Positions 1-55,339 of a stretch of DNA of 55,339 nt are shown in pieces; position 1 is the stretch's first letter; each line of letters opens with the position of its first letter. Position numbers and translations under genes: made by a program. A model generated the notes under the pieces. It saw nothing but the letters and a program-made list of their open reading frames with translations. It searched no databases and was not told where the DNA came from. The stretch is from contig NZ_JACJQJ010000054.1 in the NCBI RefSeq assembly GCF_014696615.1, positions 1 to 55,339 of the forward strand. Reading direction: 5' to 3'. The stretch is from Nostoc linckia FACHB-104 (GTDB taxonomy: Bacteria; Cyanobacteriota; Cyanobacteriia; Cyanobacteriales; Nostocaceae).

Positions 1-58
1 AACAATTATATGATTCGGGTGCTCAGTTGTTGTTTCATTGACAATACATTAGGTTCTT

Positions 59-898
59 CTAATTGCTTGTGTCAAGCCTAATTGAGACGCTCTTACCCTG
101 ATTAACAAGCAGCTTATTTAACTTTTGAATTTTTTCTTCATTTTCTCGTCCCTGCAATGTAACTAAAGCTAGAGCATATTTTTTATCCTTGACAGTTTCT
201 GCTCCCATTGAATTAGGTTCTATTCCCGCTAAAGCCACAGTTTGAGCCGAGGAAACAATAAAATCTACATTATTAATAGCTCGAACAACTTGCACACCTT
301 CTACTTCTTTAATTTTCAAACTTTTAGGATTAGCTGCAATATCTCTTTGAGTCACAAATTCGCCAATATTATCTTTTAACTTAATGAGACCATTAGCTGC
401 CAATAATCTCAGCCCTCTGTCATTATTAATTACATCATTAGCAATAGTCACAGTAGCATTTTGAGGAATTTCATTAATTGACTTGAGATTTTTAGAAAAA
501 AGCCCCAGAGTATTGAGATAAATTGTATTCAACGGCACCAGATTAATTTTCAGTTCCTTCACTGCATTGTTCATAAAAGGTTGATGCTGAAAGAAATTAG
601 CATCAATTACCTTATCTCTTAATGCTGTATTAGGCTGTATCCAGTCATTAAATTTCACCACCTCAATTTTTAATTTCTCTTGAGGTGCAAGAGTCTTGTT
701 AACAAATTTCAAAATATCTTCGGAAACTATCCCAGTAACCCCAACTTTAATAATTTCTTCTTGTTCAGTTTTGGCTACAGTTCCAGAAATTCGGCTACAA
801 CCTGCAAAAATAAGTGAAGCGGTAAATGCACTTCCTGCTGTCAGGAAGAAACGGCGATTAGTTTTTGTGAAGGTAAGTAAATGCTGCTGCTGCTTCAT
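59..898 (-). CDS. metQ: MetQ-type methionine-binding lipoprotein (NlpA family)
   Basis: Substrate-binding lipoprotein of a methionine ABC importer, 279 aa, expected to sit outside the plasma membrane and deliver D/L-methionine or a related compound to MetNI. The N-terminus has a twin-arginine-like RR followed by a hydrophobic stretch and a lipobox ending FAGC (Cys about residue 34). The mature part shows NlpA-family signatures: KVGVTG at its start, DANFFQHQPFM and a late GRENEEKIQKL. It is the last gene of a minus-strand group (metQ, metN, metI, this metQ) and a clear paralogue of the protein at 2760-3635. It lacks an obvious Shine-Dalgarno and follows metI by 118 bases of repeat-rich DNA, so it may be transcribed with the upstream genes. 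The family is clear; the exact ligand is inferred. Confidence 0.88.
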   Translation of the reverse strand: MKQQQHLLTFTKTNRRFFLTAGSAFTASLIFAGCSRISGTVAKTEQEEIIKVGVTGIVSEDILKFVNKTLAPQEKLKIEVVKFNDWIQPNTALRDKVIDANFFQHQPFMNNAVKELKINLVPLNTIYLNTLGLFSKNLKSINEIPQNATVTIANDVINNDRGLRLLAANGLIKLKDNIGEFVTQRDIAANPKSLKIKEVEGVQVVRAINNVDFIVSSAQTVALAGIEPNSMGAETVKDKKYALALVTLQGRENEEKIQKLNKLLVNQGKSVSIRLDTSN

Positions 899-925
899 AA
901 AAAAATATTTGGAAAATAAATTAAA

Positions 926-1012
926 ATCTCACACAGAGGCACAGAGAAGCTAGCATAGTATTTATAAAAAACTCTGCGTACCTCCGCGCGAACTTTGCGT
1001 GATTTGCGTTAA
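926..1012. repeat. degenerate CTCTGCG-type intergenic repeat
   Basis: The 118-base gap between metI and the second metQ holds repeated short units related to CTCTGCG and GCGTGATTTGCG. The gap between metN and the other metQ (2686-2757) carries the same kind of sequence. Such arrays are common between cyanobacterial genes. No coding potential is seen. Confidence 0.45.
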
Positions 1013-1016
1013 CAAA

Positions 1017-1673
1017 TTACTTCTTCCGCAACTGTCGTGCTAACAAATCACCCAAAAACTGGATAATTTGTACTAGCAAAATCAGCACAATAATTGTGGC
1101 AAACATGACTCCCACATCAAACCTTTGATAGCCATATTGAATAGCTAAATTTCCTAAACCACCGCCACCAACAGCCCCAGCCATTGCAGAAGAATTCAAG
1201 AGACTCACAATGAGAATTGTTACTCCCAAAACAATCGAAGGTAACGCTTCCGGAATCAAAACTTTCAAAACAATTTGCCAATAGTCACAGCCCATTGCTT
1301 CTGCTGCTTCTATTAACCCTTTATCAACTTCGAGAATGCTAGTTTCGGCAATGCGTCCAAAAAAGGGAATGGCGGCGAGAGTTAGGGGAACAAGTGCGGC
1401 GGTACTACCGATAGAAGTGCCAACAATTAATCGCGTTAAAGGTGTGAGGACTACAAGTAAAATAATAAATGGGAAAGAGCGCCCAGTGTTGACTATTGCA
1501 CTTAGTATTTTGTTGAGTCTGGGAGCATAGAGAACGTTACCAGGGCTAGTCATTACTAACAATAAACCCACAGGTAAACCCAAAAGTATCGCTACAACGG
1601 CGGAGACTCCCACCATGTAAAAAGTCTCTTGGGTTGCAAGCAATAAACTATTAATTAATTCCCATCCTTGCAT
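1017..1673 (-). CDS. metI: MetI-type methionine ABC transporter permease
   Basis: Inner-membrane permease of the methionine importer, 218 aa, the normal MetI length. It has about five hydrophobic segments. The permease cytoplasmic loop follows EAAEAMGCDYWQI and continues with PEALPSIVLG, which is the site that docks on the ATPase. Its ATG overlaps the metN stop codon by one base (TAATG), so the two are probably translationally coupled. It lies directly downstream of metN and upstream of a metQ paralogue, the standard MetNIQ arrangement. Confidence 0.92.
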   Translation of the reverse strand: MQGWELINSLLLATQETFYMVGVSAVVAILLGLPVGLLLVMTSPGNVLYAPRLNKILSAIVNTGRSFPFIILLVVLTPLTRLIVGTSIGSTAALVPLTLAAIPFFGRIAETSILEVDKGLIEAAEAMGCDYWQIVLKVLIPEALPSIVLGVTILIVSLLNSSAMAGAVGGGGLGNLAIQYGYQRFDVGVMFATIIVLILLVQIIQFLGDLLARQLRKK

Positions 1674-2650
1674 TAATGTACCTCAACTGCATATTCGGAG
1701 TTGTGTAAGTATTCCAACGCTTGCGTTACCTTAATCCCTGCAAGTTCAACTTGAAACTGACCAACACGGCGATCGCCTACAGTTTCCACGCTACCATTAA
1801 GGATATTCACATCAACATCAAAACGACGCGCCAAGGTAGTAAATATAGAATTTCTCGCGCTTTCGTCAGCAAATGCGACTGTTGCTAAAACTGTTCCAGG
1901 ACGAGGTATATAGTTATGAGAACGGGGGAAAAACTCTCTAGCTAATAAAGAATCAGGTTGTGCTGCTAAATCGCTAACGCTACCTTGTTCTACAACCTTA
2001 CCAGCATGAAGTATCGCCACGCTATCGCAGATTTGTTTGACTACACCCATTTCATGGGTAATCAACAAAATTGTCAGTCCCATGCGTTTATTCAGGTCAC
2101 GCAATAGTTCTAAAATTGAGCGTGTCGTTTGGGGATCGAGGGCTGATGTTGCTTCATCGGAAAGTAATACATTTGGTTCTCCCGCTAAAGCACGCGCAAT
2201 TCCCACCCGTTGCTTTTGTCCCCCAGAAAGTTGTGCGGGGTAAGCATTGGCTTTACCTTCCAACCCTACTAACGAAAGTAATTCTTCGACTTTGGCTTTG
2301 CGTCGCAATTTGCTATAACCAATCACCTCCAAAGGGAAAGCGATATTTTCAGCTACAGTTCTACAACTGAGTAAATTAAAATGTTGAAAAATCATTCCTA
2401 TACGCTGGCGTGCTTGACGCAAAGCTACACCAGTCAGGGCTGTGATTTCTTGTCCATTGACTTGAACATAACCCGATGAAGGCTTTTCTAATTGATTAAC
2501 GCAGCGAATTAAGGTACTTTTACCTGCACCACTTTGTCCTAAAACACCAAATATTTCACCTGCTTTAACGTGCAGATTCACACCATCCAAAGCTACTATT
2601 TTTTGCTCACCTTGGTAGTAGATTTTGCGGATATCAATAAACTCTATCAT
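1673..2650 (-). CDS. metN: MetN-type methionine ABC transporter ATPase
   Basis: ATP-binding subunit of the methionine importer, 325 aa, cytoplasmic. Walker A GQSGAGKS is at residues 38-45, the ABC signature LSGGQ at 141-145 and Walker B VLLSDEA at 161-167, where Ser replaces the usual hydrophobic residue as is typical of MetN. The C-terminal 75 residues form the NIL/ACT-like regulatory domain that in MetN binds methionine and inhibits transport. The gene ends in a one-base overlap with metI. Family and role are secure; substrate range is inferred. Confidence 0.94.
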   Translation of the reverse strand: MIEFIDIRKIYYQGEQKIVALDGVNLHVKAGEIFGVLGQSGAGKSTLIRCVNQLEKPSSGYVQVNGQEITALTGVALRQARQRIGMIFQHFNLLSCRTVAENIAFPLEVIGYSKLRRKAKVEELLSLVGLEGKANAYPAQLSGGQKQRVGIARALAGEPNVLLSDEATSALDPQTTRSILELLRDLNKRMGLTILLITHEMGVVKQICDSVAILHAGKVVEQGSVSDLAAQPDSLLAREFFPRSHNYIPRPGTVLATVAFADESARNSIFTTLARRFDVDVNILNGSVETVGDRRVGQFQVELAGIKVTQALEYLHNSEYAVEVH

Positions 2651-2685
2651 TTACAAACTTCTCCATAGATAAAAGCTAAATTCTC

Positions 2686-2757
2686 ATCCTCTCTGCGCCT
2701 CTGCATCTCTGTGTGATCCGAACCGCGAAGGCGCGAAGGGTACAAAGAGAAGAGAGT
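2686..2757. repeat. intergenic repeat between metQ and metN
   Basis: The 109-base gap holds CTCTGCGCCTCTGC-like units and a GCGAAGGCGCGAAG segment, related to the repeat in the metI-metQ gap. No gene is seen here. Confidence 0.4.
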
Positions 2758-2759
2758 TT

Positions 2760-3635
2760 TTAAGGAATAGGAAGTACAGCCCCTTGATATTTTTCTCTAA
2801 TAAATTGCTTCACTTTGTCATCGCGTAGCAATTTATATAGTTTTTGAATTCTCGGATCATTTTCTTTTCCTTCTAATGTCGTTACAGTCACCGCATAAAG
2901 TGGATTTTGTGCCGACTCTATGGCTAAAGCATCTTTATCGGTTTTCATCCCAGATTGCACAACCCAGTTACCTGTAATTCCCGCTAAATCTACATCAGGA
3001 AGAGTGGGAATTGCTTGCGCTCCAGGTATCTCTTTGATTTGCAAATTTTTCGGATTTTCAATAATATCTTTGGGACTAGCAGGTTGGGCGTTGGGTTTGA
3101 GTTTAATTAGTTTGGCATCTTCTAATACTTTTAAGGCGCGATGAGCGTTACTAATATCATCAGGAATTGTAACTAAAGCTTGATTAGGAACTTCTGTCAA
3201 AGATTTATGTTTTGTAGAAAATAACCCTACAGGATTTAAATGTATCTGGGGAGTAAAAGCATACATTTTGAGATTCTTGCGCTTGCCATAATCTTCCATA
3301 AAGGGAATATGTTGGAAATAATTGGCATCAATCTGTCCATCTTTTAATGCAGTATTATTCTGCACGGGGTCATTAAAAGTGACAATTTCAATATCTAACC
3401 CTGCTTCTGGTGCGAGATTTTTTTTCACAAATTCTAAAATCTCACCAGCCGGAACGGGTGAAACTCCCACTTTGATTTTCTCTTTTACTCCGGTTGCAAC
3501 AGTATTTGCAGCCGTTGTTGCAGTAGGATTAGTTGCTGTCGTCGTTGTACCGTTATTTTGGGGTGAACTACAACTAGTTACTGTAGCTATAAAAGATGCA
3601 GCTGCTATAACAAAGAATCGACGTTTAATATTCAT
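2760..3635 (-). CDS. metQ: MetQ-type methionine-binding lipoprotein, first gene of the met group
   Basis: Second NlpA/MetQ-type binding lipoprotein, 291 aa. The ATG at 3635 is chosen over one nine codons upstream because an AGAGAGG ribosome-binding site lies 8 bases before it. From that start the protein begins MNIKRRFF, then has a hydrophobic stretch and lipobox VTSC. A Thr/Ala-rich linker follows, then KIKVGVSP, DANYFQHIPFM and the C-terminal QFIREKY segment of the family. It heads the minus-strand metQ-metN-metI-metQ group. Having two binding proteins suggests two ligands or affinities feeding one MetNI channel, which is inference. Confidence 0.88.
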   Translation of the reverse strand: MNIKRRFFVIAAASFIATVTSCSSPQNNGTTTTATNPTATTAANTVATGVKEKIKVGVSPVPAGEILEFVKKNLAPEAGLDIEIVTFNDPVQNNTALKDGQIDANYFQHIPFMEDYGKRKNLKMYAFTPQIHLNPVGLFSTKHKSLTEVPNQALVTIPDDISNAHRALKVLEDAKLIKLKPNAQPASPKDIIENPKNLQIKEIPGAQAIPTLPDVDLAGITGNWVVQSGMKTDKDALAIESAQNPLYAVTVTTLEGKENDPRIQKLYKLLRDDKVKQFIREKYQGAVLPIP

Positions 3636-3714
3636 GCGATCGCCTCTCTTAAATATTGACAAAATCCGACTTTAATGAATAGATAAATCTAAACACAAAT
3701 GACCAATGATAAAC

Positions 3715-4815
3715 TCACCATTTCTGGTCGGGAACCCAGTTATAATTTTTGTCCTTGACATCTATCTTTTTCGGAATAATCTTTAGCTCATAGAAGGTAT
3801 CCGCCATCCGCTGTAACCCTGAAAGCACTTCATCAGTTACAGGTAACACGCTGCGATCGCCTCCTCGCTTTTCCACAATTTCCATTGTTGGTTCGTCAAT
3901 TTTGTAGACTTTAGAAAGCAATTTGGCAGAATCTTTGTAATTAGTTTTTGACCAAGAACCTGCTTTTTCTAATTCTTGTAAAATTATCTTGACAATATCA
4001 GGATGGTCGCGCACAAAATCGGGAGCAGCATAATAGAATGAAGGGCTTTCTAAGGCAGCTTGATCGCCAAATACTGCAGAATTATCTGCTAACAAACGAG
4101 TACGCAGCTTTTGTTCAGCTTGTGCTGTGTAAGGGTCCCAAATCAACCATGCATCAATATCACCACGTTCAAATGCTGGTAAGGCTTCTGCTGGAGTCAA
4201 ATACAAAGGTTGGATATCAGTAAATTTTAATCCTACCTTCTCTAAGGCACGTACTATAATATAGTGCTGTCCTGAACCTTTAGCAAAAGCAACTTTTTTA
4301 CCTTTCAAATCTGACAGCGTTTTAATAGGTGAATCTTCTTTCACCAAAATAGCTGAACCTCTGGTACTACCAATTCCAGCAGCTACTCTCACAAATGGTT
4401 TATCGCTAGCTTGTGCAAATACGCTTCCTGTACCGCCACCACCACCAAAAACAATACTACCGACACCCATCCCTTCTAAAAGTGGCGCAGTAGAAGAAAA
4501 TTCGCTCCATGTCACAGATATACCTTGAGGTTGTAAGCGCTTTTCTAAACTTCCCTGTGCTTTTAGAATATTTAAAAGTGCCATCCCTTTTTGATGACCC
4601 ATTTTTAGCACTGTTAACTGGCTTTTTTGTGGTTCTTGTTTTGCAGCATTGGCAGAGTTGGTAGAGTTATGCGGGGTACAAGATGCGAGAGTTAGACTTA
4701 ATCCCAAGCCAATCATAAATAACAGAAGAAAATTATTTATTTTAGGCTTATATATTCTGCGTAAGATTCTCTGGTTAATCCAAGGTAAGAGTTTATTTGT
4801 GAGTTTACTGAACAT
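3715..4815 (-). CDS. Sulfonate-type ABC substrate-binding lipoprotein (SsuA/TauA family), copy 1
   Basis: Periplasmic-type binding lipoprotein, 366 aa, of the family that binds alkanesulfonates, taurine or related anions. A positively charged N-terminus precedes a hydrophobic stretch and lipobox LASC. Family motifs are KMGHQKG near the start of the mature part, a Gly-rich VFGGGGGTGSVFAQ, KKVAFAKGSG and FERGDIDAWLIWDPY. It is closely similar to copy 4 at 53762-54853, including an almost identical C-terminus, and more distant from copies 2 and 3. It lies 79 bases upstream of metQ on the same strand and downstream of the ferritin-like and monooxygenase genes. The ligand cannot be read from sequence. 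Confidence 0.85.
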   Translation of the reverse strand: MFSKLTNKLLPWINQRILRRIYKPKINNFLLLFMIGLGLSLTLASCTPHNSTNSANAAKQEPQKSQLTVLKMGHQKGMALLNILKAQGSLEKRLQPQGISVTWSEFSSTAPLLEGMGVGSIVFGGGGGTGSVFAQASDKPFVRVAAGIGSTRGSAILVKEDSPIKTLSDLKGKKVAFAKGSGQHYIIVRALEKVGLKFTDIQPLYLTPAEALPAFERGDIDAWLIWDPYTAQAEQKLRTRLLADNSAVFGDQAALESPSFYYAAPDFVRDHPDIVKIILQELEKAGSWSKTNYKDSAKLLSKVYKIDEPTMEIVEKRGGDRSVLPVTDEVLSGLQRMADTFYELKIIPKKIDVKDKNYNWVPDQKW

Positions 4816-4923
4816 AGATAGTCCTTAGCATGAGATTTTTTTGAAAAAATATTATTGGTTAAAGATTGAATATTAAATACAATATTTATAGAATGTATTT
4901 TTTAGCTGAGGACAATCTCAGAT

Positions 4924-4955
4924 GGTGCGTTGCACTACGCAACAACACACCCTAC
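4924..4955. repeat. dispersed palindromic repeat (GGTGCGTTGC type)
   Basis: Contains the imperfect palindrome TGCGTTGCACTACGCA and ends ACACACCCTAC. A related element is at 22750-22800. It lies between the ferritin-like gene and the binding-protein gene on the minus strand. Confidence 0.5.
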
Positions 4956-5048
4956 AAAATGTATTCTTTTTTCTTAATTACAGATTTTGAGAAATCCCCC
5001 TAAAATTAGGGGGAACAACAAAGAGAACACATTTTAAAACAGTACGCG

Positions 5049-5864
5049 TCACTCGCTCACACTCACAAGCTGAGGAAGTTCGGCAATGGGAATATCCAGA
5101 AAGTAAGACAACACTTCCCGTCGCCAAGCATCATATATGACTCCGATTCCTTCAATTTCTGCACCAGTCGCATCGTGGACAATCTGCCAATGCTTTTGTA
5201 AATAAGGATTGCGTCGCCGTTGTCCCTCTTCGTCTAGTTCTAATAACTGGGCTGCAATTTCTGATTTCTCTGTTTGTGAGGCTTTATTATATTTACTTTG
5301 CCACCAAGCTAAAACTCCAAAACGGTGGACAGCTTCATCAGGTAAAATTGTCTGACTGGCAAATTTAGAAGTTACTGGATCGACAATTTTTGTGGTACGG
5401 CTGTTTAAAATTAACTGGGCGACTATATGTAGTTCATAGTGCAATTCAAATGCGATGAAACCCAACCAATTACGAATTGGTAAATCTCCCATGAATTCCC
5501 AATGATGTTGTACCTCTTTAACAATCTTTTCCGTGGGATCTTGTCCAGATAATTCCCTAACTCGCTGACGAGTAAATTGGGCGTGTGCGCCATCATCACC
5601 AATTTGACGACTTAAAAATAGTTGCAAGTCTGGGTCGGGTATTTGGTCAATAATCTTGCTACAAACTTGAACAATATACAAGTCGTGGGCTGCACCACCA
5701 ATGCGGAAGCGATAGAACTTCTCAAACTCTTCTGCTGTGGTTAGTTGTCGCGGTTCTTGAACGCGAGTAGTGGGAAAGTTTGGGGCGTGTTTGGCAATGA
5801 TTTTATCGATGGTTTCAATTTCAAAATCAGTTGTCCAAGCTGGGCGAGTTAAGGTTGCAGTCAT
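5049..5864 (-). CDS. Ferritin-like di-iron protein linked to the SfnG/SsuD-like monooxygenase
   Basis: Predicted helical protein of 271 aa with a ferritin-like metal-binding pattern: Glu around 46-48 in an EEFEKFYRFR helix, D91-x-x-H94 (GDDGAH), a Glu/His-rich helix at 140-146 (ELHYELH) and E177-x-x-H180 (DEAVH). This spacing is what is expected of a carboxylate-bridged di-iron centre in a four-helix bundle. I do not recognise a named family. An AAGGAAGG ribosome-binding site precedes the ATG. It starts 24 bases after the flavin monooxygenase gene on the same strand, so the two are very likely one operon. A role as an oxidase or oxygenase in organosulfur breakdown is inference from that linkage. 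Confidence 0.65.
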   Translation of the reverse strand: MTATLTRPAWTTDFEIETIDKIIAKHAPNFPTTRVQEPRQLTTAEEFEKFYRFRIGGAAHDLYIVQVCSKIIDQIPDPDLQLFLSRQIGDDGAHAQFTRQRVRELSGQDPTEKIVKEVQHHWEFMGDLPIRNWLGFIAFELHYELHIVAQLILNSRTTKIVDPVTSKFASQTILPDEAVHRFGVLAWWQSKYNKASQTEKSEIAAQLLELDEEGQRRRNPYLQKHWQIVHDATGAEIEGIGVIYDAWRREVLSYFLDIPIAELPQLVSVSE

Positions 5865-5888
5865 AAAGCCTTCCTTGATTATTGCAGG

Positions 5889-6938
5889 TTAAGCTACTAG
5901 TTCTCGCGATCGCACTCGTGGCATTACTTCTTCAGCAAAACGTTTCATTTCTGGGGGAAACGGTTGGAATTGCAGCATGAAAGTATCTACACCAACTGCT
6001 ACAAAATCTGCAATTCTGGCGGCTACGGTGTCATAACTACCAACTAACCCCGCCGCTGTTCCGCCATTACTTCCTACCCCTGGATATTTCGCCATATTCT
6101 TGAACATCACCACATCTGGTTCTACGCCTTTTATCAGTTCGGTTCTGTCGTCTTGTTGGGCGAGTTCTCGCAGGTACTCATATTCGGCTTGGGCTTCTGC
6201 ATCAGTAGGCCGTGCAATCACAAAAGCTGACATAGCAAACCGCAGAGGATGAGGTTTTTTCCGTTCCCGCTTTCTCACATCAGCAATGGTTTCCCTGATT
6301 ACATCCAATGGACGACCATTGAGAAAGAATACATCAGCTGTTTCCATTGCCAGATTCTTGGCTGCATCCGATTCTCCTCCCAGATATACAAGGGGATGCG
6401 GTTGCGCTATGGGACGCGGACGCAAGCATAAATCACTAATTTGAAAATATTCGCTGTGATAATTAACTTTTTCGCCACTCCACAAAGCTTTGACTACCTC
6501 CATCCACTGCTGAGAATAGCGATAGCGTTCATCATGAGGTAGGAAAGGTATGCCGGATTTTTGCAATTCCGGCATAAACCAGGCGCTGATTAAATTAATT
6601 GCAAACCGTCCGCCACTAATGGCATCAATATTTAATGCCATCTTCGCCAAAACTACCGGATGAAATAGCAAAGGTTTAATGGCGGCGATAATTTCTATAG
6701 ATTTAGTTGCTTCTGCTAGGGCGGCTGCGGTTGTCCAAGTCTCTAGCTGATCTAATTCTTGATTTCTCGGATTGATAATGTGTTCAGCGATGAGAGTGGT
6801 GGTGAACCCATAGGCTTCTGCTAGTTGGATGAGTTGCTTGGCTCTGTTGTAGCTAGCATCACGGGGTTCATACGGGTGGTTCATCGCGCCACAATTGCCG
6901 TAAACGGGAATCCAAATCCCGTATCGTGGCTGAGGCAT
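5889..6938 (-). CDS. LLM-class flavin-dependent monooxygenase, SfnG/SsuD-like, copy 1
   Basis: Luciferase-like TIM-barrel monooxygenase, 349 aa. SsuD-type enzymes use FMNH2 and O2 to release sulfite from alkanesulfonates; SfnG-type enzymes act on dimethyl sulfone. Motifs seen are LAEAYGFTTTLIAEH, KPLLFHPVVLAKM, the flavin-site GGRFAINLISAW, HDERYRYS and the C-terminal GTAAGLVGSYDTVAAR. It is closely similar to copy 2 at 48508-49581 but lacks that copy's repeat-derived insertion. It heads a minus-strand pair with the ferritin-like gene. A TAC(G/T)GTAAAT motif lies about 110 bases upstream. No flavin reductase gene is adjacent. Sulfonate versus sulfone substrate is undecided. Confidence 0.85.
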   Translation of the reverse strand: MPQPRYGIWIPVYGNCGAMNHPYEPRDASYNRAKQLIQLAEAYGFTTTLIAEHIINPRNQELDQLETWTTAAALAEATKSIEIIAAIKPLLFHPVVLAKMALNIDAISGGRFAINLISAWFMPELQKSGIPFLPHDERYRYSQQWMEVVKALWSGEKVNYHSEYFQISDLCLRPRPIAQPHPLVYLGGESDAAKNLAMETADVFFLNGRPLDVIRETIADVRKRERKKPHPLRFAMSAFVIARPTDAEAQAEYEYLRELAQQDDRTELIKGVEPDVVMFKNMAKYPGVGSNGGTAAGLVGSYDTVAARIADFVAVGVDTFMLQFQPFPPEMKRFAEEVMPRVRSRELVA

Positions 6939-7581
6939 ATTTCTACACCCTCTTATACTAGAGGCTAATTCTGCTGAAATTTCAGCGAGACAGGAATTTG
7001 AACTTTCTGCTGTTTGATTAAAGTAAACTCCGGTTTTTTGACCAATTTACCGTAGTATTGGTATATAATAATTTCACAAATAGCTGACAAAAGCAATGGG
7101 TGAAGTAAAGAAAATTTGTAATTGTCAGTCTGTGGGGGTTGGGAATTGGGTAATGGGGAATGGGTAATGGGTGAAGGGGAAATAATTTATGGCTTTAGAC
7201 TCTTGACCAAAAATCCTTGCTTTTTGTTTTTCAATATGTGAAACTTTCTTTAACAAAATACTTAAAATCTACCAAATTACTGTACTTTTAATTAGATTGC
7301 GTAAATTTGCATAAAATCTCATGGCAAAAATGCCAAAGATTAATATTCCTTAGCTCAGGATGGTAGGTCAAAAGCTCATTTTTACAACTCAGGGTGACAA
7401 TGCCGATTGTGATTGCTTGAGACTGCGTAGTTTATATAGTTATCTCTATTCAGAGATATATCTGAGAGCGCAAAAAATGCAACATTGATGGCTAATGAGT
7501 AGAGATTTCAAGATAGCAGTAAGCACAATTTCTACATTTATATTCACAGACAATCACTCATAGATTAGGAGGTTTTATCGC
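6939..7581. other. 643-base divergent intergenic region
   Basis: Lies between the minus-strand monooxygenase and the plus-strand SsuB gene. It holds the shared TAC(G/T)GTAAAT motif, a G-rich heptamer array at 7131-7181 (ATGGGTA/ATGGGGA units) and AT-rich DNA with a short CTCT/AGAG hairpin near 7445. A near-perfect AGGAGG precedes SsuB. No gene or RNA was recognised; room exists for two promoters and a small RNA. Confidence 0.6.
7045..7054 (-). promoter_or_regulatory. candidate operator motif TACGGTAAAT
   Basis: Reads TACGGTAAAT on the minus strand, within AATACTACGGTAAATTGG, 107 bases upstream of the SfnG/SsuD-like start codon. It is one of seven such sites in the window, each upstream of a gene. 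The binding protein is unknown. Confidence 0.5.
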
Positions 7582-8376
7582 ATGGCATTGGAAACACGCG
7601 GAATGCACTTGAAGTTGAAGGAACTAAGCAAGTCTTTTGGGACAAAAACAGTTCTACAAAATATTGATTTAGAAATTAAGCCAGGCGAATTTGTGGCTAT
7701 TGTTGGTCGTAGTGGATGCGGCAAAAGTACAATGCTGCGGCTAATTGCCGGCTTAGATGCAGCAAGTGCAGGTGGTGTATTTTTAAATGACCAACAATCT
7801 CACCAGCAGATTAATCCCACCATCCGTATGATGTTTCAAGATCCGCGACTTCTGCCTTGGCAACGAGTCATAGCAAATGTGGAACTAGGCTTACTGGGTT
7901 CTAACTCTAAAGCTTATGTGAGGCAGACAGCTTTACAAGTGCTGCGGGCGGTGGGATTAGAAGACCGCGCTCATGAGTGGCCATCAGTCCTTTCTGGTGG
8001 ACAGCGCCAACGGGTGGCGTTAGCTAGAGCTTTAACTAGCAAACCTTCGCTATTGCTACTAGATGAGCCTCTAGGGGCGTTGGATGCCTTAACGCGTATT
8101 GAAATGCAGCAATTATTAGAGAATCTATGGCAGGAGCAGCAATTTACAGCCCTGTTAATTACTCATGATGTGGAAGAAGCTGTAGTGTTAGCAGACCGAG
8201 TAGTTTTGATTGAAGATGGTCAAATTGGTCTGGATGTCAAGATTGATTTTCCCCGTCCTCGTTCTCGGGGAGATGCAGAGTTTGCCAAGACGGTTGAGAA
8301 GATTTTACAACGGGTAATGACCAGACAAGAAAGCGATCGCGCGTCTGATTATGCCCTAGATTCAGAAGCAGCTTAG
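7582..8376 (+). CDS. ssuB: Sulfonate-type ABC transporter ATPase
   Basis: ATP-binding subunit of an SsuABC/TauABC-type importer, 264 aa. Walker A GRSGCGKS is at 42-49, the Q-loop in [11 protein letters not shown], signature LSGGQ at 137-141 and Walker B LLLLDEP at 157-163, followed by THDVEEAV. The [10 protein letters not shown]-loop is characteristic of the nitrate/sulfonate/taurine group. An AGGAGG ribosome-binding site 9 bases before the ATG fixes the start. The next gene downstream is the DszC/SfnB-like monooxygenase, 38 bases away. No cognate SsuC permease is encoded in this window, so the partner must lie elsewhere. SsuB is the best name, but a TauB role is possible. Confidence 0.88.
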
Positions 8377-8414
8377 AACGATTTGTAATTTGTAATTCGT
8401 AATTAAGAGGGGCA

Positions 8415-9602
8415 ATGGTGCAACTATTAGTTAAAGACGAATCTCAAGATTGGATTTCTATAGCATCCTCCCTGGCTGTGGAATTGGCTGCAACTGCAGT
8501 CCAAAGAGACCAAAAAGCGGGACTTCCAGATATAGAAATTCAACTGTTGCGGGAAAGTGGTTTATTACCTTTAGTCGTACCCAAAGAATATGGCGGTACT
8601 GGTGCAACTTGGGCAGAAGCTTTTAAAGTGATTCAACAACTTTCAACAGCAGATGGTTCTATTGGTCAGTTGTATGGCAATCACCTGAATTTGACAGCTT
8701 TAGCTCATGTTTCTGGTACAGCAGAGCAAAAAGAAAGATATTATCGCGAAACAGCCGAAAAAAATCTCTTTTGGGCTAATGCCATTAATACACGCGATAC
8801 CAGGCTAAAAATTACTCCTGAAGGCGAAAATTTTCGGGTGGATGGGGTAAAAAGCTTTGGTACTGGTGTAGCGATCGCAGATTTGCGTGTCTTCTCTGCC
8901 CTCCAAGATGGTGTAGAAGTCCCCTGGTTGTTTGTCATTCCTAAAGACAGACCAGGAGTAGTTTCTAACCAAGATTGGGATAACATCGGACAACGTCGTA
9001 CAGATAGCGACACATTCACCTTTCATGATGTATTGGTAAAAAAAGATGAAATCCTGGGATATCCTCATCCTACTGATAGTGCTTTTGGTACATTTTTGGG
9101 AATCATCGCTCAATTAACCAAAACCTACATTTATTTAGGGATTGCCGAAGGTGCATTAGCTGCGGCGAAAGAATACACCAAAACTCAAACTAGAGCTTGG
9201 ATTACCTCTGGAGTAGACAGCGCCAGCAAAGACCCGTATATTTTGCGGCATTATGGCGAATTTTGGGCAGAACTGCAAGCCGCTATTGCTTTGAGCGATC
9301 GCACAGCCGCCCAAGTGCAACAAGCTTGGGATAAAGGCGCTGATTTGACTTTAGAAGAACGAGGAGAAATTGCGATCGCGGTGTTCTCCGCCAAAGCTTT
9401 GGTTACCCGTGTGGGGTTAAATATCACCAACGGCATCTTTGAAGTCACTGGAACCAGATCCACAGCTACTAAATACGGCTTTGACCGCTACTGGCGAGAC
9501 TTGCGTACCTTTACCCTCCACGATCCAGTTGATTACAAACTTAATCACATTGGTAATTGGGTACTAAATCAAGAGTTACCAATTATTACTCAGTATTCTT
9601 GA
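8415..9602 (+). CDS. Acyl-CoA-dehydrogenase-fold monooxygenase, DszC/SfnB-like
   Basis: Flavoprotein of 395 aa with the acyl-CoA dehydrogenase fold but with features of the flavin-dependent oxygenase branch. Members include DszC, which oxidises dibenzothiophene sulfur, and SfnB-type proteins of sulfur acquisition clusters. The N-terminal helical part carries PKEYGGTGATWAEA, the middle has a QRRTDSDTFTFHDV barrel segment, and the C-terminus has RDLRTFTLHDPVDYK, closely matching the DszC-type His-bearing motif. An AGAGGGG ribosome-binding site precedes the ATG. It follows ssuB by 38 bases and is likely co-transcribed with it. Reduced flavin would have to come from a reductase encoded elsewhere. 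The substrate is inferred to be an organosulfur compound. Confidence 0.8.
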   Translation: MVQLLVKDESQDWISIASSLAVELAATAVQRDQKAGLPDIEIQLLRESGLLPLVVPKEYGGTGATWAEAFKVIQQLSTADGSIGQLYGNHLNLTALAHVSGTAEQKERYYRETAEKNLFWANAINTRDTRLKITPEGENFRVDGVKSFGTGVAIADLRVFSALQDGVEVPWLFVIPKDRPGVVSNQDWDNIGQRRTDSDTFTFHDVLVKKDEILGYPHPTDSAFGTFLGIIAQLTKTYIYLGIAEGALAAAKEYTKTQTRAWITSGVDSASKDPYILRHYGEFWAELQAAIALSDRTAAQVQQAWDKGADLTLEERGEIAIAVFSAKALVTRVGLNITNGIFEVTGTRSTATKYGFDRYWRDLRTFTLHDPVDYKLNHIGNWVLNQELPIITQYS

Positions 9603-9751
9603 TCAGCTATGGAGCAAGAACCAGAATTACTTTTTAAACTGCTGAGAAGAAACAGCACGTCATCCCAGAGCAAATATGCAGGTTGCGCCGGAGTAAATTA
9701 TCAAGAAATAGGGAGACAAGGGAAAGTTTAACTATAGGAATATTGCTGCCC

Positions 9752-9784
9752 AGAACCCCGACTTTTTGAAAAAGTCGGGGTTCT
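9752..9784. repeat. perfect palindromic repeat (AGAACCCCGACTTTTT type)
   Basis: A 16-base arm at 9752-9767 is perfectly complementary to 9769-9784 around a single G. I recall this palindrome as a dispersed intergenic element of filamentous cyanobacteria. It lies between convergent genes (monooxygenase on plus, fosX-like on minus) and could also act as a bidirectional terminator. Confidence 0.7.
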
Positions 9785-9863
9785 ACATCTGGCTCAAGTA
9801 AGTAACACTCCACCCTACATATAGGCATCCTGGTTGATTATATGTAGTGCGATCGCATAGCAT

Positions 9864-10271
9864 TTATTTTGTGGTTAAATATTTTTGCAATCGCTGATTT
9901 AAAGTACCTGTGTGTAATTCAAATAAGTGATTATCATAGTCATAAAAATATAGAGAATGTCCTTCACCTTCAACACGCTTTCTATCTTCTTTGACATCAA
10001 CTCCTAAATTCTTCACTTTTGCAGCATATAATTCATAATCTTCTGCAGCTATTTTAAAAGCTACATGGTTATAGGTTTTTTCTGCTAAAGATTCACCCTC
10101 CATAATCGCAATCCACAAGCCATTGATCAGGAAAAATTTTTCTTTGGCGATAGAGAAAGTTGTCTCTCCACTTGCATAGACTTCTTGAGCATCAAATATA
10201 CTTGTCAGAAACTTGCTCATCTTGTCTAAATCTCTGACTATAAATGTAATGTGGCTGATACCTTGAATCAT
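9864..10271 (-). CDS. fosX: FosX-like fosfomycin epoxide hydrolase (VOC/glyoxalase fold)
   Basis: Metal-dependent hydrolase of the vicinal-oxygen-chelate fold, 135 aa. The ATG at 10271 is preferred over one 14 codons upstream because a GAGGAA ribosome-binding site precedes it and FosX proteins begin at the matching MI-G-SHITF. The metal ligands are in register with FosX (H7, H69, E118), and the catalytic base E44 that marks FosX, which adds water, is present. The flanking segments EKFFLI, GLWI-IMEG and YFYD-DNHLFELH-GTL match Listeria-type FosX as I recall it. Known FosX enzymes open the fosfomycin epoxide. In this organosulfur setting the natural substrate could be another epoxide or phosphonate, which is speculative. 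Confidence 0.85.
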   Translation of the reverse strand: MIQGISHITFIVRDLDKMSKFLTSIFDAQEVYASGETTFSIAKEKFFLINGLWIAIMEGESLAEKTYNHVAFKIAAEDYELYAAKVKNLGVDVKEDRKRVEGEGHSLYFYDYDNHLFELHTGTLNQRLQKYLTTK

Positions 10272-10642
10272 TTTTCCGTTCCTCAGAGATTGAGTTAGTA
10301 TTTTTGTCAGCAAATGTTGACAATTACATTTAAAAATTTTTACGTCAAATTCAGTTAATAGCTGCTTAGCTAAAAATCCCCCTATGTCTATCGTCTTTGA
10401 TGAGAAAGTATCGCCAAAAAACCGCTAATTACTGATTTAATAGAATTTTCAGAGTTAGCAATTGATCAATATAGAATATCTCAACTGAAAAATTATAGTT
10501 TTATATAAAATGACACCTTTTTCCCTAGTATAAGTGGTGTTTATATTTCCTTAATATACTTACTCTAAAAAACAGATATACAAGGGAATTTAACTATCCT
10601 AAATTGATAAATATGTAGCAACAAGTCTATCTCATAGATATT
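10272..10642. other. 371-base AT-rich divergent intergenic region
   Basis: Separates the minus-strand fosX-like gene from the plus-strand FAD/persulfide-dioxygenase fusion gene. It is AT-rich with several TATA-like stretches and short direct repeats; no reading frame or clear operator was recognised. Confidence 0.5.
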
Positions 10643-12811
10643 ATGTACAACTATATTTTGAACCTTACTGTTTCTCCTGCCACAATTGCAATTATTGGGG
10701 GTGGGTTTAGTGGTTCTCTTGTTGCAGCGCATATTTTGCGAAATGCAACCATACCAATTTCCATTAAGTTAATTGAACGGAGAACAGAAATTGGTAAAGG
10801 AGTTGCATATAGTACGTCAGTTGCGGGACATTTGCTGAACGTACCAGCCGGAAAGATGAGTGCTTTTGCAGATAAACCCAAACACTTCTTAACCTGGCTG
10901 CATAAAAATGGATATACCGACGCTACTGCATCGACATTTGCACCGCGTCAGGTGTATGGAGATTATATACAGGGGATTTTAAATGAAGCTGAAGCCAATG
11001 CCCCTACTCATGTAAGCTTAGAGAGAATTTGCGATGAAGCGATCGCTATTGAAACCACCACCTATAACACCGAAATCCAACTAAGTAGCGGTAAATCTCT
11101 GCACGTGCAAAAAGTTGTACTCGCTTTGGGGAATTTTCCAGCTTCATTACCACAATCTATTGCAGCCCTAGGAAATAATCATCCCAATGTTAAAGATGCT
11201 TGGTCAACTGATGCAATTAGCAATCTGCGCCCAGATGATTCTATTCTGTTAGTAGGAACTGGGTTAACAATGGTTGATGCAGTTGTGGCTTTAAATCAGC
11301 AAGGATTCCGGGGAAAAATTCATGCTGTTTCTCGTCATGGATTAACCCCTCAAAGCCACCAAGCTACAATTTATTATCCTGAATATCTGGACTTGCAAAC
11401 TGCACCAAAAACTGCGCGGGGATTACTGCGCTTAGTACGCCGAGAAATTAAAACAGCAGCTATTTACGGTTATGATTGGCGGGCGGTAATTGATGCTATG
11501 CGTCCACTCTCTCAACAACTTTGGCAAACACTACCACTTGCAGAACAGCAGCGCTTTCTCCGCCATGTCAAAGCTTACTGGGAAGTTTATCGCCACCGAA
11601 TTGCAGGAGAAATTGCTGAACTATTAGATAGCACACTCCAATCTGGTCAACTAAATTATTATGGTGGGCGGATTCAGAGTTGTCAGGAAGTGGACAATGC
11701 AATTGAAGTGAAAATTTGTGAACGGCGAACCCAAGCAGAGATTGTTTTGCAGGTAAACCGAATTGTTAATTGCACGGGTTCAAATTGCAACTATAAGAGG
11801 TTAGAAAATCTACTGGTTACCAGCTTACAAGCACAAGGATTGATTCGCCCTCATGCTTTGTCAATAGGGATTGATACAGCCGCCAACGGTGCGGTAATTA
11901 ATGCTCAAGGAAAAGTTTCCGACATACTTTATACTCTAGGAACACCACGCAAAGGCGACCTTTGGGAAACTACAGCTGTTCCAGAAATTCGCTCTCAAGC
12001 AGCAGCTTTGGCTCAAGAGTTACTGAAATCTCTCAATCCTAGATCCTACGCTATGGAAAGAGATTGGTTCGCTCTCCATCCATTGAGCGATTTCCCCAAA
12101 CCTGCCATGCTATTTCGTCAACTGTTTGATCGAGAATCATGTACCTATACATACCTAATTGCTGATCCCCAAACCAAAGCCGCAATCTTGGTAGATCCGG
12201 TACTAGAACAGGTAGAACGCGACTTGCAAGTCTTGCAAAAACTGGATTTGACTTTACTTTACTGCTTAGAGACCCATATTCATGCTGACCATATTACCGG
12301 AACGGCTCAGCTAAGACAATTTACAGGTTGTTGGAGTGTTTCACCAGATAAGACTGTGCCGAGCGATCGCTATATTGCTGATGGTGAGATTTTACAATTA
12401 GGTTCTGTACAAATTCAAGCGATCGCTACTCCCGGACATACCGATTCTCATATGGCTTACCTTGTTAACGGTACTCACTTGTTAACTGGAGATGCTTTAT
12501 TTATTGGGGGTTGTGGTCGTACCGACTTCCAAAACGGTAATCCTGGGTTATTGTATGATGTCGTTACCCAAAAGCTATTTACCTTACCAGATGACACATG
12601 GGTATTTCCCGGACACGACTATCAAGGGAGAACTGTATCAACAATTGGTGAAGAAAAACGCTGGAATCCCCGGTTTTTGGGACGCACCCGTAGTCAATTT
12701 ATTGAACTGATGAACAATTTAAACCTTCCTTATCCGCAAAAGATGTCGGAAGCCGTACCCGCCAACCAACGCGGAGGCAAAGTTTTAGTGAGGTTAGATT
12801 ATCAAATTTGA
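10643..12811 (+). CDS. Fusion: FAD/NAD(P)-binding oxidoreductase + ETHE1-like persulfide dioxygenase
   Basis: One 722-aa reading frame with two enzymes. Residues 12-465 form an FAD/NAD(P)-binding oxidoreductase of the YdhS/hydroxyacylglutathione-independent type: first dinucleotide motif GGGFSG (19-24), LNVPAGKMSAF, and a second motif GTGLTM (205-210). Residues 471-722 form a metallo-beta-lactamase-fold persulfide dioxygenase: THIHADH (544-550), PGHTDSH (597-603), GDALF (616-620), GCGRTDFQ and PGHDY (656-660). ETHE1-type enzymes oxidise glutathione persulfide to sulfite. The junction begins at a Met (codon at 12053) with no ribosome-binding site, so a true fusion is favoured. It stands alone on its strand. 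The flavin half's reaction is unknown; it may generate or channel sulfane sulfur. Confidence 0.82.
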   Translation: MYNYILNLTVSPATIAIIGGGFSGSLVAAHILRNATIPISIKLIERRTEIGKGVAYSTSVAGHLLNVPAGKMSAFADKPKHFLTWLHKNGYTDATASTFAPRQVYGDYIQGILNEAEANAPTHVSLERICDEAIAIETTTYNTEIQLSSGKSLHVQKVVLALGNFPASLPQSIAALGNNHPNVKDAWSTDAISNLRPDDSILLVGTGLTMVDAVVALNQQGFRGKIHAVSRHGLTPQSHQATIYYPEYLDLQTAPKTARGLLRLVRREIKTAAIYGYDWRAVIDAMRPLSQQLWQTLPLAEQQRFLRHVKAYWEVYRHRIAGEIAELLDSTLQSGQLNYYGGRIQSCQEVDNAIEVKICERRTQAEIVLQVNRIVNCTGSNCNYKRLENLLVTSLQAQGLIRPHALSIGIDTAANGAVINAQGKVSDILYTLGTPRKGDLWETTAVPEIRSQAAALAQELLKSLNPRSYAMERDWFALHPLSDFPKPAMLFRQLFDRESCTYTYLIADPQTKAAILVDPVLEQVERDLQVLQKLDLTLLYCLETHIHADHITGTAQLRQFTGCWSVSPDKTVPSDRYIADGEILQLGSVQIQAIATPGHTDSHMAYLVNGTHLLTGDALFIGGCGRTDFQNGNPGLLYDVVTQKLFTLPDDTWVFPGHDYQGRTVSTIGEEKRWNPRFLGRTRSQFIELMNNLNLPYPQKMSEAVPANQRGGKVLVRLDYQI

Positions 12812-12849
12812 GCCATCATGTAATCCCAATTCAAATTTAATGCCAAGTA

Positions 12850-12916
12850 GGATGCGTTATAACGCATCCCACGTGCTTATTGAATTACGAATTACGAATT
12901 ACGAATTACGAATTAG
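12850..12916. repeat. GGATGCGTTA palindrome followed by GAATTAC heptamer array
   Basis: A perfect 20-base palindrome GGATGCGTTATAACGCATCC is at 12850-12869, a dispersed element also seen at 14634-14658. It is followed by four full GAATTAC units and a partial fifth (12882-12916). The array supplies the stop codon of the pentapeptide-repeat gene. Confidence 0.7.
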
Positions 12917-13521
12917 TAATTATTGCCCATCATTCCTGGGGGTATCGCTGCACCTTCTAAATCAGCACCTAGCAAGTTTGCACCTTGAATATTAGCAGTT
13001 AGAAGATTGGTTTTTTGCAAATCAGCCTTTTGTAAATTTGCGCCTTGTAAGTTTACTCCTTGGAGATTTGCACCCTCTAAATCAGCGTCAAATAGATTTG
13101 CACCTTCCAAATTAGCGCCTGTGATATTTGCTTTACTTAAATCTACTCCTTGCAAATTAGCTGTTTGCAAATTAGTTCCCTGCAAATTCGCCTTTTCTAA
13201 TTCTGCATCTTGGAGATTTGCACCTTCCAAATTAGCTGCTTGTAAATTTGCTCTTTCTAATTGTGCGCCAATTAAATTGCATCCCGCACATTCATTAGTT
13301 GTTAATAACCGTCTGACATTGGCGGCTACAGAATCTACTGGCCAAATTGTAGGAGATGTCACAGGCGCTGGTACTGATTGCGTAGGGATAGCAGGTATAG
13401 CTTGTGTTTCTGTTTGTGCTAGGGCGTTAGGTTGATCAAACAATGAAAAGACAGTTACAAATGCTATGAATACAACTGTTAAAATCCAGGAAGTCATATT
13501 TTGAGAATTTGCTTTCTTCAT
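12913..13521 (-). CDS. Exported pentapeptide-repeat protein
   Basis: 202 aa. A short charged N-terminus, a hydrophobic segment (about residues 10-28) and an ALAQ cleavage-like site suggest export or membrane anchoring. A proline-rich linker leads to a CAGC pair and then about 20 consecutive A(N/D)LXX pentapeptides (ANLQ, ADLE, ANLE), which fold as a right-handed quadrilateral beta-helix. Such proteins are abundant in heterocystous cyanobacteria and mostly of unknown function. The final codons run into an intergenic heptamer array, so the extreme C-terminus may be recent. It reads on the same strand as the CadD-like gene upstream but with a 153-base gap. Confidence 0.85.
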   Translation of the reverse strand: MKKANSQNMTSWILTVVFIAFVTVFSLFDQPNALAQTETQAIPAIPTQSVPAPVTSPTIWPVDSVAANVRRLLTTNECAGCNLIGAQLERANLQAANLEGANLQDAELEKANLQGTNLQTANLQGVDLSKANITGANLEGANLFDADLEGANLQGVNLQGANLQKADLQKTNLLTANIQGANLLGADLEGAAIPPGMMGNNY

Positions 13522-13674
13522 CTTTTTTTCCTCATGATAATTTGAGTTATTTGCATCAAAATTAATACTTGAACGTTCTACAGTCTCACCTTGTAATAAA
13601 TTGCTAATTTAATAATTGATATTTTTTAGATTACTGAAAGTGGCAGGAAGACGCTCTACATGAGCGTCTAAATT

Positions 13675-14349
13675 TTAGTGAAAAAGCGTTGCGAGACTAG
13701 GTATTAATTGAAACGTCCCACTCTTAGACATAATAGAGATACCTAGCCAAATCAATACAAAAGGAAAGATTTTCCGACCATAGCGGTTAAGAATAGGAGC
13801 CATCCAAGGATTACGAGTCAAGTTATAGGAAAGCAAACACCACATCCCAACTGTTAAATAACAAACACACAAAATTACTCCTAAACTGGGAAGATTAGTG
13901 CTAGCAAATAAAGGCACATAGATACCAATATTGTTTCCACCATTGGCAATCGTCACAGCAGACACGCGGTATGTTTGAGGGTCACGTAGAGTTGCTAGTA
14001 ATGATTTTTTCTGCCTTCTAGATTTGACTACATGACCAAAGTCTAATGAGACATCTTGTACAGTTTCTCCGTCATCTTCACGGCTCATGAGATTACTAAT
14101 ACCAATAGTAATCGGGAGAATACCGAGCAATCCTACCCAAGCTTCTGGTAGAACTAAACCACCAAAGAATCCCGGAAGACTGGCAATAACTAATACTGTA
14201 AAGCCAACAAATTCACCCAGAATAATATGCTTAGGACGGAAGGTATGATTAACTTTGCCAAAAAAAGCTGTTAAGTATATATTGTCATCAAATGTAGTGG
14301 CAATAGCCGCAGATATACCAATAAGTGATGTCCCAATCAGCCAACTCAT
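13675..14349 (-). CDS. CadD-family cadmium-resistance-type transporter
   Basis: Integral membrane protein, 224 aa, with about six hydrophobic helices. The N-terminal part has the family signature ATTFDDNIYLTAFFG, and the middle has LGLLGILPITIGI and NGGNNIGIYVPLFA, which match CadD proteins as I recall them. CadD-type proteins lower cellular cadmium. An acidic cytoplasmic loop (REDDGETVQDVSLD) lies between helices. Its neighbours do not clarify the substrate. Assignment to the family is good; the transported ion is inferred. Confidence 0.82.
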   Translation of the reverse strand: MSWLIGTSLIGISAAIATTFDDNIYLTAFFGKVNHTFRPKHIILGEFVGFTVLVIASLPGFFGGLVLPEAWVGLLGILPITIGISNLMSREDDGETVQDVSLDFGHVVKSRRQKKSLLATLRDPQTYRVSAVTIANGGNNIGIYVPLFASTNLPSLGVILCVCYLTVGMWCLLSYNLTRNPWMAPILNRYGRKIFPFVLIWLGISIMSKSGTFQLIPSLATLFH

Positions 14350-14458
14350 AAATCTTTACCTGCAATAGTTTAATGATGTGCAACTATTTCTACTCTGCTG
14401 AGAGAAGAAGTCAAAATAGTTCAGCAGATGGTGAAATCAAATCTTGAATTTATTGACG

Positions 14459-14491
14459 GCGATGTCTACGACGGGCTACGCCTACGCAATC
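14459..14491 (+). repeat. dispersed palindromic repeat, GCTACGCC type, copy 1
   Basis: A 33-base element beginning GCGATGTCTACGACGGG and ending CGCCTACGCAATC. It is identical over all 33 bases to the element at 27705-27737 on the other strand and closely related to one inside the second monooxygenase gene at 48879-48907. Here it is intergenic. Confidence 0.8.
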
Positions 14492-14633
14492 ACATCTCGA
14501 TGTTTTGTGAGTACAGCCAGCTAGCTCGGCTATCTATGGATTTCATCTTATGGTTTACTAGCCAAGGCAAGCAAATACTATTTTTTTTCTAAACGATAAA
14601 TAGAATTTATTAACTTTTTAATTGTTCATAAAG

Positions 14634-14658
14634 TAGGATGCGTTATTAACGCATCCTA
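14634..14658. repeat. TAGGATGCGTTA palindromic repeat
   Basis: Twelve-base arms at 14634-14645 and 14647-14658 pair perfectly around one T. The same core is at 12850-12869. It is a dispersed intergenic element. Confidence 0.7.
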
Positions 14659-14674
14659 GTTATTTGGTAAAATA

Positions 14675-14684
14675 TACTGTAAAT
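14675..14684 (+). promoter_or_regulatory. candidate operator motif TACTGTAAAT with TATCGG extension
   Basis: Reads ATACTGTAAATCTATCGG, ending 38 bases before the GTG of the aminotransferase gene. The site upstream of the rhodanese gene (31406-31415) matches over nearly 18 bases in inverse orientation. Confidence 0.5.
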
Positions 14685-14728
14685 CTATCGGCTTAAATGA
14701 CTTTACTCAATTATCTAGAGGAATAGAA

Positions 14729-15895
14729 GTGACTCAGGTAGGAAAGCAAAGAATTTCAGATAAGGCAAACCAGTTCACAGAGTCAGTCATTCGCGAAATG
14801 ACGAGAGTTGCATTACAATATGGTGCGGTGAATTTGGCGCAAGGATTTCCTGATTTTCCTTGTCCACCTGAGTTAAAACGAGCAGCAATTGAGGCTATTG
14901 AGGAAGACATTAACCAATATGCGATTACTTGGGGGGATAAAGCTTTTCGTCATGCGATCGCAGAGAAAGTTAAATGGTATTTAGATTTAAATATCGATCC
15001 AGAAAGACAAATCACTGTTACTTGCGGTTCCACAGAAGCAATGGCTGCGGTGATGTTAGCTACCTTGAACCCCGGTGATGAAGTCATCGTCTTTGAACCT
15101 TATTATGAAAACTATGGCCCCGATGCAATTTTAGCTAGTGCAACTCCTCGTTACGTATCCTTACATCCGCCTGAGTGGACATTTGATGAAGCAGAATTAC
15201 GTCAGGCATTCAATGAACGCACAAAAGCCATTATTATTAATACGCCCCATAACCCCACAGGAAAAGTATTTACTCGCGAAGAACTAACTTTAATTGCAGA
15301 ACTTTGTCAGAAGTGGGATGTGTTGGTATTCACAGATGAAATTTACGAACATATTCTTTATGACAACACACAGCATATTGCAATGGCCACTTTACCAGGA
15401 ATGGCAGAAAGAACAGTTACTATTAATGGCCTTTCTAAAACCTATAGTGTCACTGGTTGGCGAGTTGGCTATATTTTAGCTAATCCAGAATTAACAGGTG
15501 CAATTCGCAAAGTGCATGATTTTCTGACAGTTGGCGCACCTGCACCTTTGCAAAGGGCTGGTGTAGCAGCGATGAAACTTCCTGTTAGCTACTATCAAGA
15601 ATTAGCCAAGTTATATCAACAAAAACGTAATCAGATTCTGCAAATTTTAGATACAGTAGGAATTCCTTATTTTGTGCCTCAAGGAGCCTATTATGTATTT
15701 GCAGATATTGCAAAATTTGGCTATCAAAATGATGTGGAATTTGCTACATATCTAATTAAAGAAATTGGGGTGGCGGTAGTGCCTGGTTCTAGCTTTTTCG
15801 CTCAATCACAGATGGGTAAGAATTTTATTAGATTTTGTTTTAGCAAGCAGCCAGAAACTTTAGCTAAAGCAGGAGAGAGATTACTCAAATTATAA
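14729..15895 (+). CDS. PLP-dependent class I/II aminotransferase
   Basis: Cytoplasmic fold-type I aminotransferase, 388 aa, GTG start supported by AGAGGA six bases upstream. Motifs seen are NLAQGFPDF at the N-terminus, PHNPTGKVF, FTDEIYEHI and the Schiff-base lysine in NGLSKTYSVTGWRVGY, then FIRFCFSK near the end. The length and NLAQGFPDFPCP resemble the kynurenine/glutamine transaminase K/methionine aminotransferase group. A role in regenerating methionine from its keto acid would suit the sulfur context but is inference. It carries the candidate operator just upstream. A GTG start may limit expression. Confidence 0.85.
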   Translation: MTQVGKQRISDKANQFTESVIREMTRVALQYGAVNLAQGFPDFPCPPELKRAAIEAIEEDINQYAITWGDKAFRHAIAEKVKWYLDLNIDPERQITVTCGSTEAMAAVMLATLNPGDEVIVFEPYYENYGPDAILASATPRYVSLHPPEWTFDEAELRQAFNERTKAIIINTPHNPTGKVFTREELTLIAELCQKWDVLVFTDEIYEHILYDNTQHIAMATLPGMAERTVTINGLSKTYSVTGWRVGYILANPELTGAIRKVHDFLTVGAPAPLQRAGVAAMKLPVSYYQELAKLYQQKRNQILQILDTVGIPYFVPQGAYYVFADIAKFGYQNDVEFATYLIKEIGVAVVPGSSFFAQSQMGKNFIRFCFSKQPETLAKAGERLLKL

Positions 15896-15937
15896 TCAAC
15901 TCCATCTATAACTACAAAATAAAAAATTTAAGTTGGC

Positions 15938-16633
15938 TTAAGATTTAGTTGCATGAGCATAGATAAAATAATGCTCAGTCATATTAACATTAGAGATAAA
16001 ACCAACTTTTTCTAGATGCTTTTGTAGCTCATCTGGCTGATAAAATATTTTTACTATGTCAAATTCCTGCCCATCATTTAGCTTCCGCCTTTTGTATATA
16101 CTGCCATCATTGTGAAGAATGTGATTATTAGCTGTAGATGTTGGTTCAAAACGAGAGTCAATAATAAATAATTTCCCACCTACACGTACAGATTTATAGA
16201 CTTTTGCTAAAAAAGATTTCAGTAATTCTGGTGGCACATGAGATAACCAAAAAGAGAAAAATACTAAATCATATTCTGCATTAGGTTCCCATGTAAATAA
16301 ATCTATTTGTTGATATTCCACATTCTGTGCATTTAACTTATAACGATTAATCGCAATTACTTCTTCTGAAGCATCAATTGCAGTAATTTTATTGCTAATT
16401 TTTAACAGTTCTTGCGTCCAAATTCCCGTTCCGCAGGCTAGTTCTAAAATTTTATCGAATTGTCCAATTTGATGTAAAGCCTGTTTGACAATATCAATCT
16501 CTTGAAACCAGCGCTGGTTTATTTCCTCACCGCGATCGTAACGCCCACGACGATACAACCATTCATCATATTCGTTGGCTCTAGCACTATAGTAGGCAAT
16601 TTGTTGTTCTAAAATTTGCTTGGTCATTGCCAA
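15938..16633 (-). CDS. Class I SAM-dependent methyltransferase
   Basis: 231 aa. The SAM-binding motif ILELACGTGIWTQEL is near residue 60, the acidic end of strand 2 is ITAIDASEEVI, and motif LVFFSFWLSHVP follows. The start is probably the TTG at 16633: an AGGAGA ribosome-binding site lies 7 bases before it, whereas the in-frame ATG two codons later would be 13 bases away. The substrate is unknown. It is divergent from the binding-protein gene at 16877 and has two candidate operator sites directly upstream. Convergent with the aminotransferase gene. Confidence 0.8.
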   Translation of the reverse strand: MAMTKQILEQQIAYYSARANEYDEWLYRRGRYDRGEEINQRWFQEIDIVKQALHQIGQFDKILELACGTGIWTQELLKISNKITAIDASEEVIAINRYKLNAQNVEYQQIDLFTWEPNAEYDLVFFSFWLSHVPPELLKSFLAKVYKSVRVGGKLFIIDSRFEPTSTANNHILHNDGSIYKRRKLNDGQEFDIVKIFYQPDELQKHLEKVGFISNVNMTEHYFIYAHATKS

Positions 16634-16655
16634 CTTTATATCTCCTGATAAATTT

Positions 16656-16691
16656 TACTGTAAATTACTGTATTTTGGTAAAACTACCGTA
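16656..16691. promoter_or_regulatory. candidate operator pair upstream of methyltransferase gene
   Basis: TACTGTAAAT at 16656-16665 (plus) and TACCGTA at 16685-16691, which reads ACTACGGTA on the minus strand, lie 23-58 bases upstream of the TTG. Two sites in tandem resemble a dimer-of-dimers operator. Confidence 0.5.
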
Positions 16692-16779
16692 GTATTATTC
16701 TGAAATAATTATATTGCTGACAAAAGTAAGCAATATTTCCCCAGTTTCTCGGCTATGCCTGAGAGATAAATTTTTGTTG

Positions 16780-16832
16780 GGTGATATTTTTATCACCTTA
16801 ATCTACGGTTATTAAATCCGTTTACTGTAGAT
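16780..16832. promoter_or_regulatory. two inverted repeats upstream of binding lipoprotein copy 2
   Basis: GGTGATA (16780-16786) and TATCACC (16791-16797) form a perfect hairpin with a TTTT loop. ATCTACGGT (16801-16809) and ACTGTAGAT (16824-16832) form a second repeat with one mismatch and a 14-base spacer. They sit 45-97 bases before the ATG at 16877. They may be an operator or a leader hairpin. Confidence 0.4.
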
Positions 16833-16876
16833 TTGCTGTTATGGCATAGGTGTTTACCATTAGAAGCAAAGTATTT

Positions 16877-17959
16877 ATGTTGTCTGAGCGCTTTCCATCT
16901 CGAATATTAAACATTTTTCTCCGTTTTTTCCAGAACTTTCAGCACAGAAGAATTCGGATTTTTTCCTTACTGTTTGCAGTTGGGCTTGGTTTAGTTTTAT
17001 TTGTGTCTGCTTGTTCTTCCAGCACAACGCAGCAAGCAACAACAACACCCACAGAACAGGCAACATCCACACCTAATCAAAGTCCAGCAGTTAGCAGTAA
17101 TACAGTTAGAATCGGATTTCAAAAAGCCGGGACTATTTTAAACGCATTGAAAACCAGAGGCGATTTAGAAAAAGCTTTAGCGGCTTCTGGTGCTTCTGTT
17201 ACCTGGAGTGAATTTCCATCAGGCCCGCCAATGTTAGAGGCTATCAACTCCGGTAGTATAGACTTCGGCTATACGGGAGAAGCACCGCCAATATTTGCCC
17301 AAGCTGCAGGTACACCCTTAGTCTATGTAGCTTACGATCCTTGGAGTACTAAGGCTGAAGCCATTCTCGTTCACAAAGATTCGCCAATTAAAACAGTGGC
17401 GGATCTCAAAGGTAAGAAAGTAGCTTTCGCCAAAGGTTCCAACACGAACTACCTAGTAGTAAAAGCCCTAGAAAAAGCTGGACTCCAATATAGCGACATC
17501 CAACCCGTTACCCTCCAACCTGCCGATGGACGTGCTGCGTTTGAAGGTAAAAACGTTGATGCTTGGGCAATTTGGGACCCTTATTTAGCTTTAGCAGAAA
17601 AAGCCACAGGCGCACGCACTTTAACCGACGCAACAGGATTAGCGCCGAATCGTGGTTATTATTTGGCTGCTAAATCTTTTGTAGATGCTCATACTGATAC
17701 TTTGAAAATAGTTTTAGATGAAGTGAAAAAGACTAGCGACTGGGCCAAGAATAATCCTAGTGAAGTGGCTAAATTTCTCTCGCCTGCATTAGGTATTGAT
17801 GCAGCTGTTTTAGAGGTAGCAGAAAAGCGTCGTGATTATGGTGTGCTGACAATTACCGATGAAGTAATTGCAAAACAGCAAGAGATTGCTGATGCATTCT
17901 ACAAAATCAAACTTATACCGAAGCAAATTAATGTTAAGGACATAGTTTGGCGTAATTAG
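16877..17959 (+). CDS. Sulfonate-type ABC substrate-binding lipoprotein, copy 2
   Basis: SsuA/TauA-family binding lipoprotein, about 360 aa. The ATG at 16877 is preferred; a GTG at 16850 gives nine more residues. A basic N-terminus, a hydrophobic stretch and lipobox VSAC precede a Thr/Gln-rich linker. Family motifs are VRIGFQKAGTI, EFPSGPPMLEAINSGSIDFGYTGE, KKVAFAKGSN and FEGKNVDAWAIWDPYLA, and it ends INVKDIVWRN. The TGEAPPIFAQA segment is typical of aliphatic sulfonate-binding proteins. It is the first gene of the plus-strand group with the AprA-like flavoprotein, 105 bases downstream, suggesting that it captures that enzyme's substrate precursor; this is inference. Confidence 0.87.
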   Translation: MLSERFPSRILNIFLRFFQNFQHRRIRIFSLLFAVGLGLVLFVSACSSSTTQQATTTPTEQATSTPNQSPAVSSNTVRIGFQKAGTILNALKTRGDLEKALAASGASVTWSEFPSGPPMLEAINSGSIDFGYTGEAPPIFAQAAGTPLVYVAYDPWSTKAEAILVHKDSPIKTVADLKGKKVAFAKGSNTNYLVVKALEKAGLQYSDIQPVTLQPADGRAAFEGKNVDAWAIWDPYLALAEKATGARTLTDATGLAPNRGYYLAAKSFVDAHTDTLKIVLDEVKKTSDWAKNNPSEVAKFLSPALGIDAAVLEVAEKRRDYGVLTITDEVIAKQQEIADAFYKIKLIPKQINVKDIVWRN

Positions 17960-18056
17960 GGAATTGGGGATGGGTAATTGGTAATGGAAATTTATCTCCT
18001 TGTTATCCCCTAATTCCCAGTCCCCAATCCCCAATCCCCAGTCCCCAATCCCCCAG
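17960..18056. repeat. heptamer repeat region (CCCCAAT/GGGTAAT)
   Basis: The gap between the binding protein and the AprA-like gene is mostly degenerate heptamers, TTGGGGA/TGGGTAA on the left and CCCCAAT/CCCCAGT on the right. The last unit runs into the AGGTGAT ribosome-binding site of the next gene. The two halves could pair as a long imperfect hairpin. Confidence 0.6.
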
Positions 18057-18064
18057 GTGATGAT

Positions 18065-19774
18065 ATGGAAATAACTACACAACTGATAAAAACCGATGTA
18101 CTAGTGATTGGCGGTGGTACGGCGGGGACGATGGCCGGAATTAAGGCGAAACAGGCTAATCCGGCGGCAGATGTCCTGATTTTGGAGAAGGCTAATATTC
18201 GGCGGAGTGGTGCGATCGCAATGGGAATGGATGGCGTAAATACAGCCGTCATTCCTGGGTACTCAACGCCAGAACAGTATGTCCGCGAAGTCACCATTGC
18301 TAATGATGGGATTCTCCATCAAAAAGCTGTCTACCAAACCGCCTTGCTAGGCTTTGAAACTATTCAAGAACTAGAAAGTTGGGGTGTGAAGTTCCAAAAA
18401 GACCCCCAAGGCAATTACGATGTTAAGCAAGTGCATCGGGTAGGCAAATATGTATTGCCAATGCCTGAAGGCAAAGATTTAAAAACCATTCTTACCCGAC
18501 AGGTGAAGCGCCATAAAGTTAATGTTACCAACCGCGTTATGGCGACTAGGGTTTTGGTAAGAGAAGGAAGGGCGATCGGTGCGGTTGGGTTTGATGTACG
18601 TGGTGGGGATTTTGTTGTCATCCAAGCTAAAGCCGTCATTCTTTGCACTGGTGCTTGCGGAAGGTTGGGATTACCTGCGTCAGGCTATCTCTACGGTACT
18701 TATGAAAACCCCACGAATGCGGGTGATGGTTACTCAATGGCTTACCATGCAGGCGCAGAATTGAGTAACATTGAATGCTTCCAAATTAATCCCTTAATTA
18801 AAGATTACAACGGCCCGGCTTGCGCTTATGTTGCCGGGCCTTTTGGTGCATATACCGCCAACGCAGAAGGACACCGCTTCATTAATTGTGATTATTGGAG
18901 TGGGCAAATGATGCTAGAAATTTGGAAAGAATTGAACTCTGGTAAAGGGCCAATTCAGTTAAAAATGACGCATTTGGATGAAGATACTATTTCTGAAATT
19001 GAGTCTATTTTATGGTCAAATGAAAGACCAAGCCGGGGAAGATTTCATGAAGGTAGAGGCGAAAACTATCGCACCCACGGTATTGAGATGAATATCTCAG
19101 AAATTGGCTTGTGTAGCGGACATAGTGCTTCTGGTGTTTGGGTAAATGAAAAAGCTGAAACCACAGTACCAGGATTGTATGCAGCTGGAGATATGGCAAG
19201 TGTTCCTCATAACTATATGATTGGGGCATTTGTATTTGGTCGTTTGGCAGGAACTCATGCAATTGATTACATCCAAGATTTGGAACATTTAGAACCTGAT
19301 GCTGAATTTTTAGATGCAGAAAAAGCGAGAATTTATGCACCATTAAATCAGCCTAATGGCATTCCCCATACTCAGGTTGAATATAAGCTACGGCGACTAG
19401 TAAATGATTATTTACAACCGCCAAAATCAAATTACAAAATGGAGATTGGGCTGAATAGTTTTGTTCGTTATCATGATGCTCTAGCTCAAATGGGAGCGCG
19501 CGATCCACATGAATTAATGCGCTGTATGGAAGTGCATTTTATTAGAGATTGTGCGGAGATGGCTGCAAGAGCATCTCTATATCGTCGAGAAAGCCGTTGG
19601 GGACTTTACCACTATCACTTAGATTTTCCTGAGAAGAATAATCAAGAGTGGTTTTGTCATGTAAATTTGAAGAAGAATGCAGCGGGGGAAATGGTGTTAT
19701 TTAAGCGTGATGTTGAACCTTATATTGTGGATGTGGATTTAGGTAGAGAGGTTTATGATGTAGCAGTTAAATAA
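18065..19774 (+). CDS. AprA-like flavoprotein (APS reductase alpha / fumarate reductase family)
   Basis: FAD-dependent oxidoreductase, 569 aa, cytoplasmic. The FAD-binding GGGTAG is at 16-21. It is followed by EKANIRRSGAIAMGMDGVNT (41-60), which resembles AprA of dissimilatory APS reductase more than succinate dehydrogenase. CTGACGRLGLP is near 194 and GLYAAGD at 370-376. A C-terminal helical part holds YRRESRWGLYHYHLD (503-520) in place of the usual RxESRGxH. An AGGTGAT ribosome-binding site precedes the ATG. A ferredoxin resembling AprB lies two genes downstream. Cyanobacteria normally reduce sulfate through the assimilatory route, so an AprA role in sulfate respiration is unlikely. Oxidation or reduction of an organosulfur compound is inferred. 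Confidence 0.75.
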   Translation: MEITTQLIKTDVLVIGGGTAGTMAGIKAKQANPAADVLILEKANIRRSGAIAMGMDGVNTAVIPGYSTPEQYVREVTIANDGILHQKAVYQTALLGFETIQELESWGVKFQKDPQGNYDVKQVHRVGKYVLPMPEGKDLKTILTRQVKRHKVNVTNRVMATRVLVREGRAIGAVGFDVRGGDFVVIQAKAVILCTGACGRLGLPASGYLYGTYENPTNAGDGYSMAYHAGAELSNIECFQINPLIKDYNGPACAYVAGPFGAYTANAEGHRFINCDYWSGQMMLEIWKELNSGKGPIQLKMTHLDEDTISEIESILWSNERPSRGRFHEGRGENYRTHGIEMNISEIGLCSGHSASGVWVNEKAETTVPGLYAAGDMASVPHNYMIGAFVFGRLAGTHAIDYIQDLEHLEPDAEFLDAEKARIYAPLNQPNGIPHTQVEYKLRRLVNDYLQPPKSNYKMEIGLNSFVRYHDALAQMGARDPHELMRCMEVHFIRDCAEMAARASLYRRESRWGLYHYHLDFPEKNNQEWFCHVNLKKNAAGEMVLFKRDVEPYIVDVDLGREVYDVAVK

Positions 19775-19834
19775 GTTAATGAATAATTAACCACAGATAA
19801 ACCTTTTCTTTAATGATTAATGAGAAATGTGCAA

Positions 19835-20617
19835 ATGCCTATTTATGATTCCATTGGTCAACAATATACAACAACTCGCATCCCTGACTATCGCATTGTG
19901 CAGAAGATAATCGACTTACTCAATTTACCACCAGGTAGTCTGATTGCTGATATTGGCGCGGGAACTGGTGGTTACTCACAGGCGCTAGCTAATCGGGGAT
20001 TTTCTGTTTATGCAGTTGAACCATCATCGGTAATGCGTCAACAAGCATTAGAACATCCACAAGTGCAATGGTTTAATGGCTATGCAGAAGCTTTACCTTT
20101 AGCCGATAAATCTGTAGATGGAGTGATTAGTATTCTGACAATTCATCATTTTTCTAATTTAGATAAAGCATTTCAAGAAATGCATCGGATTATTCGGGAT
20201 GGGCCAATTATATTGCTAAGTTTTGATATTAGATTTGCTCAAAGAATATGGTTGTATGATTATTTCCCTTGGATGTGGGAAGATGCATTAAAATTTCTCC
20301 CGCTGCATGAAATTATCAGTTTAATTGAGCAGAATACTCAAAGGAGAATTGAAGTCATACCTTTGATGTTACCCTACGATTTATCTGATTTATTTGCTGC
20401 AGCTGCTTGGAGACGACCTGAGTTATATCTTCAAGCAGAAGTACGCGCTGGAATATCTTCTTTTGCTTTAGGTAATGCTGATTTAATTGCATCTGGTGTT
20501 AAATCTCTTGCAGCAGATTTAAGTAGTGGGGAATGGGATGCAAAGTATGGAGATATTCGTCAGGTTACAGAAATTGATGCAGGTTATCGTTTTTTTAAAG
20601 CAAAGATTGTTAACTAA
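19835..20617 (+). CDS. Class I SAM-dependent methyltransferase in the AprAB-like group
   Basis: About 260 aa from the ATG at 19835 (an upstream ATG at 19820 adds five residues; neither has a strong ribosome-binding site). Motif I is IADIGAGTGGYSQAL, motif II YAVEPSSVM, and GVISILTIHHF is the expected post-I segment of UbiE/ArsM-like enzymes. It lies between the AprA-like flavoprotein (60 bases upstream) and the AprB-like ferredoxin (95 bases downstream) on the same strand, so it is likely part of the same transcript. The substrate is unknown; S-methylation of a thiol is a possibility without direct evidence. Confidence 0.8.
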   Translation: MPIYDSIGQQYTTTRIPDYRIVQKIIDLLNLPPGSLIADIGAGTGGYSQALANRGFSVYAVEPSSVMRQQALEHPQVQWFNGYAEALPLADKSVDGVISILTIHHFSNLDKAFQEMHRIIRDGPIILLSFDIRFAQRIWLYDYFPWMWEDALKFLPLHEIISLIEQNTQRRIEVIPLMLPYDLSDLFAAAAWRRPELYLQAEVRAGISSFALGNADLIASGVKSLAADLSSGEWDAKYGDIRQVTEIDAGYRFFKAKIVN

Positions 20618-20712
20618 AAATATCATACATAAATTCTTTGTGAAATATTAGTCTTGCTGTAGGGTGGGCATTGCTGAGAAGAAAAATCTACTAACAATTA
20701 CAGAGGTATCAC

Positions 20713-20940
20713 ATGGCTTTAATTAATCAAAGAGTAGATGTTCCCGTGATTGTGGACGAGTCTAAATGTTTAGAAAAATGTAGAGTTTGTATTGAAGTTT
20801 GTCCACTGGATGTACTAGCCAAAAATCCGGAAACTGGCAAAGCATATATGAAATATGACGAATGCTGGTTTTGTCTTCCTTGCGAAAGGGAATGTCCAAC
20901 AAATGCCATTAAGGTGCAAATTCCTTTCTTATTAAGGTAA
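20713..20940 (+). CDS. AprB-like 2x[4Fe-4S] ferredoxin
   Basis: Small electron-transfer protein, 75 aa, with eight cysteines for two [4Fe-4S] clusters: C19, C23, C26, C30 and C51, C54, C57, C61. The segment DECWFCLPCERECPTNAI resembles the second-cluster motif of AprB (CWECYSCVKMCP as I recall it), while the C-terminal tail of true AprB is missing. An AGAGGT ribosome-binding site precedes the ATG. With the AprA-like flavoprotein upstream it would form an electron-transfer pair. The partner assignment is inferred from linkage and motif likeness. Confidence 0.8.
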   Translation: MALINQRVDVPVIVDESKCLEKCRVCIEVCPLDVLAKNPETGKAYMKYDECWFCLPCERECPTNAIKVQIPFLLR

Positions 20941-20954
20941 AGATATAGTTCCAA

Positions 20955-20982
20955 AACAATTGGGACACAATGCCCAATTGTT
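20955..20982. terminator. hairpin after the ferredoxin gene
   Basis: AACAATTGGG (20955-20964) pairs perfectly with CCCAATTGTT (20973-20982) around an 8-base loop, 15 bases after the ferredoxin stop. No long T tract follows, so termination would be weak or processing-related. Confidence 0.45.
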
Positions 20983-21104
20983 AATAGTAATGCCTACCCT
21001 ACAGTATGATTAGTGGTTCACTCACTTAAAAGGCGATCGCTCGACTTTAACTATCATTAAATCAGGTCAGTATAGGAATTTTATCTCAAAAATGTAACAA
21101 GGTT

Positions 21105-21224
21105 ATGTCCCAATATCAGGTGAATCTTCATGTGAGGTTGAATATTGGCGAGGCTATTGCAACTGTCTGGGGTTGCGATTTGTCAGAAGGTTACGTAGAA
21201 ATTAATGGTAAATACTCAACTTAA
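21105..21224 (+). pseudogene. argJ 3'-end remnant (39 codons)
   Basis: An ATG-initiated frame of 39 codons whose last 25 residues (from GEAIATVWGCDL to the final YST) resemble the extreme C-terminus of ArgJ, glutamate N-acetyltransferase, which ends with a (A/V)WGCDLS-x-x-YV-IN--Y(T/S)T signature. The rest of ArgJ, including its autocleavage site, is absent. The frame is open only back to 21051. It is best read as a remnant of a duplicated argJ, though a small expressed protein cannot be excluded. It lies just before the HEAT-repeat gene. Confidence 0.55.
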
Positions 21225-21238
21225 TTATTAATTTTGCA

Positions 21239-22204
21239 ATGTCAATAAATATAGATTCGGAATTAAATGAATGGTTGGAAATGTTGCGATCGCCTGATGT
21301 CAGCGATCGCTTAGTTGCGGTAAAAACCCTGCAACACTTGGGGGATGAGGCGGCGATTGATGCGCTAATTGTCGCCTTACAAGACGAAAGCACCGCCGTG
21401 CAGAAAATCGCTATTACGGCTTTATGGGAAATTGCCAATCCTGTCGCTGTTCCCGCCTTATTACCTTGTCTAGCTTCAGCAGATGCAGAAGTTCGCAGTG
21501 AGGCGCTGTCAGCTTTGGGGGAGTTGACATCTTCAGAAGATTTGCTGTTGTTGCTAGATGCTTTACAGCAACCGGATATTAACCTGCAACTGAACGTGTT
21601 AATTTTGTTGCGAAAGATACATGATGCTCAGTCTCTCCCGGCGGTGCTATCCTTCTTTGAATCAGAACATCCCCAACTGCGAGAAGCGGCTGTTACTACT
21701 CTTAGCTATCTCAATCAAGTGCAGATATGCCCGCCAGCTTTATCTTTAATACGCGATCGCCATGACAATGTACGCCGTGCAGCGGCACTTACCTTAGGGC
21801 ATTTGGCAGATGCAGAGATAGTAGATTTACTTGGTAATGCATTAAATAATGATACCGATTGGCAAGTAAGGCGCAATGCTGCTAAATCTCTCGCGCTTCA
21901 TGCTGATGCCAAAATTATTCCGACTGTACTAATTTCATTGAAAGATGAACATTGGCAGGTGAGAAAATTTGCGATTCAAGTATTGCAGAAAATACCCGAT
22001 ATTCAGTCTTTACCTGCACTAATTGCCGCGCTAACAGATGAATATTCAGATGTGAGGAAAGAAGCTGCGATCGCACTTGGCAATTTGGGTAAAACTGAAG
22101 CTTTAAATGCCCTCAAACAAGCGCTAGATGATCCTGATCGGGAAGTTAGTATTTACGCACAAAAGGCAATTCAGAAAATTGCAGAACTAACGAAAACATC
22201 ATGA
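21239..22204 (+). CDS. HEAT-repeat protein
   Basis: 321 aa made almost wholly of about nine HEAT/PBS-lyase-like helical repeats of roughly 31 residues, with the recurring pattern D-x-x-VR--A---L--L (for example VRRAAALTLGHLADAE, VRKEAAIALGNLGKTE). Such proteins serve as scaffolds, chaperones for cofactor attachment, or phycobilin lyases. The closeness to the ferredoxin (about 300 bases) and same strand suggest that it could be an assembly or docking factor for the AprAB-like pair, which is inference. Two HIP1 sites lie within its first 80 bases. Confidence 0.85.
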   Translation: MSINIDSELNEWLEMLRSPDVSDRLVAVKTLQHLGDEAAIDALIVALQDESTAVQKIAITALWEIANPVAVPALLPCLASADAEVRSEALSALGELTSSEDLLLLLDALQQPDINLQLNVLILLRKIHDAQSLPAVLSFFESEHPQLREAAVTTLSYLNQVQICPPALSLIRDRHDNVRRAAALTLGHLADAEIVDLLGNALNNDTDWQVRRNAAKSLALHADAKIIPTVLISLKDEHWQVRKFAIQVLQKIPDIQSLPALIAALTDEYSDVRKEAAIALGNLGKTEALNALKQALDDPDREVSIYAQKAIQKIAELTKTS

Positions 22205-22215
22205 ATAAAAAAGTT

Positions 22216-22722
22216 TTATAATTCTGCTAATGGGAAGGCAATAAATCCAGTTTTTAGGCCGCGTTTGAATCCTACTTGTTCATAAAAGCGTAAAGTTTCT
22301 TCGCGTTTTGAACTAGTTAAAAGCATAACTTTATAACAGTTATGCTGCCATGCAATATTTAAAGCATAACGTATCACTTGTGTACCCAATCCCTGTTTTC
22401 GATAATCGGTATGAGTCACAACATTTTCAATAATTCCGTATGGACTTGCGCCGCGTGTTAGGTTGGGAATAATCGTCAAATTACATGTTGATACTAACTT
22501 ACCAGAAATGTCAGCTACAATATAAAAAAGACGTGGATTGTTTAGAATTTCATCCCACAGAGATTGCAAAATGTTATCAGCAGGTAAAGGCGCATCAACT
22601 GGATTCAAATGTTGATATAAACTCAGAAGTTGTGGAAGTTCATCGCGTATAATTAAACGAATTGTGATGATTGTATCTGGTAAATTAGCAATGTTAATTA
22701 TCTGCGGTTTAGCTATAGGCAT
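22216..22722 (-). CDS. GNAT-family N-acetyltransferase
   Basis: 168 aa with the acetyl-CoA-binding signature HTDYRKQGLGTQVIRYAL around residues 104-120 and a late FYEQVGFKRG typical of the fold. Its target is unknown; KVMLLTSSKREETL resembles GNATs acting on small molecules. It is convergent with the HEAT-repeat gene, with 11 bases between the two stop codons. Confidence 0.82.
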   Translation of the reverse strand: MPIAKPQIINIANLPDTIITIRLIIRDELPQLLSLYQHLNPVDAPLPADNILQSLWDEILNNPRLFYIVADISGKLVSTCNLTIIPNLTRGASPYGIIENVVTHTDYRKQGLGTQVIRYALNIAWQHNCYKVMLLTSSKREETLRFYEQVGFKRGLKTGFIAFPLAEL

Positions 22723-22749
22723 AAATTGAGAATTCGTAATTAAATCGAG

Positions 22750-22912
22750 ATAGGGTGTGTTATGCCGTAACGCACCTTGAATTGTTGGTGGTGCGTTGCG
22801 CTGCGCGACAACACAACGCCAGTTTGCTCAAGTCGAGCCAGCCGCTTGCGGGGGTTCTCCCCGTTGTGCGGACTGGCGTGGGAAACCCGCCCACGCAACT
22901 GGCTCCCTACAT
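22750..22912. repeat. composite dispersed repeat region
   Basis: Two known-looking elements in tandem: a GTGTGTTATGCCGTAACGCACC-type palindrome with GGTGCGTTGCGCTGCGC (22753-22805), then a longer element beginning GCCAGTTTGCTCAAG and ending CGCAACTGGCTCCCTAC (22811-22912). The second has its outer arms complementary (GCCAGTT with AACTGGC). These are intergenic cyanobacterial repeats with no coding role seen. Confidence 0.65.
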
Positions 22913-22914
22913 TT

Positions 22915-23718
22915 TTAAGCAGAAGGTGTTAATAAATCAATTGTACTAGCTGGCTGATTTGGTGTTTGTGATTTCCGCAATGTGACAAATGCAAGGATAG
23001 CAACTACTGTTAAATAAATACGTTGTAACCAAACATTGCTCAATTTAAGAGTTAAACGTCCGCCAATTATGCCACCTATAAACATTGTAGTGCCAAGAAT
23101 TATTCCTAAATCGTAATTTACTATCCCTTGTTGTAAAAAAATGATGGTGGCGATTAAGGAAGAAAATATATTGATAAATTTAGTAGTTGCGATCGCTTCT
23201 ACAAATGTCATCCGAAATAGCATTATATAAGCTGCGGTGAGGAGAGTGACATAACCACCACTGAAAAAACCTCCATAAATACCAAGAATAAACGTGACTA
23301 CATAGCCAGCAATTTCTGCAATGCGTGGGGGTATAAGTTGAGATGGGCTTATTCCAGCATGACGATTAATGACTGATAAGATAGCTACTATTATCATTGA
23401 AATAGAAATTATTAATGGCATTGATTTAGAGGGTAAAATCAGTACCAATAATGCGCCTAAAAATGAACCGACTATAGTTAATACAGTTAGTAATGGTAAG
23501 CGTTTAGGATTAATAACTTTCTTCCCAATAAAGGGCAATGTCCCGCCTATACTCATTAAAGTTAATGCAAACATATTGGTAGCGATCGCAGTTCGGGGTT
23601 CTATGCCAAATTCCAACATGACAGGCACAGTAATTAAAGATGTACTACCAGCAATCACACTAACAATGCTGGCTGAAAAAAATATTCCAGCCAGCAGAAT
23701 TATCTGCAAAATATCCAC
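22915..23718 (-). CDS. TauE/SafE (TSUP)-family permease, copy 1
   Basis: Integral membrane protein, 267 aa, with seven or eight hydrophobic helices. The TSUP signatures are in both halves: GSTSLITVPVMLEFGIEPRTAIATN near the N-terminus and GGFFSGGYVTLLTAA in the middle. TSUP members export sulfite, sulfoacetate or related anions made when sulfonates are degraded. A second TSUP gene is at 26575-27351. In this cluster export of sulfite is a reasonable inference. Confidence 0.85.
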   Translation of the reverse strand: MDILQIILLAGIFFSASIVSVIAGSTSLITVPVMLEFGIEPRTAIATNMFALTLMSIGGTLPFIGKKVINPKRLPLLTVLTIVGSFLGALLVLILPSKSMPLIISISMIIVAILSVINRHAGISPSQLIPPRIAEIAGYVVTFILGIYGGFFSGGYVTLLTAAYIMLFRMTFVEAIATTKFINIFSSLIATIIFLQQGIVNYDLGIILGTTMFIGGIIGGRLTLKLSNVWLQRIYLTVVAILAFVTLRKSQTPNQPASTIDLLTPSA

Positions 23719-23900
23719 GGTTTAATTTTATAAATACTGATATTTAGTATTTTATAATTTGATTTAGTAATTATTTGCTAAGTTATTAATTCTTAAAAAT
23801 AGCAAAATTTTATACCAATTTTATTAGTAAAAATTCGATGGAGTTGGTAACAAATAAGTTGCTAATAAAATGTTTTTAATATTAATTTTTTATCATCAGA

Positions 23901-23917
23901 GGTGGGCAATGCCCACC
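23901..23917. repeat. GGTGGGCA palindrome
   Basis: GGTGGGCA (23901-23908) pairs with TGCCCACC (23910-23917). It is a dispersed intergenic element; a partial copy (GGGTGGGCATTGC) is near 20661. It follows the minus-strand methyltransferase gene and may aid termination. Confidence 0.5.
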
Positions 23918-23938
23918 AAAAAAAATTATTGATTTAAT

Positions 23939-24754
23939 TTAAGCCCAATTGCGTACCACAACAATTTTGAATTGACGTTCTTGGGGCAAAATGTAATCCA
24001 GCGAAACGTAGCGTTCTAAAGCCCAGGTTCGCAAATCTTGGATAGCACTAGGAAAGATATCATCAGGGATACTCCAAGCTGCACTTTGGATTTTATTTTC
24101 TTGGTCTTCTATTAATTTACCTACAGTTTCTTCAACTCGCCATTGAGCTGCAATTTCGGTTTCTAGAGTTGCACCTTGTGCTTCTAATTCTGCTAAAACC
24201 TCTTCTTCAGTCGCACCATAACGCGGTAAAGGATGACCATATCTTTCTAAAATAGCTCTCCAATGCTCAGTAAATTCCCATCTCTGTGCATTTACTTCTG
24301 AACTAGCATGAATAGAATTAGCATATCCGTGAGTGTAAAGCAAAATACCACCAGGTTTCAATACACGACGGATTTCTGCTAACGCCTGTTTCCAAGCAGA
24401 AATTAGATGAAAGACATGAACAACCAACGCCACATCAAAAGAGTCGCTAACAAAAGGTAAAGCTGTAGCATCTCCTTTAATTGCTGTGAGTTTATGAGAC
24501 ACACCTTCTAGTTTTCGGTGCAGTTCAGCTAACATCTTTTCTGAGACATCTATACCAGTGTAAGAATAGCCTCTTTTCGCAATTGGTACAGCAATTCTGC
24601 CAGTACCAATTCCTGTTTCATAAAACTTAGTATCTGCGGTTGGGGAAACTAAATTGAGAATAAAGTCTGTGACTTGTTCAGAGATTCCTGGGGGAAGTCC
24701 TCTGGTAGCATCGTAAATATTAGAAACTCGATCAAATGAAACAGTTGTAGTCAT
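23939..24754 (-). CDS. Class I SAM-dependent methyltransferase
   Basis: 271 aa. N-terminal YDATRGLPPGISEQV, then motif I FYETGIGTGRIAVPIA, motif II YTGIDVSEKML and post-I DVALVVHVFHLI, with LKPGGILLYTHGY. It resembles UbiE/MenG-like and phosphatidylethanolamine-type methyltransferases with an extended helical C-terminal half. The substrate is unknown. It is followed on the same strand by no close gene; the next minus-strand gene upstream is another methyltransferase 100 bases away. Confidence 0.8.
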   Translation of the reverse strand: MTTTVSFDRVSNIYDATRGLPPGISEQVTDFILNLVSPTADTKFYETGIGTGRIAVPIAKRGYSYTGIDVSEKMLAELHRKLEGVSHKLTAIKGDATALPFVSDSFDVALVVHVFHLISAWKQALAEIRRVLKPGGILLYTHGYANSIHASSEVNAQRWEFTEHWRAILERYGHPLPRYGATEEEVLAELEAQGATLETEIAAQWRVEETVGKLIEDQENKIQSAAWSIPDDIFPSAIQDLRTWALERYVSLDYILPQERQFKIVVVRNWA

Positions 24755-24854
24755 ATATTTGTCCTTTGTGATTTGTCATTTGTCCTTGTTTAATACAAAT
24801 GACTGATAAGTGCTATGTCAAATAGAGTATTAAGCGCAATTGAGGTGTATAAAC

Positions 24855-25622
24855 TCACGGATTAAGCCCCCAAATTAAAATTCGCTTATAGGGGAAAAAT
24901 AATGGACAATCATCGGGTAAAATGTTGAATAATTTTTGTTGATATCTGGCTACAAATCGCTCATAAGTTTGGGTGTCTAGCTGTGTTTCATAGGCGGTAA
25001 GTAACGTTCCCCGATACCATTCCACTACAGCTTCTCGCGATGGTAACAAATGACCGTATATTTGCAACTTTACTTGTTGCTGAACAAAGCCTAACTTATA
25101 AAGTAGTTTAGCATAAGCTACTGGAGAAAGTACTTCTAAGCGTCGCACATATCCCTTTAATTCTTGACTAAATTCTTGTGCTGTCTCTACAGCTAATTGA
25201 TGCACTGGCTCATCATCCATTGCCGGAATTTGTATTGCTAATTGTCCGCCTGGTTGCAATTTATCTCGTAATTTAGCAAATAATGTTTCGTGTTCTGTTA
25301 ACCACTGTAAAGCAGCGTTAGAAAACACTACATCAAATTTACCTGCTCCTGGGTTATCCTCAATTTTTCCTTGCTCAAATCGCAAACCATTACCTGCAAA
25401 CTGACTTGCTACCGATAGCATTTTTTCAGATGCATCGATTCCCAGGGTTTCTTTAGCAGCTAATGTTTCATGGAGATATTTGGTTAACTTTCCGGTTCCA
25501 CATCCTAAATCTAAAACTTGTAGATTATCTCTAGGATTTACCAAATCTACTAAATCGTAAAAAGGGCGACTTCTTTCTGCTTGAAATCGTTCATATTGTT
25601 CTGGGTTCCATTTATCTGGCAT
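24855..25622 (-). CDS. Trans-aconitate-methyltransferase-like SAM enzyme
   Basis: 255 aa. It begins WNPEQYERFQAERSRPFYDL, continues with motif I VLDLGCGTGKLTKYL, IDASEKML, and FSNAALQWL, the pattern of trans-aconitate 2-methyltransferase (Tam). Late helices carry VEWYRGTLLTAYE, also Tam-like. It begins 15 bases after a truncated MBL-fold frame on the same strand. Whether the substrate is trans-aconitate or another carboxylate cannot be read. Confidence 0.78.
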   Translation of the reverse strand: MPDKWNPEQYERFQAERSRPFYDLVDLVNPRDNLQVLDLGCGTGKLTKYLHETLAAKETLGIDASEKMLSVASQFAGNGLRFEQGKIEDNPGAGKFDVVFSNAALQWLTEHETLFAKLRDKLQPGGQLAIQIPAMDDEPVHQLAVETAQEFSQELKGYVRRLEVLSPVAYAKLLYKLGFVQQQVKLQIYGHLLPSREAVVEWYRGTLLTAYETQLDTQTYERFVARYQQKLFNILPDDCPLFFPYKRILIWGLNP

Positions 25623-25637
25623 TTTAATACCCTATTT

Positions 25638-25880
25638 TTATTCATTCAGCGATCCACATTTGTCTGCTTCAAAATGGCTAAAGCTAATCCAGCGAATTTT
25701 TGATGAGTCAATAATCTGATTTACTGCATCACGTACTTGGGGAAATAGTTTCTTCAAACCTGTATGAAATAATAATGGTTCTTCATCCTTGACTAAAAAT
25801 TGGCTAAATTGCAAATCTATATTTGAGTCATAAGTAGAGATGCGATAGATATCTGGAGCAATTTCGGTAATGTTAGTCAT
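25638..25880 (-). pseudogene. Truncated metallo-beta-lactamase-fold protein
   Basis: An 80-codon frame matching the first part of an MBL-fold (ODP/flavodiiron-like) hydrolase: [23 protein letters not shown] and ending [16 protein letters not shown]. The metal-binding HxExD motif is reached (HFEAD), then the frame stops, so the remaining two thirds with the other metal ligands are missing. The next gene starts within 16 bases, consistent with a deletion. It could still be translated but would not be active. Confidence 0.75.
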
Positions 25881-25891
25881 AGTAGTTCAAT

Positions 25892-26278
25892 TTATATCGG
25901 TAACAACGAAACATGAGCAGAAACTACTTTCCATCCATCTGGAAATCTGTACCAAGTTTGGCTTTGTCTCCCAAAACGCTCTACACCATTGATAATGCGG
26001 CGAAATTCTAAAGTTACAGTTGCTGTATCCTTGCCAAAAGTCACTACTTTAAGATTAGAAATTTCTCGCTCAATTTTTGGGTTCGGTCGAGAGGCGCGAA
26101 AATTGCGAATCTCTTCACTACCGTAGAGGTTTTCTGTTACACCAAAGCGCACTACTTCTGGTGCATCCCAAAATAAACTATCCATCACATCTAAATTGTT
26201 ATTAGCCAAAGCCTCTTCGTACTTGAGGTATAAAGCAGTTACTTCAGCTACAACAGCAGGATCGTTTACTGTAGTCAT
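25892..26278 (-). CDS. AtzH/HpxZ-like protein (DUF3225, NTF2-like fold)
   Basis: 128 aa, matching the size and pattern of DUF3225: ALYLKYEEALANNNLDVMDSLFW, RFGVTENLYG, IRNFRASRP and RFGRQSQTWYRFPDGWKVVSAHVS. Family members are HpxZ of oxalurate catabolism and AtzH, encoded beside amidases of cyanuric acid and ureide breakdown. An amidase of the matching type is about 3 kb away at 29182-30600. The biochemical role of the family is not settled. It lies 11 bases upstream of the MBL remnant on the same strand. Confidence 0.8.
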   Translation of the reverse strand: MTTVNDPAVVAEVTALYLKYEEALANNNLDVMDSLFWDAPEVVRFGVTENLYGSEEIRNFRASRPNPKIEREISNLKVVTFGKDTATVTLEFRRIINGVERFGRQSQTWYRFPDGWKVVSAHVSLLPI

Positions 26279-26367
26279 TTTTGTTACCTATTTACGAACT
26301 GCGAATTATTTGGTCGCGGAAACCGGATATTTGCCGCATCAAGAATAGCGAGTCTATGATACAGAGA

Positions 26368-26541
26368 CTAGCACCTAGCATGATAGTAAGCAAAACCCAC
26401 TATACCCAATAACAAAGCAGAATCAGTAAGGCGATATACCACCCAGCTAGTAGCCACTTGGGTCATAGACGTACCAATTAGAGAAATTGCTTGACCTGTG
26501 TAGAAAAGGCTAAAATTTCTGGAACAAAAAGCACGTAGCAT
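26368..26541 (-). pseudogene. MFS transporter N-terminal remnant
   Basis: A 57-codon frame from ATG at 26541. It reads like the first helix and a half of an EntS-like MFS exporter: SRNFSLFYTGQAISLIGTSM, TQVATSWVVYRLTDSALLLGIVGFA, then it diverges and stops. Intact proteins continue about 350 residues further. The sequence after the junction has no recognised match. This is a deletion remnant on the minus strand between two intact genes. Confidence 0.75.
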
Positions 26542-26574
26542 GGATTATTTGCTGTCTGTCGCCATACATCACCT

Positions 26575-27351
26575 CTAGCCGTGAATAAAAAAGTAAATAG
26601 TCATTCCAAAGGCAACAAATATGACAAATTTTCTAATTAATTGTGGTTTAACTCTACGTGCATAATGGGCGCTAAGATATCCGCCTAAAGAACCACCTAC
26701 AGCCATTAAAATCGCTTGTTCCCAAGCAATTACACCTGCAAAAATAAAGGGAATAATGGCAATTCCATTAATACAACTGCCTAAAAATGCTTTAAAAGCG
26801 TTAATTGTATGAATATTTTTGATACCCAAAAATGATAGGGTTGCTAACATTAAAATTCCTAAACCTGCGCCGAAAAAACCGCCATAGATAGCGATCGCTA
26901 ATTGCGCCAAAGCAAGGTTAAATATAGGTACAGATTCCGGCGTTGACTTTTGACTGTGAAGCTGCAACCATCCTCTAAAACTATCACCAAAGGTAAATAC
27001 TAGGGTTGCTGATAGCAATAGATAAGGTATGAGCTTTTTAAACACATCAGCAGATGTATAAAGTAAAGCTAAAGAGCCAATAATTCCACCAAGTAGACTT
27101 ATGCCACATAACAACAAAAAAACTTGCCGCTTAATGCCTAAATCTTTACGATAGGCTCCAGCACTAGCTAAAGCACCTACCCAAAGGGCGGTATTATTAG
27201 TAGCATTCGCAGTGATTGGCGGTACACCTGTAAAAAGTAAGGCTGGAAACGTAATAAAACTTCCACCACCTGCAACAGCATTCAACCCACCTGCAATGAA
27301 AGCGGTGCTGAATAAAAGTAAGTTATGGAGAATATTTAAAGATGGTGGCAT
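26575..27351 (-). CDS. TauE/SafE (TSUP)-family permease, copy 2
   Basis: 258 aa, seven or eight hydrophobic helices. The N-terminal repeat has AGGLNAVAGGGSFITFPALLFTG and ANATNNTALWVG, and the second half has IYGGFFGAGLGILMLATL, the paired TSUP signature. It is distinct from copy 1 and closer to the YfcA-like branch. The ligand may be sulfite or another small anion; it sits in a region of gene remnants with no close operon partner. Confidence 0.85.
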   Translation of the reverse strand: MPPSLNILHNLLLFSTAFIAGGLNAVAGGGSFITFPALLFTGVPPITANATNNTALWVGALASAGAYRKDLGIKRQVFLLLCGISLLGGIIGSLALLYTSADVFKKLIPYLLLSATLVFTFGDSFRGWLQLHSQKSTPESVPIFNLALAQLAIAIYGGFFGAGLGILMLATLSFLGIKNIHTINAFKAFLGSCINGIAIIPFIFAGVIAWEQAILMAVGGSLGGYLSAHYARRVKPQLIRKFVIFVAFGMTIYFFIHG

Positions 27352-27486
27352 GATTTTTTGGTTACAAATTAGGAATTATCAATTTAGGAATCTCGTGGGT
27401 AGAATGAGAAATCCAATCAGCACCTTCAGTTGTCAGAATATTGGACATGGAGATTCGTAGAAATATAGGGCGATCGCACAACTGAG

Positions 27487-27704
27487 TTAAAGTAAATTGA
27501 GATTCAGCCTCACAGACATTGCATAACCAAATACAGTCATACCCGCATTAACTCCAGCCATCACACCTGCTGGTATATCTTCAATAACTACAAATTTTTG
27601 GGGAGAAAATCTCATCATTTCCACCCCATACAAAAATACATCTAGATGAGGTTTGCTACCTATGAGTACTGTAGCTGTAAAGATTTTTCCAGAAGCTAAT
27701 TGTC
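27487..27704 (-). pseudogene. HAD-family phosphatase C-terminal remnant
   Basis: Reads GKIFTATVLIGSKPHLDVFLYGVEMM, then FSPQKFVVIEDIPAGVMAGVNAGMTVFGYA, which is the second half of a beta-phosphoglucomutase-like HAD hydrolase. The nucleophile DxDGT half is missing and the usual GKPxPD is GSKPHLD. It is joined in frame to the dispersed 33-base repeat and, beyond that, to a piece of an unrelated protein. Confidence 0.75.
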
Positions 27705-27737
27705 GATTGCGTAGGCGTAGCCCGTCGTAGACATCGC
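27705..27737 (-). repeat. dispersed palindromic repeat, GCTACGCC type, copy 2
   Basis: Identical over 33 bases to 14459-14491. It is read in frame here as SDVYDGLRLRN between two gene remnants, so it marks a junction or an insertion. Confidence 0.8.
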
Positions 27738-27845
27738 TTCTTTTCGCCAAAGCAGCAATTGTCTTCAATCATGACTATTGAGTACAGCCACTATAGCTTG
27801 CCCCATATCACCAGGACTGAAAATACCAACAGTTTTGATTTGCAT
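27738..27845 (-). pseudogene. NAD(P)-binding oxidoreductase N-terminal remnant
   Basis: From ATG at 27845 the frame reads MQIKTVGIFSPGDMGQAIV and then AVLNSHD, the dinucleotide-binding start of a 6-phosphogluconate-dehydrogenase-like protein. A stop follows, and a one-base shift restores LKTIAALAKRSD, the expected continuation of that family. It then meets the 33-base repeat. So it is a frameshifted, truncated gene. Confidence 0.65.
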
Positions 27846-27957
27846 GGAAAGCTTGATGCCAAACAAAATGCTGTTCAATTAGTACTGATGTGCATAGTTG
27901 GACTTAGCACCAGTACTCATTGTCCAGCATGGGTTTGGAGATTGAGTTATGAAATAA

Positions 27958-27987
27958 AATACGGTAAATTGATTGAATTAATGTATT
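27958..27987. promoter_or_regulatory. 30-bp partial dyad with TACGGTAAAT
   Basis: AATACGGTAA, a 10-base centre, then TTAATGTATT: the outer arms pair at 8 of 10 positions. The same arrangement is at 49650-49679. It lies 53 bases before the ATG of the membrane protein gene at 28041. Confidence 0.5.
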
Positions 27988-28040
27988 TTAGCTCTCAACA
28001 GAAAACTATCACAAATTGTTCTCAGAAAGCAAGTAATTCC

Positions 28041-28487
28041 ATGACTCAAAAAGCCGAATTCTCTCGATTTATTATCGCTTTTATTGCTGGCTTTCTGGCA
28101 GTGCTGGTATTTCATCAAGGTTTACTTGCGCTGCTACACGCCGTTAATTTTGCTCAACGTCCAGCCTATCAAACAACACCTACACAACCTTTTGGGATAC
28201 CGCAATTTTTATCCAGTGCTTTCTGGGGAGGAATTTGGGGTTTAGTTTGGGCAACAATCACAGTACGCTGGCGAATAAACAAAAATTATTGGTTAGCAGC
28301 TTTAATTTTTGGTGCAGTTGCACCGACATTGATTGCTTGGTTTGTTGTTGCACCATTGAAAGGTTTGCCCATAGCTGGAGGTTGGAAACTACCTGCAATG
28401 ATTACAGCTTTACTGGTTAATGGTGCTTGGGGATGGGGAACCGCTTTATTATTTAATTGGTTTGCCAGAAGACAAGTATTGCAGTGA
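28041..28487 (+). CDS. Small four-helix membrane protein
   Basis: 148 aa from the ATG at 28041; upstream codons in frame show no conservation-like pattern. Four hydrophobic helices are seen (about 8-27, 55-73, 82-102, 118-138), the second with SSAFWGGIWGLVWATI. I do not recognise a named family, though such proteins are common in bacteria near acetyltransferases. Its stop codon overlaps the GTG of the next gene by four bases (GTGA), indicating translational coupling. A candidate operator dyad lies just upstream. Confidence 0.7.
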   Translation: MTQKAEFSRFIIAFIAGFLAVLVFHQGLLALLHAVNFAQRPAYQTTPTQPFGIPQFLSSAFWGGIWGLVWATITVRWRINKNYWLAALIFGAVAPTLIAWFVVAPLKGLPIAGGWKLPAMITALLVNGAWGWGTALLFNWFARRQVLQ

Positions 28488-29107
28488 CAGCAACAATCAG
28501 ACTAGCCAATGAACAAGATGCATCACCAATGCTGGCAATTTATGCGCCAATTGTCCGCGAAACGACTATTTCCTTTGAGCTAGAACCACCTAGCGAAACG
28601 GAGTTTCAGCAGCGAATTCAAAACTATCAACAGCAAATGCCTTGGCTAGTTTGTGAAATTCATGGTGAGGTTGTCGGCTACGCTTATGCTAGCCCTTATC
28701 GTACTCGTGCAGCTTATCAATGGTCTGTAGAATCTTCTGTGTACGTCAGTGAGAATCATCGCCGTAAAGGAATTGCCAAAGCCTTATATATGGCGCTGTT
28801 AAAGTTACTGCAACTACAAGGATTTTATAACGTGGTAGCTGCGATCGCTTTACCCAATCCAGCCAGTATAGCTGTACATGAAGCTGTTGGTTTTGTGCCT
28901 GTAGGAGTCTTTCCTAAAATTGGGTTTAAATTTGGTAAGTGGCATGATATAGGATATTGGCAATTATCTCTCCAAGCCGAGCAATCTTTCTTAATTGAGA
29001 ACCACAACACACAACCCATTAATCCACCACTTTCCCTATCAGCAATACAGAAATCGCCTTTGTGGGATGAAGCATTAACAACTGGACTATTGCAGCTACG
29101 AATTTAA
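28484..29107 (+). CDS. Phosphinothricin-acetyltransferase-like GNAT enzyme
   Basis: 207 aa. The GTG at 28484 is chosen because it overlaps the preceding stop codon by four bases and places the family start TIRLANEQDA at residue 3. Motifs: IYAPIVRETTISFELEPPS, VSENHRRKGIAKALYMALL (acetyl-CoA site), ALPNPASIAVHEAVGFVPVGVF and GFKFGKWHDIGYWQL. These match the PAT/Bar/MnaT group that acetylates phosphinothricin or methionine sulfone and sulfoximine. The latter would fit a sulfur setting, but the substrate is not proven. A C-terminal 40-residue tail exceeds the usual length. Confidence 0.83.
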   Translation: MTATIRLANEQDASPMLAIYAPIVRETTISFELEPPSETEFQQRIQNYQQQMPWLVCEIHGEVVGYAYASPYRTRAAYQWSVESSVYVSENHRRKGIAKALYMALLKLLQLQGFYNVVAAIALPNPASIAVHEAVGFVPVGVFPKIGFKFGKWHDIGYWQLSLQAEQSFLIENHNTQPINPPLSLSAIQKSPLWDEALTTGLLQLRI

Positions 29108-29181
29108 CTCAGTAAAAAATTAATCTCTGGAAAACTCGGCGTTCCTCTGCGTTGGAAAACTTTGCTCTCTACAGCTAAAAT

Positions 29182-30600
29182 ATGTCAGAAATCACCAATT
29201 TCTCTGCATCTCAACTAATTTCACTATACCGCGATCGCCAATTATCACCCGTTGAAGTCACCAAAGCTGCCTTAGAAAGAATCGATACTTACAATAACTT
29301 AGTTAACGCCTTTGCGATCGTTGATGAAAACACAGCTATTGCTGAAGCCCAAGCCTCAGAATTACGTTGGTTAAACGGTAATCCCCTGGGCTTATTAGAT
29401 GGAATACCCTTTACAGCCAAAGATTTATTGTTAACTAGGGGATTACCCACACGCCGAGGAAGTAAAGCAATTAACGCCAATCAACCTTGGGAAGAAGATG
29501 CACCAGCCGTAGCCCGGTTACGAGAACAGGGTGCAGTATTACTGGGAAAAACCACAACCTCAGAATTTGGCTGGAAGGGTGTCACCGATAGCCCCCTGAC
29601 TGGTATCACCCGTAATCCTTGGAATAGAGAACTAACCCCCGGAGGTAGTAGCGGAGGGGCGGCTGTGGCGGCTGCATTGGGCTTAGGAACAATCCACCTG
29701 GGTACAGATGGCGGCGGATCTTCCAGAACACCGGCGGCGTTAACAGGGGTATTTGGTTTCAAACCCAGTTTTGGGCGTGTCGCTGGTTATCCATCAGCCC
29801 ATACAGGGAGTTTATTTCATATTGGGGTTCTGACTCGCACTGTTAACGATGCAGCCATTACCTTAAATGCGATCGCTCATCCGGATGTGCGTGATTGGTA
29901 TGCTTTACCAGATATACAACAAGACTATAATTTGGATTTAGATAAAGGTGTAGCGGGATTGCGAATCGCCTACAGTCCTAACTTTGGATACGCCGATGTC
30001 GATCCAGAAGTCACCGCCTTAGTCAAAGTTGCAGCGGATATATTTGCCAAGCTTGGCGCTGTTGTTGAACAGGTAGATCCTGGGTTCACTAATCCTCGCA
30101 GTATTTTTCAAACATTATGGCAAGCGGGTGCAGCTAAGTTACTACGTGGTTTTAGTGCAGAACAGCAAGCTGTGATTGAAGAAGGCTTGCGGAATATCGC
30201 CCAACAAGGCGATCTCATCACACTAGCAGAATACCTCAGCGCCCAAGATGCACGGGAAGCTTTAGGAAGACATCTGCAACGCTTTCACCAAAACTATGAT
30301 TTATTGATTACTCCCACCTTATCCGTAGCTGCTTTTTCCGTCGGACAAAATCGACCCCCGTCATATATTGACAATCCCCAACGCGATTGGTCACCCTTTA
30401 CATATCCGTTTAATCTCACGCAACAACCTGCGGCTTCTGTACCTTGCGGCTTCACCAGCAACGGCTTACCTGTAGGTATCCAAATTGTCGCCGCCAAATA
30501 CCGAGATTTACTAGTATTGCAAGCCGCTAAAGCTTATGAAACTGTTTCACCTTTCGTTATGCCTTTAGACTTGTTTAAGGCTAGCAAAAAACTCTCGTAG
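29182..30600 (+). CDS. Amidase-signature hydrolase (AtzE/GatA-like)
   Basis: Cytoplasmic amidase, 472 aa, with the Ser-cisSer-Lys triad: K80 (PFTAKD), S156 (PGGSSGG) and S180 (DGGGSSR). ALGLGTIHLGTDGG and the C-terminal FNLTQQPAASVPCGF are family features. The length and lack of a fused C-terminal domain fit AtzE-type or general amidases rather than tRNA amidotransferase GatA. An AtzH/HpxZ-like gene about 3 kb away hints at ureide or carboxybiuret-like substrates, which is inference. Its 3' end overlaps the convergent HAD gene by 67 bases. Confidence 0.85.
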   Translation: MSEITNFSASQLISLYRDRQLSPVEVTKAALERIDTYNNLVNAFAIVDENTAIAEAQASELRWLNGNPLGLLDGIPFTAKDLLLTRGLPTRRGSKAINANQPWEEDAPAVARLREQGAVLLGKTTTSEFGWKGVTDSPLTGITRNPWNRELTPGGSSGGAAVAAALGLGTIHLGTDGGGSSRTPAALTGVFGFKPSFGRVAGYPSAHTGSLFHIGVLTRTVNDAAITLNAIAHPDVRDWYALPDIQQDYNLDLDKGVAGLRIAYSPNFGYADVDPEVTALVKVAADIFAKLGAVVEQVDPGFTNPRSIFQTLWQAGAAKLLRGFSAEQQAVIEEGLRNIAQQGDLITLAEYLSAQDAREALGRHLQRFHQNYDLLITPTLSVAAFSVGQNRPPSYIDNPQRDWSPFTYPFNLTQQPAASVPCGFTSNGLPVGIQIVAAKYRDLLVLQAAKAYETVSPFVMPLDLFKASKKLS

Positions 30601-31247
30601 TCATCGTAGTTAGGAAAAACATCAGTTGCACCTTCGTTAAATAATGCTTGGGCTGCATTGTCTGCAGCTATACCAATAAATGCATATCCTAACTTACGTG
30701 CCGAACGAATATCCCAAACACCATCGCCAATGTAAACAACTTCTGGGAAACTTTGATTGTAATAAATTTCAGCGCGAGAAAGTGCGATTGCCATTATCCC
30801 CTCTCGCGAATCGTCATCATCCGAAAACGCACAAGGAATATTATCAATAGGAAGATGAGCCGATTTTAACTTGAATATCGCTGATGCAGCCCAACCGCCT
30901 CCCCCATAGGCTACCTGATAGTCATCAGATGCGAGTAGCCTTTGCAACATATCAAATGCACCTGCTATTGCTTTGACTCCATTGTTTGCTTGTGCGCCAT
31001 CAAAGAGTAATTCTAAAAAACGCTGTTGAAATACTTCAACCTCTTTAGGTGTAGGAATGCAACCAAGTTTACTCTGACAGACTTCCTTGAGAATGCAAGC
31101 ATCTGTTACATGATTGTATGATGTCCAGTCGTTTGATACTTCCAAAACACCAAATACTTCAAACAACGCCTGTAAATATGATTCATCATCCAGGTGATTG
31201 GACTCAGTCAGAGTACCATCAATATCAAACATTACTAATTTCACCAT
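30534..31247 (-). CDS. HAD-family hydrolase
   Basis: 237 aa. Motif I is VMFDIDGTLT with the nucleophile Asp at residue 8; motif III/IV is VVYIGDGVWDIRSARKLGYAFIGI. A long helical cap holds LQALFEVFG and LKEVCQSKLG. It is a phosphoglycolate-phosphatase-like HAD enzyme of unknown substrate. It is convergent with the amidase and the two coding regions overlap by 67 bases at their 3' ends. Confidence 0.8.
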   Translation of the reverse strand: MVKLVMFDIDGTLTESNHLDDESYLQALFEVFGVLEVSNDWTSYNHVTDACILKEVCQSKLGCIPTPKEVEVFQQRFLELLFDGAQANNGVKAIAGAFDMLQRLLASDDYQVAYGGGGWAASAIFKLKSAHLPIDNIPCAFSDDDDSREGIMAIALSRAEIYYNQSFPEVVYIGDGVWDIRSARKLGYAFIGIAADNAAQALFNEGATDVFPNYDDYESFLLALNKSKGITKGETVS

Positions 31248-31405
31248 CTTTACCGCAACACATCGCCAATCAATTATTATTTGTTAAATCTATGCTGAAA
31301 ATACAAAATTTTGATAGATAAAGTGTCATTTTAGCAATTTCCATTACTTGTGTTCTGTTGATGGACATGAGATGCTACTTTATATTAAGTACGTTTAACC
31401 GATAA

Positions 31406-31415
31406 ATTTACAGTA
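31406..31415 (-). promoter_or_regulatory. candidate operator motif TACTGTAAAT with TATCGG extension
   Basis: Reads ATACTGTAAATTTATCGG on the minus strand, matching the aminotransferase site (14675) at 17 of 18 bases. It lies 116 bases before the rhodanese ATG and upstream of the divergent HAD gene. Confidence 0.5.
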
Positions 31416-31530
31416 TTTTACTTGTCTTGACAGGTAAAAATAGATTTGGTGCATCCTTGATAAAAGAATGCACTGGGAATTATTTTGCAGACTTACACAA
31501 TATTTGCGTGAGATAGTAGGGAGTGAGAAC

Positions 31531-32496
31531 ATGAATTTAAAATATTTCCTTTCCAGGTTAAGAAAACCTAAGTTAAAAGCTAAAACCTTTGCTCTATTAG
31601 CAATATTTTTTGCTATATTTTTGATTCCTTTATTACCAATTTCAGCATTTTCAGCTAATCCTAGCGCTAAAATTCAGTTTGTTTCGCCTAATTGGCTTGC
31701 AGAAAATTCTCAAGATAAAAATTTACGAATTTTAGATGTCAGAAATTTTCCTCTCGACTATATAGAGGGACACTTAGCTGGTGCTGTAAATATTGCTGAT
31801 ACTGCTTTTCGCGGCCCGAGAGAAGGCTTACCCGTACAGTATTGGAATAATGAAAAGTTAGGAAAAATCTTTGCCAATTCAGGTTTAACAAATAATAGCC
31901 GTGTGCTTGTATATTCAGATGGTAGAGATGTTCTCGGCGCAACAATGGTTGCTTATTTACTAGAACGTTCTGGATTAAAAGATATCGCTGTATTAGACGG
32001 TGGCTACACAGGTTATAAAGCTGCTAATAATGTCACCAAAGAATTTCCCCAATACAAAGTTGGTAAATTTACTGTCAAAGATAACCCTTCAGTTCGCGTC
32101 AGTTTAAATGATGTGAAAAAACTGATTGGTAAACCAGGAGTTACCTTCATCGATCCTCGACCAGAAAAATTGTTCCGAGGTGAAGAAAATATTTGGATAC
32201 GCAACGGACATATTCCAGGGGCGCGGAATATTCCTTGGGTAACATTTATGGATGCTCAGAATCCTCACAAATTAAAGTCATTAGATGAAATTAAGAAGAT
32301 TCTCGCAGATAAAAAGATTGACCCCAAAAATGATATTATTGTTTCTTGTAGCACGGGACGAGAAGCAACATTACAATATGTCGTCTTAAAGCATCTTTTG
32401 GGTTATCCCAAAGTTAGGATTTATGAAGGTTCTTGGACAGAATATAGCGCTCAGAAAGATTTACCCGTAGCTACTGGAGATGAGAAAGTAACCTAA
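31531..32496 (+). CDS. Exported tandem rhodanese (thiosulfate sulfurtransferase)
   Basis: 321 aa. The ATG at 31531 is chosen over one 21 codons earlier because AGGGAGTGA precedes it and it puts a basic region plus hydrophobic segment (20-40, ending AFSA) at the N-terminus, so the protein is predicted to be exported. The N-terminal rhodanese domain (about 45-165) lacks the active-site Cys: its loop reads YSDGRD. The C-terminal domain (about 185-315) has the active loop C273-STGRE. Such enzymes move sulfane sulfur from thiosulfate or mercaptopyruvate to an acceptor. The small gene at 32517 follows within 20 bases. Confidence 0.87.
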   Translation: MNLKYFLSRLRKPKLKAKTFALLAIFFAIFLIPLLPISAFSANPSAKIQFVSPNWLAENSQDKNLRILDVRNFPLDYIEGHLAGAVNIADTAFRGPREGLPVQYWNNEKLGKIFANSGLTNNSRVLVYSDGRDVLGATMVAYLLERSGLKDIAVLDGGYTGYKAANNVTKEFPQYKVGKFTVKDNPSVRVSLNDVKKLIGKPGVTFIDPRPEKLFRGEENIWIRNGHIPGARNIPWVTFMDAQNPHKLKSLDEIKKILADKKIDPKNDIIVSCSTGREATLQYVVLKHLLGYPKVRIYEGSWTEYSAQKDLPVATGDEKVT

Positions 32497-32516
32497 TACC
32501 AAATCAGGAAAAATCC

Positions 32517-32678
32517 ATGAAATATGCAATTTTATTAATTGCAGCATCTATCATCACATTGTTCCCAGTAGTAGATGTATTTGCAGCTAACAATCCCCAG
32601 GAAGATAACTTGGTTAGCTGTAGAAGAAGCAAAGACCAACCACCAGGAGATTCAACAAGCGATCGCTCCGGATCTTAG
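32517..32678 (+). CDS. Small exported protein, possibly frameshifted
   Basis: 53 codons, preceded by an AGGAAA ribosome-binding site 20 bases after the rhodanese stop. Residues 1-23 are a clear signal peptide ending VFAA. The mature part as read is short and basic. However, from about codon 31 the +1 frame reads WLAVEEAKTNHQEIQQAIA, then PDLSTTFANSS to a stop at 32703, which looks far more like a natural helical protein. Loss of one T near 32607 would join the two into about 60 residues. Either the gene is broken or the site is a sequencing error. No family was recognised. Confidence 0.55.
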   Translation: MKYAILLIAASIITLFPVVDVFAANNPQEDNLVSCRRSKDQPPGDSTSDRSGS

Positions 32679-32759
32679 TACAACATTTGCTAATTCATCA
32701 TGAATCAAATTTAGCAATACTCTGCTAACAGTTACACTAATTCCTTGTCCTCAATCAAG

Positions 32760-32788
32760 TTCTGAGTGATGTTTTCCATCGCTCAGAA
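32760..32788 (+). terminator. rho-independent terminator after rhodanese group
   Basis: TTCTGAGTGATG (32760-32771) and CATCGCTCAGAA (32777-32788) pair with one G-T around TTTTC, followed by TTATTTATT. It ends the rhodanese transcript and faces the minus-strand deaminase gene. Confidence 0.7.
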
Positions 32789-32822
32789 TTATTTATTACT
32801 TCACAAAGATTACGAAATCCTG

Positions 32823-33263
32823 TTACGGTTTGAACCCCTTTAATAGATATTTTTCCAGAAAATGATTCACTTCCTCGGCACATAACCCGACATGAACTAT
32901 TTTCCCTGCAGTTTTGAGAATATCTAATCCTTTACCGTTATTGCGCGGATCTGAATCGACTATCGAAACATATATTTCTTGAATGCGCGGATCTTTAGCG
33001 ATCGCCCAAGCACAAGAGGGTGTGCGTCCTTGAAAAGAACAAGGTTCAAGAGTAACGTACATTTGTAAAAACGGTAAATCTCGACCTTGAATGTAGGTGA
33101 GTGCATCAGCCTCAGCGTGATTTTTCCCAGGTGAATGCGTATATCCTACTGCTACTATCTCACCAGAATGGACTATGACACAACCTACTGGTGGGTTCGG
33201 TAAGCATTCTGGTAAAGCTTTTCTGCTGTGAGCTAAAGCAGCCAACATAAATTTATCGTTCAT
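32823..33263 (-). CDS. Standalone RibD-type deaminase domain
   Basis: 146 aa zinc deaminase of the cytidine deaminase superfamily. The zinc-binding H49-A-E51 is in GKNHAEADAL; C75 and C84 are in EPCSFQGRTPSC, the diaminohydroxyphosphoribosylaminopyrimidine deaminase signature. The reductase domain of full RibD is absent. It may be a second, deaminase-only enzyme acting on a pyrimidine or on guanine-like bases, or a pseudo-RibD. No riboflavin genes are near. The start has no strong ribosome-binding site. Confidence 0.8.
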   Translation of the reverse strand: MNDKFMLAALAHSRKALPECLPNPPVGCVIVHSGEIVAVGYTHSPGKNHAEADALTYIQGRDLPFLQMYVTLEPCSFQGRTPSCAWAIAKDPRIQEIYVSIVDSDPRNNGKGLDILKTAGKIVHVGLCAEEVNHFLEKYLLKGFKP

Positions 33264-33821
33264 ATTGTTGAATCTCTGTATGAAAAGCTAGCCAGCAAAT
33301 CTCTTTTTTAATATCCTCGTTGCGAACGATGGTTTCTCTGCGACACGCTATGCGATCGCCTTGTGCATCCCTTCCCTAGCTTCTATCCTAGATACTTTGC
33401 AATATTTAATATTTGATAGCCTAATAATTCGTATATCATACACTTGTGTTTGCCAGCACATATTTTTTTGGATGGATTGTGTAAGCTGTATCTTGATTGT
33501 CCAGTCATAGTTGAATGCCTGTACCAAATATGATTACCTCAAAGCCTTACAGCCAAAAGATTTTATAAAACTGCCATCCACATACAATTATTTTTTGGGC
33601 GTATGTCAGTAGTTGAAAGCTTAAACTTTCGTCTTTTCATAAGTCACTTACTAGCTATTGATAAGGGTTTGAATAAGATGTGTCAGGCTATCAGTCCAAT
33701 ATAAGTTTTGAGCAGTTAGCAATCAGCCAAAGTTTTTTAGCAGCAGTCTCAGGATGACTGATGTTGTGGGAAAAGCGATCGCTATTAGCGAACCGCATTA
33801 TTGAAGAACAGAACAAAGTAG
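33264..33821. other. 558-base region without recognised gene
   Basis: AT-rich with one HIP1-containing repeat fragment (CTGCGACACGCTATGCGATCGC near 33340). I see no conserved frame, RNA or clear operator until the monooxygenase remnant at 33822. Confidence 0.55.
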
Positions 33822-33977
33822 ATGAGTAAAACAAGCAGGTTTCGGTTAGGTGCATTTATTCAAGCCACTGGACATCATATCTCTGCATGGCGACACCCTG
33901 ATGTCCAAGAAAATTACAAAGAATTCTTAATTTTGGACGAATCACCACAAGTAGATAAAAGCTTTATCAGGGCATAG
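33822..33977 (+). pseudogene. NtaA/SnaA/DszA-type monooxygenase N-terminal stub
   Basis: 51 codons. Residues 6-29 (FRLGAFIQATGHHISAWRHP then DVQ) match the conserved start of the NtaA/SnaA/DszA branch of luciferase-like monooxygenases, in which the GHH-AWRHP segment is diagnostic. After this the frame diverges and stops, so roughly 400 residues are missing. It is a remnant of a third flavin monooxygenase in the region, directly upstream of the FMO-like gene. Confidence 0.7.
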
Positions 33978-34040
33978 GGTATGGGGATTTCTCTGTTTGT
34001 CCCCCTTTCCTTGTCCTCCAATTCATAATGGGAAATCGAC

Positions 34041-35483
34041 ATGACAACAACGACTAACCTCGATTTTCGCGCTCATGAGGCACTACGTCTCATCGGCCCC
34101 GATCCGGAAAACTGGGTGAGCGATCGCCCAGGTATTGATCACAATGTGACCATTGTTGGTGGTAGTGGTAGCGGTAGTGTCTTTGCGTTTGCGCTCCGAC
34201 GTGCAGGTATCGGCCGCGTCACAGTGATTGATGCAGCCGATGACGAAAGCCATGCTGGCGTATGGTTGACAAGAGCCCGGATGAAAAAGCTCCGCACGCC
34301 GAAGAATCTACCCGGCCCGGAATTAGGCATTCCGGAATTGTCCTTTCAAGCTTGGTATGAAGCGCGACATGGTGCTGAAGCTTACGCAGCAATAGACCGG
34401 ATTCCCCGAGTACTCTGGGCTGAATATCTTAGCTGGTATCGGCAGTTTCTCGGTATTTCAGTACGTTACCGGACGAAGTTAGTCAGAGTTGAGCCTGCTG
34501 AAGGTTTCTTGCGCCTATACCTTGAGGTAAACGGTGTATCGCAAATAGAAACTACCCGCAAAATTATCTTCGCTAACGGTGTGGCTGGTACTGGTGGCGC
34601 GTATATACCGCCTGTACTGGCTGATTTACCACGCAATTTATATGCACATACCTCCGAGTTGATTAACTTTGAAGCATTGCAGGGTAAAACTGTAGCAGTG
34701 TTGGGTGCGGCGGCTTCAGCTTTCGATGCTGCTGGGGTAGCACTGGAAACGGGAGCCAAGGAAGTACATTTGTTTGCCCGCAGAGAGGCGATCGCATCTT
34801 TACCCATAAATCGCGTGCGTGGTTATCCTGGCGCTTACTTCAACTATCCAGAACTACCTGATGCAGCTCGCTGGTTTCAAGCTTGGCGATTTCGGCAAGT
34901 AGGTTCCACACCACCACCTGATGCCATTGAACGGGTAATCGCCTTTCCTAATTTTTACCTGCACCTATCTGCACCTTGGAAATCTGCAAGGGAAAAAGGC
35001 GATCGCATTGTCGCCCAGGTGAATGATAATGTTTTCGAGTTTGATTTTGCGATCGCTGGTACTGGTTACTTTGTCGATCCCACAAAGCGCCCCGAACTAG
35101 CCGATTTTTCCCAGCATATTGCCTTGTGGCGCAATCGCTATCAGCCACCGGCAGAACAGCGCGATGAAGATTTAGGAACGCACCCTTACCTCGGCAAAGC
35201 CCACGAGTATTTAGAGAAAGTACCTGGTACTGCGCCATACCTCAAAGATATTCATGTCTTCAATCCGGCTGGTTTTGTCAGCTTTGGCTTACCAATTGGT
35301 GATGTACCCAGCATTCGCCGTGACATCCCTGCAATAGTGTCCCGCATCAGCCATGACTTATTCTTCGCTGATTGGGAACAACATGAAGCACGCATCACCA
35401 GCAACAACATCGCCCCTGACTTTGAAGACTCATTGTACGCCGCCGCAGTTTGGAAACAGCCAGCGAAGGTTGCGATTAGTTAG
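34041..35483 (+). CDS. FMO-like FAD/NAD(P)-binding monooxygenase
   Basis: 480 aa flavoprotein. The first Rossmann motif is VGGSGSGSVFAF (39-50) and the second is VLGAAASAFDAAG around 229-241. RMKKLRTPKNLPGPELG (73-89) resembles the substrate-facing segment of N- and S-oxygenating FMO relatives. The IAGTGYFVDPTKRPEL segment is the ATG-type linker. Members oxidise soft nucleophiles such as amines and sulfides with NADPH and O2. It follows the NtaA/DszA-type stub by 63 bases and precedes the aldo/keto reductase. The substrate is inferred to be organosulfur or amine. Confidence 0.8.
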   Translation: MTTTTNLDFRAHEALRLIGPDPENWVSDRPGIDHNVTIVGGSGSGSVFAFALRRAGIGRVTVIDAADDESHAGVWLTRARMKKLRTPKNLPGPELGIPELSFQAWYEARHGAEAYAAIDRIPRVLWAEYLSWYRQFLGISVRYRTKLVRVEPAEGFLRLYLEVNGVSQIETTRKIIFANGVAGTGGAYIPPVLADLPRNLYAHTSELINFEALQGKTVAVLGAAASAFDAAGVALETGAKEVHLFARREAIASLPINRVRGYPGAYFNYPELPDAARWFQAWRFRQVGSTPPPDAIERVIAFPNFYLHLSAPWKSAREKGDRIVAQVNDNVFEFDFAIAGTGYFVDPTKRPELADFSQHIALWRNRYQPPAEQRDEDLGTHPYLGKAHEYLEKVPGTAPYLKDIHVFNPAGFVSFGLPIGDVPSIRRDIPAIVSRISHDLFFADWEQHEARITSNNIAPDFEDSLYAAAVWKQPAKVAIS

Positions 35484-35518
35484 TAAAGCAAGGGGGCAGG
35501 GAGCAGGGGGACAAGGAA

Positions 35519-35546
35519 TTTTAGATTTTAGATTTTAGATTTTAGA
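35519..35546 (+). repeat. TTTTAGA heptamer array
   Basis: Four perfect TTTTAGA units. The downstream CCAAAATC units (35555-35586) are partly complementary. The array fills the gap before the aldo/keto reductase gene. Confidence 0.75.
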
Positions 35547-35638
35547 TTCAAACCCAATCCAAAATCGCAAATCCAAAATCCAAAATTGAATTGCCCATGC
35601 CCTATGCCCCATGCCCCATGCCCAATTTGATAAAATTT

Positions 35639-36637
35639 ATGACATTACCAACTACAAATCTCGGTAAAACTGGCTTAACGGTTTCGCGCCTTGTTTTAGG
35701 CACAATGACCTTTGGATTGCAGACTGACGAAGAAACTTCCAGGGTGATTCTCGATACAGCCGCCGATGCTGGTATCAATTTTTTAGATACAGCCGATGTT
35801 TATCCATTAGGCGGTGGAGTTACTACAGCCGGACGCACGGAAGAAATCATTGGGCGCTGGCTCAAAGGTAAACGCGAACATTTTATCCTAGCTACCAAAG
35901 CTGTCGGCAAGGTAGGCCCTGCACCTTGGGATCAGGGTGCTTCACGCAAACATCTTTTAGATGCAATTGATGCTTCCCTCAAACGCTTGGGAACCGATTA
36001 CGTTGATTTGTATCAATTACACTCTGATGATGCGTCAACTCCCTTAGATGAAACTCTTGAAGCTCTAGACATCATAGTTCGTTCTGGTAAAGCACGTTAT
36101 ATTGGGGTTTCCAATTTCTTAGCTTACCGACTTAGCCGCGCTTTAGGTCGGGCGGATGTGCGAAATTTAACTCGCTTTGTCTCAATTCAGCCCCGCTATA
36201 ATTTGTTGTTCCGCGAGATTGAGCGCGAACTATTACCCCTAGCGCAAGAGGAAGGATTGGGTGTAATTCCTTACAATCCATTAGCAGGGGGTTTACTGAC
36301 TGGTAAACATAATCTTGCTCAAGGCCCCACCCAAGGAACTCGTTTTACCTTGGGTTTAGCCGCAGAACGTTATCAAGATCGTTATTGGCGCGATCGCGAG
36401 TTTAATACTGTTGAGGAATTACGCACAGTAGCAGATTTAGCTGGATTATCCCTCACTACTCTATCGCTGGCTTGGGTGTTAGCTAATCCGATTATCACTG
36501 CTCCAATTATTGGCGCTAGCCGTCCAGAACAACTTACCGACACTCTCAAAGCGCTGGAAGTCAAACTCGACGACAGTTTAAAGCAAAAGCTAGACGACAT
36601 CACCGCCGAATACCGTCGGGGAGATTCTCTACGTTAG
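35639..36637 (+). CDS. Aldo/keto reductase
   Basis: 332 aa NADPH-dependent TIM-barrel reductase. The ATG at 35639 is preferred because the preceding 16 in-frame codons come from an ATGCCC repeat, and the family start TTNLGKTGLTVSRLVLGTMTFG follows. The tetrad is expected at D in NFLDTADVY, Y in ADVYPLG, K in ATKAVG and H in LYQLHSDD. It is most like the YajO/potassium-channel-beta group. It shares a strand with the FMO-like gene and ends at a strong terminator. Its substrate is unknown. Confidence 0.85.
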   Translation: MTLPTTNLGKTGLTVSRLVLGTMTFGLQTDEETSRVILDTAADAGINFLDTADVYPLGGGVTTAGRTEEIIGRWLKGKREHFILATKAVGKVGPAPWDQGASRKHLLDAIDASLKRLGTDYVDLYQLHSDDASTPLDETLEALDIIVRSGKARYIGVSNFLAYRLSRALGRADVRNLTRFVSIQPRYNLLFREIERELLPLAQEEGLGVIPYNPLAGGLLTGKHNLAQGPTQGTRFTLGLAAERYQDRYWRDREFNTVEELRTVADLAGLSLTTLSLAWVLANPIITAPIIGASRPEQLTDTLKALEVKLDDSLKQKLDDITAEYRRGDSLR

Positions 36638-36660
36638 AAAAGACTTTACTAAATACTATC

Positions 36661-36691
36661 GGACGGCTGGAGCAAGCCGTCCATTTTTATT
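36661..36691 (+). terminator. rho-independent terminator after aldo/keto reductase
   Basis: GGACGGCT (36661-36668) and AGCCGTCC (36675-36682) pair around GGAGCA, followed by ATTTTTATTTT. It separates the aldo/keto reductase from the ABC exporter. Confidence 0.88.
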
Positions 36692-36722
36692 TTGCAGAAG
36701 AGCAGAAGGCTACGAAATTGTA

Positions 36723-38573
36723 ATGAAGACAAAGCTTAGACAATTGAAATCCTTTCAACGTGCTGCTGATGCACCCAATTTACCATCGGCTCCATTCAGT
36801 TTCATTTGCTATTTTGTAAACCAATTTCGCTGGTGGTATATAGCAATTGTCATTTTGGAAGTGATGCACGCTACTTGTGGCATTATGTTACCTTATGCCA
36901 TCGGTGAGATTATCCGCAGCGTCACAAAATCAACGGCTAACAGCCAGCAGATTTTTGAGACCATCAGTCAACCCTTAATGCTGTTCACTGCTTTAAGTAT
37001 AGGTGAAGTGGTATTTGGGCGTTCATCGGGACTGTTGCTAACTATTCTTCATCCCATTCACCGACAGCATATTATTCGCTCACTATATGCTTACTTGCAG
37101 TACCATTCCCATCGCTACTTGAGTAGTAGTTTTGCTGGTGCTTTGTCACAGCGGATTAGCGAAACTGCTTTGGGTGTTACCCAGACGATGCAAATGCTGA
37201 TTTCTGAATTTATGTCAGTCATCGTTGTCTATATCGTCGCTATCATCTTACTGTATCGCGCCTATCCGCCTCTGGCTGGATTCGTGGGGGTGTGGGCAGT
37301 TTTCTTTATCAGTATTTCCTTTTGGCTGGCTACTCGCTGTCGAATTTACTCCCGCAAAGCCGCAGCCGCTAGAAGTGAAACAGCTGGTATTATTGTCGAT
37401 GCGGTAAGCAATCTCACTGCTAGCCGACTGTTTGCGCGTTTGGGTTTTGAACGACGCTATTTGAATGAGCGATTAAAGCGCGAAATCAAAGAGGTGAGAA
37501 TAGCAAACTGGTATTCAGAACGCATTCGCTGGTTTCAATTTATCTCAGCCGCAATTTTGAAAATTGGTACTTTGTATTACTCGCTATCTCTGTGGAGTCA
37601 AGGAAAAATCGCAACTGCTGACTTTGTAGTTGCAACTAGCTTATCACTGTTAATCATTAGTGAAGCCCGCAATTTAAGTAGAAGGTTTTTGGATTTATTT
37701 GAACATATTGGTAATATTGCCAATGGTGTCTTGGTAATTGTGCAACCCCATGAGTTAATTGATCGAGAAAATGCGATCGCACATTCCATAACTACAGGAA
37801 AGATTGAGTTTCGACGCGTCAATTTCAGCTACTCTACGGAAAAACCAGTATTCTGCGACCTTTCTGTGACGATTAAGCCAGGACAGCGTGTCGGATTGGT
37901 GGGTTTTTCTGGTTCTGGAAAATCGACTTTTGTGAATTTGATTTTGCGTCTTTTTGACCCTCAAGCGGGACAAATTCTCATTGATGGCGTGGATTTGCAA
38001 GATATGACTCAGGATGCACTGCACGCCCAGATTAGCTTGATTCCGCAAGATCCGTCTTTATTCCATCGCTCATTACTAGAGAATATTCGTTACGGACGAC
38101 TAGAAGCCAGCGATGAGGAAGTTATGGAAGCAGCGCACAAGGCTTATGCTCACGATTTTATTACACAGATGTCTGAAGGTTATCATTCTTTGGTGGGGGA
38201 ACGGGGTGTGAAACTTTCTGGGGGACAAAGACAACGAATTGCGATCGCCCGCGTTATTCTCAAAGATGCACCCATCCTAATTTTAGATGAAGCCACCTCT
38301 AGCCTGGATTCCGTCACCGAAAAAGCGATTCAGGATACCCTAGATTTAGCAATGAATGGCAAAACTGTGATTGTCGTAGCTCATCGCTTGTCTACTATCG
38401 CCCATTTAGACCGCATTTTAGTATTTGACCAAGGCCGCATTGTCGAAGATGGTAGCCACAATAAACTCTTAGCAAAAGGCGGTGCTTACTACAGATTATG
38501 GCAAATGCAAGCAGGTGGATTTTTACCTGAAAAAGCCAGCGATAATAATTTATCTGAGCTACAAACAGGATAG
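36723..38573 (+). CDS. ABC exporter, fused permease and ATPase
   Basis: 616 aa half-transporter. An N-terminal membrane domain of six helices spans about 30-330. The ATPase part has Walker A GFSGSGKS (394-401), signature LSGGQ (498-502), Walker B ILILDEA (518-524) and switch His 554 (VVAHRLST). The type I exporter fold is common to lipid, peptide and drug exporters. Membrane helices are short of obvious family features, so the substrate is open. It is flanked by its own terminators and appears monocistronic. Confidence 0.87.
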   Translation: MKTKLRQLKSFQRAADAPNLPSAPFSFICYFVNQFRWWYIAIVILEVMHATCGIMLPYAIGEIIRSVTKSTANSQQIFETISQPLMLFTALSIGEVVFGRSSGLLLTILHPIHRQHIIRSLYAYLQYHSHRYLSSSFAGALSQRISETALGVTQTMQMLISEFMSVIVVYIVAIILLYRAYPPLAGFVGVWAVFFISISFWLATRCRIYSRKAAAARSETAGIIVDAVSNLTASRLFARLGFERRYLNERLKREIKEVRIANWYSERIRWFQFISAAILKIGTLYYSLSLWSQGKIATADFVVATSLSLLIISEARNLSRRFLDLFEHIGNIANGVLVIVQPHELIDRENAIAHSITTGKIEFRRVNFSYSTEKPVFCDLSVTIKPGQRVGLVGFSGSGKSTFVNLILRLFDPQAGQILIDGVDLQDMTQDALHAQISLIPQDPSLFHRSLLENIRYGRLEASDEEVMEAAHKAYAHDFITQMSEGYHSLVGERGVKLSGGQRQRIAIARVILKDAPILILDEATSSLDSVTEKAIQDTLDLAMNGKTVIVVAHRLSTIAHLDRILVFDQGRIVEDGSHNKLLAKGGAYYRLWQMQAGGFLPEKASDNNLSELQTG

Positions 38574-38625
38574 TTTGCCACCAAATCTCAACTTTTTCCA
38601 TCCTTATGAGGAGTAATTAAAATAT

Positions 38626-38646
38626 GCGATCGCCTTTGGCGATCGC
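38626..38646. terminator. HIP1-based hairpin between convergent genes
   Basis: GCGATCGCC (38626-38634) pairs perfectly with GGCGATCGC (38638-38646) around TTT, midway between the ABC exporter and the O-methyltransferase stop codons. It may terminate in both directions, though no T tract follows. Confidence 0.5.
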
Positions 38647-38668
38647 TCCGCGCCATCGCATCTACAAT

Positions 38669-39340
38669 TTAAACATCACTAGTGACAACAGCGATCGCAA
38701 AGCCGTCATAGCCTTTGCTACCTACAGTCTGAATCTCTGTAGCACTCACACGCGATTCTGCTGCAAGTAACTCGTTAAAGCGGCGTATACCCTGTACGTT
38801 AGGATCGTCACTAGCAGCATCAATCACTGCCCCATTACGGACAACATTATCGGCAATAATTAAAGTACCACGACGGGAAAGCTTGAGTGCCCAAGCAAGA
38901 TAATCGGGATTGCTTGGTTTATCTGCATCAATAAATATCAAGTCAAATGTACGCCCTTCAGCAGCGATTTGTGGCAATGTCTCTAGCGCTCGTCCCAGGC
39001 GAATTTCTACAATATCAGATAAACCAGCCCTGACAATGTTACTGTGAGCAACTTCGGCGTGCTTGGGGTTAGCCTCCAGGGATATCAAGTAACCATTAGC
39101 AGGAAGCGATCGCGCTAACCAAATCGTACTGTAACCGCCTAGTGTACCAATCTCTAAGATGGTACGCGCTTTCTGAATCTGCGCTAACAGCAACAGCAAC
39201 TTACCTTGATTGGGTGAAACATTATGCGGCGGTAACCCCGCTTCAGCCGCAGTTTGCAATGCTGCATCTAAAGCAAAGTCAGGCTGGACAAATAAGTCGG
39301 TGATATAGCGATCAACCGCAGTCCAATGTTCTTGGCTCAT
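38669..39340 (-). CDS. Caffeoyl-CoA-type O-methyltransferase
   Basis: 223 aa SAM- and metal-dependent catechol-type O-methyltransferase. Motif I is ILEIGTLGGYSTIWLAR, then ISLEANPKHAEVA, and the metal site FIDADKPSNPDYL with IIADNVVRNGAV. These match the caffeoyl-CoA OMT family as in bacteria. The N-terminus DRYITDLFVQPDFAL is also family-like. Substrates are catechols or CoA esters in known members. It is convergent with the ABC exporter and followed upstream by a Rieske gene on the same strand. Confidence 0.87.
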   Translation of the reverse strand: MSQEHWTAVDRYITDLFVQPDFALDAALQTAAEAGLPPHNVSPNQGKLLLLLAQIQKARTILEIGTLGGYSTIWLARSLPANGYLISLEANPKHAEVAHSNIVRAGLSDIVEIRLGRALETLPQIAAEGRTFDLIFIDADKPSNPDYLAWALKLSRRGTLIIADNVVRNGAVIDAASDDPNVQGIRRFNELLAAESRVSATEIQTVGSKGYDGFAIAVVTSDV

Positions 39341-39377
39341 CAGATATTGAGTTTAATTTGCAAAAATCTGTGACAGC

Positions 39378-39821
39378 TTACTTTGACTGGATAGGTTTGA
39401 CGAGAAAACGGTTATCCTCAATTTTCGCTTCAAAAGGTTTAAGTCCGCGATCGGCTGGCCCCTTAACCACTTTTCCATCAGTACCGAATTCAGAACCATG
39501 ACATGGACAAACAAAACGCTGCTTGTCTTGTTTCCAATCAACTACACAATTTCTATGGGAACACAGCGGACTGACAGCTACCAATTTCTTATTAGCGCTA
39601 TTGCGTACAATAAGAACCTTATCAGTTAACACTTTACCATGCTCATCCAAAATGCTTGCAGGCCCGACAACAGGCTCAAAACCATCAGATCTTGGTTTTG
39701 TTTGCTTTGAAGAATTAGTAGATTGTTGTCCAAAAGCGGTGATCGCTGTTCCAAAAGTAGAAGCAAAACTAGCTGCAAAAAACAGTAATCTTCGGCGCGT
39801 AGATGAAAACTGAAACTTCAA
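39378..39821 (-). CDS. Exported Rieske [2Fe-2S] protein
   Basis: 147 aa. The N-terminus has a twin-arginine-type STRRRLLFF followed by a hydrophobic stretch, suggesting Tat export. Rieske ligands are C87-x-H89 and C105-x-x-H108, with C92 and C107 as the usual disulfide pair (CSHRNC, CPCHGS). High-potential Rieske proteins pass electrons in quinol oxidase or cytochrome bc/b6f complexes. This one is not the core PetC, which has a helix anchor and a larger fold. The partner is unknown; it lies 37 bases upstream of the O-methyltransferase on the same strand. Confidence 0.87.
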   Translation of the reverse strand: MKFQFSSTRRRLLFFAASFASTFGTAITAFGQQSTNSSKQTKPRSDGFEPVVGPASILDEHGKVLTDKVLIVRNSANKKLVAVSPLCSHRNCVVDWKQDKQRFVCPCHGSEFGTDGKVVKGPADRGLKPFEAKIEDNRFLVKPIQSK

Positions 39822-39844
39822 GTTATTACCTCTTTAGTTAAGGA

Positions 39845-39915
39845 ATTTCTAGGCAAATAATTCGTAATTAATAATTCATAATAAAAATTGCGAATTATCA
39901 ATTACGAATTATCAA
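39845..39915. repeat. degenerate TTCGTAAT/ATTACGAA heptamer region
   Basis: Units of TTCGTAATTAA, TTCATAATAA and their complement TTACGAATTATC fill the gap between the GST gene and the Rieske gene. The halves can pair as an imperfect hairpin. Confidence 0.5.
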
Positions 39916-39918
39916 CTA

Positions 39919-40590
39919 CTAGGCAGCAACAGGAGTAGGTTTAGCAAACTTTGCATATCGCTCAATATAGAACTCTTTAGAATGAGCGATCGCCTTCACA
40001 GATGGACGCTCTTTTAAAGCGTGCTTCCACTGTTTTACACGAGTAAATTCCGCAGGTATACCAAAACCACGATATTCTTTAAGCGCAGGCCAGCGCTCAA
40101 ACCAAGGGTAAAATGTGAAATCTACCAAACTAATAGATTCCCCAAACCAATAGGGGCCATCTTGAGAGAGTTTTCCTAGAGCTTCAGTTTCAATAAATTC
40201 TAGATGTTTATAGAGTTCTTGTTTGGCTTCTTCTTGTTTTTGAGCATCTGTACTGCGTAAAAGAGTAGAAAAAGCTGGTACTAATCTTGTATTAGCAAAA
40301 TCTATCCAAATCCGAGCTTGAGCTTTAGCGATTGGGCTATTAGGTAAAAGTGGGGGATTAGGAAATACTTCATCTAAATACTCATTAATTACCGCAGATT
40401 CCCAAACGCGACTTTCACCATGTGTAATTGCAGGTACTTTTCCATAGGGAGAAACATTTGTAAAACCCTCTGGCTTATTTTGCAAGTCAATTTCAATTAA
40501 ATCAAAATCAATGCCCTTTTCTTGCAAAACTAGGCGCGTGCGGTGAGCATAAGGACAAACAACTGCACTATAAATCTTAATGTCAGCCAT
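39919..40590 (-). CDS. Glutathione S-transferase
   Basis: 223 aa cytoplasmic GST. The thioredoxin-like N-terminal domain begins IKIYSAVVCPYAHRTRLVLQEKGI with a candidate active Cys at residue 12, followed by GKVPAITHGESRVWESAVINEYLDE, the glutathione-contact segment. The helical C-terminal domain has GESISLVDFTFYPWFERW. The CPYA motif suggests an omega- or lambda-like thiol transferase that reduces S-glutathionyl conjugates. It lies downstream of the nitroreductase gene on the same strand, 112 bases away. Confidence 0.88.
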   Translation of the reverse strand: MADIKIYSAVVCPYAHRTRLVLQEKGIDFDLIEIDLQNKPEGFTNVSPYGKVPAITHGESRVWESAVINEYLDEVFPNPPLLPNSPIAKAQARIWIDFANTRLVPAFSTLLRSTDAQKQEEAKQELYKHLEFIETEALGKLSQDGPYWFGESISLVDFTFYPWFERWPALKEYRGFGIPAEFTRVKQWKHALKERPSVKAIAHSKEFYIERYAKFAKPTPVAA

Positions 40591-40702
40591 GCTAATGTTC
40601 CTCTATAAATATGTCTGATTGCTTGGCATTGTGATAGAGATTTTCTATCTAAAAAATCTCAAAATTTTTGGATGAATTATTAATTCAAAACCAAAAATTG
40701 TC

Positions 40703-41308
40703 CTAGCCTTTCAACAAAGGTGAGGTATGTCCCCATTTACCTGTAAACACAAATTCGGTTAAAGGCTTGCGGGTGCGGGGTGCTAATTCGCGATCGCGTA
40801 GTCCATCAGGAAGGTTTTGCGGATCGCCAGGATAACCAACTGTCACCACTGTTGCAGGTTCATAGTCTTCTGGAATCTGGTACACTTCCCTAGCTTTTTC
40901 TGGATTAAATCCTCCGATTTGATGAGCAAATAAACCCAGAGAAGTCGCCTGAAGAATTAGGTTTTCTAACGCTAGTCCTACATCATGAAATGCGTGTCTG
41001 TTTGTCTTCCCGTCGTCAGTACGAATTTTGGCGATCGCAAGGATCAATATGGGAGCATTTTTCGCCCATCCTTGATTAAATTCCACCAAGGTACTAAGTA
41101 GACGGTTGTATTCTGTTGCATCCTCTTTAGTTGCAACAATAAAACTCCAAGGCTGATGATTATAGGAAGAAGGTGCCCAACGTGCTGCTTCTAGCAAAGA
41201 TAGTAGTTTCTCTGGTTCAACAGCGCGATCGCTAAAAGCTCTAGGACTCCAACGACTGCGAATGAAGTCATGAACAGGGTATTGCGTAGGAGCAAGTTTC
41301 TGCGTCAT
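40703..41308 (-). CDS. Nitroreductase-family FMN oxidoreductase
   Basis: 201 aa. The N-terminal RSRWSPRAFSDRAV with PEKLLSLLEAARWAPSSYNHQPWSF is the FMN-binding signature, and the VGYPGDPQNLPD loop is near the end. Members transfer hydride from NAD(P)H to nitro, quinone or flavin substrates. A candidate operator lies 120 bases upstream. It might supply reduced flavin to the two-component monooxygenases in the window, since no SsuE-like reductase is seen; this is speculative. Confidence 0.85.
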   Translation of the reverse strand: MTQKLAPTQYPVHDFIRSRWSPRAFSDRAVEPEKLLSLLEAARWAPSSYNHQPWSFIVATKEDATEYNRLLSTLVEFNQGWAKNAPILILAIAKIRTDDGKTNRHAFHDVGLALENLILQATSLGLFAHQIGGFNPEKAREVYQIPEDYEPATVVTVGYPGDPQNLPDGLRDRELAPRTRKPLTEFVFTGKWGHTSPLLKG

Positions 41309-41972
41309 CTGAGTGAATTTCCTGGGTAATGAACTGAATAGATCTACATCACCGATTTATATTTGATTGCTGCTTGCCAAAGGCTTGTAGCAGTTAAAAA
41401 ACTTGTTTAGAGAAGAAATACTCAATACTACGGTAAATACTTGTAATAACCGAATTTTAATTATCCTACTGCATCCATTAGCAGTTAATCAAGTATCAGG
41501 GAATCAAAAACAGAGAAGTTACGGAATATTGTAATTCATTGCAAGTATGAAATATTTATTCAGGAATTGTGATTTAGCGCGATCGCTTTGTTGCAGGAGA
41601 TTGTCAAAATGCTCTCAGAAACATCAAAGTAAGAAACTCAACACGAGAATTTCTTACTTGATGTGTAAAAATCAAAGTATATCAATGCTTTCGAGAGCCA
41701 ATATCGCGCACTGTTCTTGTGCGGTCGCGGCTTTTTCTCCCAGGGGAGGCGATCGCGTAGGGGACATGAATGAAGTGAGAAGACTTTGACACGCCGATTA
41801 CACTTTTTAGCCCAATTGTGTAGCGCTGCATGAATCATGAGCCAAAACGATAAGCCAATTATAAAATTTACGGACTTTAGAAGTATTTTATTTGCATTGA
41901 TATTCAAAAAGTTTCCGCATAATAAATAGTTAGACCGCAAGATATAGTTTAGAAAATAGGGGAGTACTATCG
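41309..41972. other. 664-base AT-rich intergenic region
   Basis: Lies between the divergent nitroreductase and the small hypothetical gene. It contains the candidate operator at 41429-41438, two HIP1 sites and a GGGGAGGCGATCGCGTAGGGG segment near 41740. Short reading frames on both strands show no coding character. No RNA was recognised. Confidence 0.55.
41429..41438 (+). promoter_or_regulatory. candidate operator motif TACGGTAAAT
   Basis: Within AATACTACGGTAAATACTTG, 121 bases upstream of the nitroreductase ATG on the opposite strand. The 14 bases AATACTACGGTAAAT recur at the SfnG/SsuD-like site (7045). Confidence 0.5.
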
Positions 41973-42284
41973 ATGTATGAGTACTTCGAGCTTCACCGCT
42001 TGAGCGATGACCTTGTTTATGAGTTTGATCGCAGGCAGCGTGAAGATGGCACTTTCGCATATCAGCGTCGTGATCAGGATCTTTGGATTATTTTCAAGCC
42101 GGATTACGGCTGGATTGCTTACAACGAAGCCACTCATGAAGTCCAGGGTCGCCCTTGGGATGTCTTGCCACAGCACCAAGGGGATCATCCACCCCCAGGA
42201 ATTTGGGTTAGCAGAAAAGGAACCAAATCTTACGTCTACGAACTCAAGTATCCAAATAAAGCAACAGCTTTTGGGGAGCAGTAA
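41973..42284 (+). CDS. Conserved-looking small hypothetical protein
   Basis: 103 aa, acidic and rich in aromatic residues (YEYFELHRLSDDLVYEF, DLWIIFKPDYGWIAYNE). An AGGGGAG ribosome-binding site precedes the ATG. The pattern of alternating hydrophobic residues suggests a small beta-sheet protein. No membrane segment or signal is present. I do not recognise a family; codon use and the ribosome-binding site support a real gene. It reads toward the methyltransferase gene. Confidence 0.65.
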   Translation: MYEYFELHRLSDDLVYEFDRRQREDGTFAYQRRDQDLWIIFKPDYGWIAYNEATHEVQGRPWDVLPQHQGDHPPPGIWVSRKGTKSYVYELKYPNKATAFGEQ

Positions 42285-42479
42285 TCTTCCTGAAAAAGCA
42301 GATAACGCAATCTTTTACGGAACAGTATTTTCAGCAGACTTGATTTTACATCTATTTCTGTGATACTGTGCCTTCATTGCAAAATACTGTTAATCGATAG
42401 ATTTGCCGTAGTTATTTATTGTGCAGCGTACTTATCACACTGCAAAGCCATAGTTTGCAAGGAATGGGAATCACCCCTT

Positions 42480-43136
42480 ATGCCAAAAGATTGGTTTGAA
42501 TGGCACGATCTCTATAATACAGAACCAAAATTACAACAACGCCTAGAAATCGTGCGGGAATACATCACCTATAGTTTGGATGCATCACCAGCAGGAAGAA
42601 TTCGTGTAGTTAGTGTTTGCGCTGGTGATGGTAGAGATTTACTCGGAACCTTAGCAAATCATCCCCGCACTCAAGATGTCTATGCAAGACTCGTGGAGTT
42701 AAACCCCAATTTAGTTGAACGCGGAAAAGCAACTATAGAATCATTGGGTTTAGCCAAGCAAATAGAATTTATCAATGGTGATGCAACTATCTCCGCTAAT
42801 TATGTAGGCGCAGTACCCGCAGATATTGTGATTGTCTGTGGTGTGTTTGGTAATTTGGCTGATGAAGCTGAACTTAAACGCTTGCTAGATAACTTGAGTT
42901 TTCTCAGTAAAAAAGGTGCTTTTGTTCTCTGGACTCGCGGACATTCTAACGGTACTGCTTACTCTGATACTGTGCGGAAAGTTTTACAAGCATCTCAATT
43001 TGAAGAAGTTAAGTTTAAACTCACTGCTACGGGAGACATGGGAGTAGGTATTAATCGTTACGTTGGTGAAAATTTACCTGCACCGAAAGAGCAACAATTA
43101 TTTGTATTTTCTGGCGTTCCCCATAAAGCTAGGTAA
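42480..43136 (+). CDS. Putative SAM-dependent methyltransferase
   Basis: 218 aa from the ATG at 42480; an upstream in-frame ATG adds 40 residues that look non-coding. The start MPKDWFEWHDLYNTEP is followed by RVVSVCAGDGRDLLGTL, a motif I variant, then ARLVELNPNLVERGK and ADIVIVCGVFGNLADE. The CAGDGRD form is typical of a poorly studied methyltransferase group in actinobacteria and cyanobacteria. The substrate is unknown. Confidence 0.72.
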   Translation: MPKDWFEWHDLYNTEPKLQQRLEIVREYITYSLDASPAGRIRVVSVCAGDGRDLLGTLANHPRTQDVYARLVELNPNLVERGKATIESLGLAKQIEFINGDATISANYVGAVPADIVIVCGVFGNLADEAELKRLLDNLSFLSKKGAFVLWTRGHSNGTAYSDTVRKVLQASQFEEVKFKLTATGDMGVGINRYVGENLPAPKEQQLFVFSGVPHKAR

Positions 43137-43150
43137 TGCAAGATAATTAC

Positions 43151-43280
43151 TAATTTGTAATTCGTAATTCGTAATTAAATTGAGGGATAGAGTCCTCAGT
43201 TGAAATCACCATTCATAACGTAATTATGAATTGTTAATTCCTTTCCCCCTTTTACCTTTCCCCTTTCCCCAATCCAATAG
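43151..43280. repeat. heptamer repeat region upstream of GST-like gene
   Basis: TTTGTAATTCGTAATTCGTAAT at the left end and pyrimidine-rich CCTTTCCCC units at 43243-43275. No coding frame. Confidence 0.5.
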
Positions 43281-43332
43281 GATTGCTCTAAGTTTCGAGG
43301 TCGTCCGATATATTTTTAAATAGGTGTCAAAA

Positions 43333-44559
43333 ATGGCTATTCAAGACGCTGTATCTAATTGGGAACAACTCTTAGAAACTGCTCGAAAAAATACCCCAGC
43401 GCGAAGGGTAAAAAGACCAGGACAAGCTCCATCTACTGCACCTATACCCAGCAGCCTGCATAAACTTCCCCCAGACACTAAAGCACCAGTTTTGTTATAT
43501 CGAGATACTAATTCTTGGTGTCCTTTTTGTGAGAGGGTTTGGTTTGCTCTAGAAGAAAAAGAAATTCCCTTTGAAACTGAGTTTATTGACTTAAGTAATA
43601 AGCCAAAATGGTATACTGATTTAGTACCGACTACCCTTGTGCCTGGTGCAAAAATTGAAGGTAAGTTAGTGTATGAATCTAAAGATATTCTCTTAGCTTT
43701 AGAAGAAAGATTTCCTACGCCAGCATTATTTCCAGAAGACCCAGAAGAAAATGCTGTTGCGAGACAATGGGTAGAGGAATCAGAAACAAACGGTTTTAGA
43801 GATATTGCTTACAAATTCCTCAGAGAAAAAGTTACCGATGCTGATGAATTAGCTAAGTTACAAGCAGAGTTTGAAGCTAAATTAGATGAGCTAGAACAAA
43901 CTTTAGGTAAATATCCCGGCCCCTATTTTCTTAGCAGCTTTAGCCTGGTAGACATTCTCTACAGTCCCCATCTCGATAGATTAGCGGCTAACTTACCTGT
44001 TTACCGACGCTATCACATCAAAGGTAATTCCCGTTACCCCCGAATCAATGCTTGGTTTGACGCACTCAATCAACGCCCAGCTTATCATCGGGTGAAATCG
44101 GATAATATCACCAACAATTTACTTTTACGCCGCAGATGGGGTGTAGAACCGATTGGGAATCCTTTACCCTTAGATCCAGCAGAAAGCGAAGCCATCCAGT
44201 TTCGTGCAGAAGCGGCGGAAAGATTGAGCGATAATCGAGAAGCAGCTATTGGTGATATTTTGAAAAACTCAGGCGTACAAGCCTTAGCTGTAGATGGTGA
44301 TGTTTCCGCAGTTCAAGAGGTAGTTGATTTTCACCTGAGATTGCTTGCTGATTACCTCATCAACGGTAACGGTGAACCTCTACCAGGTGGACGCACAGGT
44401 GGTAAAGATAGTAATACTATTGATCCCAAGATAGCTGCAATTGGAGCCATCACACTCGCCTATTTGCGAAATCGCATCTGTGCGCCACGAGATATGAGTG
44501 CTGGTGCTGCGACTGCATTCCGCGCCGCTGCTGATAAGGTTTTGGCATCTCTGTATTAA
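43333..44559 (+). CDS. GST-like protein with glutaredoxin-type CPFC and C-terminal extension
   Basis: 408 aa. The ATG at 43333 is chosen over a GTG nine bases earlier because AGGTG lies 6 bases before it. After a 45-residue leader, a thioredoxin-fold domain has C63-PFC66 and the VYESKDILLALEERF glutathione-contact segment. A helical domain with GPYFLSSFSLVDILYSPHLDR follows to about 245. The last 150 residues (from about 255) are a helical extension not normally present in GSTs and of unknown function. It may act as a glutathione-dependent reductase or lyase. The third binding lipoprotein follows 57 bases downstream. Confidence 0.78.
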   Translation: MAIQDAVSNWEQLLETARKNTPARRVKRPGQAPSTAPIPSSLHKLPPDTKAPVLLYRDTNSWCPFCERVWFALEEKEIPFETEFIDLSNKPKWYTDLVPTTLVPGAKIEGKLVYESKDILLALEERFPTPALFPEDPEENAVARQWVEESETNGFRDIAYKFLREKVTDADELAKLQAEFEAKLDELEQTLGKYPGPYFLSSFSLVDILYSPHLDRLAANLPVYRRYHIKGNSRYPRINAWFDALNQRPAYHRVKSDNITNNLLLRRRWGVEPIGNPLPLDPAESEAIQFRAEAAERLSDNREAAIGDILKNSGVQALAVDGDVSAVQEVVDFHLRLLADYLINGNGEPLPGGRTGGKDSNTIDPKIAAIGAITLAYLRNRICAPRDMSAGAATAFRAAADKVLASLY

Positions 44560-44577
44560 TTTTCCTCAATTTTCATT

Positions 44578-44601
44578 GGTGACGGGTATTAACTTGTCAC
44601 C
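44578..44601. promoter_or_regulatory. inverted repeat before binding lipoprotein copy 3
   Basis: GGTGAC (44578-44583) and GTCACC (44596-44601) with a 12-base loop, followed by TTTT. It could end the GST-like transcript or regulate the next gene. The arms resemble those of the hairpin at 16780-16797 before copy 2. Confidence 0.45.
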
Positions 44602-44616
44602 TTTTCAACTGCAAAT

Positions 44617-45624
44617 ATGAAAACCCGTCGCTATATTTTAATTGCGATCGCCACTTGTGTATTAACCTGGCTTTTAGCCTTAGCTGGCTGTAGTTCGCAA
44701 AATACCTCACAAAGTAACGTTTCTCCCGTTGCACAACCCTCTCCTAGTTCTTCACAGGTAAAGGTGATTAATATCGGTCATCAAAGCGGGACACCTGGAC
44801 TAAATTTGCTGAAAGCACGAGGATTGTTAGAGAAACGACTAACGCCAGAAGGTATCCAAGTTAAATGGATATCCTTCCAAGGTGGCCCCCCAATGATGGA
44901 AGCAATGGCAGCTGGTAGTGTTGATATAGGCAATGTCGGTAATTTACCGCCTGTATTTGCTCAAGCTGGTGGTAATCCCATCCTCTATGTAGCGGCGACG
45001 GGTTCAAATGCAGGCGCTCAAGCTATTATTGTGCCTAAAGATTCTCCTATTAAAACCCTTGCCGATTTAAAGGGGAAAAAATTAGCGATTCAGAAAGGAA
45101 CAGCACTACAATACTTTGTCCTCAAAGCTTTAGAAAGTGCAAAACTAACGCTAAATGATATTCAACCTGTTTACTTAAAAATTCCCGATAGTACCACAGC
45201 TTTTGAAGGTGGTAATGTCGATGCGTTACCTATTGGCGATCCCTATCTGGCTTCTAAAGAATTAAATGGTAGCGTACGCGTGTTAGTTAGAGGTTCCGAT
45301 GTCGCACCTCAACGCGCTTTTTACATTGCTACAGAAAATTTTGCCAAAAATCACCCCGATTTAGTCAAAATCGTTTTAGAAGAACAAGCCAAAGTAGAAG
45401 ATTGGGCTAAAGCTAATTCTACTGAAGTTGCCAAACTTTTGGCAGAAGAAACTAAATATAAGCCAGAGGTTTTGGAATATTCTTTAAAAAACCGTCCCTA
45501 TTTTGGTGTCTTTGAAATGAAGGATGAATATATCGCTGAACAACAACAAGTAGTTGATTTGTTCTACAGTCAAAAGCTAATTCCTAAAACCTTTCAAGTC
45601 AAAGATGCTATTTGGAAACCTTAA
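44617..45624 (+). CDS. Sulfonate-type ABC substrate-binding lipoprotein, copy 3
   Basis: SsuA/TauA-family binding lipoprotein, 335 aa, with a short signal and lipobox LAGC. Motifs: NIGHQSGTPGLNLLKARGLLEKRL, SFQGGPPMMEAMAAGSVDIGNVGN, KKLAIQKGTALQYF and FEGGNVDALPIGDPYLA, ending FQVKDAIWKP. The usual Trp of the WDPY motif is replaced (PIGDPY), and the GNVGN ligand-side segment differs from the GGGG of copies 1 and 4, so its ligand probably differs. It follows the GST-like gene on the same strand. Confidence 0.86.
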   Translation: MKTRRYILIAIATCVLTWLLALAGCSSQNTSQSNVSPVAQPSPSSSQVKVINIGHQSGTPGLNLLKARGLLEKRLTPEGIQVKWISFQGGPPMMEAMAAGSVDIGNVGNLPPVFAQAGGNPILYVAATGSNAGAQAIIVPKDSPIKTLADLKGKKLAIQKGTALQYFVLKALESAKLTLNDIQPVYLKIPDSTTAFEGGNVDALPIGDPYLASKELNGSVRVLVRGSDVAPQRAFYIATENFAKNHPDLVKIVLEEQAKVEDWAKANSTEVAKLLAEETKYKPEVLEYSLKNRPYFGVFEMKDEYIAEQQQVVDLFYSQKLIPKTFQVKDAIWKP

Positions 45625-45797
45625 GAAAGTTTAGTCATTTGTCATTGGTAAGGATTTCAAGCCTATTTATATTTCTTAATTCAGTTATGTTTATTTCCAC
45701 AACTTATAAATTACATCAATACCATAAATTAATTACTTGTGCTTCATCTGTTGTTTGATAAGGTCGTATTTCTATATTTATGCTTGGCATCTACTAT

Positions 45798-46238
45798 TCA
45801 TAAAATTTCTGATAAAATCGGCAATCGACGCATTAAAATAACATTCATTTCCCTAGAAATATAATTATCAAATCGCTCGCGTAATAGGAATGGAACTTCG
45901 ACTGGTGAAACTTCTTGAAACTTTACTTGTTGATAAAAAGAGCGCAAATGTTGCCAAGGAATACAGTAACAAACTCGATTGACTAATTGCTTAGTACATA
46001 TCTGAAGCAGTTGCGTACCAATACCTTGACGCTGAAATGGTGCTAGAACTTGCATCCCTCGCAACACAAAAAAATCAATATTGGGACACAAACGTACTGC
46101 ACCAATAATTTTGTTATCTAAGTGAGCAATAAATATCAAATCTTCTTCGCTTATAGGCCCGCCTCCATAACCACATTTGCCATAAAAAACTTTAACGGCT
46201 TCAATATGATTTGGTTTTGCTTGGCTAATTTCGATCAT
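45798..46238 (-). CDS. GNAT-family acetyltransferase
   Basis: 146 aa with the acetyl-CoA motif APFQRQGIGTQLLQIC. Its ATG overlaps the stop codon of the MFS-Coq4 gene by four bases (ATGA), so the pair is translationally coupled. It resembles small GNATs of the MSMEG/ElaA type. The substrate is unknown; a link to the transporter's cargo is inferred from coupling. Confidence 0.8.
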   Translation of the reverse strand: MIEISQAKPNHIEAVKVFYGKCGYGGGPISEEDLIFIAHLDNKIIGAVRLCPNIDFFVLRGMQVLAPFQRQGIGTQLLQICTKQLVNRVCYCIPWQHLRSFYQQVKFQEVSPVEVPFLLRERFDNYISREMNVILMRRLPILSEIL

Positions 46239-48382
46239 TTTGCTAATGAAGATAAATAATTGCTCGAAATAGCAGTTTCTACGCCAAGTTCTGTTCTCAA
46301 ATTAGACAAAGATTTGTGCCAATTTTCTTCCCACTTTTGCGCTAATAAAGGTTTGGCTTTTAGTCCCATATTCCATCCATGATGAATGTAGTTGATTATC
46401 TGAGATAAATCCTCTCTTGAATGCAGAGTATGGACAAGACCAATAGCTATAATCGCAACTGATAGAGGGTCTCTAGTTTGCGCTAAAAGGAAGGCATGTA
46501 ATCCAATTTCACCTGTCAGGTTATTTTCAAAACCTGTAATTATATGATGAATGTGGTGATTCTGGCGTAGACGTAAGCTAATATATCTGTTGTTATCTTG
46601 CACATTTACGTTGCGGTCAAATTCTGAATTTAACTCAGCTTGTTTCAGGTAAGTGGCATAAATATACGCCAAAGAATCTGAAGGATATTTTAATAGTTCA
46701 TCCAAGTTAATATTAGGCTCAAAATAACGTTTTTGGACAGTCTGCAATACTTCTGACTGAGATTTGATATATTCCCTTGATGCTTGATAAATCTCTGTAT
46801 GATTTAATCCTTCAGCTAATTCATAAAAAGCATCAAAATCGTTAGGATTTTTCACAAGCTTGACAAAACTTTTTAAGCTTTGAAGTTGATAAGCCGGAAT
46901 TTTTTGTGGCTTTTTGACAGAGAAAATCTTTTTAAATTTTTGACTTAAGGAAACCTGGGGTACTTCATGGGGTAACTTGAAAACTGAAGCAGCCGCAGAC
47001 GCACACAAAATTAATGCCGCAAACCGAAAGGTACCTTGAAAACCTGTAACGATCGCCTCCGGAGGAGCCACAGATACATCTGCACCTGCAGCTACACTGG
47101 CGATTAAGCCGCCAAATACTGCACCTATCAGAGAAACGCCTACAGTATTACCGCAAGTACGCGATAAAGATAGCAAACCAGAAGCAATTCCCAGGCGATC
47201 GCGAGATACTGCTCCCATCGCAGTAGTATTATTAGGCGATTGAAATAAACCTAGCCCAATCCCGTAAATAAAATAACGCGATATATAACCAATCTCAGTA
47301 ATTTGAGCATCAAAGGTACTGATACCCAAACAACCACCAATCATCAATCCCAGCCCAATTGAACTAATTAATCTTGCGCCAAGGCGGTCTGCAAGTATAC
47401 CAGCTAGTGGGGCAACTAATCCGCTAAGTATTGGCGAAAAAGCTAATAGTAACCCGACTTTGGCTGTGGGATAGTTCTTGACTCGCTCTAAAAAGAAAGG
47501 GGTAATGAGTAAAGAACCACCAATCACAGTAAATGTCAGCCAGCCACTCAGCAAACTCATACTCAGCTGAAGATTGCGGAATAGGTGCAGTTCTAGTAAT
47601 GGCTGATCGAGAATAGCTTCTACTACCAGGAAAGTTAAAAAGCTGAGGGCAGCGATCGCAAGTAATACGATGGTGTTAATACTGCTAAAGCCTTCACTTT
47701 GCCCAAAGGTCATACCTAACCCAAAACTACCCAAAGTCCATAAAGCTAACAAGGCTCCTAATGGGTCGAATTTTTGTTTGCGATCGCTCGGGATAGACGG
47801 TGGTACTAACCGCGCCACAAGGAAACTAGCTATGATGCCCAAAGGCACATTGATCAGGAATATACTATGCCAACCTGACAAGTTCAATAACAACCCACCC
47901 GCAGAGGGCCCAGAAGCAATCCCCAGAGACACGACACTCCCAATAATCCCAACCGCCCGACCTCGTTCAGAAGTTGGGAAGACTTCTGTAACAATCGCCA
48001 AACCCAGTCCAGAGATGAACACAGAACCAAGTCCCTGAAGTGCCCGAAAACCAATCAACCACTCAATGGTAGGTGCAAAACTACATAACAGTGAACTCAA
48101 GGTAAATATAATCAGCCCTGCTTGATATAGGGGTTTTTTGCCCCACATATCCCCTAGACGAGTTGCGCCTAAAACTAAACCAGAACTGACTAACTGATAA
48201 CTCAATACAGCCCACTGGGCCATAGGAAAACTAGTGTGAAAGCTTTGCACCAAAGTGGGTAATGCCACATTGATGATCCCCACATCTAGGGTAGACATGA
48301 ATACACCTAATCCAACACCTAACAAAACCCAAGATTTTTGAGAGGTGGATAAAGTCAGAGATTGTATTGGCAGTTGGGACAA
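46235..48382 (-). CDS. MFS transporter (DHA2, 14-helix) fused to a Coq4-like domain
   Basis: 715 aa. Residues 15-470 are an EmrB/QacA-type drug:H+ antiporter with the usual MFS loop GATRLGDMWGKKPLYQAG (72-89) and motif C-like GPSAGGLLL. Residues about 500-705 match the Coq4 family: KNPNDFDAFYELAEGL, then an H609-HIHH613 segment, TGFENNLTGEIGLHAFLLAQT and AQKWEENWHKSLSNLRTELG. The Coq4 metal motif HDxxH(x11)E is HHIHH with E625, so the Asp is His. Coq4 homologues bind isoprenoid lipids, including a structure from Nostoc as I recall. A lipid or quinone cargo is possible but unproven. A GNAT gene follows, coupled by four bases. Confidence 0.8.
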   Translation of the reverse strand: MSQLPIQSLTLSTSQKSWVLLGVGLGVFMSTLDVGIINVALPTLVQSFHTSFPMAQWAVLSYQLVSSGLVLGATRLGDMWGKKPLYQAGLIIFTLSSLLCSFAPTIEWLIGFRALQGLGSVFISGLGLAIVTEVFPTSERGRAVGIIGSVVSLGIASGPSAGGLLLNLSGWHSIFLINVPLGIIASFLVARLVPPSIPSDRKQKFDPLGALLALWTLGSFGLGMTFGQSEGFSSINTIVLLAIAALSFLTFLVVEAILDQPLLELHLFRNLQLSMSLLSGWLTFTVIGGSLLITPFFLERVKNYPTAKVGLLLAFSPILSGLVAPLAGILADRLGARLISSIGLGLMIGGCLGISTFDAQITEIGYISRYFIYGIGLGLFQSPNNTTAMGAVSRDRLGIASGLLSLSRTCGNTVGVSLIGAVFGGLIASVAAGADVSVAPPEAIVTGFQGTFRFAALILCASAAASVFKLPHEVPQVSLSQKFKKIFSVKKPQKIPAYQLQSLKSFVKLVKNPNDFDAFYELAEGLNHTEIYQASREYIKSQSEVLQTVQKRYFEPNINLDELLKYPSDSLAYIYATYLKQAELNSEFDRNVNVQDNNRYISLRLRQNHHIHHIITGFENNLTGEIGLHAFLLAQTRDPLSVAIIAIGLVHTLHSREDLSQIINYIHHGWNMGLKAKPLLAQKWEENWHKSLSNLRTELGVETAISSNYLSSLAK

Positions 48383-48407
48383 TATTTAGTCTCCTTGTGG
48401 TAGATGG

Positions 48408-48460
48408 TTGGGGGTTGGGGATTGGGGACTGGGGACTGGGGATTGGGGATTGGGGATGAG
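48408..48460 (-). repeat. TTGGGGA/CTGGGGA heptamer array
   Basis: Seven consecutive heptamers of the form (T/C)TGGGGA on the plus strand in the 125-base gap between the monooxygenase and the MFS-Coq4 gene. G-rich DNA of this kind is typical of Nostoc-type intergenic regions and may form G-quadruplexes. Confidence 0.7.
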
Positions 48461-48507
48461 GGAGAAATAACCAATTACCTATTACCAATTACCAAGTAAC
48501 CATTTTC

Positions 48508-49581
48508 CTATACAGGCTGTAAGTGCCTCACGCGGGGCATAATTTCTTCAGCAAAGCGGGTCATTTCCCGTGCAAAAGGATTGAATTGCAGCATAAATGT
48601 ATCGATACCTGCATCAGAAAAAGCAGCAATTCTTGTAGCAACTGTATCGTAGCTGCCAACCAAGCCTGCAGCTGTACCACCATTACCGCCAACGGCAGGA
48701 TTTTTAGCGAAGAGTCGGAACATAACTGCATCTGGATCGACACCTTTCGCCACGCTTAATTTTAAATGTTCTTCTTTGCTCTGAAGTTCTGTGAGTCGCT
48801 GTAGTTCCTCTTGCGCTTCTGCGTCGGTAGGTCGAGCAATTACAAAGGCTGATAAACCAAAACGCACTGGTTGAGGTAGCGTAGGCGTAGCCCGCCGTAG
48901 GCATCGCGGACGGCTCAATACTTGTTTAATTACCTGACGTACATCTTCTATTGGCTGACCATTGATAAAGTAAATATCTGCTTGTTCAGCCGCTAAAATC
49001 TGGGCTGGATCGGATGCACCTCCTAAATAAATTGGGGGATGGGGTTTGGCGATGGAAGTAGGACGTAAGCTTAAATCTGTGATTTTGAAATATTCTCCCT
49101 CAAAGTTAACCCTTTCCCCACTCCACAAAGCTCTGACAACTTTTAACCATTCACCAGAATAGCGATAACGTTCATCATGGGGAGGAAAGGGAATATTTGT
49201 GCGTTCCATTTCTGGACGAAACCAAGCGCTAATCAAGTTGATGGCAAAACGTCCGTGACTAATTGTATCAATCCCTAACGCCATCTTTGCTAGAACAGCC
49301 GGATGGAATAATAAAGGTTTAATGGCGGCGATAATCTCAATTTTTTCTGTCGCTTCAGCTAAGGCCGCAGAAGCAGTCCAAGTTTCTAGCTGCTCTAACT
49401 CTAAACTGCGTGGGTTGGCGAGATGTTGTGCCACCAAAGTTGTAGCGTATCCCAAGCGTTCAGCTTCTAATATGAGCGATCGCGATCGCTCATAACTTGC
49501 ATCGATGGGTTCTTCTTGAGTATCTAAAGGGCCAAAGTTACCACCAACAGGTGCCCAAATACCATAACGTGGTTTTGACAT
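48508..49581 (-). CDS. LLM-class flavin-dependent monooxygenase, SfnG/SsuD-like, copy 2
   Basis: 357 aa, paralogue of the enzyme at 5889-6938 with the same motifs (KPLLFHPAVLAKM, HGRFAINLISAW, HDERYRYS, GTAAGLVGSYDTVATR). The ATG at 49581 is chosen because GGAG lies 6 bases before it; a TTG four codons earlier is less likely. Residues about 223-235 (SRPRCLRRATPTL) are an insertion relative to copy 1. They are encoded by a copy of the dispersed palindromic repeat at 48879-48907, with the frame kept. It lies on the strand opposite TauD-like gene and shares a divergent promoter region. Confidence 0.85.
   Translation of the reverse strand: MSKPRYGIWAPVGGNFGPLDTQEEPIDASYERSRSLILEAERLGYATTLVAQHLANPRSLELEQLETWTASAALAEATEKIEIIAAIKPLLFHPAVLAKMALGIDTISHGRFAINLISAWFRPEMERTNIPFPPHDERYRYSGEWLKVVRALWSGERVNFEGEYFKITDLSLRPTSIAKPHPPIYLGGASDPAQILAAEQADIYFINGQPIEDVRQVIKQVLSRPRCLRRATPTLPQPVRFGLSAFVIARPTDAEAQEELQRLTELQSKEEHLKLSVAKGVDPDAVMFRLFAKNPAVGGNGGTAAGLVGSYDTVATRIAAFSDAGIDTFMLQFNPFAREMTRFAEEIMPRVRHLQPV
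48879..48907 (-). repeat. dispersed palindromic repeat, GCTACGCC type, copy 3 (inside a gene)
   Basis: GCGATGCCTACGGCGGG and CTACGCCTACGC on the minus strand, differing at 2 of 29 bases from the identical copies at 14459 and 27705. It lies inside the second monooxygenase gene and is translated. Confidence 0.8.
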
Positions 49582-49915
49582 GGTGAACTCCAAGCTAATT
49601 GGGGAATGAGGAGATGAGGTAGGGGAAATACTGTGTTGGATTATTTTATAATACGGTAAATTTATCGAGTTAGTGTATTATATTTAGAGTTGCGATCGCT
49701 TCCTGATGATCTCTTGCACTTGATAGCAACAGAAGTCAATACTTGTCGGTTAAGGGCAAAAGGGGAAGAGGAAAAGGGGCAAGAAAAAACCTTTAACCCT
49801 TACCCTTTCATCTTTTCCCCAAACCAAATTCTGAGTTAAAAATCCTTAACCGAGCAGTATTGCAACAGAAGTAAACGAGTGCAAACAAACCCAGGTAAAC
49901 CTCTGGAGAATTTTT
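49582..49915. other. 334-base divergent intergenic region
   Basis: Between the minus-strand monooxygenase and the plus-strand TauD-like gene. It holds the 30-bp dyad (49650-49679), one HIP1 site and purine-rich DNA (GGCAAAAGGGGAAGAGGAAAA). GGAGA precedes the TauD-like ATG. No further gene seen. Confidence 0.6.
49650..49679. promoter_or_regulatory. 30-bp partial dyad with TACGGTAAAT and TTATCGAG
   Basis: AATACGGTAA, a 10-base centre (ATTTATCGAG), then TTAGTGTATT. Outer arms pair at 8 of 10 positions, as in the dyad at 27958-27987. It lies 69 bases upstream of the copy 2 monooxygenase and about 237 bases before the TauD-like gene. Confidence 0.55.
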
Positions 49916-50878
49916 ATGAGCAACAAGCATATTGAAGTCAAACCAGTAGCTGGTCACATCGGTGCAGAAATCGGTGGTGTAGACCTTTCCCGGCCTCTTT
50001 CGGATGAAGCCGTAGCCGAAATTCGCCAAGCACTGTTGAAGTGGAAAGTCATATTCTTTCGCAATCAGAACATTGACCATGCAGCACAGATTGCTTTCAC
50101 ATCTCGTTTTGGCGAAGTGACTTATGCACACCCCCACGAGGATGAACCAATCGAAGGTTTTGCCGAAATCCTACCCATCGACCGCAGCCGCTACGAACGG
50201 AAAAATGGTCTGCGTCGTTCCAGCTACGAAAACCGTTGGCACACCGATGTCACAGCAGTTGTTAACCCACCAGCAGGGTCTATTTTGCGTGCAGTTAATG
50301 TCCCTAGCTTTGGTGGCGATACACAGTGGACTAATTTAGTTGCTGCTTACGAGGGACTATCAGCACCCGTGAAAGCGCTAGCAGACACATTAAAAGCACA
50401 ACATCACTTCAATGCTCGCTTGCGTTTATCCAGCAATAGCAAACTTGCACAACGTATCGCCGCCAATCCCCAAGTTTCCATTCACCCAGTTGTGCGAGTT
50501 CATCCTGAAACAGGCGAACGTGCATTATTTGTGAATCCTGGCTTTACCTCTCACATTCTCGATGTATCGCCACAAGAAAGCGATTTACTACTAGAATTGT
50601 TCTTCAATCAAATCACCAAACCTGCTTATACCACTCGCTTCCATTGGAACAACGGTGATATTGCTTTCTGGGATAACCGCGCTACCGCACATTTAGCACC
50701 CCAGGATCTAGATCATATAGAAGTTGAGCGCGTACTTTATCGCACCACTATTACTGGTGATATCCCCGTCGGCCCCGATGGCTTTAGATCGCAAATAGTA
50801 GAAGGTGAGCCTTTAACTAGCGAATTACCAACTGTATTGAAAAACAAAGCTGAACAGCGACAACCCGTGCTTTCATAA
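49916..50878 (+). CDS. TauD/TfdA-family 2-oxoglutarate/Fe(II) dioxygenase
   Basis: 320 aa non-haem iron oxygenase. The metal facial triad is H109-x-D111 (RWHTDV) and H259 (ATAHLA), with Arg 272 or 276 (VERVLYR) for 2-oxoglutarate. The N-terminus GHIGAEIGGVDLSRPLSDE is diagnostic of TauD. TauD converts taurine to sulfite and aminoacetaldehyde; other members act on alkyl sulfates or aryl acids. GGAGA precedes the ATG. A hydroxyacid dehydrogenase follows on the same strand 71 bases after it, with a hairpin between. The exact sulfonate or sulfate ester is not decided. Confidence 0.87.
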   Translation: MSNKHIEVKPVAGHIGAEIGGVDLSRPLSDEAVAEIRQALLKWKVIFFRNQNIDHAAQIAFTSRFGEVTYAHPHEDEPIEGFAEILPIDRSRYERKNGLRRSSYENRWHTDVTAVVNPPAGSILRAVNVPSFGGDTQWTNLVAAYEGLSAPVKALADTLKAQHHFNARLRLSSNSKLAQRIAANPQVSIHPVVRVHPETGERALFVNPGFTSHILDVSPQESDLLLELFFNQITKPAYTTRFHWNNGDIAFWDNRATAHLAPQDLDHIEVERVLYRTTITGDIPVGPDGFRSQIVEGEPLTSELPTVLKNKAEQRQPVLS

Positions 50879-50891
50879 GCCATATAGTTTT

Positions 50892-50924
50892 CAACTAGGC
50901 TGCTTACAATTCACAGCCTAGTTG
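50892..50924 (+). terminator. hairpin after the TauD-like gene
   Basis: CAACTAGGCTG (50892-50902) pairs perfectly with CAGCCTAGTTG (50914-50924) around an 11-base loop. There is no T tract, so it may only attenuate transcription into the dehydrogenase gene. Confidence 0.55.
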
Positions 50925-50949
50925 ATCTGATAGCAACAGCAAATAACAA

Positions 50950-51903
50950 ATGACAAAACTAATTTTACCGATAGAGCTTGCTACTGAGATTGAGCCAAAT
51001 CTACCATCAGATACAAAATTTGTCCGGGTAGATAGTGATGGTAATTTTGATGGCGATCCTAGTGATGCTGAAGTTTATCTCAATGGGTTTAAATTAAAGC
51101 CCACAACTCTACATAAAGTGCTAGAAACTGCACCGAGAATACGTTGGCAACAAACTCCTAGTGCGGGTGTCAATCATATTCTCACGCCCACTTTTCTGGA
51201 ACACGATATTATCCTAACTAATGGCGCAGGGGTTCATGCAATTCCCATTTCGGAATTTGTTTTGAGTTTGATTCTTTATCACGCCAAGCAGTTACGAGAA
51301 TTGCAAGCGGCTCACGATCAACAGCATTGGCGCAAAAGCTGGTTAGTACTACCAGAGTTAGCAAATTCCACTGTATTAATTCTCGGTACTGGGAATATAG
51401 GACAAGCGATCGCATCTCGTCTGAAAGTATTCGGAACGCGAGTTTGGGGTGGTCGTCGTCGTCCGGAAGCGCTACCAAATTTTGATAAAATTGTCGCTCA
51501 AAATGAATGGCACGCCTTGTTACCAGAAGTTGACTATTTAGTTGTCGCCACACCTCTGACACCAGAAACCAAAGCTTTAATTGATGAAGAAGTACTGCGA
51601 TCGCTCCCTAATCATGGTTATTTAATTAATGTTGGTCGCGGTGCGGTTGTGGATGAATCAGCATTAACTAAAGCACTAACTGAAGGCTGGATTGGAGGTG
51701 CAGCATTAGACACTGTTTCTATTGAACCCCTACCGCCAGAAAGCCCTCTGTGGTCGTTACCTAATCTCTTAATTACACCTCATACTTCCGCAATTTCCCC
51801 AGCATTAAAAGAGCGCATCGCCGCCTTATTTCTGGATAATTTAGAGCGTTTCCGAAATGGTCAACCTTTACGGAATATAGTCAACAAGCAAGCAGGATAC
51901 TAA
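50950..51903 (+). CDS. D-2-hydroxyacid dehydrogenase
   Basis: 317 aa NAD(P)-dependent dehydrogenase of the phosphoglycerate-dehydrogenase fold. The Rossmann motif is ILGTGNIGQAIASRLKVFGTRVWG, followed by the VATPLTPETKALI segment and NVGRGAVVDESALTKAL; the catalytic His is in LLITPHTSAISP. It resembles GhrA-type glyoxylate/hydroxypyruvate reductases. It might reduce an oxo acid released by the dioxygenase upstream; this is inference from linkage. Confidence 0.86.
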   Translation: MTKLILPIELATEIEPNLPSDTKFVRVDSDGNFDGDPSDAEVYLNGFKLKPTTLHKVLETAPRIRWQQTPSAGVNHILTPTFLEHDIILTNGAGVHAIPISEFVLSLILYHAKQLRELQAAHDQQHWRKSWLVLPELANSTVLILGTGNIGQAIASRLKVFGTRVWGGRRRPEALPNFDKIVAQNEWHALLPEVDYLVVATPLTPETKALIDEEVLRSLPNHGYLINVGRGAVVDESALTKALTEGWIGGAALDTVSIEPLPPESPLWSLPNLLITPHTSAISPALKERIAALFLDNLERFRNGQPLRNIVNKQAGY

Positions 51904-51937
51904 TACCAATTTCAAAAAAGAATGCGACAAATTGCAG

Positions 51938-51958
51938 GGGTACAGCAATGCTGTGCCC
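51938..51958. terminator. hairpin between convergent genes
   Basis: GGGTACAGCA (51938-51947) and TGCTGTGCCC (51949-51958) pair with one mismatch, between the hydroxyacid dehydrogenase (plus) and the alpha/beta hydrolase (minus). It is followed by TCTAATTTATTT. Confidence 0.55.
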
Positions 51959-51968
51959 TCTAATTTAT

Positions 51969-52946
51969 TTATAAACCTTTACTCTTTAACCAATTGATAA
52001 ATACGTTAGCAATAGCTAAATTACCCTGTTCCAGCATGGGTAAATGACCGTGACCAGGAAGTCCAACTTCCGGAAGCCAAATAAAATCACCCCGAAAGTA
52101 TTTTGCTGTTTCTGCGTCTACTTCATAAGGATGGCGTGTGTCTTGGTCGCCTGTAATCACACAGATGGGTATATTAAATAGTAGCTGCGGGTCGCCAATA
52201 TAAAGCCCTTGTCCTTCAACATTTCTGCGTTCGTTACTCATCCGCGCACTCTCAGCGACCAAACTGCGAAAATAATCTTCAAATGTTTCTTTGGGAAAAG
52301 TATCTGAGTTGGTGAAGTACTTCTTAGTATCTTCACGTGACTGGATACGTGGACGATCTTCAGGACAAGCCTCGTCAGAGTCTTTGGCGATCGCTGGTAA
52401 TAAATCGGCTGGTGGCCCTGGTGCAATCCCTATAATAGCTTTAACAAGTCGGGGATGGCTTTTTGCTATCTGCCAACCAACGACACCAGACATACTGTGT
52501 GTAAGAATGACAGATGGGCCAATCTGCTTGAGAAGTGCAAGTGCAGCATTGATTACCCTCTGATATGGCATCACAGGAAAGTTAGGTACAAAGCCCGACC
52601 GACCATGCCCTGGCCAATCAACAATATAGGTTTTCCAGCCTTGTTCTGCTAGATACACTCCCCAACCTGGTCGACGATCGGGTGTTTGGACAAAGCAAGC
52701 ACCTGTATGAAAGCCGCCATGTAAAAGCACAATAGGAACCGGATTTTGGTTATGTGTTGGGTTGTAATACTGAACGTACATTTGGTACGGAATTTCACCA
52801 ACAAAAAATTCAGTTTTAGTGTATAAATTTATTCTTTTTATATCCTTTTGATGAACGTAACATTTCTCAAAAAGGTAAGTGTTGCAGGTATATCTGATAG
52901 TGAAACTACTGAGCTTGACCAACTTTTGTGGCTTCAGGCACTTCAA
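51969..52946 (-). CDS. Alpha/beta-hydrolase-fold esterase or lactonase
   Basis: Up to 325 aa. The oxyanion segment is [14 protein letters not shown], the GHGRSG turn follows, the nucleophile Ser is in [11 protein letters not shown], and a late GHGHLPMLE carries the catalytic His. The start is unclear: TTG at 52946 overlaps the carbonic anhydrase gene by 41 bases, an ATG at 52781 gives 270 aa but cuts into likely conserved N-terminal sequence ([14 protein letters not shown]). It is the second gene of a minus-strand pair after the carbonic anhydrase. The substrate is unknown. Confidence 0.78.
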
Positions 52947-53487
52947 TTAATTGCCCAGTTTTCACATCATAAATATAACCATAAATAGGAATTTCTGGGG
53001 GAACTAACGGATGCAAACGAATCCTTTGCACATCTGCGTAAACACTTTGAGCCAAATCATCAATAGTCAACCAATTGATAAACTTACCTTCGTTTGCTCC
53101 TGGCCCAGATCCAATATCAGACCAACCATTTTCATCTAGTTTGGCTGTTTTGAGGCTACTAGCAAGTAAGTTACCCATGATGTCATTCGTAAAGGTTTCC
53201 ATCCCACAATTAGTATGATGAATTACAAACCATTCACGAGTCCCAAGTAGTTTGTAAGAAATCACTAAAGAGCGAATTGCATCATCGCTAGCACGTCCAC
53301 CTGCATTGCGAATTACATGAGCATCCCCTTCCGCTAGTCCAGCAAATTTAGCTGGGTCAAGTCTCGCATCCATGCAAGTGAGAATTGCAAACCGACGAGC
53401 TGGGGGTATGGTGAGATTACCTAAATCACCGAAGTTTTGAGTGTAAGTAAGATTAGCCGCCAGAACTTCTTCTACAATTTGGCTCAT
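52906..53487 (-). CDS. Beta-class carbonic anhydrase
   Basis: 193 aa zinc enzyme interconverting CO2 and bicarbonate. Zinc ligands C38 (in CMDARLDP), H91 and C94 (HHTNCGM), and the D40-R42 dyad are in place. It lacks a carboxysome-type extension and resembles the small Rv1284-like group, some of which act on CS2 or carbonyl sulfide. In a sulfur cluster a COS or CS2 hydrolase role should be considered; that is inference. It overlaps the start of the alpha/beta hydrolase gene. Confidence 0.86.
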
Positions 53488-53682
53488 TTTGAATTTGTAT
53501 AAGTCAGCATTTGATTCACAAAAAAAGCTTGATTACCATCTATTAACCCTAGTTTTGATAAAATCATTCATTAAACTACAGTAACTTGATAGGTATTAGC
53601 TATTTTATCAAGAGTAATTTGCCACAAATTCGTATAAAAAGCAAGTTAGAGGACTCCAAAAAATAAATTATTCTGCTGAAAG

Positions 53683-53727
53683 TTGTTGACGGTTGACTGT
53701 TCAATGTACAAGGTCAACCGTCAACAA
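53683..53727. repeat. perfect 15-bp inverted repeat
   Basis: TTGTTGACGGTTGAC (53683-53697) pairs exactly with GTCAACCGTCAACAA (53713-53727) around 15 bases. It lies after the fourth binding-protein gene and before the carbonic anhydrase gene on the minus strand. It may be a terminator or a dispersed element. Confidence 0.6.
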
Positions 53728-53761
53728 TAGAGATGGAATATTTTTTTACTTCAGAAAAGCT

Positions 53762-54853
53762 TTACCATTTCTGGTCAGGAACCCAGTTGTAGTTTTTATC
53801 TTTGACATCAATTTTCTTGGGAATAACTTTGAGTTCATAGAAGCTATCTGCCATATTTTGTAAGCCTGAGAGAACTTCATCAGTTACAGGTAATACTTTG
53901 CGATCGCCTCCGCGCTCCTCTACGATGTTCATTGTTGCTAAGTCAACTTTGTAGAGTTTGGAAAGTAGTTTGGCTGAGTCTTTGTAATTGTTTTTCGCCC
54001 AACTACCTGCTTTTTCCAGTTCTTGCAAAATTATTTTCACAATATCTGGATGATCGCGGACAAAATCGGGTGCAGCGTAATAAAATCCTGGACTTTCTAC
54101 AGCAGCTTTTTCGCCAAATACTGTAGTATTGTCTGCCAATAAACGAGTCCGCAGCTTACGTTCAGCTTCTGCAGTATAAGGGTCCCAAATTACCCATGCG
54201 TCAAAATCACCACGTTCAAAGGCTGGTAAAGCTTCAGCTGGAGTGAGATATACAGGTTGAATATCTGTGTATTTCAAACCGACTTTTTCTAAAGCACGCA
54301 CGATCATATATTGCGAACTTGCACCTTTAGCAAAAGCGACTTTCTTACCTTTTAAATCAGCAAGAGTTTTCAGCGGTGAATTTTCTTTCACCAGGATGGC
54401 GGAACTTCTAGTACTACTTGTACTTGCAGCCACTCGCACGAAAGGTTTGTCAGCAGCTTGAGCAAAGACGCTTCCTGTACCACCACCACCACCGAAAACG
54501 ATCGCACCTACACCCATCCCTTCAAGTAAAGGTGCAGTTGAGGAAAATTCATTCCAGGTGACAGAAATACCTTGAGGTTGCAAACGCTTCTCTAGGCTAC
54601 CTTGGGCTTTAAGGATATTCAGCAGCGCCATCCCTTTTTGATGCCCCATTTTCAACACGGTTAACTTGCTGGCTTGGGGTTTTTCTGCTGGTGCATTCGC
54701 TGAATTACTGGGGGCGCAAGATGCGATCGCAAAACTCAAGCCTAACCCGATGACAAATAATAAGGGTGCGGCTCTTTTAAAAAGAGAAAGAATGAAGTTA
54801 GACAAGCATTGGGAGTGATGGTGGAGTAATAGAGCAGCGAGCTTGAGTGACAC
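53762..54853 (-). CDS. Sulfonate-type ABC substrate-binding lipoprotein, copy 4
   Basis: SsuA/TauA-family lipoprotein, up to 363 aa, nearly the same as copy 1 from KMGHQKG to the end KDKNYNWVPDQKW, with the same FGGGGGTGSVFAQ and FERGDFDAWVIWDPY motifs and lipobox IASC. The N-terminus is problematic: the GTG at 54853 and the first 15-18 codons lie in the tail of a transposase remnant on the same strand, and only from about SNFILSLFKRAAPLL does it resemble copy 1. A TTG at 54805 is another possible start. The native promoter and start may have been replaced by the insertion. Confidence 0.8.
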   Translation of the reverse strand: MSLKLAALLLHHHSQCLSNFILSLFKRAAPLLFVIGLGLSFAIASCAPSNSANAPAEKPQASKLTVLKMGHQKGMALLNILKAQGSLEKRLQPQGISVTWNEFSSTAPLLEGMGVGAIVFGGGGGTGSVFAQAADKPFVRVAASTSSTRSSAILVKENSPLKTLADLKGKKVAFAKGASSQYMIVRALEKVGLKYTDIQPVYLTPAEALPAFERGDFDAWVIWDPYTAEAERKLRTRLLADNTTVFGEKAAVESPGFYYAAPDFVRDHPDIVKIILQELEKAGSWAKNNYKDSAKLLSKLYKVDLATMNIVEERGGDRKVLPVTDEVLSGLQNMADSFYELKVIPKKIDVKDKNYNWVPDQKW

Positions 54854-55253
54854 GCTTCATCAAAGGAACAGCATCAAAATACAACGGCAGATGATTACGC
54901 TCATATTCTTGCCGTAAATGGAAGCGCCAATATTCATGCCAATCACCACTAATATGGAGGGAACGAAGACGTAACACAGCTTCCGCACCTGTTAGGCTCC
55001 ACCTGGCACCAGTGATATCCATCCTGTCTTTAACCAAGTGACGGCAAGCACCTTCAATTACTCCTGTGGCAATGGGATAACCTGCGTTTAAATAGCAGTC
55101 GTATTTGAGGTAAGCCTTGTTGTTAAGTAAATAATTAGCGCATTTATCAACATTCAAACGTTCTTGGGATGATAATTGTTGTAAAGTTGCACTGCGTCGC
55201 ATAAGCGAAGCAACCAGACTCGATTTTCCTTGAAGGATACCCGGATTTCTCAC
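54798..55253 (-). pseudogene. ISKra4-type transposase C-terminal remnant
   Basis: 151 codons matching the C-terminal third of ISKra4-family transposases: YLLNNKAYLKYDCYLNAGYP, IATGVIEGACRHLVKDRMD and TGARWSLTGAEAVLRLRSL are characteristic. The catalytic N-terminal two thirds are absent; upstream DNA (55254-55339) has no transposase sequence. The last 20 codons overlap the start of the binding-protein gene in another frame. It is an inactive insertion-sequence relic at the end of the window. Confidence 0.82.
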
Positions 55254-55339
55254 GAGGGAGAAAAAAACACCTGGATTAGCCAGATTTAGGATAAATTAAT
55301 TGACACATTGTTGAATTCACCGCCGATTAAAAATATTTA

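Follow-up and report, generated by a model that had tools for sequence, protein, structure and literature searches.

Sulfonates make up a large share of the organic sulfur in soil and sea, and the known routes for cleaving their C-S bond include oxygenases such as SsuD and TauD and, independently of O2, other kinds of enzyme such as Xsc, sulfo-lyases and glycyl-radical enzymes. The SsuEADCB system uses the same importer type as the locus described here; SsuD, however, is an O2-dependent FMN monooxygenase, whereas the system encoded at our locus contains FAD and iron-sulfur clusters and has a different fold. With respect to the enzyme itself, the closest described systems are APS reductase (AprBA) and the AprA-like PAPS reductase of Methanothermococcus thermolithotrophicus (MtPAPSR; structure 8a8o, available text of PMC10322725). 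In AprA, Arg265 and Trp234 contact the sulfate group; the roles of the active-site residues Asn74 and His398 are given in the available sections of PMC2211403. MtPAPSR combines an FAD alpha subunit with a small two-cluster ferredoxin beta subunit, as does the flavoprotein-ferredoxin pair of our locus, but it keeps Arg at AprA position 265 and Trp at 234, where our flavoprotein carries Leu and Tyr and has lost the APS contacts. An Ilyobacter plasmid encodes a MtPAPSR-related AprAB together with cysC and cysD, in contrast to our flavoprotein, whose neighbors are sulfonate-type importers, a HEAT-repeat gene and Mrp/DUF971 genes. The pair resembles AprBA in fold, in Asn74, in a His398-like motif, in His446 and in an equivalent of ferredoxin Trp48, and differs from it by the absent AprB tail, by the added HEAT partner and transporter, and by its coexistence with true AprA in Thiobacillus. 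No study of the module, its expression or its enzymology was found in the open-licence literature, and the available text of two sulfur papers, on Rhodococcus (PMC8557817) and Gordonia (PMC7661421), makes no mention of a homologue of the flavoprotein.

The window, i.e. the whole stretch of DNA analyzed, comprises 55,339 nucleotides of Nostoc linckia FACHB-104. Binding lipoprotein, flavoprotein, methyltransferase, ferredoxin and HEAT-repeat protein all lie on its plus strand between 16850 and 22204 (Table 1), just as the first-pass annotation had described; the position 16877 at which that annotation began is an in-frame ATG and an alternative start of the lipoprotein. According to our preferred reading, to which we assign a probability of roughly 0.45, the flavoprotein, the ferredoxin and the HEAT-repeat protein would together be a soluble flavoenzyme of the APS-reductase type with iron-sulfur clusters, which acts on an imported organosulfonate and releases sulfite. 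This coincides with the earlier suggestion that an imported organosulfur compound is handled by a redox enzyme equipped with an electron carrier of its own, substrate and reaction being predicted. More tentative, and in our view rather doubtful, is the specific claim that the module is a previously unrecognised, O2-independent and ferredoxin-driven desulfonase, misnamed across several phyla, which removes the sulfonyl group of the imported organosulfonate reductively. If true, an enzyme related to those of sulfate reduction and linked to an importer would provide a different, reductive route to sulfonate sulfur, would explain sulfonate use by organisms without the oxygenases named above (e.g. 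some Prochlorococcus), and would represent a re-use of the APS-reductase fold for organic substrates.

Table 1. Features of the module and its surroundings in the window, with profile scores and cut-offs in bits.
Feature	Position	Strand	Length (aa)	Basis and remarks
SsuA-type sulfonate-binding lipoprotein	16850..17959	+	369	GTG start; TIGR01728 SsuA_fam 250 (cut-off 163.5)
AprA-like FAD flavoprotein	18065..19774	+	569	NCBIfam PRK08275; NF006131 1012 (cut-off 587)
SAM methyltransferase	19820..20617	+		Methyltransf_11
Two-cluster [4Fe-4S] ferredoxin	20713..20940	+	75	Fer4 33 (cut-off 21.1)
Apparent ArgJ-like gene remnant	21087..21221	+		tblastn with ArgJ of locus L049, 80% over 45 aa, E 6e-19
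HEAT-repeat protein	21239..22204	+	321	HEAT_2 170 (cut-off 27.7)
TauE/SafE-family exporter	22915..23718	-		PF01925 123; adjoins module
SsuB-like sulfonate transporter ATPase	7582..8376	+		PRK11247 351 (cut-off 395); associated, non-core
DszC/SfnB-like flavin oxidoreductase	8415..9602	+		DszC 361 (cut-off 850), SfnB 300 (cut-off 431); associated
SfnG-like FMN monooxygenase	5889..6938	-		TIGR04021 240 (cut-off 383); associated
SsuA-type binding protein	3715-4815			
SsuA-type binding protein	44617-45624			
SsuA-type binding protein	53762-54853			

The five genes sit inside an organosulfur island, and the earlier description of the surroundings as a sulfonate-uptake cluster was right: besides the SsuA-type, SsuB-like and DszC/SfnB-like genes of Table 1, the window holds two SfnG-like monooxygenases and two TauE/SafE exporters in all, and one TauD-like protein. 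The family matches of flavoprotein, lipoprotein, HEAT-repeat protein and ferredoxin lie well above chance in profile searches. No SsuC-like permease was recognised in the window by BLAST, and a scan for promoters and terminators gave no clear excess over shuffled sequence (18 vs. a mean of 14.6, and 5 vs. 5.0, respectively). Among solved structures the binding lipoprotein is closest to E. coli SsuA (2x26, 243 bits). Two proteins of another binding type, SBP470, were closest to TauA or SsuA structures, the type itself scoring 121 bits under the SsuA cut-off of 163.5. Binding proteins of the NMT1/SsuA type also take non-sulfonate ligands. A genetic link between the module and sulfonate import is present, both in these structure matches and in the linkage counts.

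Among loci with 7 kb present on both sides and identical loci removed, the flavoprotein, ferredoxin and HEAT genes are linked in 43/44 cyanobacterial and 33/35 other cases and constitute a conserved core. Since the loci were selected by similarity to the flavoprotein (the best 80 of at least 574 confirmed stretches encoding a relative in one genome scan), these counts hold for its closer relatives within the family; the ferredoxin misses in L109 and L126 are filter effects, as a match was found in both. A sulfonate-type binding protein is found in 39/44 cyanobacterial and 32/35 other loci of this set, and a Mrp/NBP35 or DUF971 gene, of which none was seen in the present window, in 32/44 and 31/35. 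Gene order varies between groups while the linkage persists. Linkage of flavoprotein and ferredoxin in other genomes, on which the pairing proposed at first depended, is thus present, but conservation does not extend to all five genes: the methyltransferase occurs in only 20/113 loci, all cyanobacterial, and is variable cargo outside the core. Counts over 113 or 116 loci include near-duplicates. The module is found in Cyanobacteriota (including Prochlorococcus), Pseudomonadota and Actinomycetota (one locus seen), and perhaps also in Verrucomicrobiota (one short MAG contig); a search of viral contigs gave no match. This group, recurring in several bacterial phyla, may free sulfur from sulfonates.

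In the mechanism we infer, the sulfonate would be captured by the SsuA-type binding protein and enter the cell through an ABC importer. Electrons would pass one at a time from the ferredoxin, by way of its two [4Fe-4S] clusters and a conserved Trp, to the FAD of the flavoprotein, in this reductive direction, and the reduced flavin would take the sulfonyl group from the substrate via a flavin-N5-sulfite adduct, by analogy with AprA. Sulfite and a desulfonated organic product would be released; the sulfite would pass via sulfite reductase to cysteine or homocysteine, and excess would be exported, possibly by the TauE/SafE exporter adjoining the module. The sulfite reductase family PF01077 is found in 14/15 flavoprotein-positive genomes, the partial assembly G108 giving no match; full-length MetY (at least 56% identity) is encoded in 5/116 loci. 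The HEAT-repeat protein would serve as third subunit or scaffold, and Mrp/NBP35 or DUF971 proteins would load the clusters. An attack by N5 on a plain alkanesulfonate would be chemically hard, an unactivated alkyl carbanion being a poor leaving group, and the substrate would therefore need activation. It also speaks against the reading that several hosts (Thiobacillus, Halothiobacillus) are sulfur oxidisers by name and should not need sulfur scavenging.

The importer and co-occurrence evidence would equally suit a sulfonate dehydrogenase, in which the flavoprotein oxidises a sulfonate carbon and passes the electrons to the ferredoxin, sulfite being lost only afterwards, either in an elimination or by the action of another enzyme. 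The superfamily does contain C-H dehydrogenases such as SdhA, with related flavoproteins oxidising succinate, and electrons could be drained or supplied by the ferredoxin-NADP reductase that adjoins the module in Methylobacterium or by the oxidoreductase of about 1190 aa found in nine proteobacterial loci (the copy in L136 is partly GltD-like). However, the SdhA residues His242, Thr254, Glu255, Arg286, His354 and Arg399, which we take to be the functional dicarboxylate residues, are not conserved in any of 14 aligned members of the flavoprotein family, and its nearest relatives handle a sulfonyl group on N5 rather than C-H bonds. We therefore consider such a dehydrogenase unlikely.

Genome-wide, SsuD was found in 23/27 flavoprotein-positive vs. 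5/71 flavoprotein-negative genomes (n=98, the window's own genome included), and in 16/20 vs. 5/71 when the own genus was counted once, which is the sole way in which the Fisher values for SsuD handle phylogeny; the control PhnJ gave 7/27 vs. 8/71. The co-occurrence is strong, and ssuD-like genes (at least 48% identity) lie in 11/116 module loci. SfnB-like genes likewise co-occur with the flavoprotein in the 98 genomes, counted at E 1e-60 because just 8/98 genomes pass the SfnB cut-off, and DszC/SfnB-like matches (tblastn) are found in 9/116 module loci, this window included. Such co-occurrence would also be expected if the flavoprotein and ferredoxin oxidised or conjugated the sulfite set free by SsuD, TauD or SfnG-type oxygenases, a role paralleling the one proposed for SAR11 AprBA, the detoxification of sulfite from organic sulfur (available text of PMC5069961). 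TauE or YeiH-type genes, found in 10/44 cyanobacterial loci, fit in here as well as with the preferred reading, against which stand their count of 0/35 in well-flanked non-cyanobacterial loci and a Prochlorococcus YeiH match of only 29% identity; a TauE-type gene lies 3' of the HEAT gene also in L049, L053, L055 and L060. Against this role, the single-contig cyanobacterium G096 and the partial Prochlorococcus assemblies G107 and G108 all carry the module with its own importer, while searches of these three found 0 luciferase-like and 0 TauD-type genes and no Xsc above cut-off. The same three assemblies favor the preferred reading, though less so for the one PFL-type glycyl-radical gene in G096 and for the partial state of the Prochlorococcus assemblies. 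In addition, AprA contacts to AMP/adenine such as Leu278 are lost. Sulfite handling appears quite improbable to us, and we prefer the reading in which the enzyme itself sets sulfite free from a sulfonate taken up by the cell.

The active site was compared across the same 14 aligned members. The equivalent of Asn74 is kept in 14/14, as is the His of a GHSAS motif, which aligns with the MtPAPSR His and lies one column off the AprA His. Other AprA contacts are lost in 14/14: Arg265 is replaced by Leu, Trp234 by Tyr, and Leu278 of the adenine clamp by Ala, Ser or Thr, while its partner Arg317 had no assignable column in the alignment; channel positions changed likewise (Tyr95 to Glu, Phe261 to Gln, Gly274 to Cys). 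An ERP(S/T)RxxFH loop is invariant. With Arg265 and Trp234 replaced throughout, the AprA mechanism cannot carry over unchanged. If the enzyme were a genuine APS or PAPS reductase that serves sulfate assimilation, this would agree with the closest solved relatives, with the kept Trp relay, and with Lys128 of the window's protein falling on MtPAPSR Lys120 in one alignment (the position of this loop differs between HMMER and MAFFT). In that alignment the MtPAPSR triad Lys120/Arg121/Ser122, which stands in for the AprA Gln145 region, is not matched as a whole, Arg121 pairing with Tyr and Ser122 with Val, and the Lys128 position is Ala or Thr in the four proteobacterial rows aligned. Sulfate-activation genes are not linked, CysC, CysD and CysN being found in 0/116 loci (E 1e-15, Ilyobacter queries). 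PF01507, which we take to cover CysH and CysD, is retained in 30/34 flavoprotein-positive genomes, 29/34 of which read by match length as having CysH itself, and Thiobacillus has two separate true AprA in addition to the flavoprotein. Residues, unlinked activation genes and retained CysH-family genes together make APS or PAPS reductase identity very hard to maintain, and it was rejected.

The sequence EKANIRRSGAIAMG at residues 41-54 of the flavoprotein belongs to a protein that passes the cut-off of its own family profile, PRK08275 (NF006131). PRK13800, the fusion form of flavoprotein and HEAT, reached 928 bits (cut-off 1196), falling short because in the window HEAT is encoded by a gene of its own, and the AprA profile TIGR02061 reached 186 under 641.75. 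By both sequence and fold the nearest solved structures are MtPAPSR 8a8o and AprA 2fja/1jnr. The top Foldseek match is MtPAPSR at 28% identity, with E. coli FrdA chains close after AprA and before D. gigas AprA; the model is of medium quality (mean pLDDT 69) and was used for overall fold alone, since its active-site stretches fall below 50. In the tree, the flavoprotein groups with AprA and the AprA-like PAPS reductase, apart from SdhA/FrdA/NadB (support 100/100). AprA_Af, being partial, was left out of the tree, and AprA_Hydrog, which the tree includes, was left out of the residue table. Long branches (NadB, SdhA_Ecoli, FrdA_Rhodoc, FLAVO_Nonom, PAPSRlike_Ilyo) and both PAPSR rows, flagged for odd letter composition, were kept in. 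On this phylogenetic basis the flavoprotein is placed as a separate branch beside AprA and the Methanothermococcus enzyme, a sister family of APS reductase, which bears out the kinship with AprA assumed at first and an AprAB-like pair, though not APS reductase itself. That the flavoprotein is simply a fumarate reductase, a succinate dehydrogenase or an enzyme of the tricarballylate type, as suggested by the NCBIfam name of PRK08275 and by the FrdA matches of the model, is scarcely credible and was rejected on the tree, on the lost dicarboxylate residues and on a TcuA score of no more than 53 bits (cut-off 369). The database name "fumarate reductase/succinate dehydrogenase flavoprotein" (PRK08275/PRK13800) is contradicted by the same tree and residues, a correction of a misleading name that touches at least 574 stretches encoding a relative in one genome scan.

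The ferredoxin carries DECWFCLPCERECP at residues 49-62, and its W52 aligns with AprB Trp48 (3gyx_B). The CW.C and eight-Cys pattern, with the relay Trp, is kept in 107/107 ferredoxin ORFs passing the filter. The earlier label "AprB-like" holds for the Trp motif and the partner; by profile and PDB score other ferredoxins come out ahead. At 75 aa the protein is without the AprB C-terminal tail, and it scores 32.4 bits with the aprB profile TIGR02060 (cut-off 135.65) vs. 39.5 with HgcB, several other ferredoxins also being slightly above aprB and all below their own cut-offs; in the PDB search, formylmethanofuran-dehydrogenase ferredoxins outscore AprB.

The HEAT-repeat protein matches the C-terminal part of PRK13800, and in the actinomycete Nonomuraea (L143) flavoprotein and HEAT are a single polypeptide. 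With fusions both there and in the NCBIfam family, it appears to be an associated subunit and not an assembly scaffold alone. An assembly role fits the Mrp/NBP35 or DUF971 gene better. The Cys+Met content of the cargo proteins is uneven (0.6 to 13.3%), and an interpretation as sulfur-poor isoforms was dropped. Between ferredoxin and HEAT, an ArgJ-like gene is intact in L049, L050 and L055 (Pfam ArgJ tested on L049 alone), and the short tblastn match at the same place in the window is, by this comparison with sister genomes, its remnant.

Five plus-strand genes (16850-22204), assigned by ORF and family calls, encode an SsuA-type lipoprotein, the AprA-like FAD protein FLAVO, a methyltransferase, the 75-aa two-cluster ferredoxin FD and the HEAT-repeat protein HEAT. 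By family calls, their flanks in the window form an organosulfur island, with genes for transport (MetQIN-like, SsuA-type binding proteins numbering four in all, an SsuB-like ATPase and two TauE/SafE proteins) and for enzymes (SfnG-like, DszC/SfnB-like, TauD-like, rhodanese and a fused FAD-NAD(P)/sulfur-dioxygenase-like protein). The source genome holds 17 luciferase-like, seven TauD and eight SfnB matches (SfnB at E 1e-60). Short repeated C/G-rich motifs of the ccccaatccccagt type were seen by eye in the binding protein/FLAVO gap (17960-18062). Sister genomes carry a complete ArgJ-like gene at the FD/HEAT interval, where the window has a remnant.

FLAVO belongs to NCBIfam PRK08275 in profile searches (1012 bits, cut-off 587). 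Its second match is PRK13800, a FLAVO+HEAT fusion family (928 bits, cut-off 1196), and the window's HEAT covers positions 610-896 of this 898-position model. FLAVO's nearest solved proteins by sequence are Methanothermococcus AprA-like PAPS reductase (MtPAPSR) and A. fulgidus AprA. Foldseek, queried with a FLAVO model of medium quality, ranked MtPAPSR (8a8o) first, followed by A. fulgidus AprA, E. coli FrdA chains close after and then D. gigas AprA. In a tree of 25 proteins, which keeps five rows flagged as long (FLAVO_Nonom and PAPSRlike_Ilyo among them) and two PAPSR rows of odd composition, the 14 FLAVO rows cluster together (88/90), AprA and PAPSR make up a second cluster (100/100), and SdhA, FrdA and NadB are separated from both (100/100).

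Residue roles in AprA follow PMC2211403. In the alignment, all 14 FLAVO proteins keep Asn74 (N59) and His446 (H382), and the His of their GHSAS motif falls in the same column as the MtPAPSR His, one column off that of AprA. Replaced in all 14 are Arg265 (Leu244), Trp234 (Tyr213), Leu278 (Ala/Ser/Thr), Tyr95 (Glu75), Phe261 (Gln240) and Gly274 (Cys253); alignment of the AprA 141-145 region with FLAVO is uncertain. Since Arg265 is lost, the AprA mechanism would need changes for FLAVO. The active-site residues His242, Arg286, His354 and Arg399 of SdhA are all missing from the 14 aligned proteins. Four new motifs, H(H/R)xGxYVLPMPxG, DYWSGQM, ERP(S/T)RxxFH and PHNYMxGAF, each occur in 113/113 loci. 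FD retains eight cysteines and CW.C in all 107 ORFs passing the filter, and its W52 aligns with the electron-relay Trp of AprB; by overall score AprB is no nearer to FD than several other ferredoxins. Because the relay Trp is kept and the pocket residues are replaced, the electron path is likely of the APS-reductase type and the substrate pocket, judged from the alignment, is not. The first-pass annotation read the pair well as AprAB-like. FLAVO-FD is a sister family of classical AprAB with a HEAT partner, not a classical AprAB pair.

Loci were picked by similarity to FLAVO (best 80 of 574 confirmed stretches in one scan). The earlier claim of a real linked unit is borne out: 79 of 110 distinct loci come with flanks of 7 kb or more in both directions, and in these FD and HEAT lie on the same strand within 8 kb of FLAVO in 43/44 cyanobacterial and 33/35 other loci. 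The cyanobacterial exception (L047, genome G044) has other cargo after FLAVO; HEAT is present in 35/35 of the others, and both FD misses show an FD match in a separate search. The 31 shorter loci contain FD in 25 and HEAT in 25. Sulfonate-type binding proteins (39/44 cyanobacterial, 32/35 other), permeases (13/44, 31/35) and Mrp or DUF971 (32/44, 31/35) accompany the module. Cyanobacterial orders are SBP470-Perm-ATP-(LysR)-FLAVO-FD-HEAT-Mrp, SBP470 being a large sulfonate-type binding protein, or SsuA-FLAVO-[cargo]-FD-HEAT. GntR-FLAVO-FD-SBP470-Perm-ATP-HEAT-DUF971 is a frequent order in Acinetobacter, Paraburkholderia and Pseudomonas. DUF971-FLAVO-FD-HEAT is the order of Sinorhizobium, Mesorhizobium and Methylobacterium, and Thiobacillus and Halothiobacillus combine GntR-FLAVO-FD-HEAT-SBP470-Perm-ATP with a ~1190-aa oxidoreductase, whose L136 copy is partly PRK06567/GltD-like (528 bits, cut-off 1072). 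Nonomuraea has GntR-FD-SBP470-Perm-ATP-FLAVO::HEAT; after it, an SsuD-like gene and MetY lie on the opposite strand. The 940-aa Nonomuraea fusion argues for FLAVO and HEAT physically associating. The Nostocaceae FLAVO/FD gap (L031, L037, L039, L043, L046, L059 and others) holds variable cargo (GNAT, methyltransferase, HAD, VOC, TauD, MetY/MetX, dienelactone hydrolase, GST-like genes) and looks like an insertion-prone slot. Rhizobial plasmids of Sinorhizobium and Mesorhizobium also carry the module (L034, L144), in L034 with a NodA gene ~7 kb from FLAVO.

Features in the window and at comparison loci
Feature	Location	Remark
FAD-NAD(P)-binding (PF13454) + metallo-beta-lactamase/sulfur-dioxygenase-like domain	window 10643-12811	single ORF
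ArgJ-like gene remnant	window 21087-21221	C-terminal 45 aa; in the FD/HEAT gap
MFS efflux permease match + C-terminal Coq4 (PF05019)	window 46235-48382	single 715-aa ORF
SBP470 with NosL-like C-terminal domain	L036:2848-4359	Leptolyngbya copy; E 1e-6
LysR regulator, ~670 aa	L036:6403-8439 (-)	adjoins module; similar genes in 19 cyanobacterial loci
Oxidoreductase, ~1190 aa	L136:16760-20350	8 further proteobacterial loci; module of sulfur oxidisers and relatives
cysC, AprA-like, ferredoxin, cysD genes	L146, plasmid pILYOP02	Ilyobacter, a fusobacterium

Among solved structures, E. coli SsuA is the best match of the window's binding protein (243 bits). The two SBP470 proteins tested have TauA or SsuA as their nearest structures, at 63 to 67 bits, and the Leptolyngbya copy scores under the SsuA cut-off. 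The L036 LysR regulator has an NMT1-type binding-protein domain after its LysR part (weak, E 4e-6) and is a possible sulfonate sensor. Genes like ssuD (at least 48% identity) occur in 11/116 loci, MetX in 6/116 and MetY matches in 8/116, five full-length at at least 56% identity (L046, L059, L066, L070, L143); of the other three, two are partial and one has 33% identity. L046, L059, L066 and L070 have MetY and MetX between FLAVO and FD (profile test for L066 only). TauE/YeiH-type genes are found in 10/44 cyanobacterial versus 0/35 other loci. Across 98 genomes including the window's own (FLAVO in 27, SsuD above cut-off in 28), SsuD is present in 23/27 genomes with FLAVO versus 5/71 without (Fisher 9e-14), in 16/20 versus 5/71 with the own genus counted as one genome (3e-10), and in 13/16 versus 4/34 among genomes of at least 6 Mb (3e-6). 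SfnB-like genes (E 1e-60) behave similarly (18/27 versus 6/71); the patchy control PhnJ gave no significant association in the 98 genomes (7/27 versus 8/71, p 0.07).

Four of the 27 FLAVO genomes (G068, G078, G095, G096) are without SsuD above cut-off. Luciferase-like matches number one in G078 and zero in the other three; TauD-family matches number four in G068, two each in G078 and G095, and three of these eight fall within ORFs 1920 to 2556 aa long. Neither family matches in G096 (one contig, 99% complete) or in two partial Prochlorococcus assemblies (1.8 and 1.1 Mb). Xsc above cut-off and PF04295 matches were each found in 0/7 genomes tested; G096 has one PFL-type glycyl-radical gene. In G096 and the Prochlorococcus assemblies the module is accompanied by a dedicated importer and by a YeiH-type gene, a TauE-type gene or both (both in L058 of G096; YeiH at 29% identity in L096). 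Given module and importer in assemblies without luciferase-like, TauD or above-cut-off Xsc matches, the simplest reading is that FLAVO-FD itself would carry out desulfonation, with sulfite as the product; FLAVO-FD, not oxygenases, may cleave the sulfonate. From sequence evidence, FLAVO-FD(-HEAT) is most likely a sulfonate-processing enzyme. The Prochlorococcus single-cell loci L096 and L097, which come from very small assemblies, show importer, YeiH-like (28-29%) and amidase-like (25%) genes beside the module; L096 covers it through Mrp and L097 stops after HEAT.

No description of the FLAVO-FD-HEAT module was found in the open-licence papers searched. Sulfur scavenging alone does not account for the module's presence in sulfur-oxidising chemolithotrophs; in these hosts, a sulfonate might serve as carbon or nitrogen source, or the substrate may be another one. 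Neighbouring ferredoxin-NADP reductase and GltD-like genes fit either direction of electron flow.

A role of FLAVO as APS/PAPS reductase is opposed by PF01507, which covers CysH and CysD: it is present in 30/34 FLAVO genomes tested, 29 being read as CysH itself by match length, and absent from Thiobacillus (G127), Hydrogenophilales (G115), Halothiobacillus (G119) and an unplaced proteobacterial MAG (G113). True AprA is above cut-off in 3/14 genomes, and Thiobacillus has two AprA in addition to FLAVO. CysC, CysD and CysN occur in 0/116 loci at E 1e-15, whereas the PAPSR-like AprAB of the Ilyobacter plasmid lies directly with cysC and cysD, a probable AprAB operon of the PAPS-reductase type.
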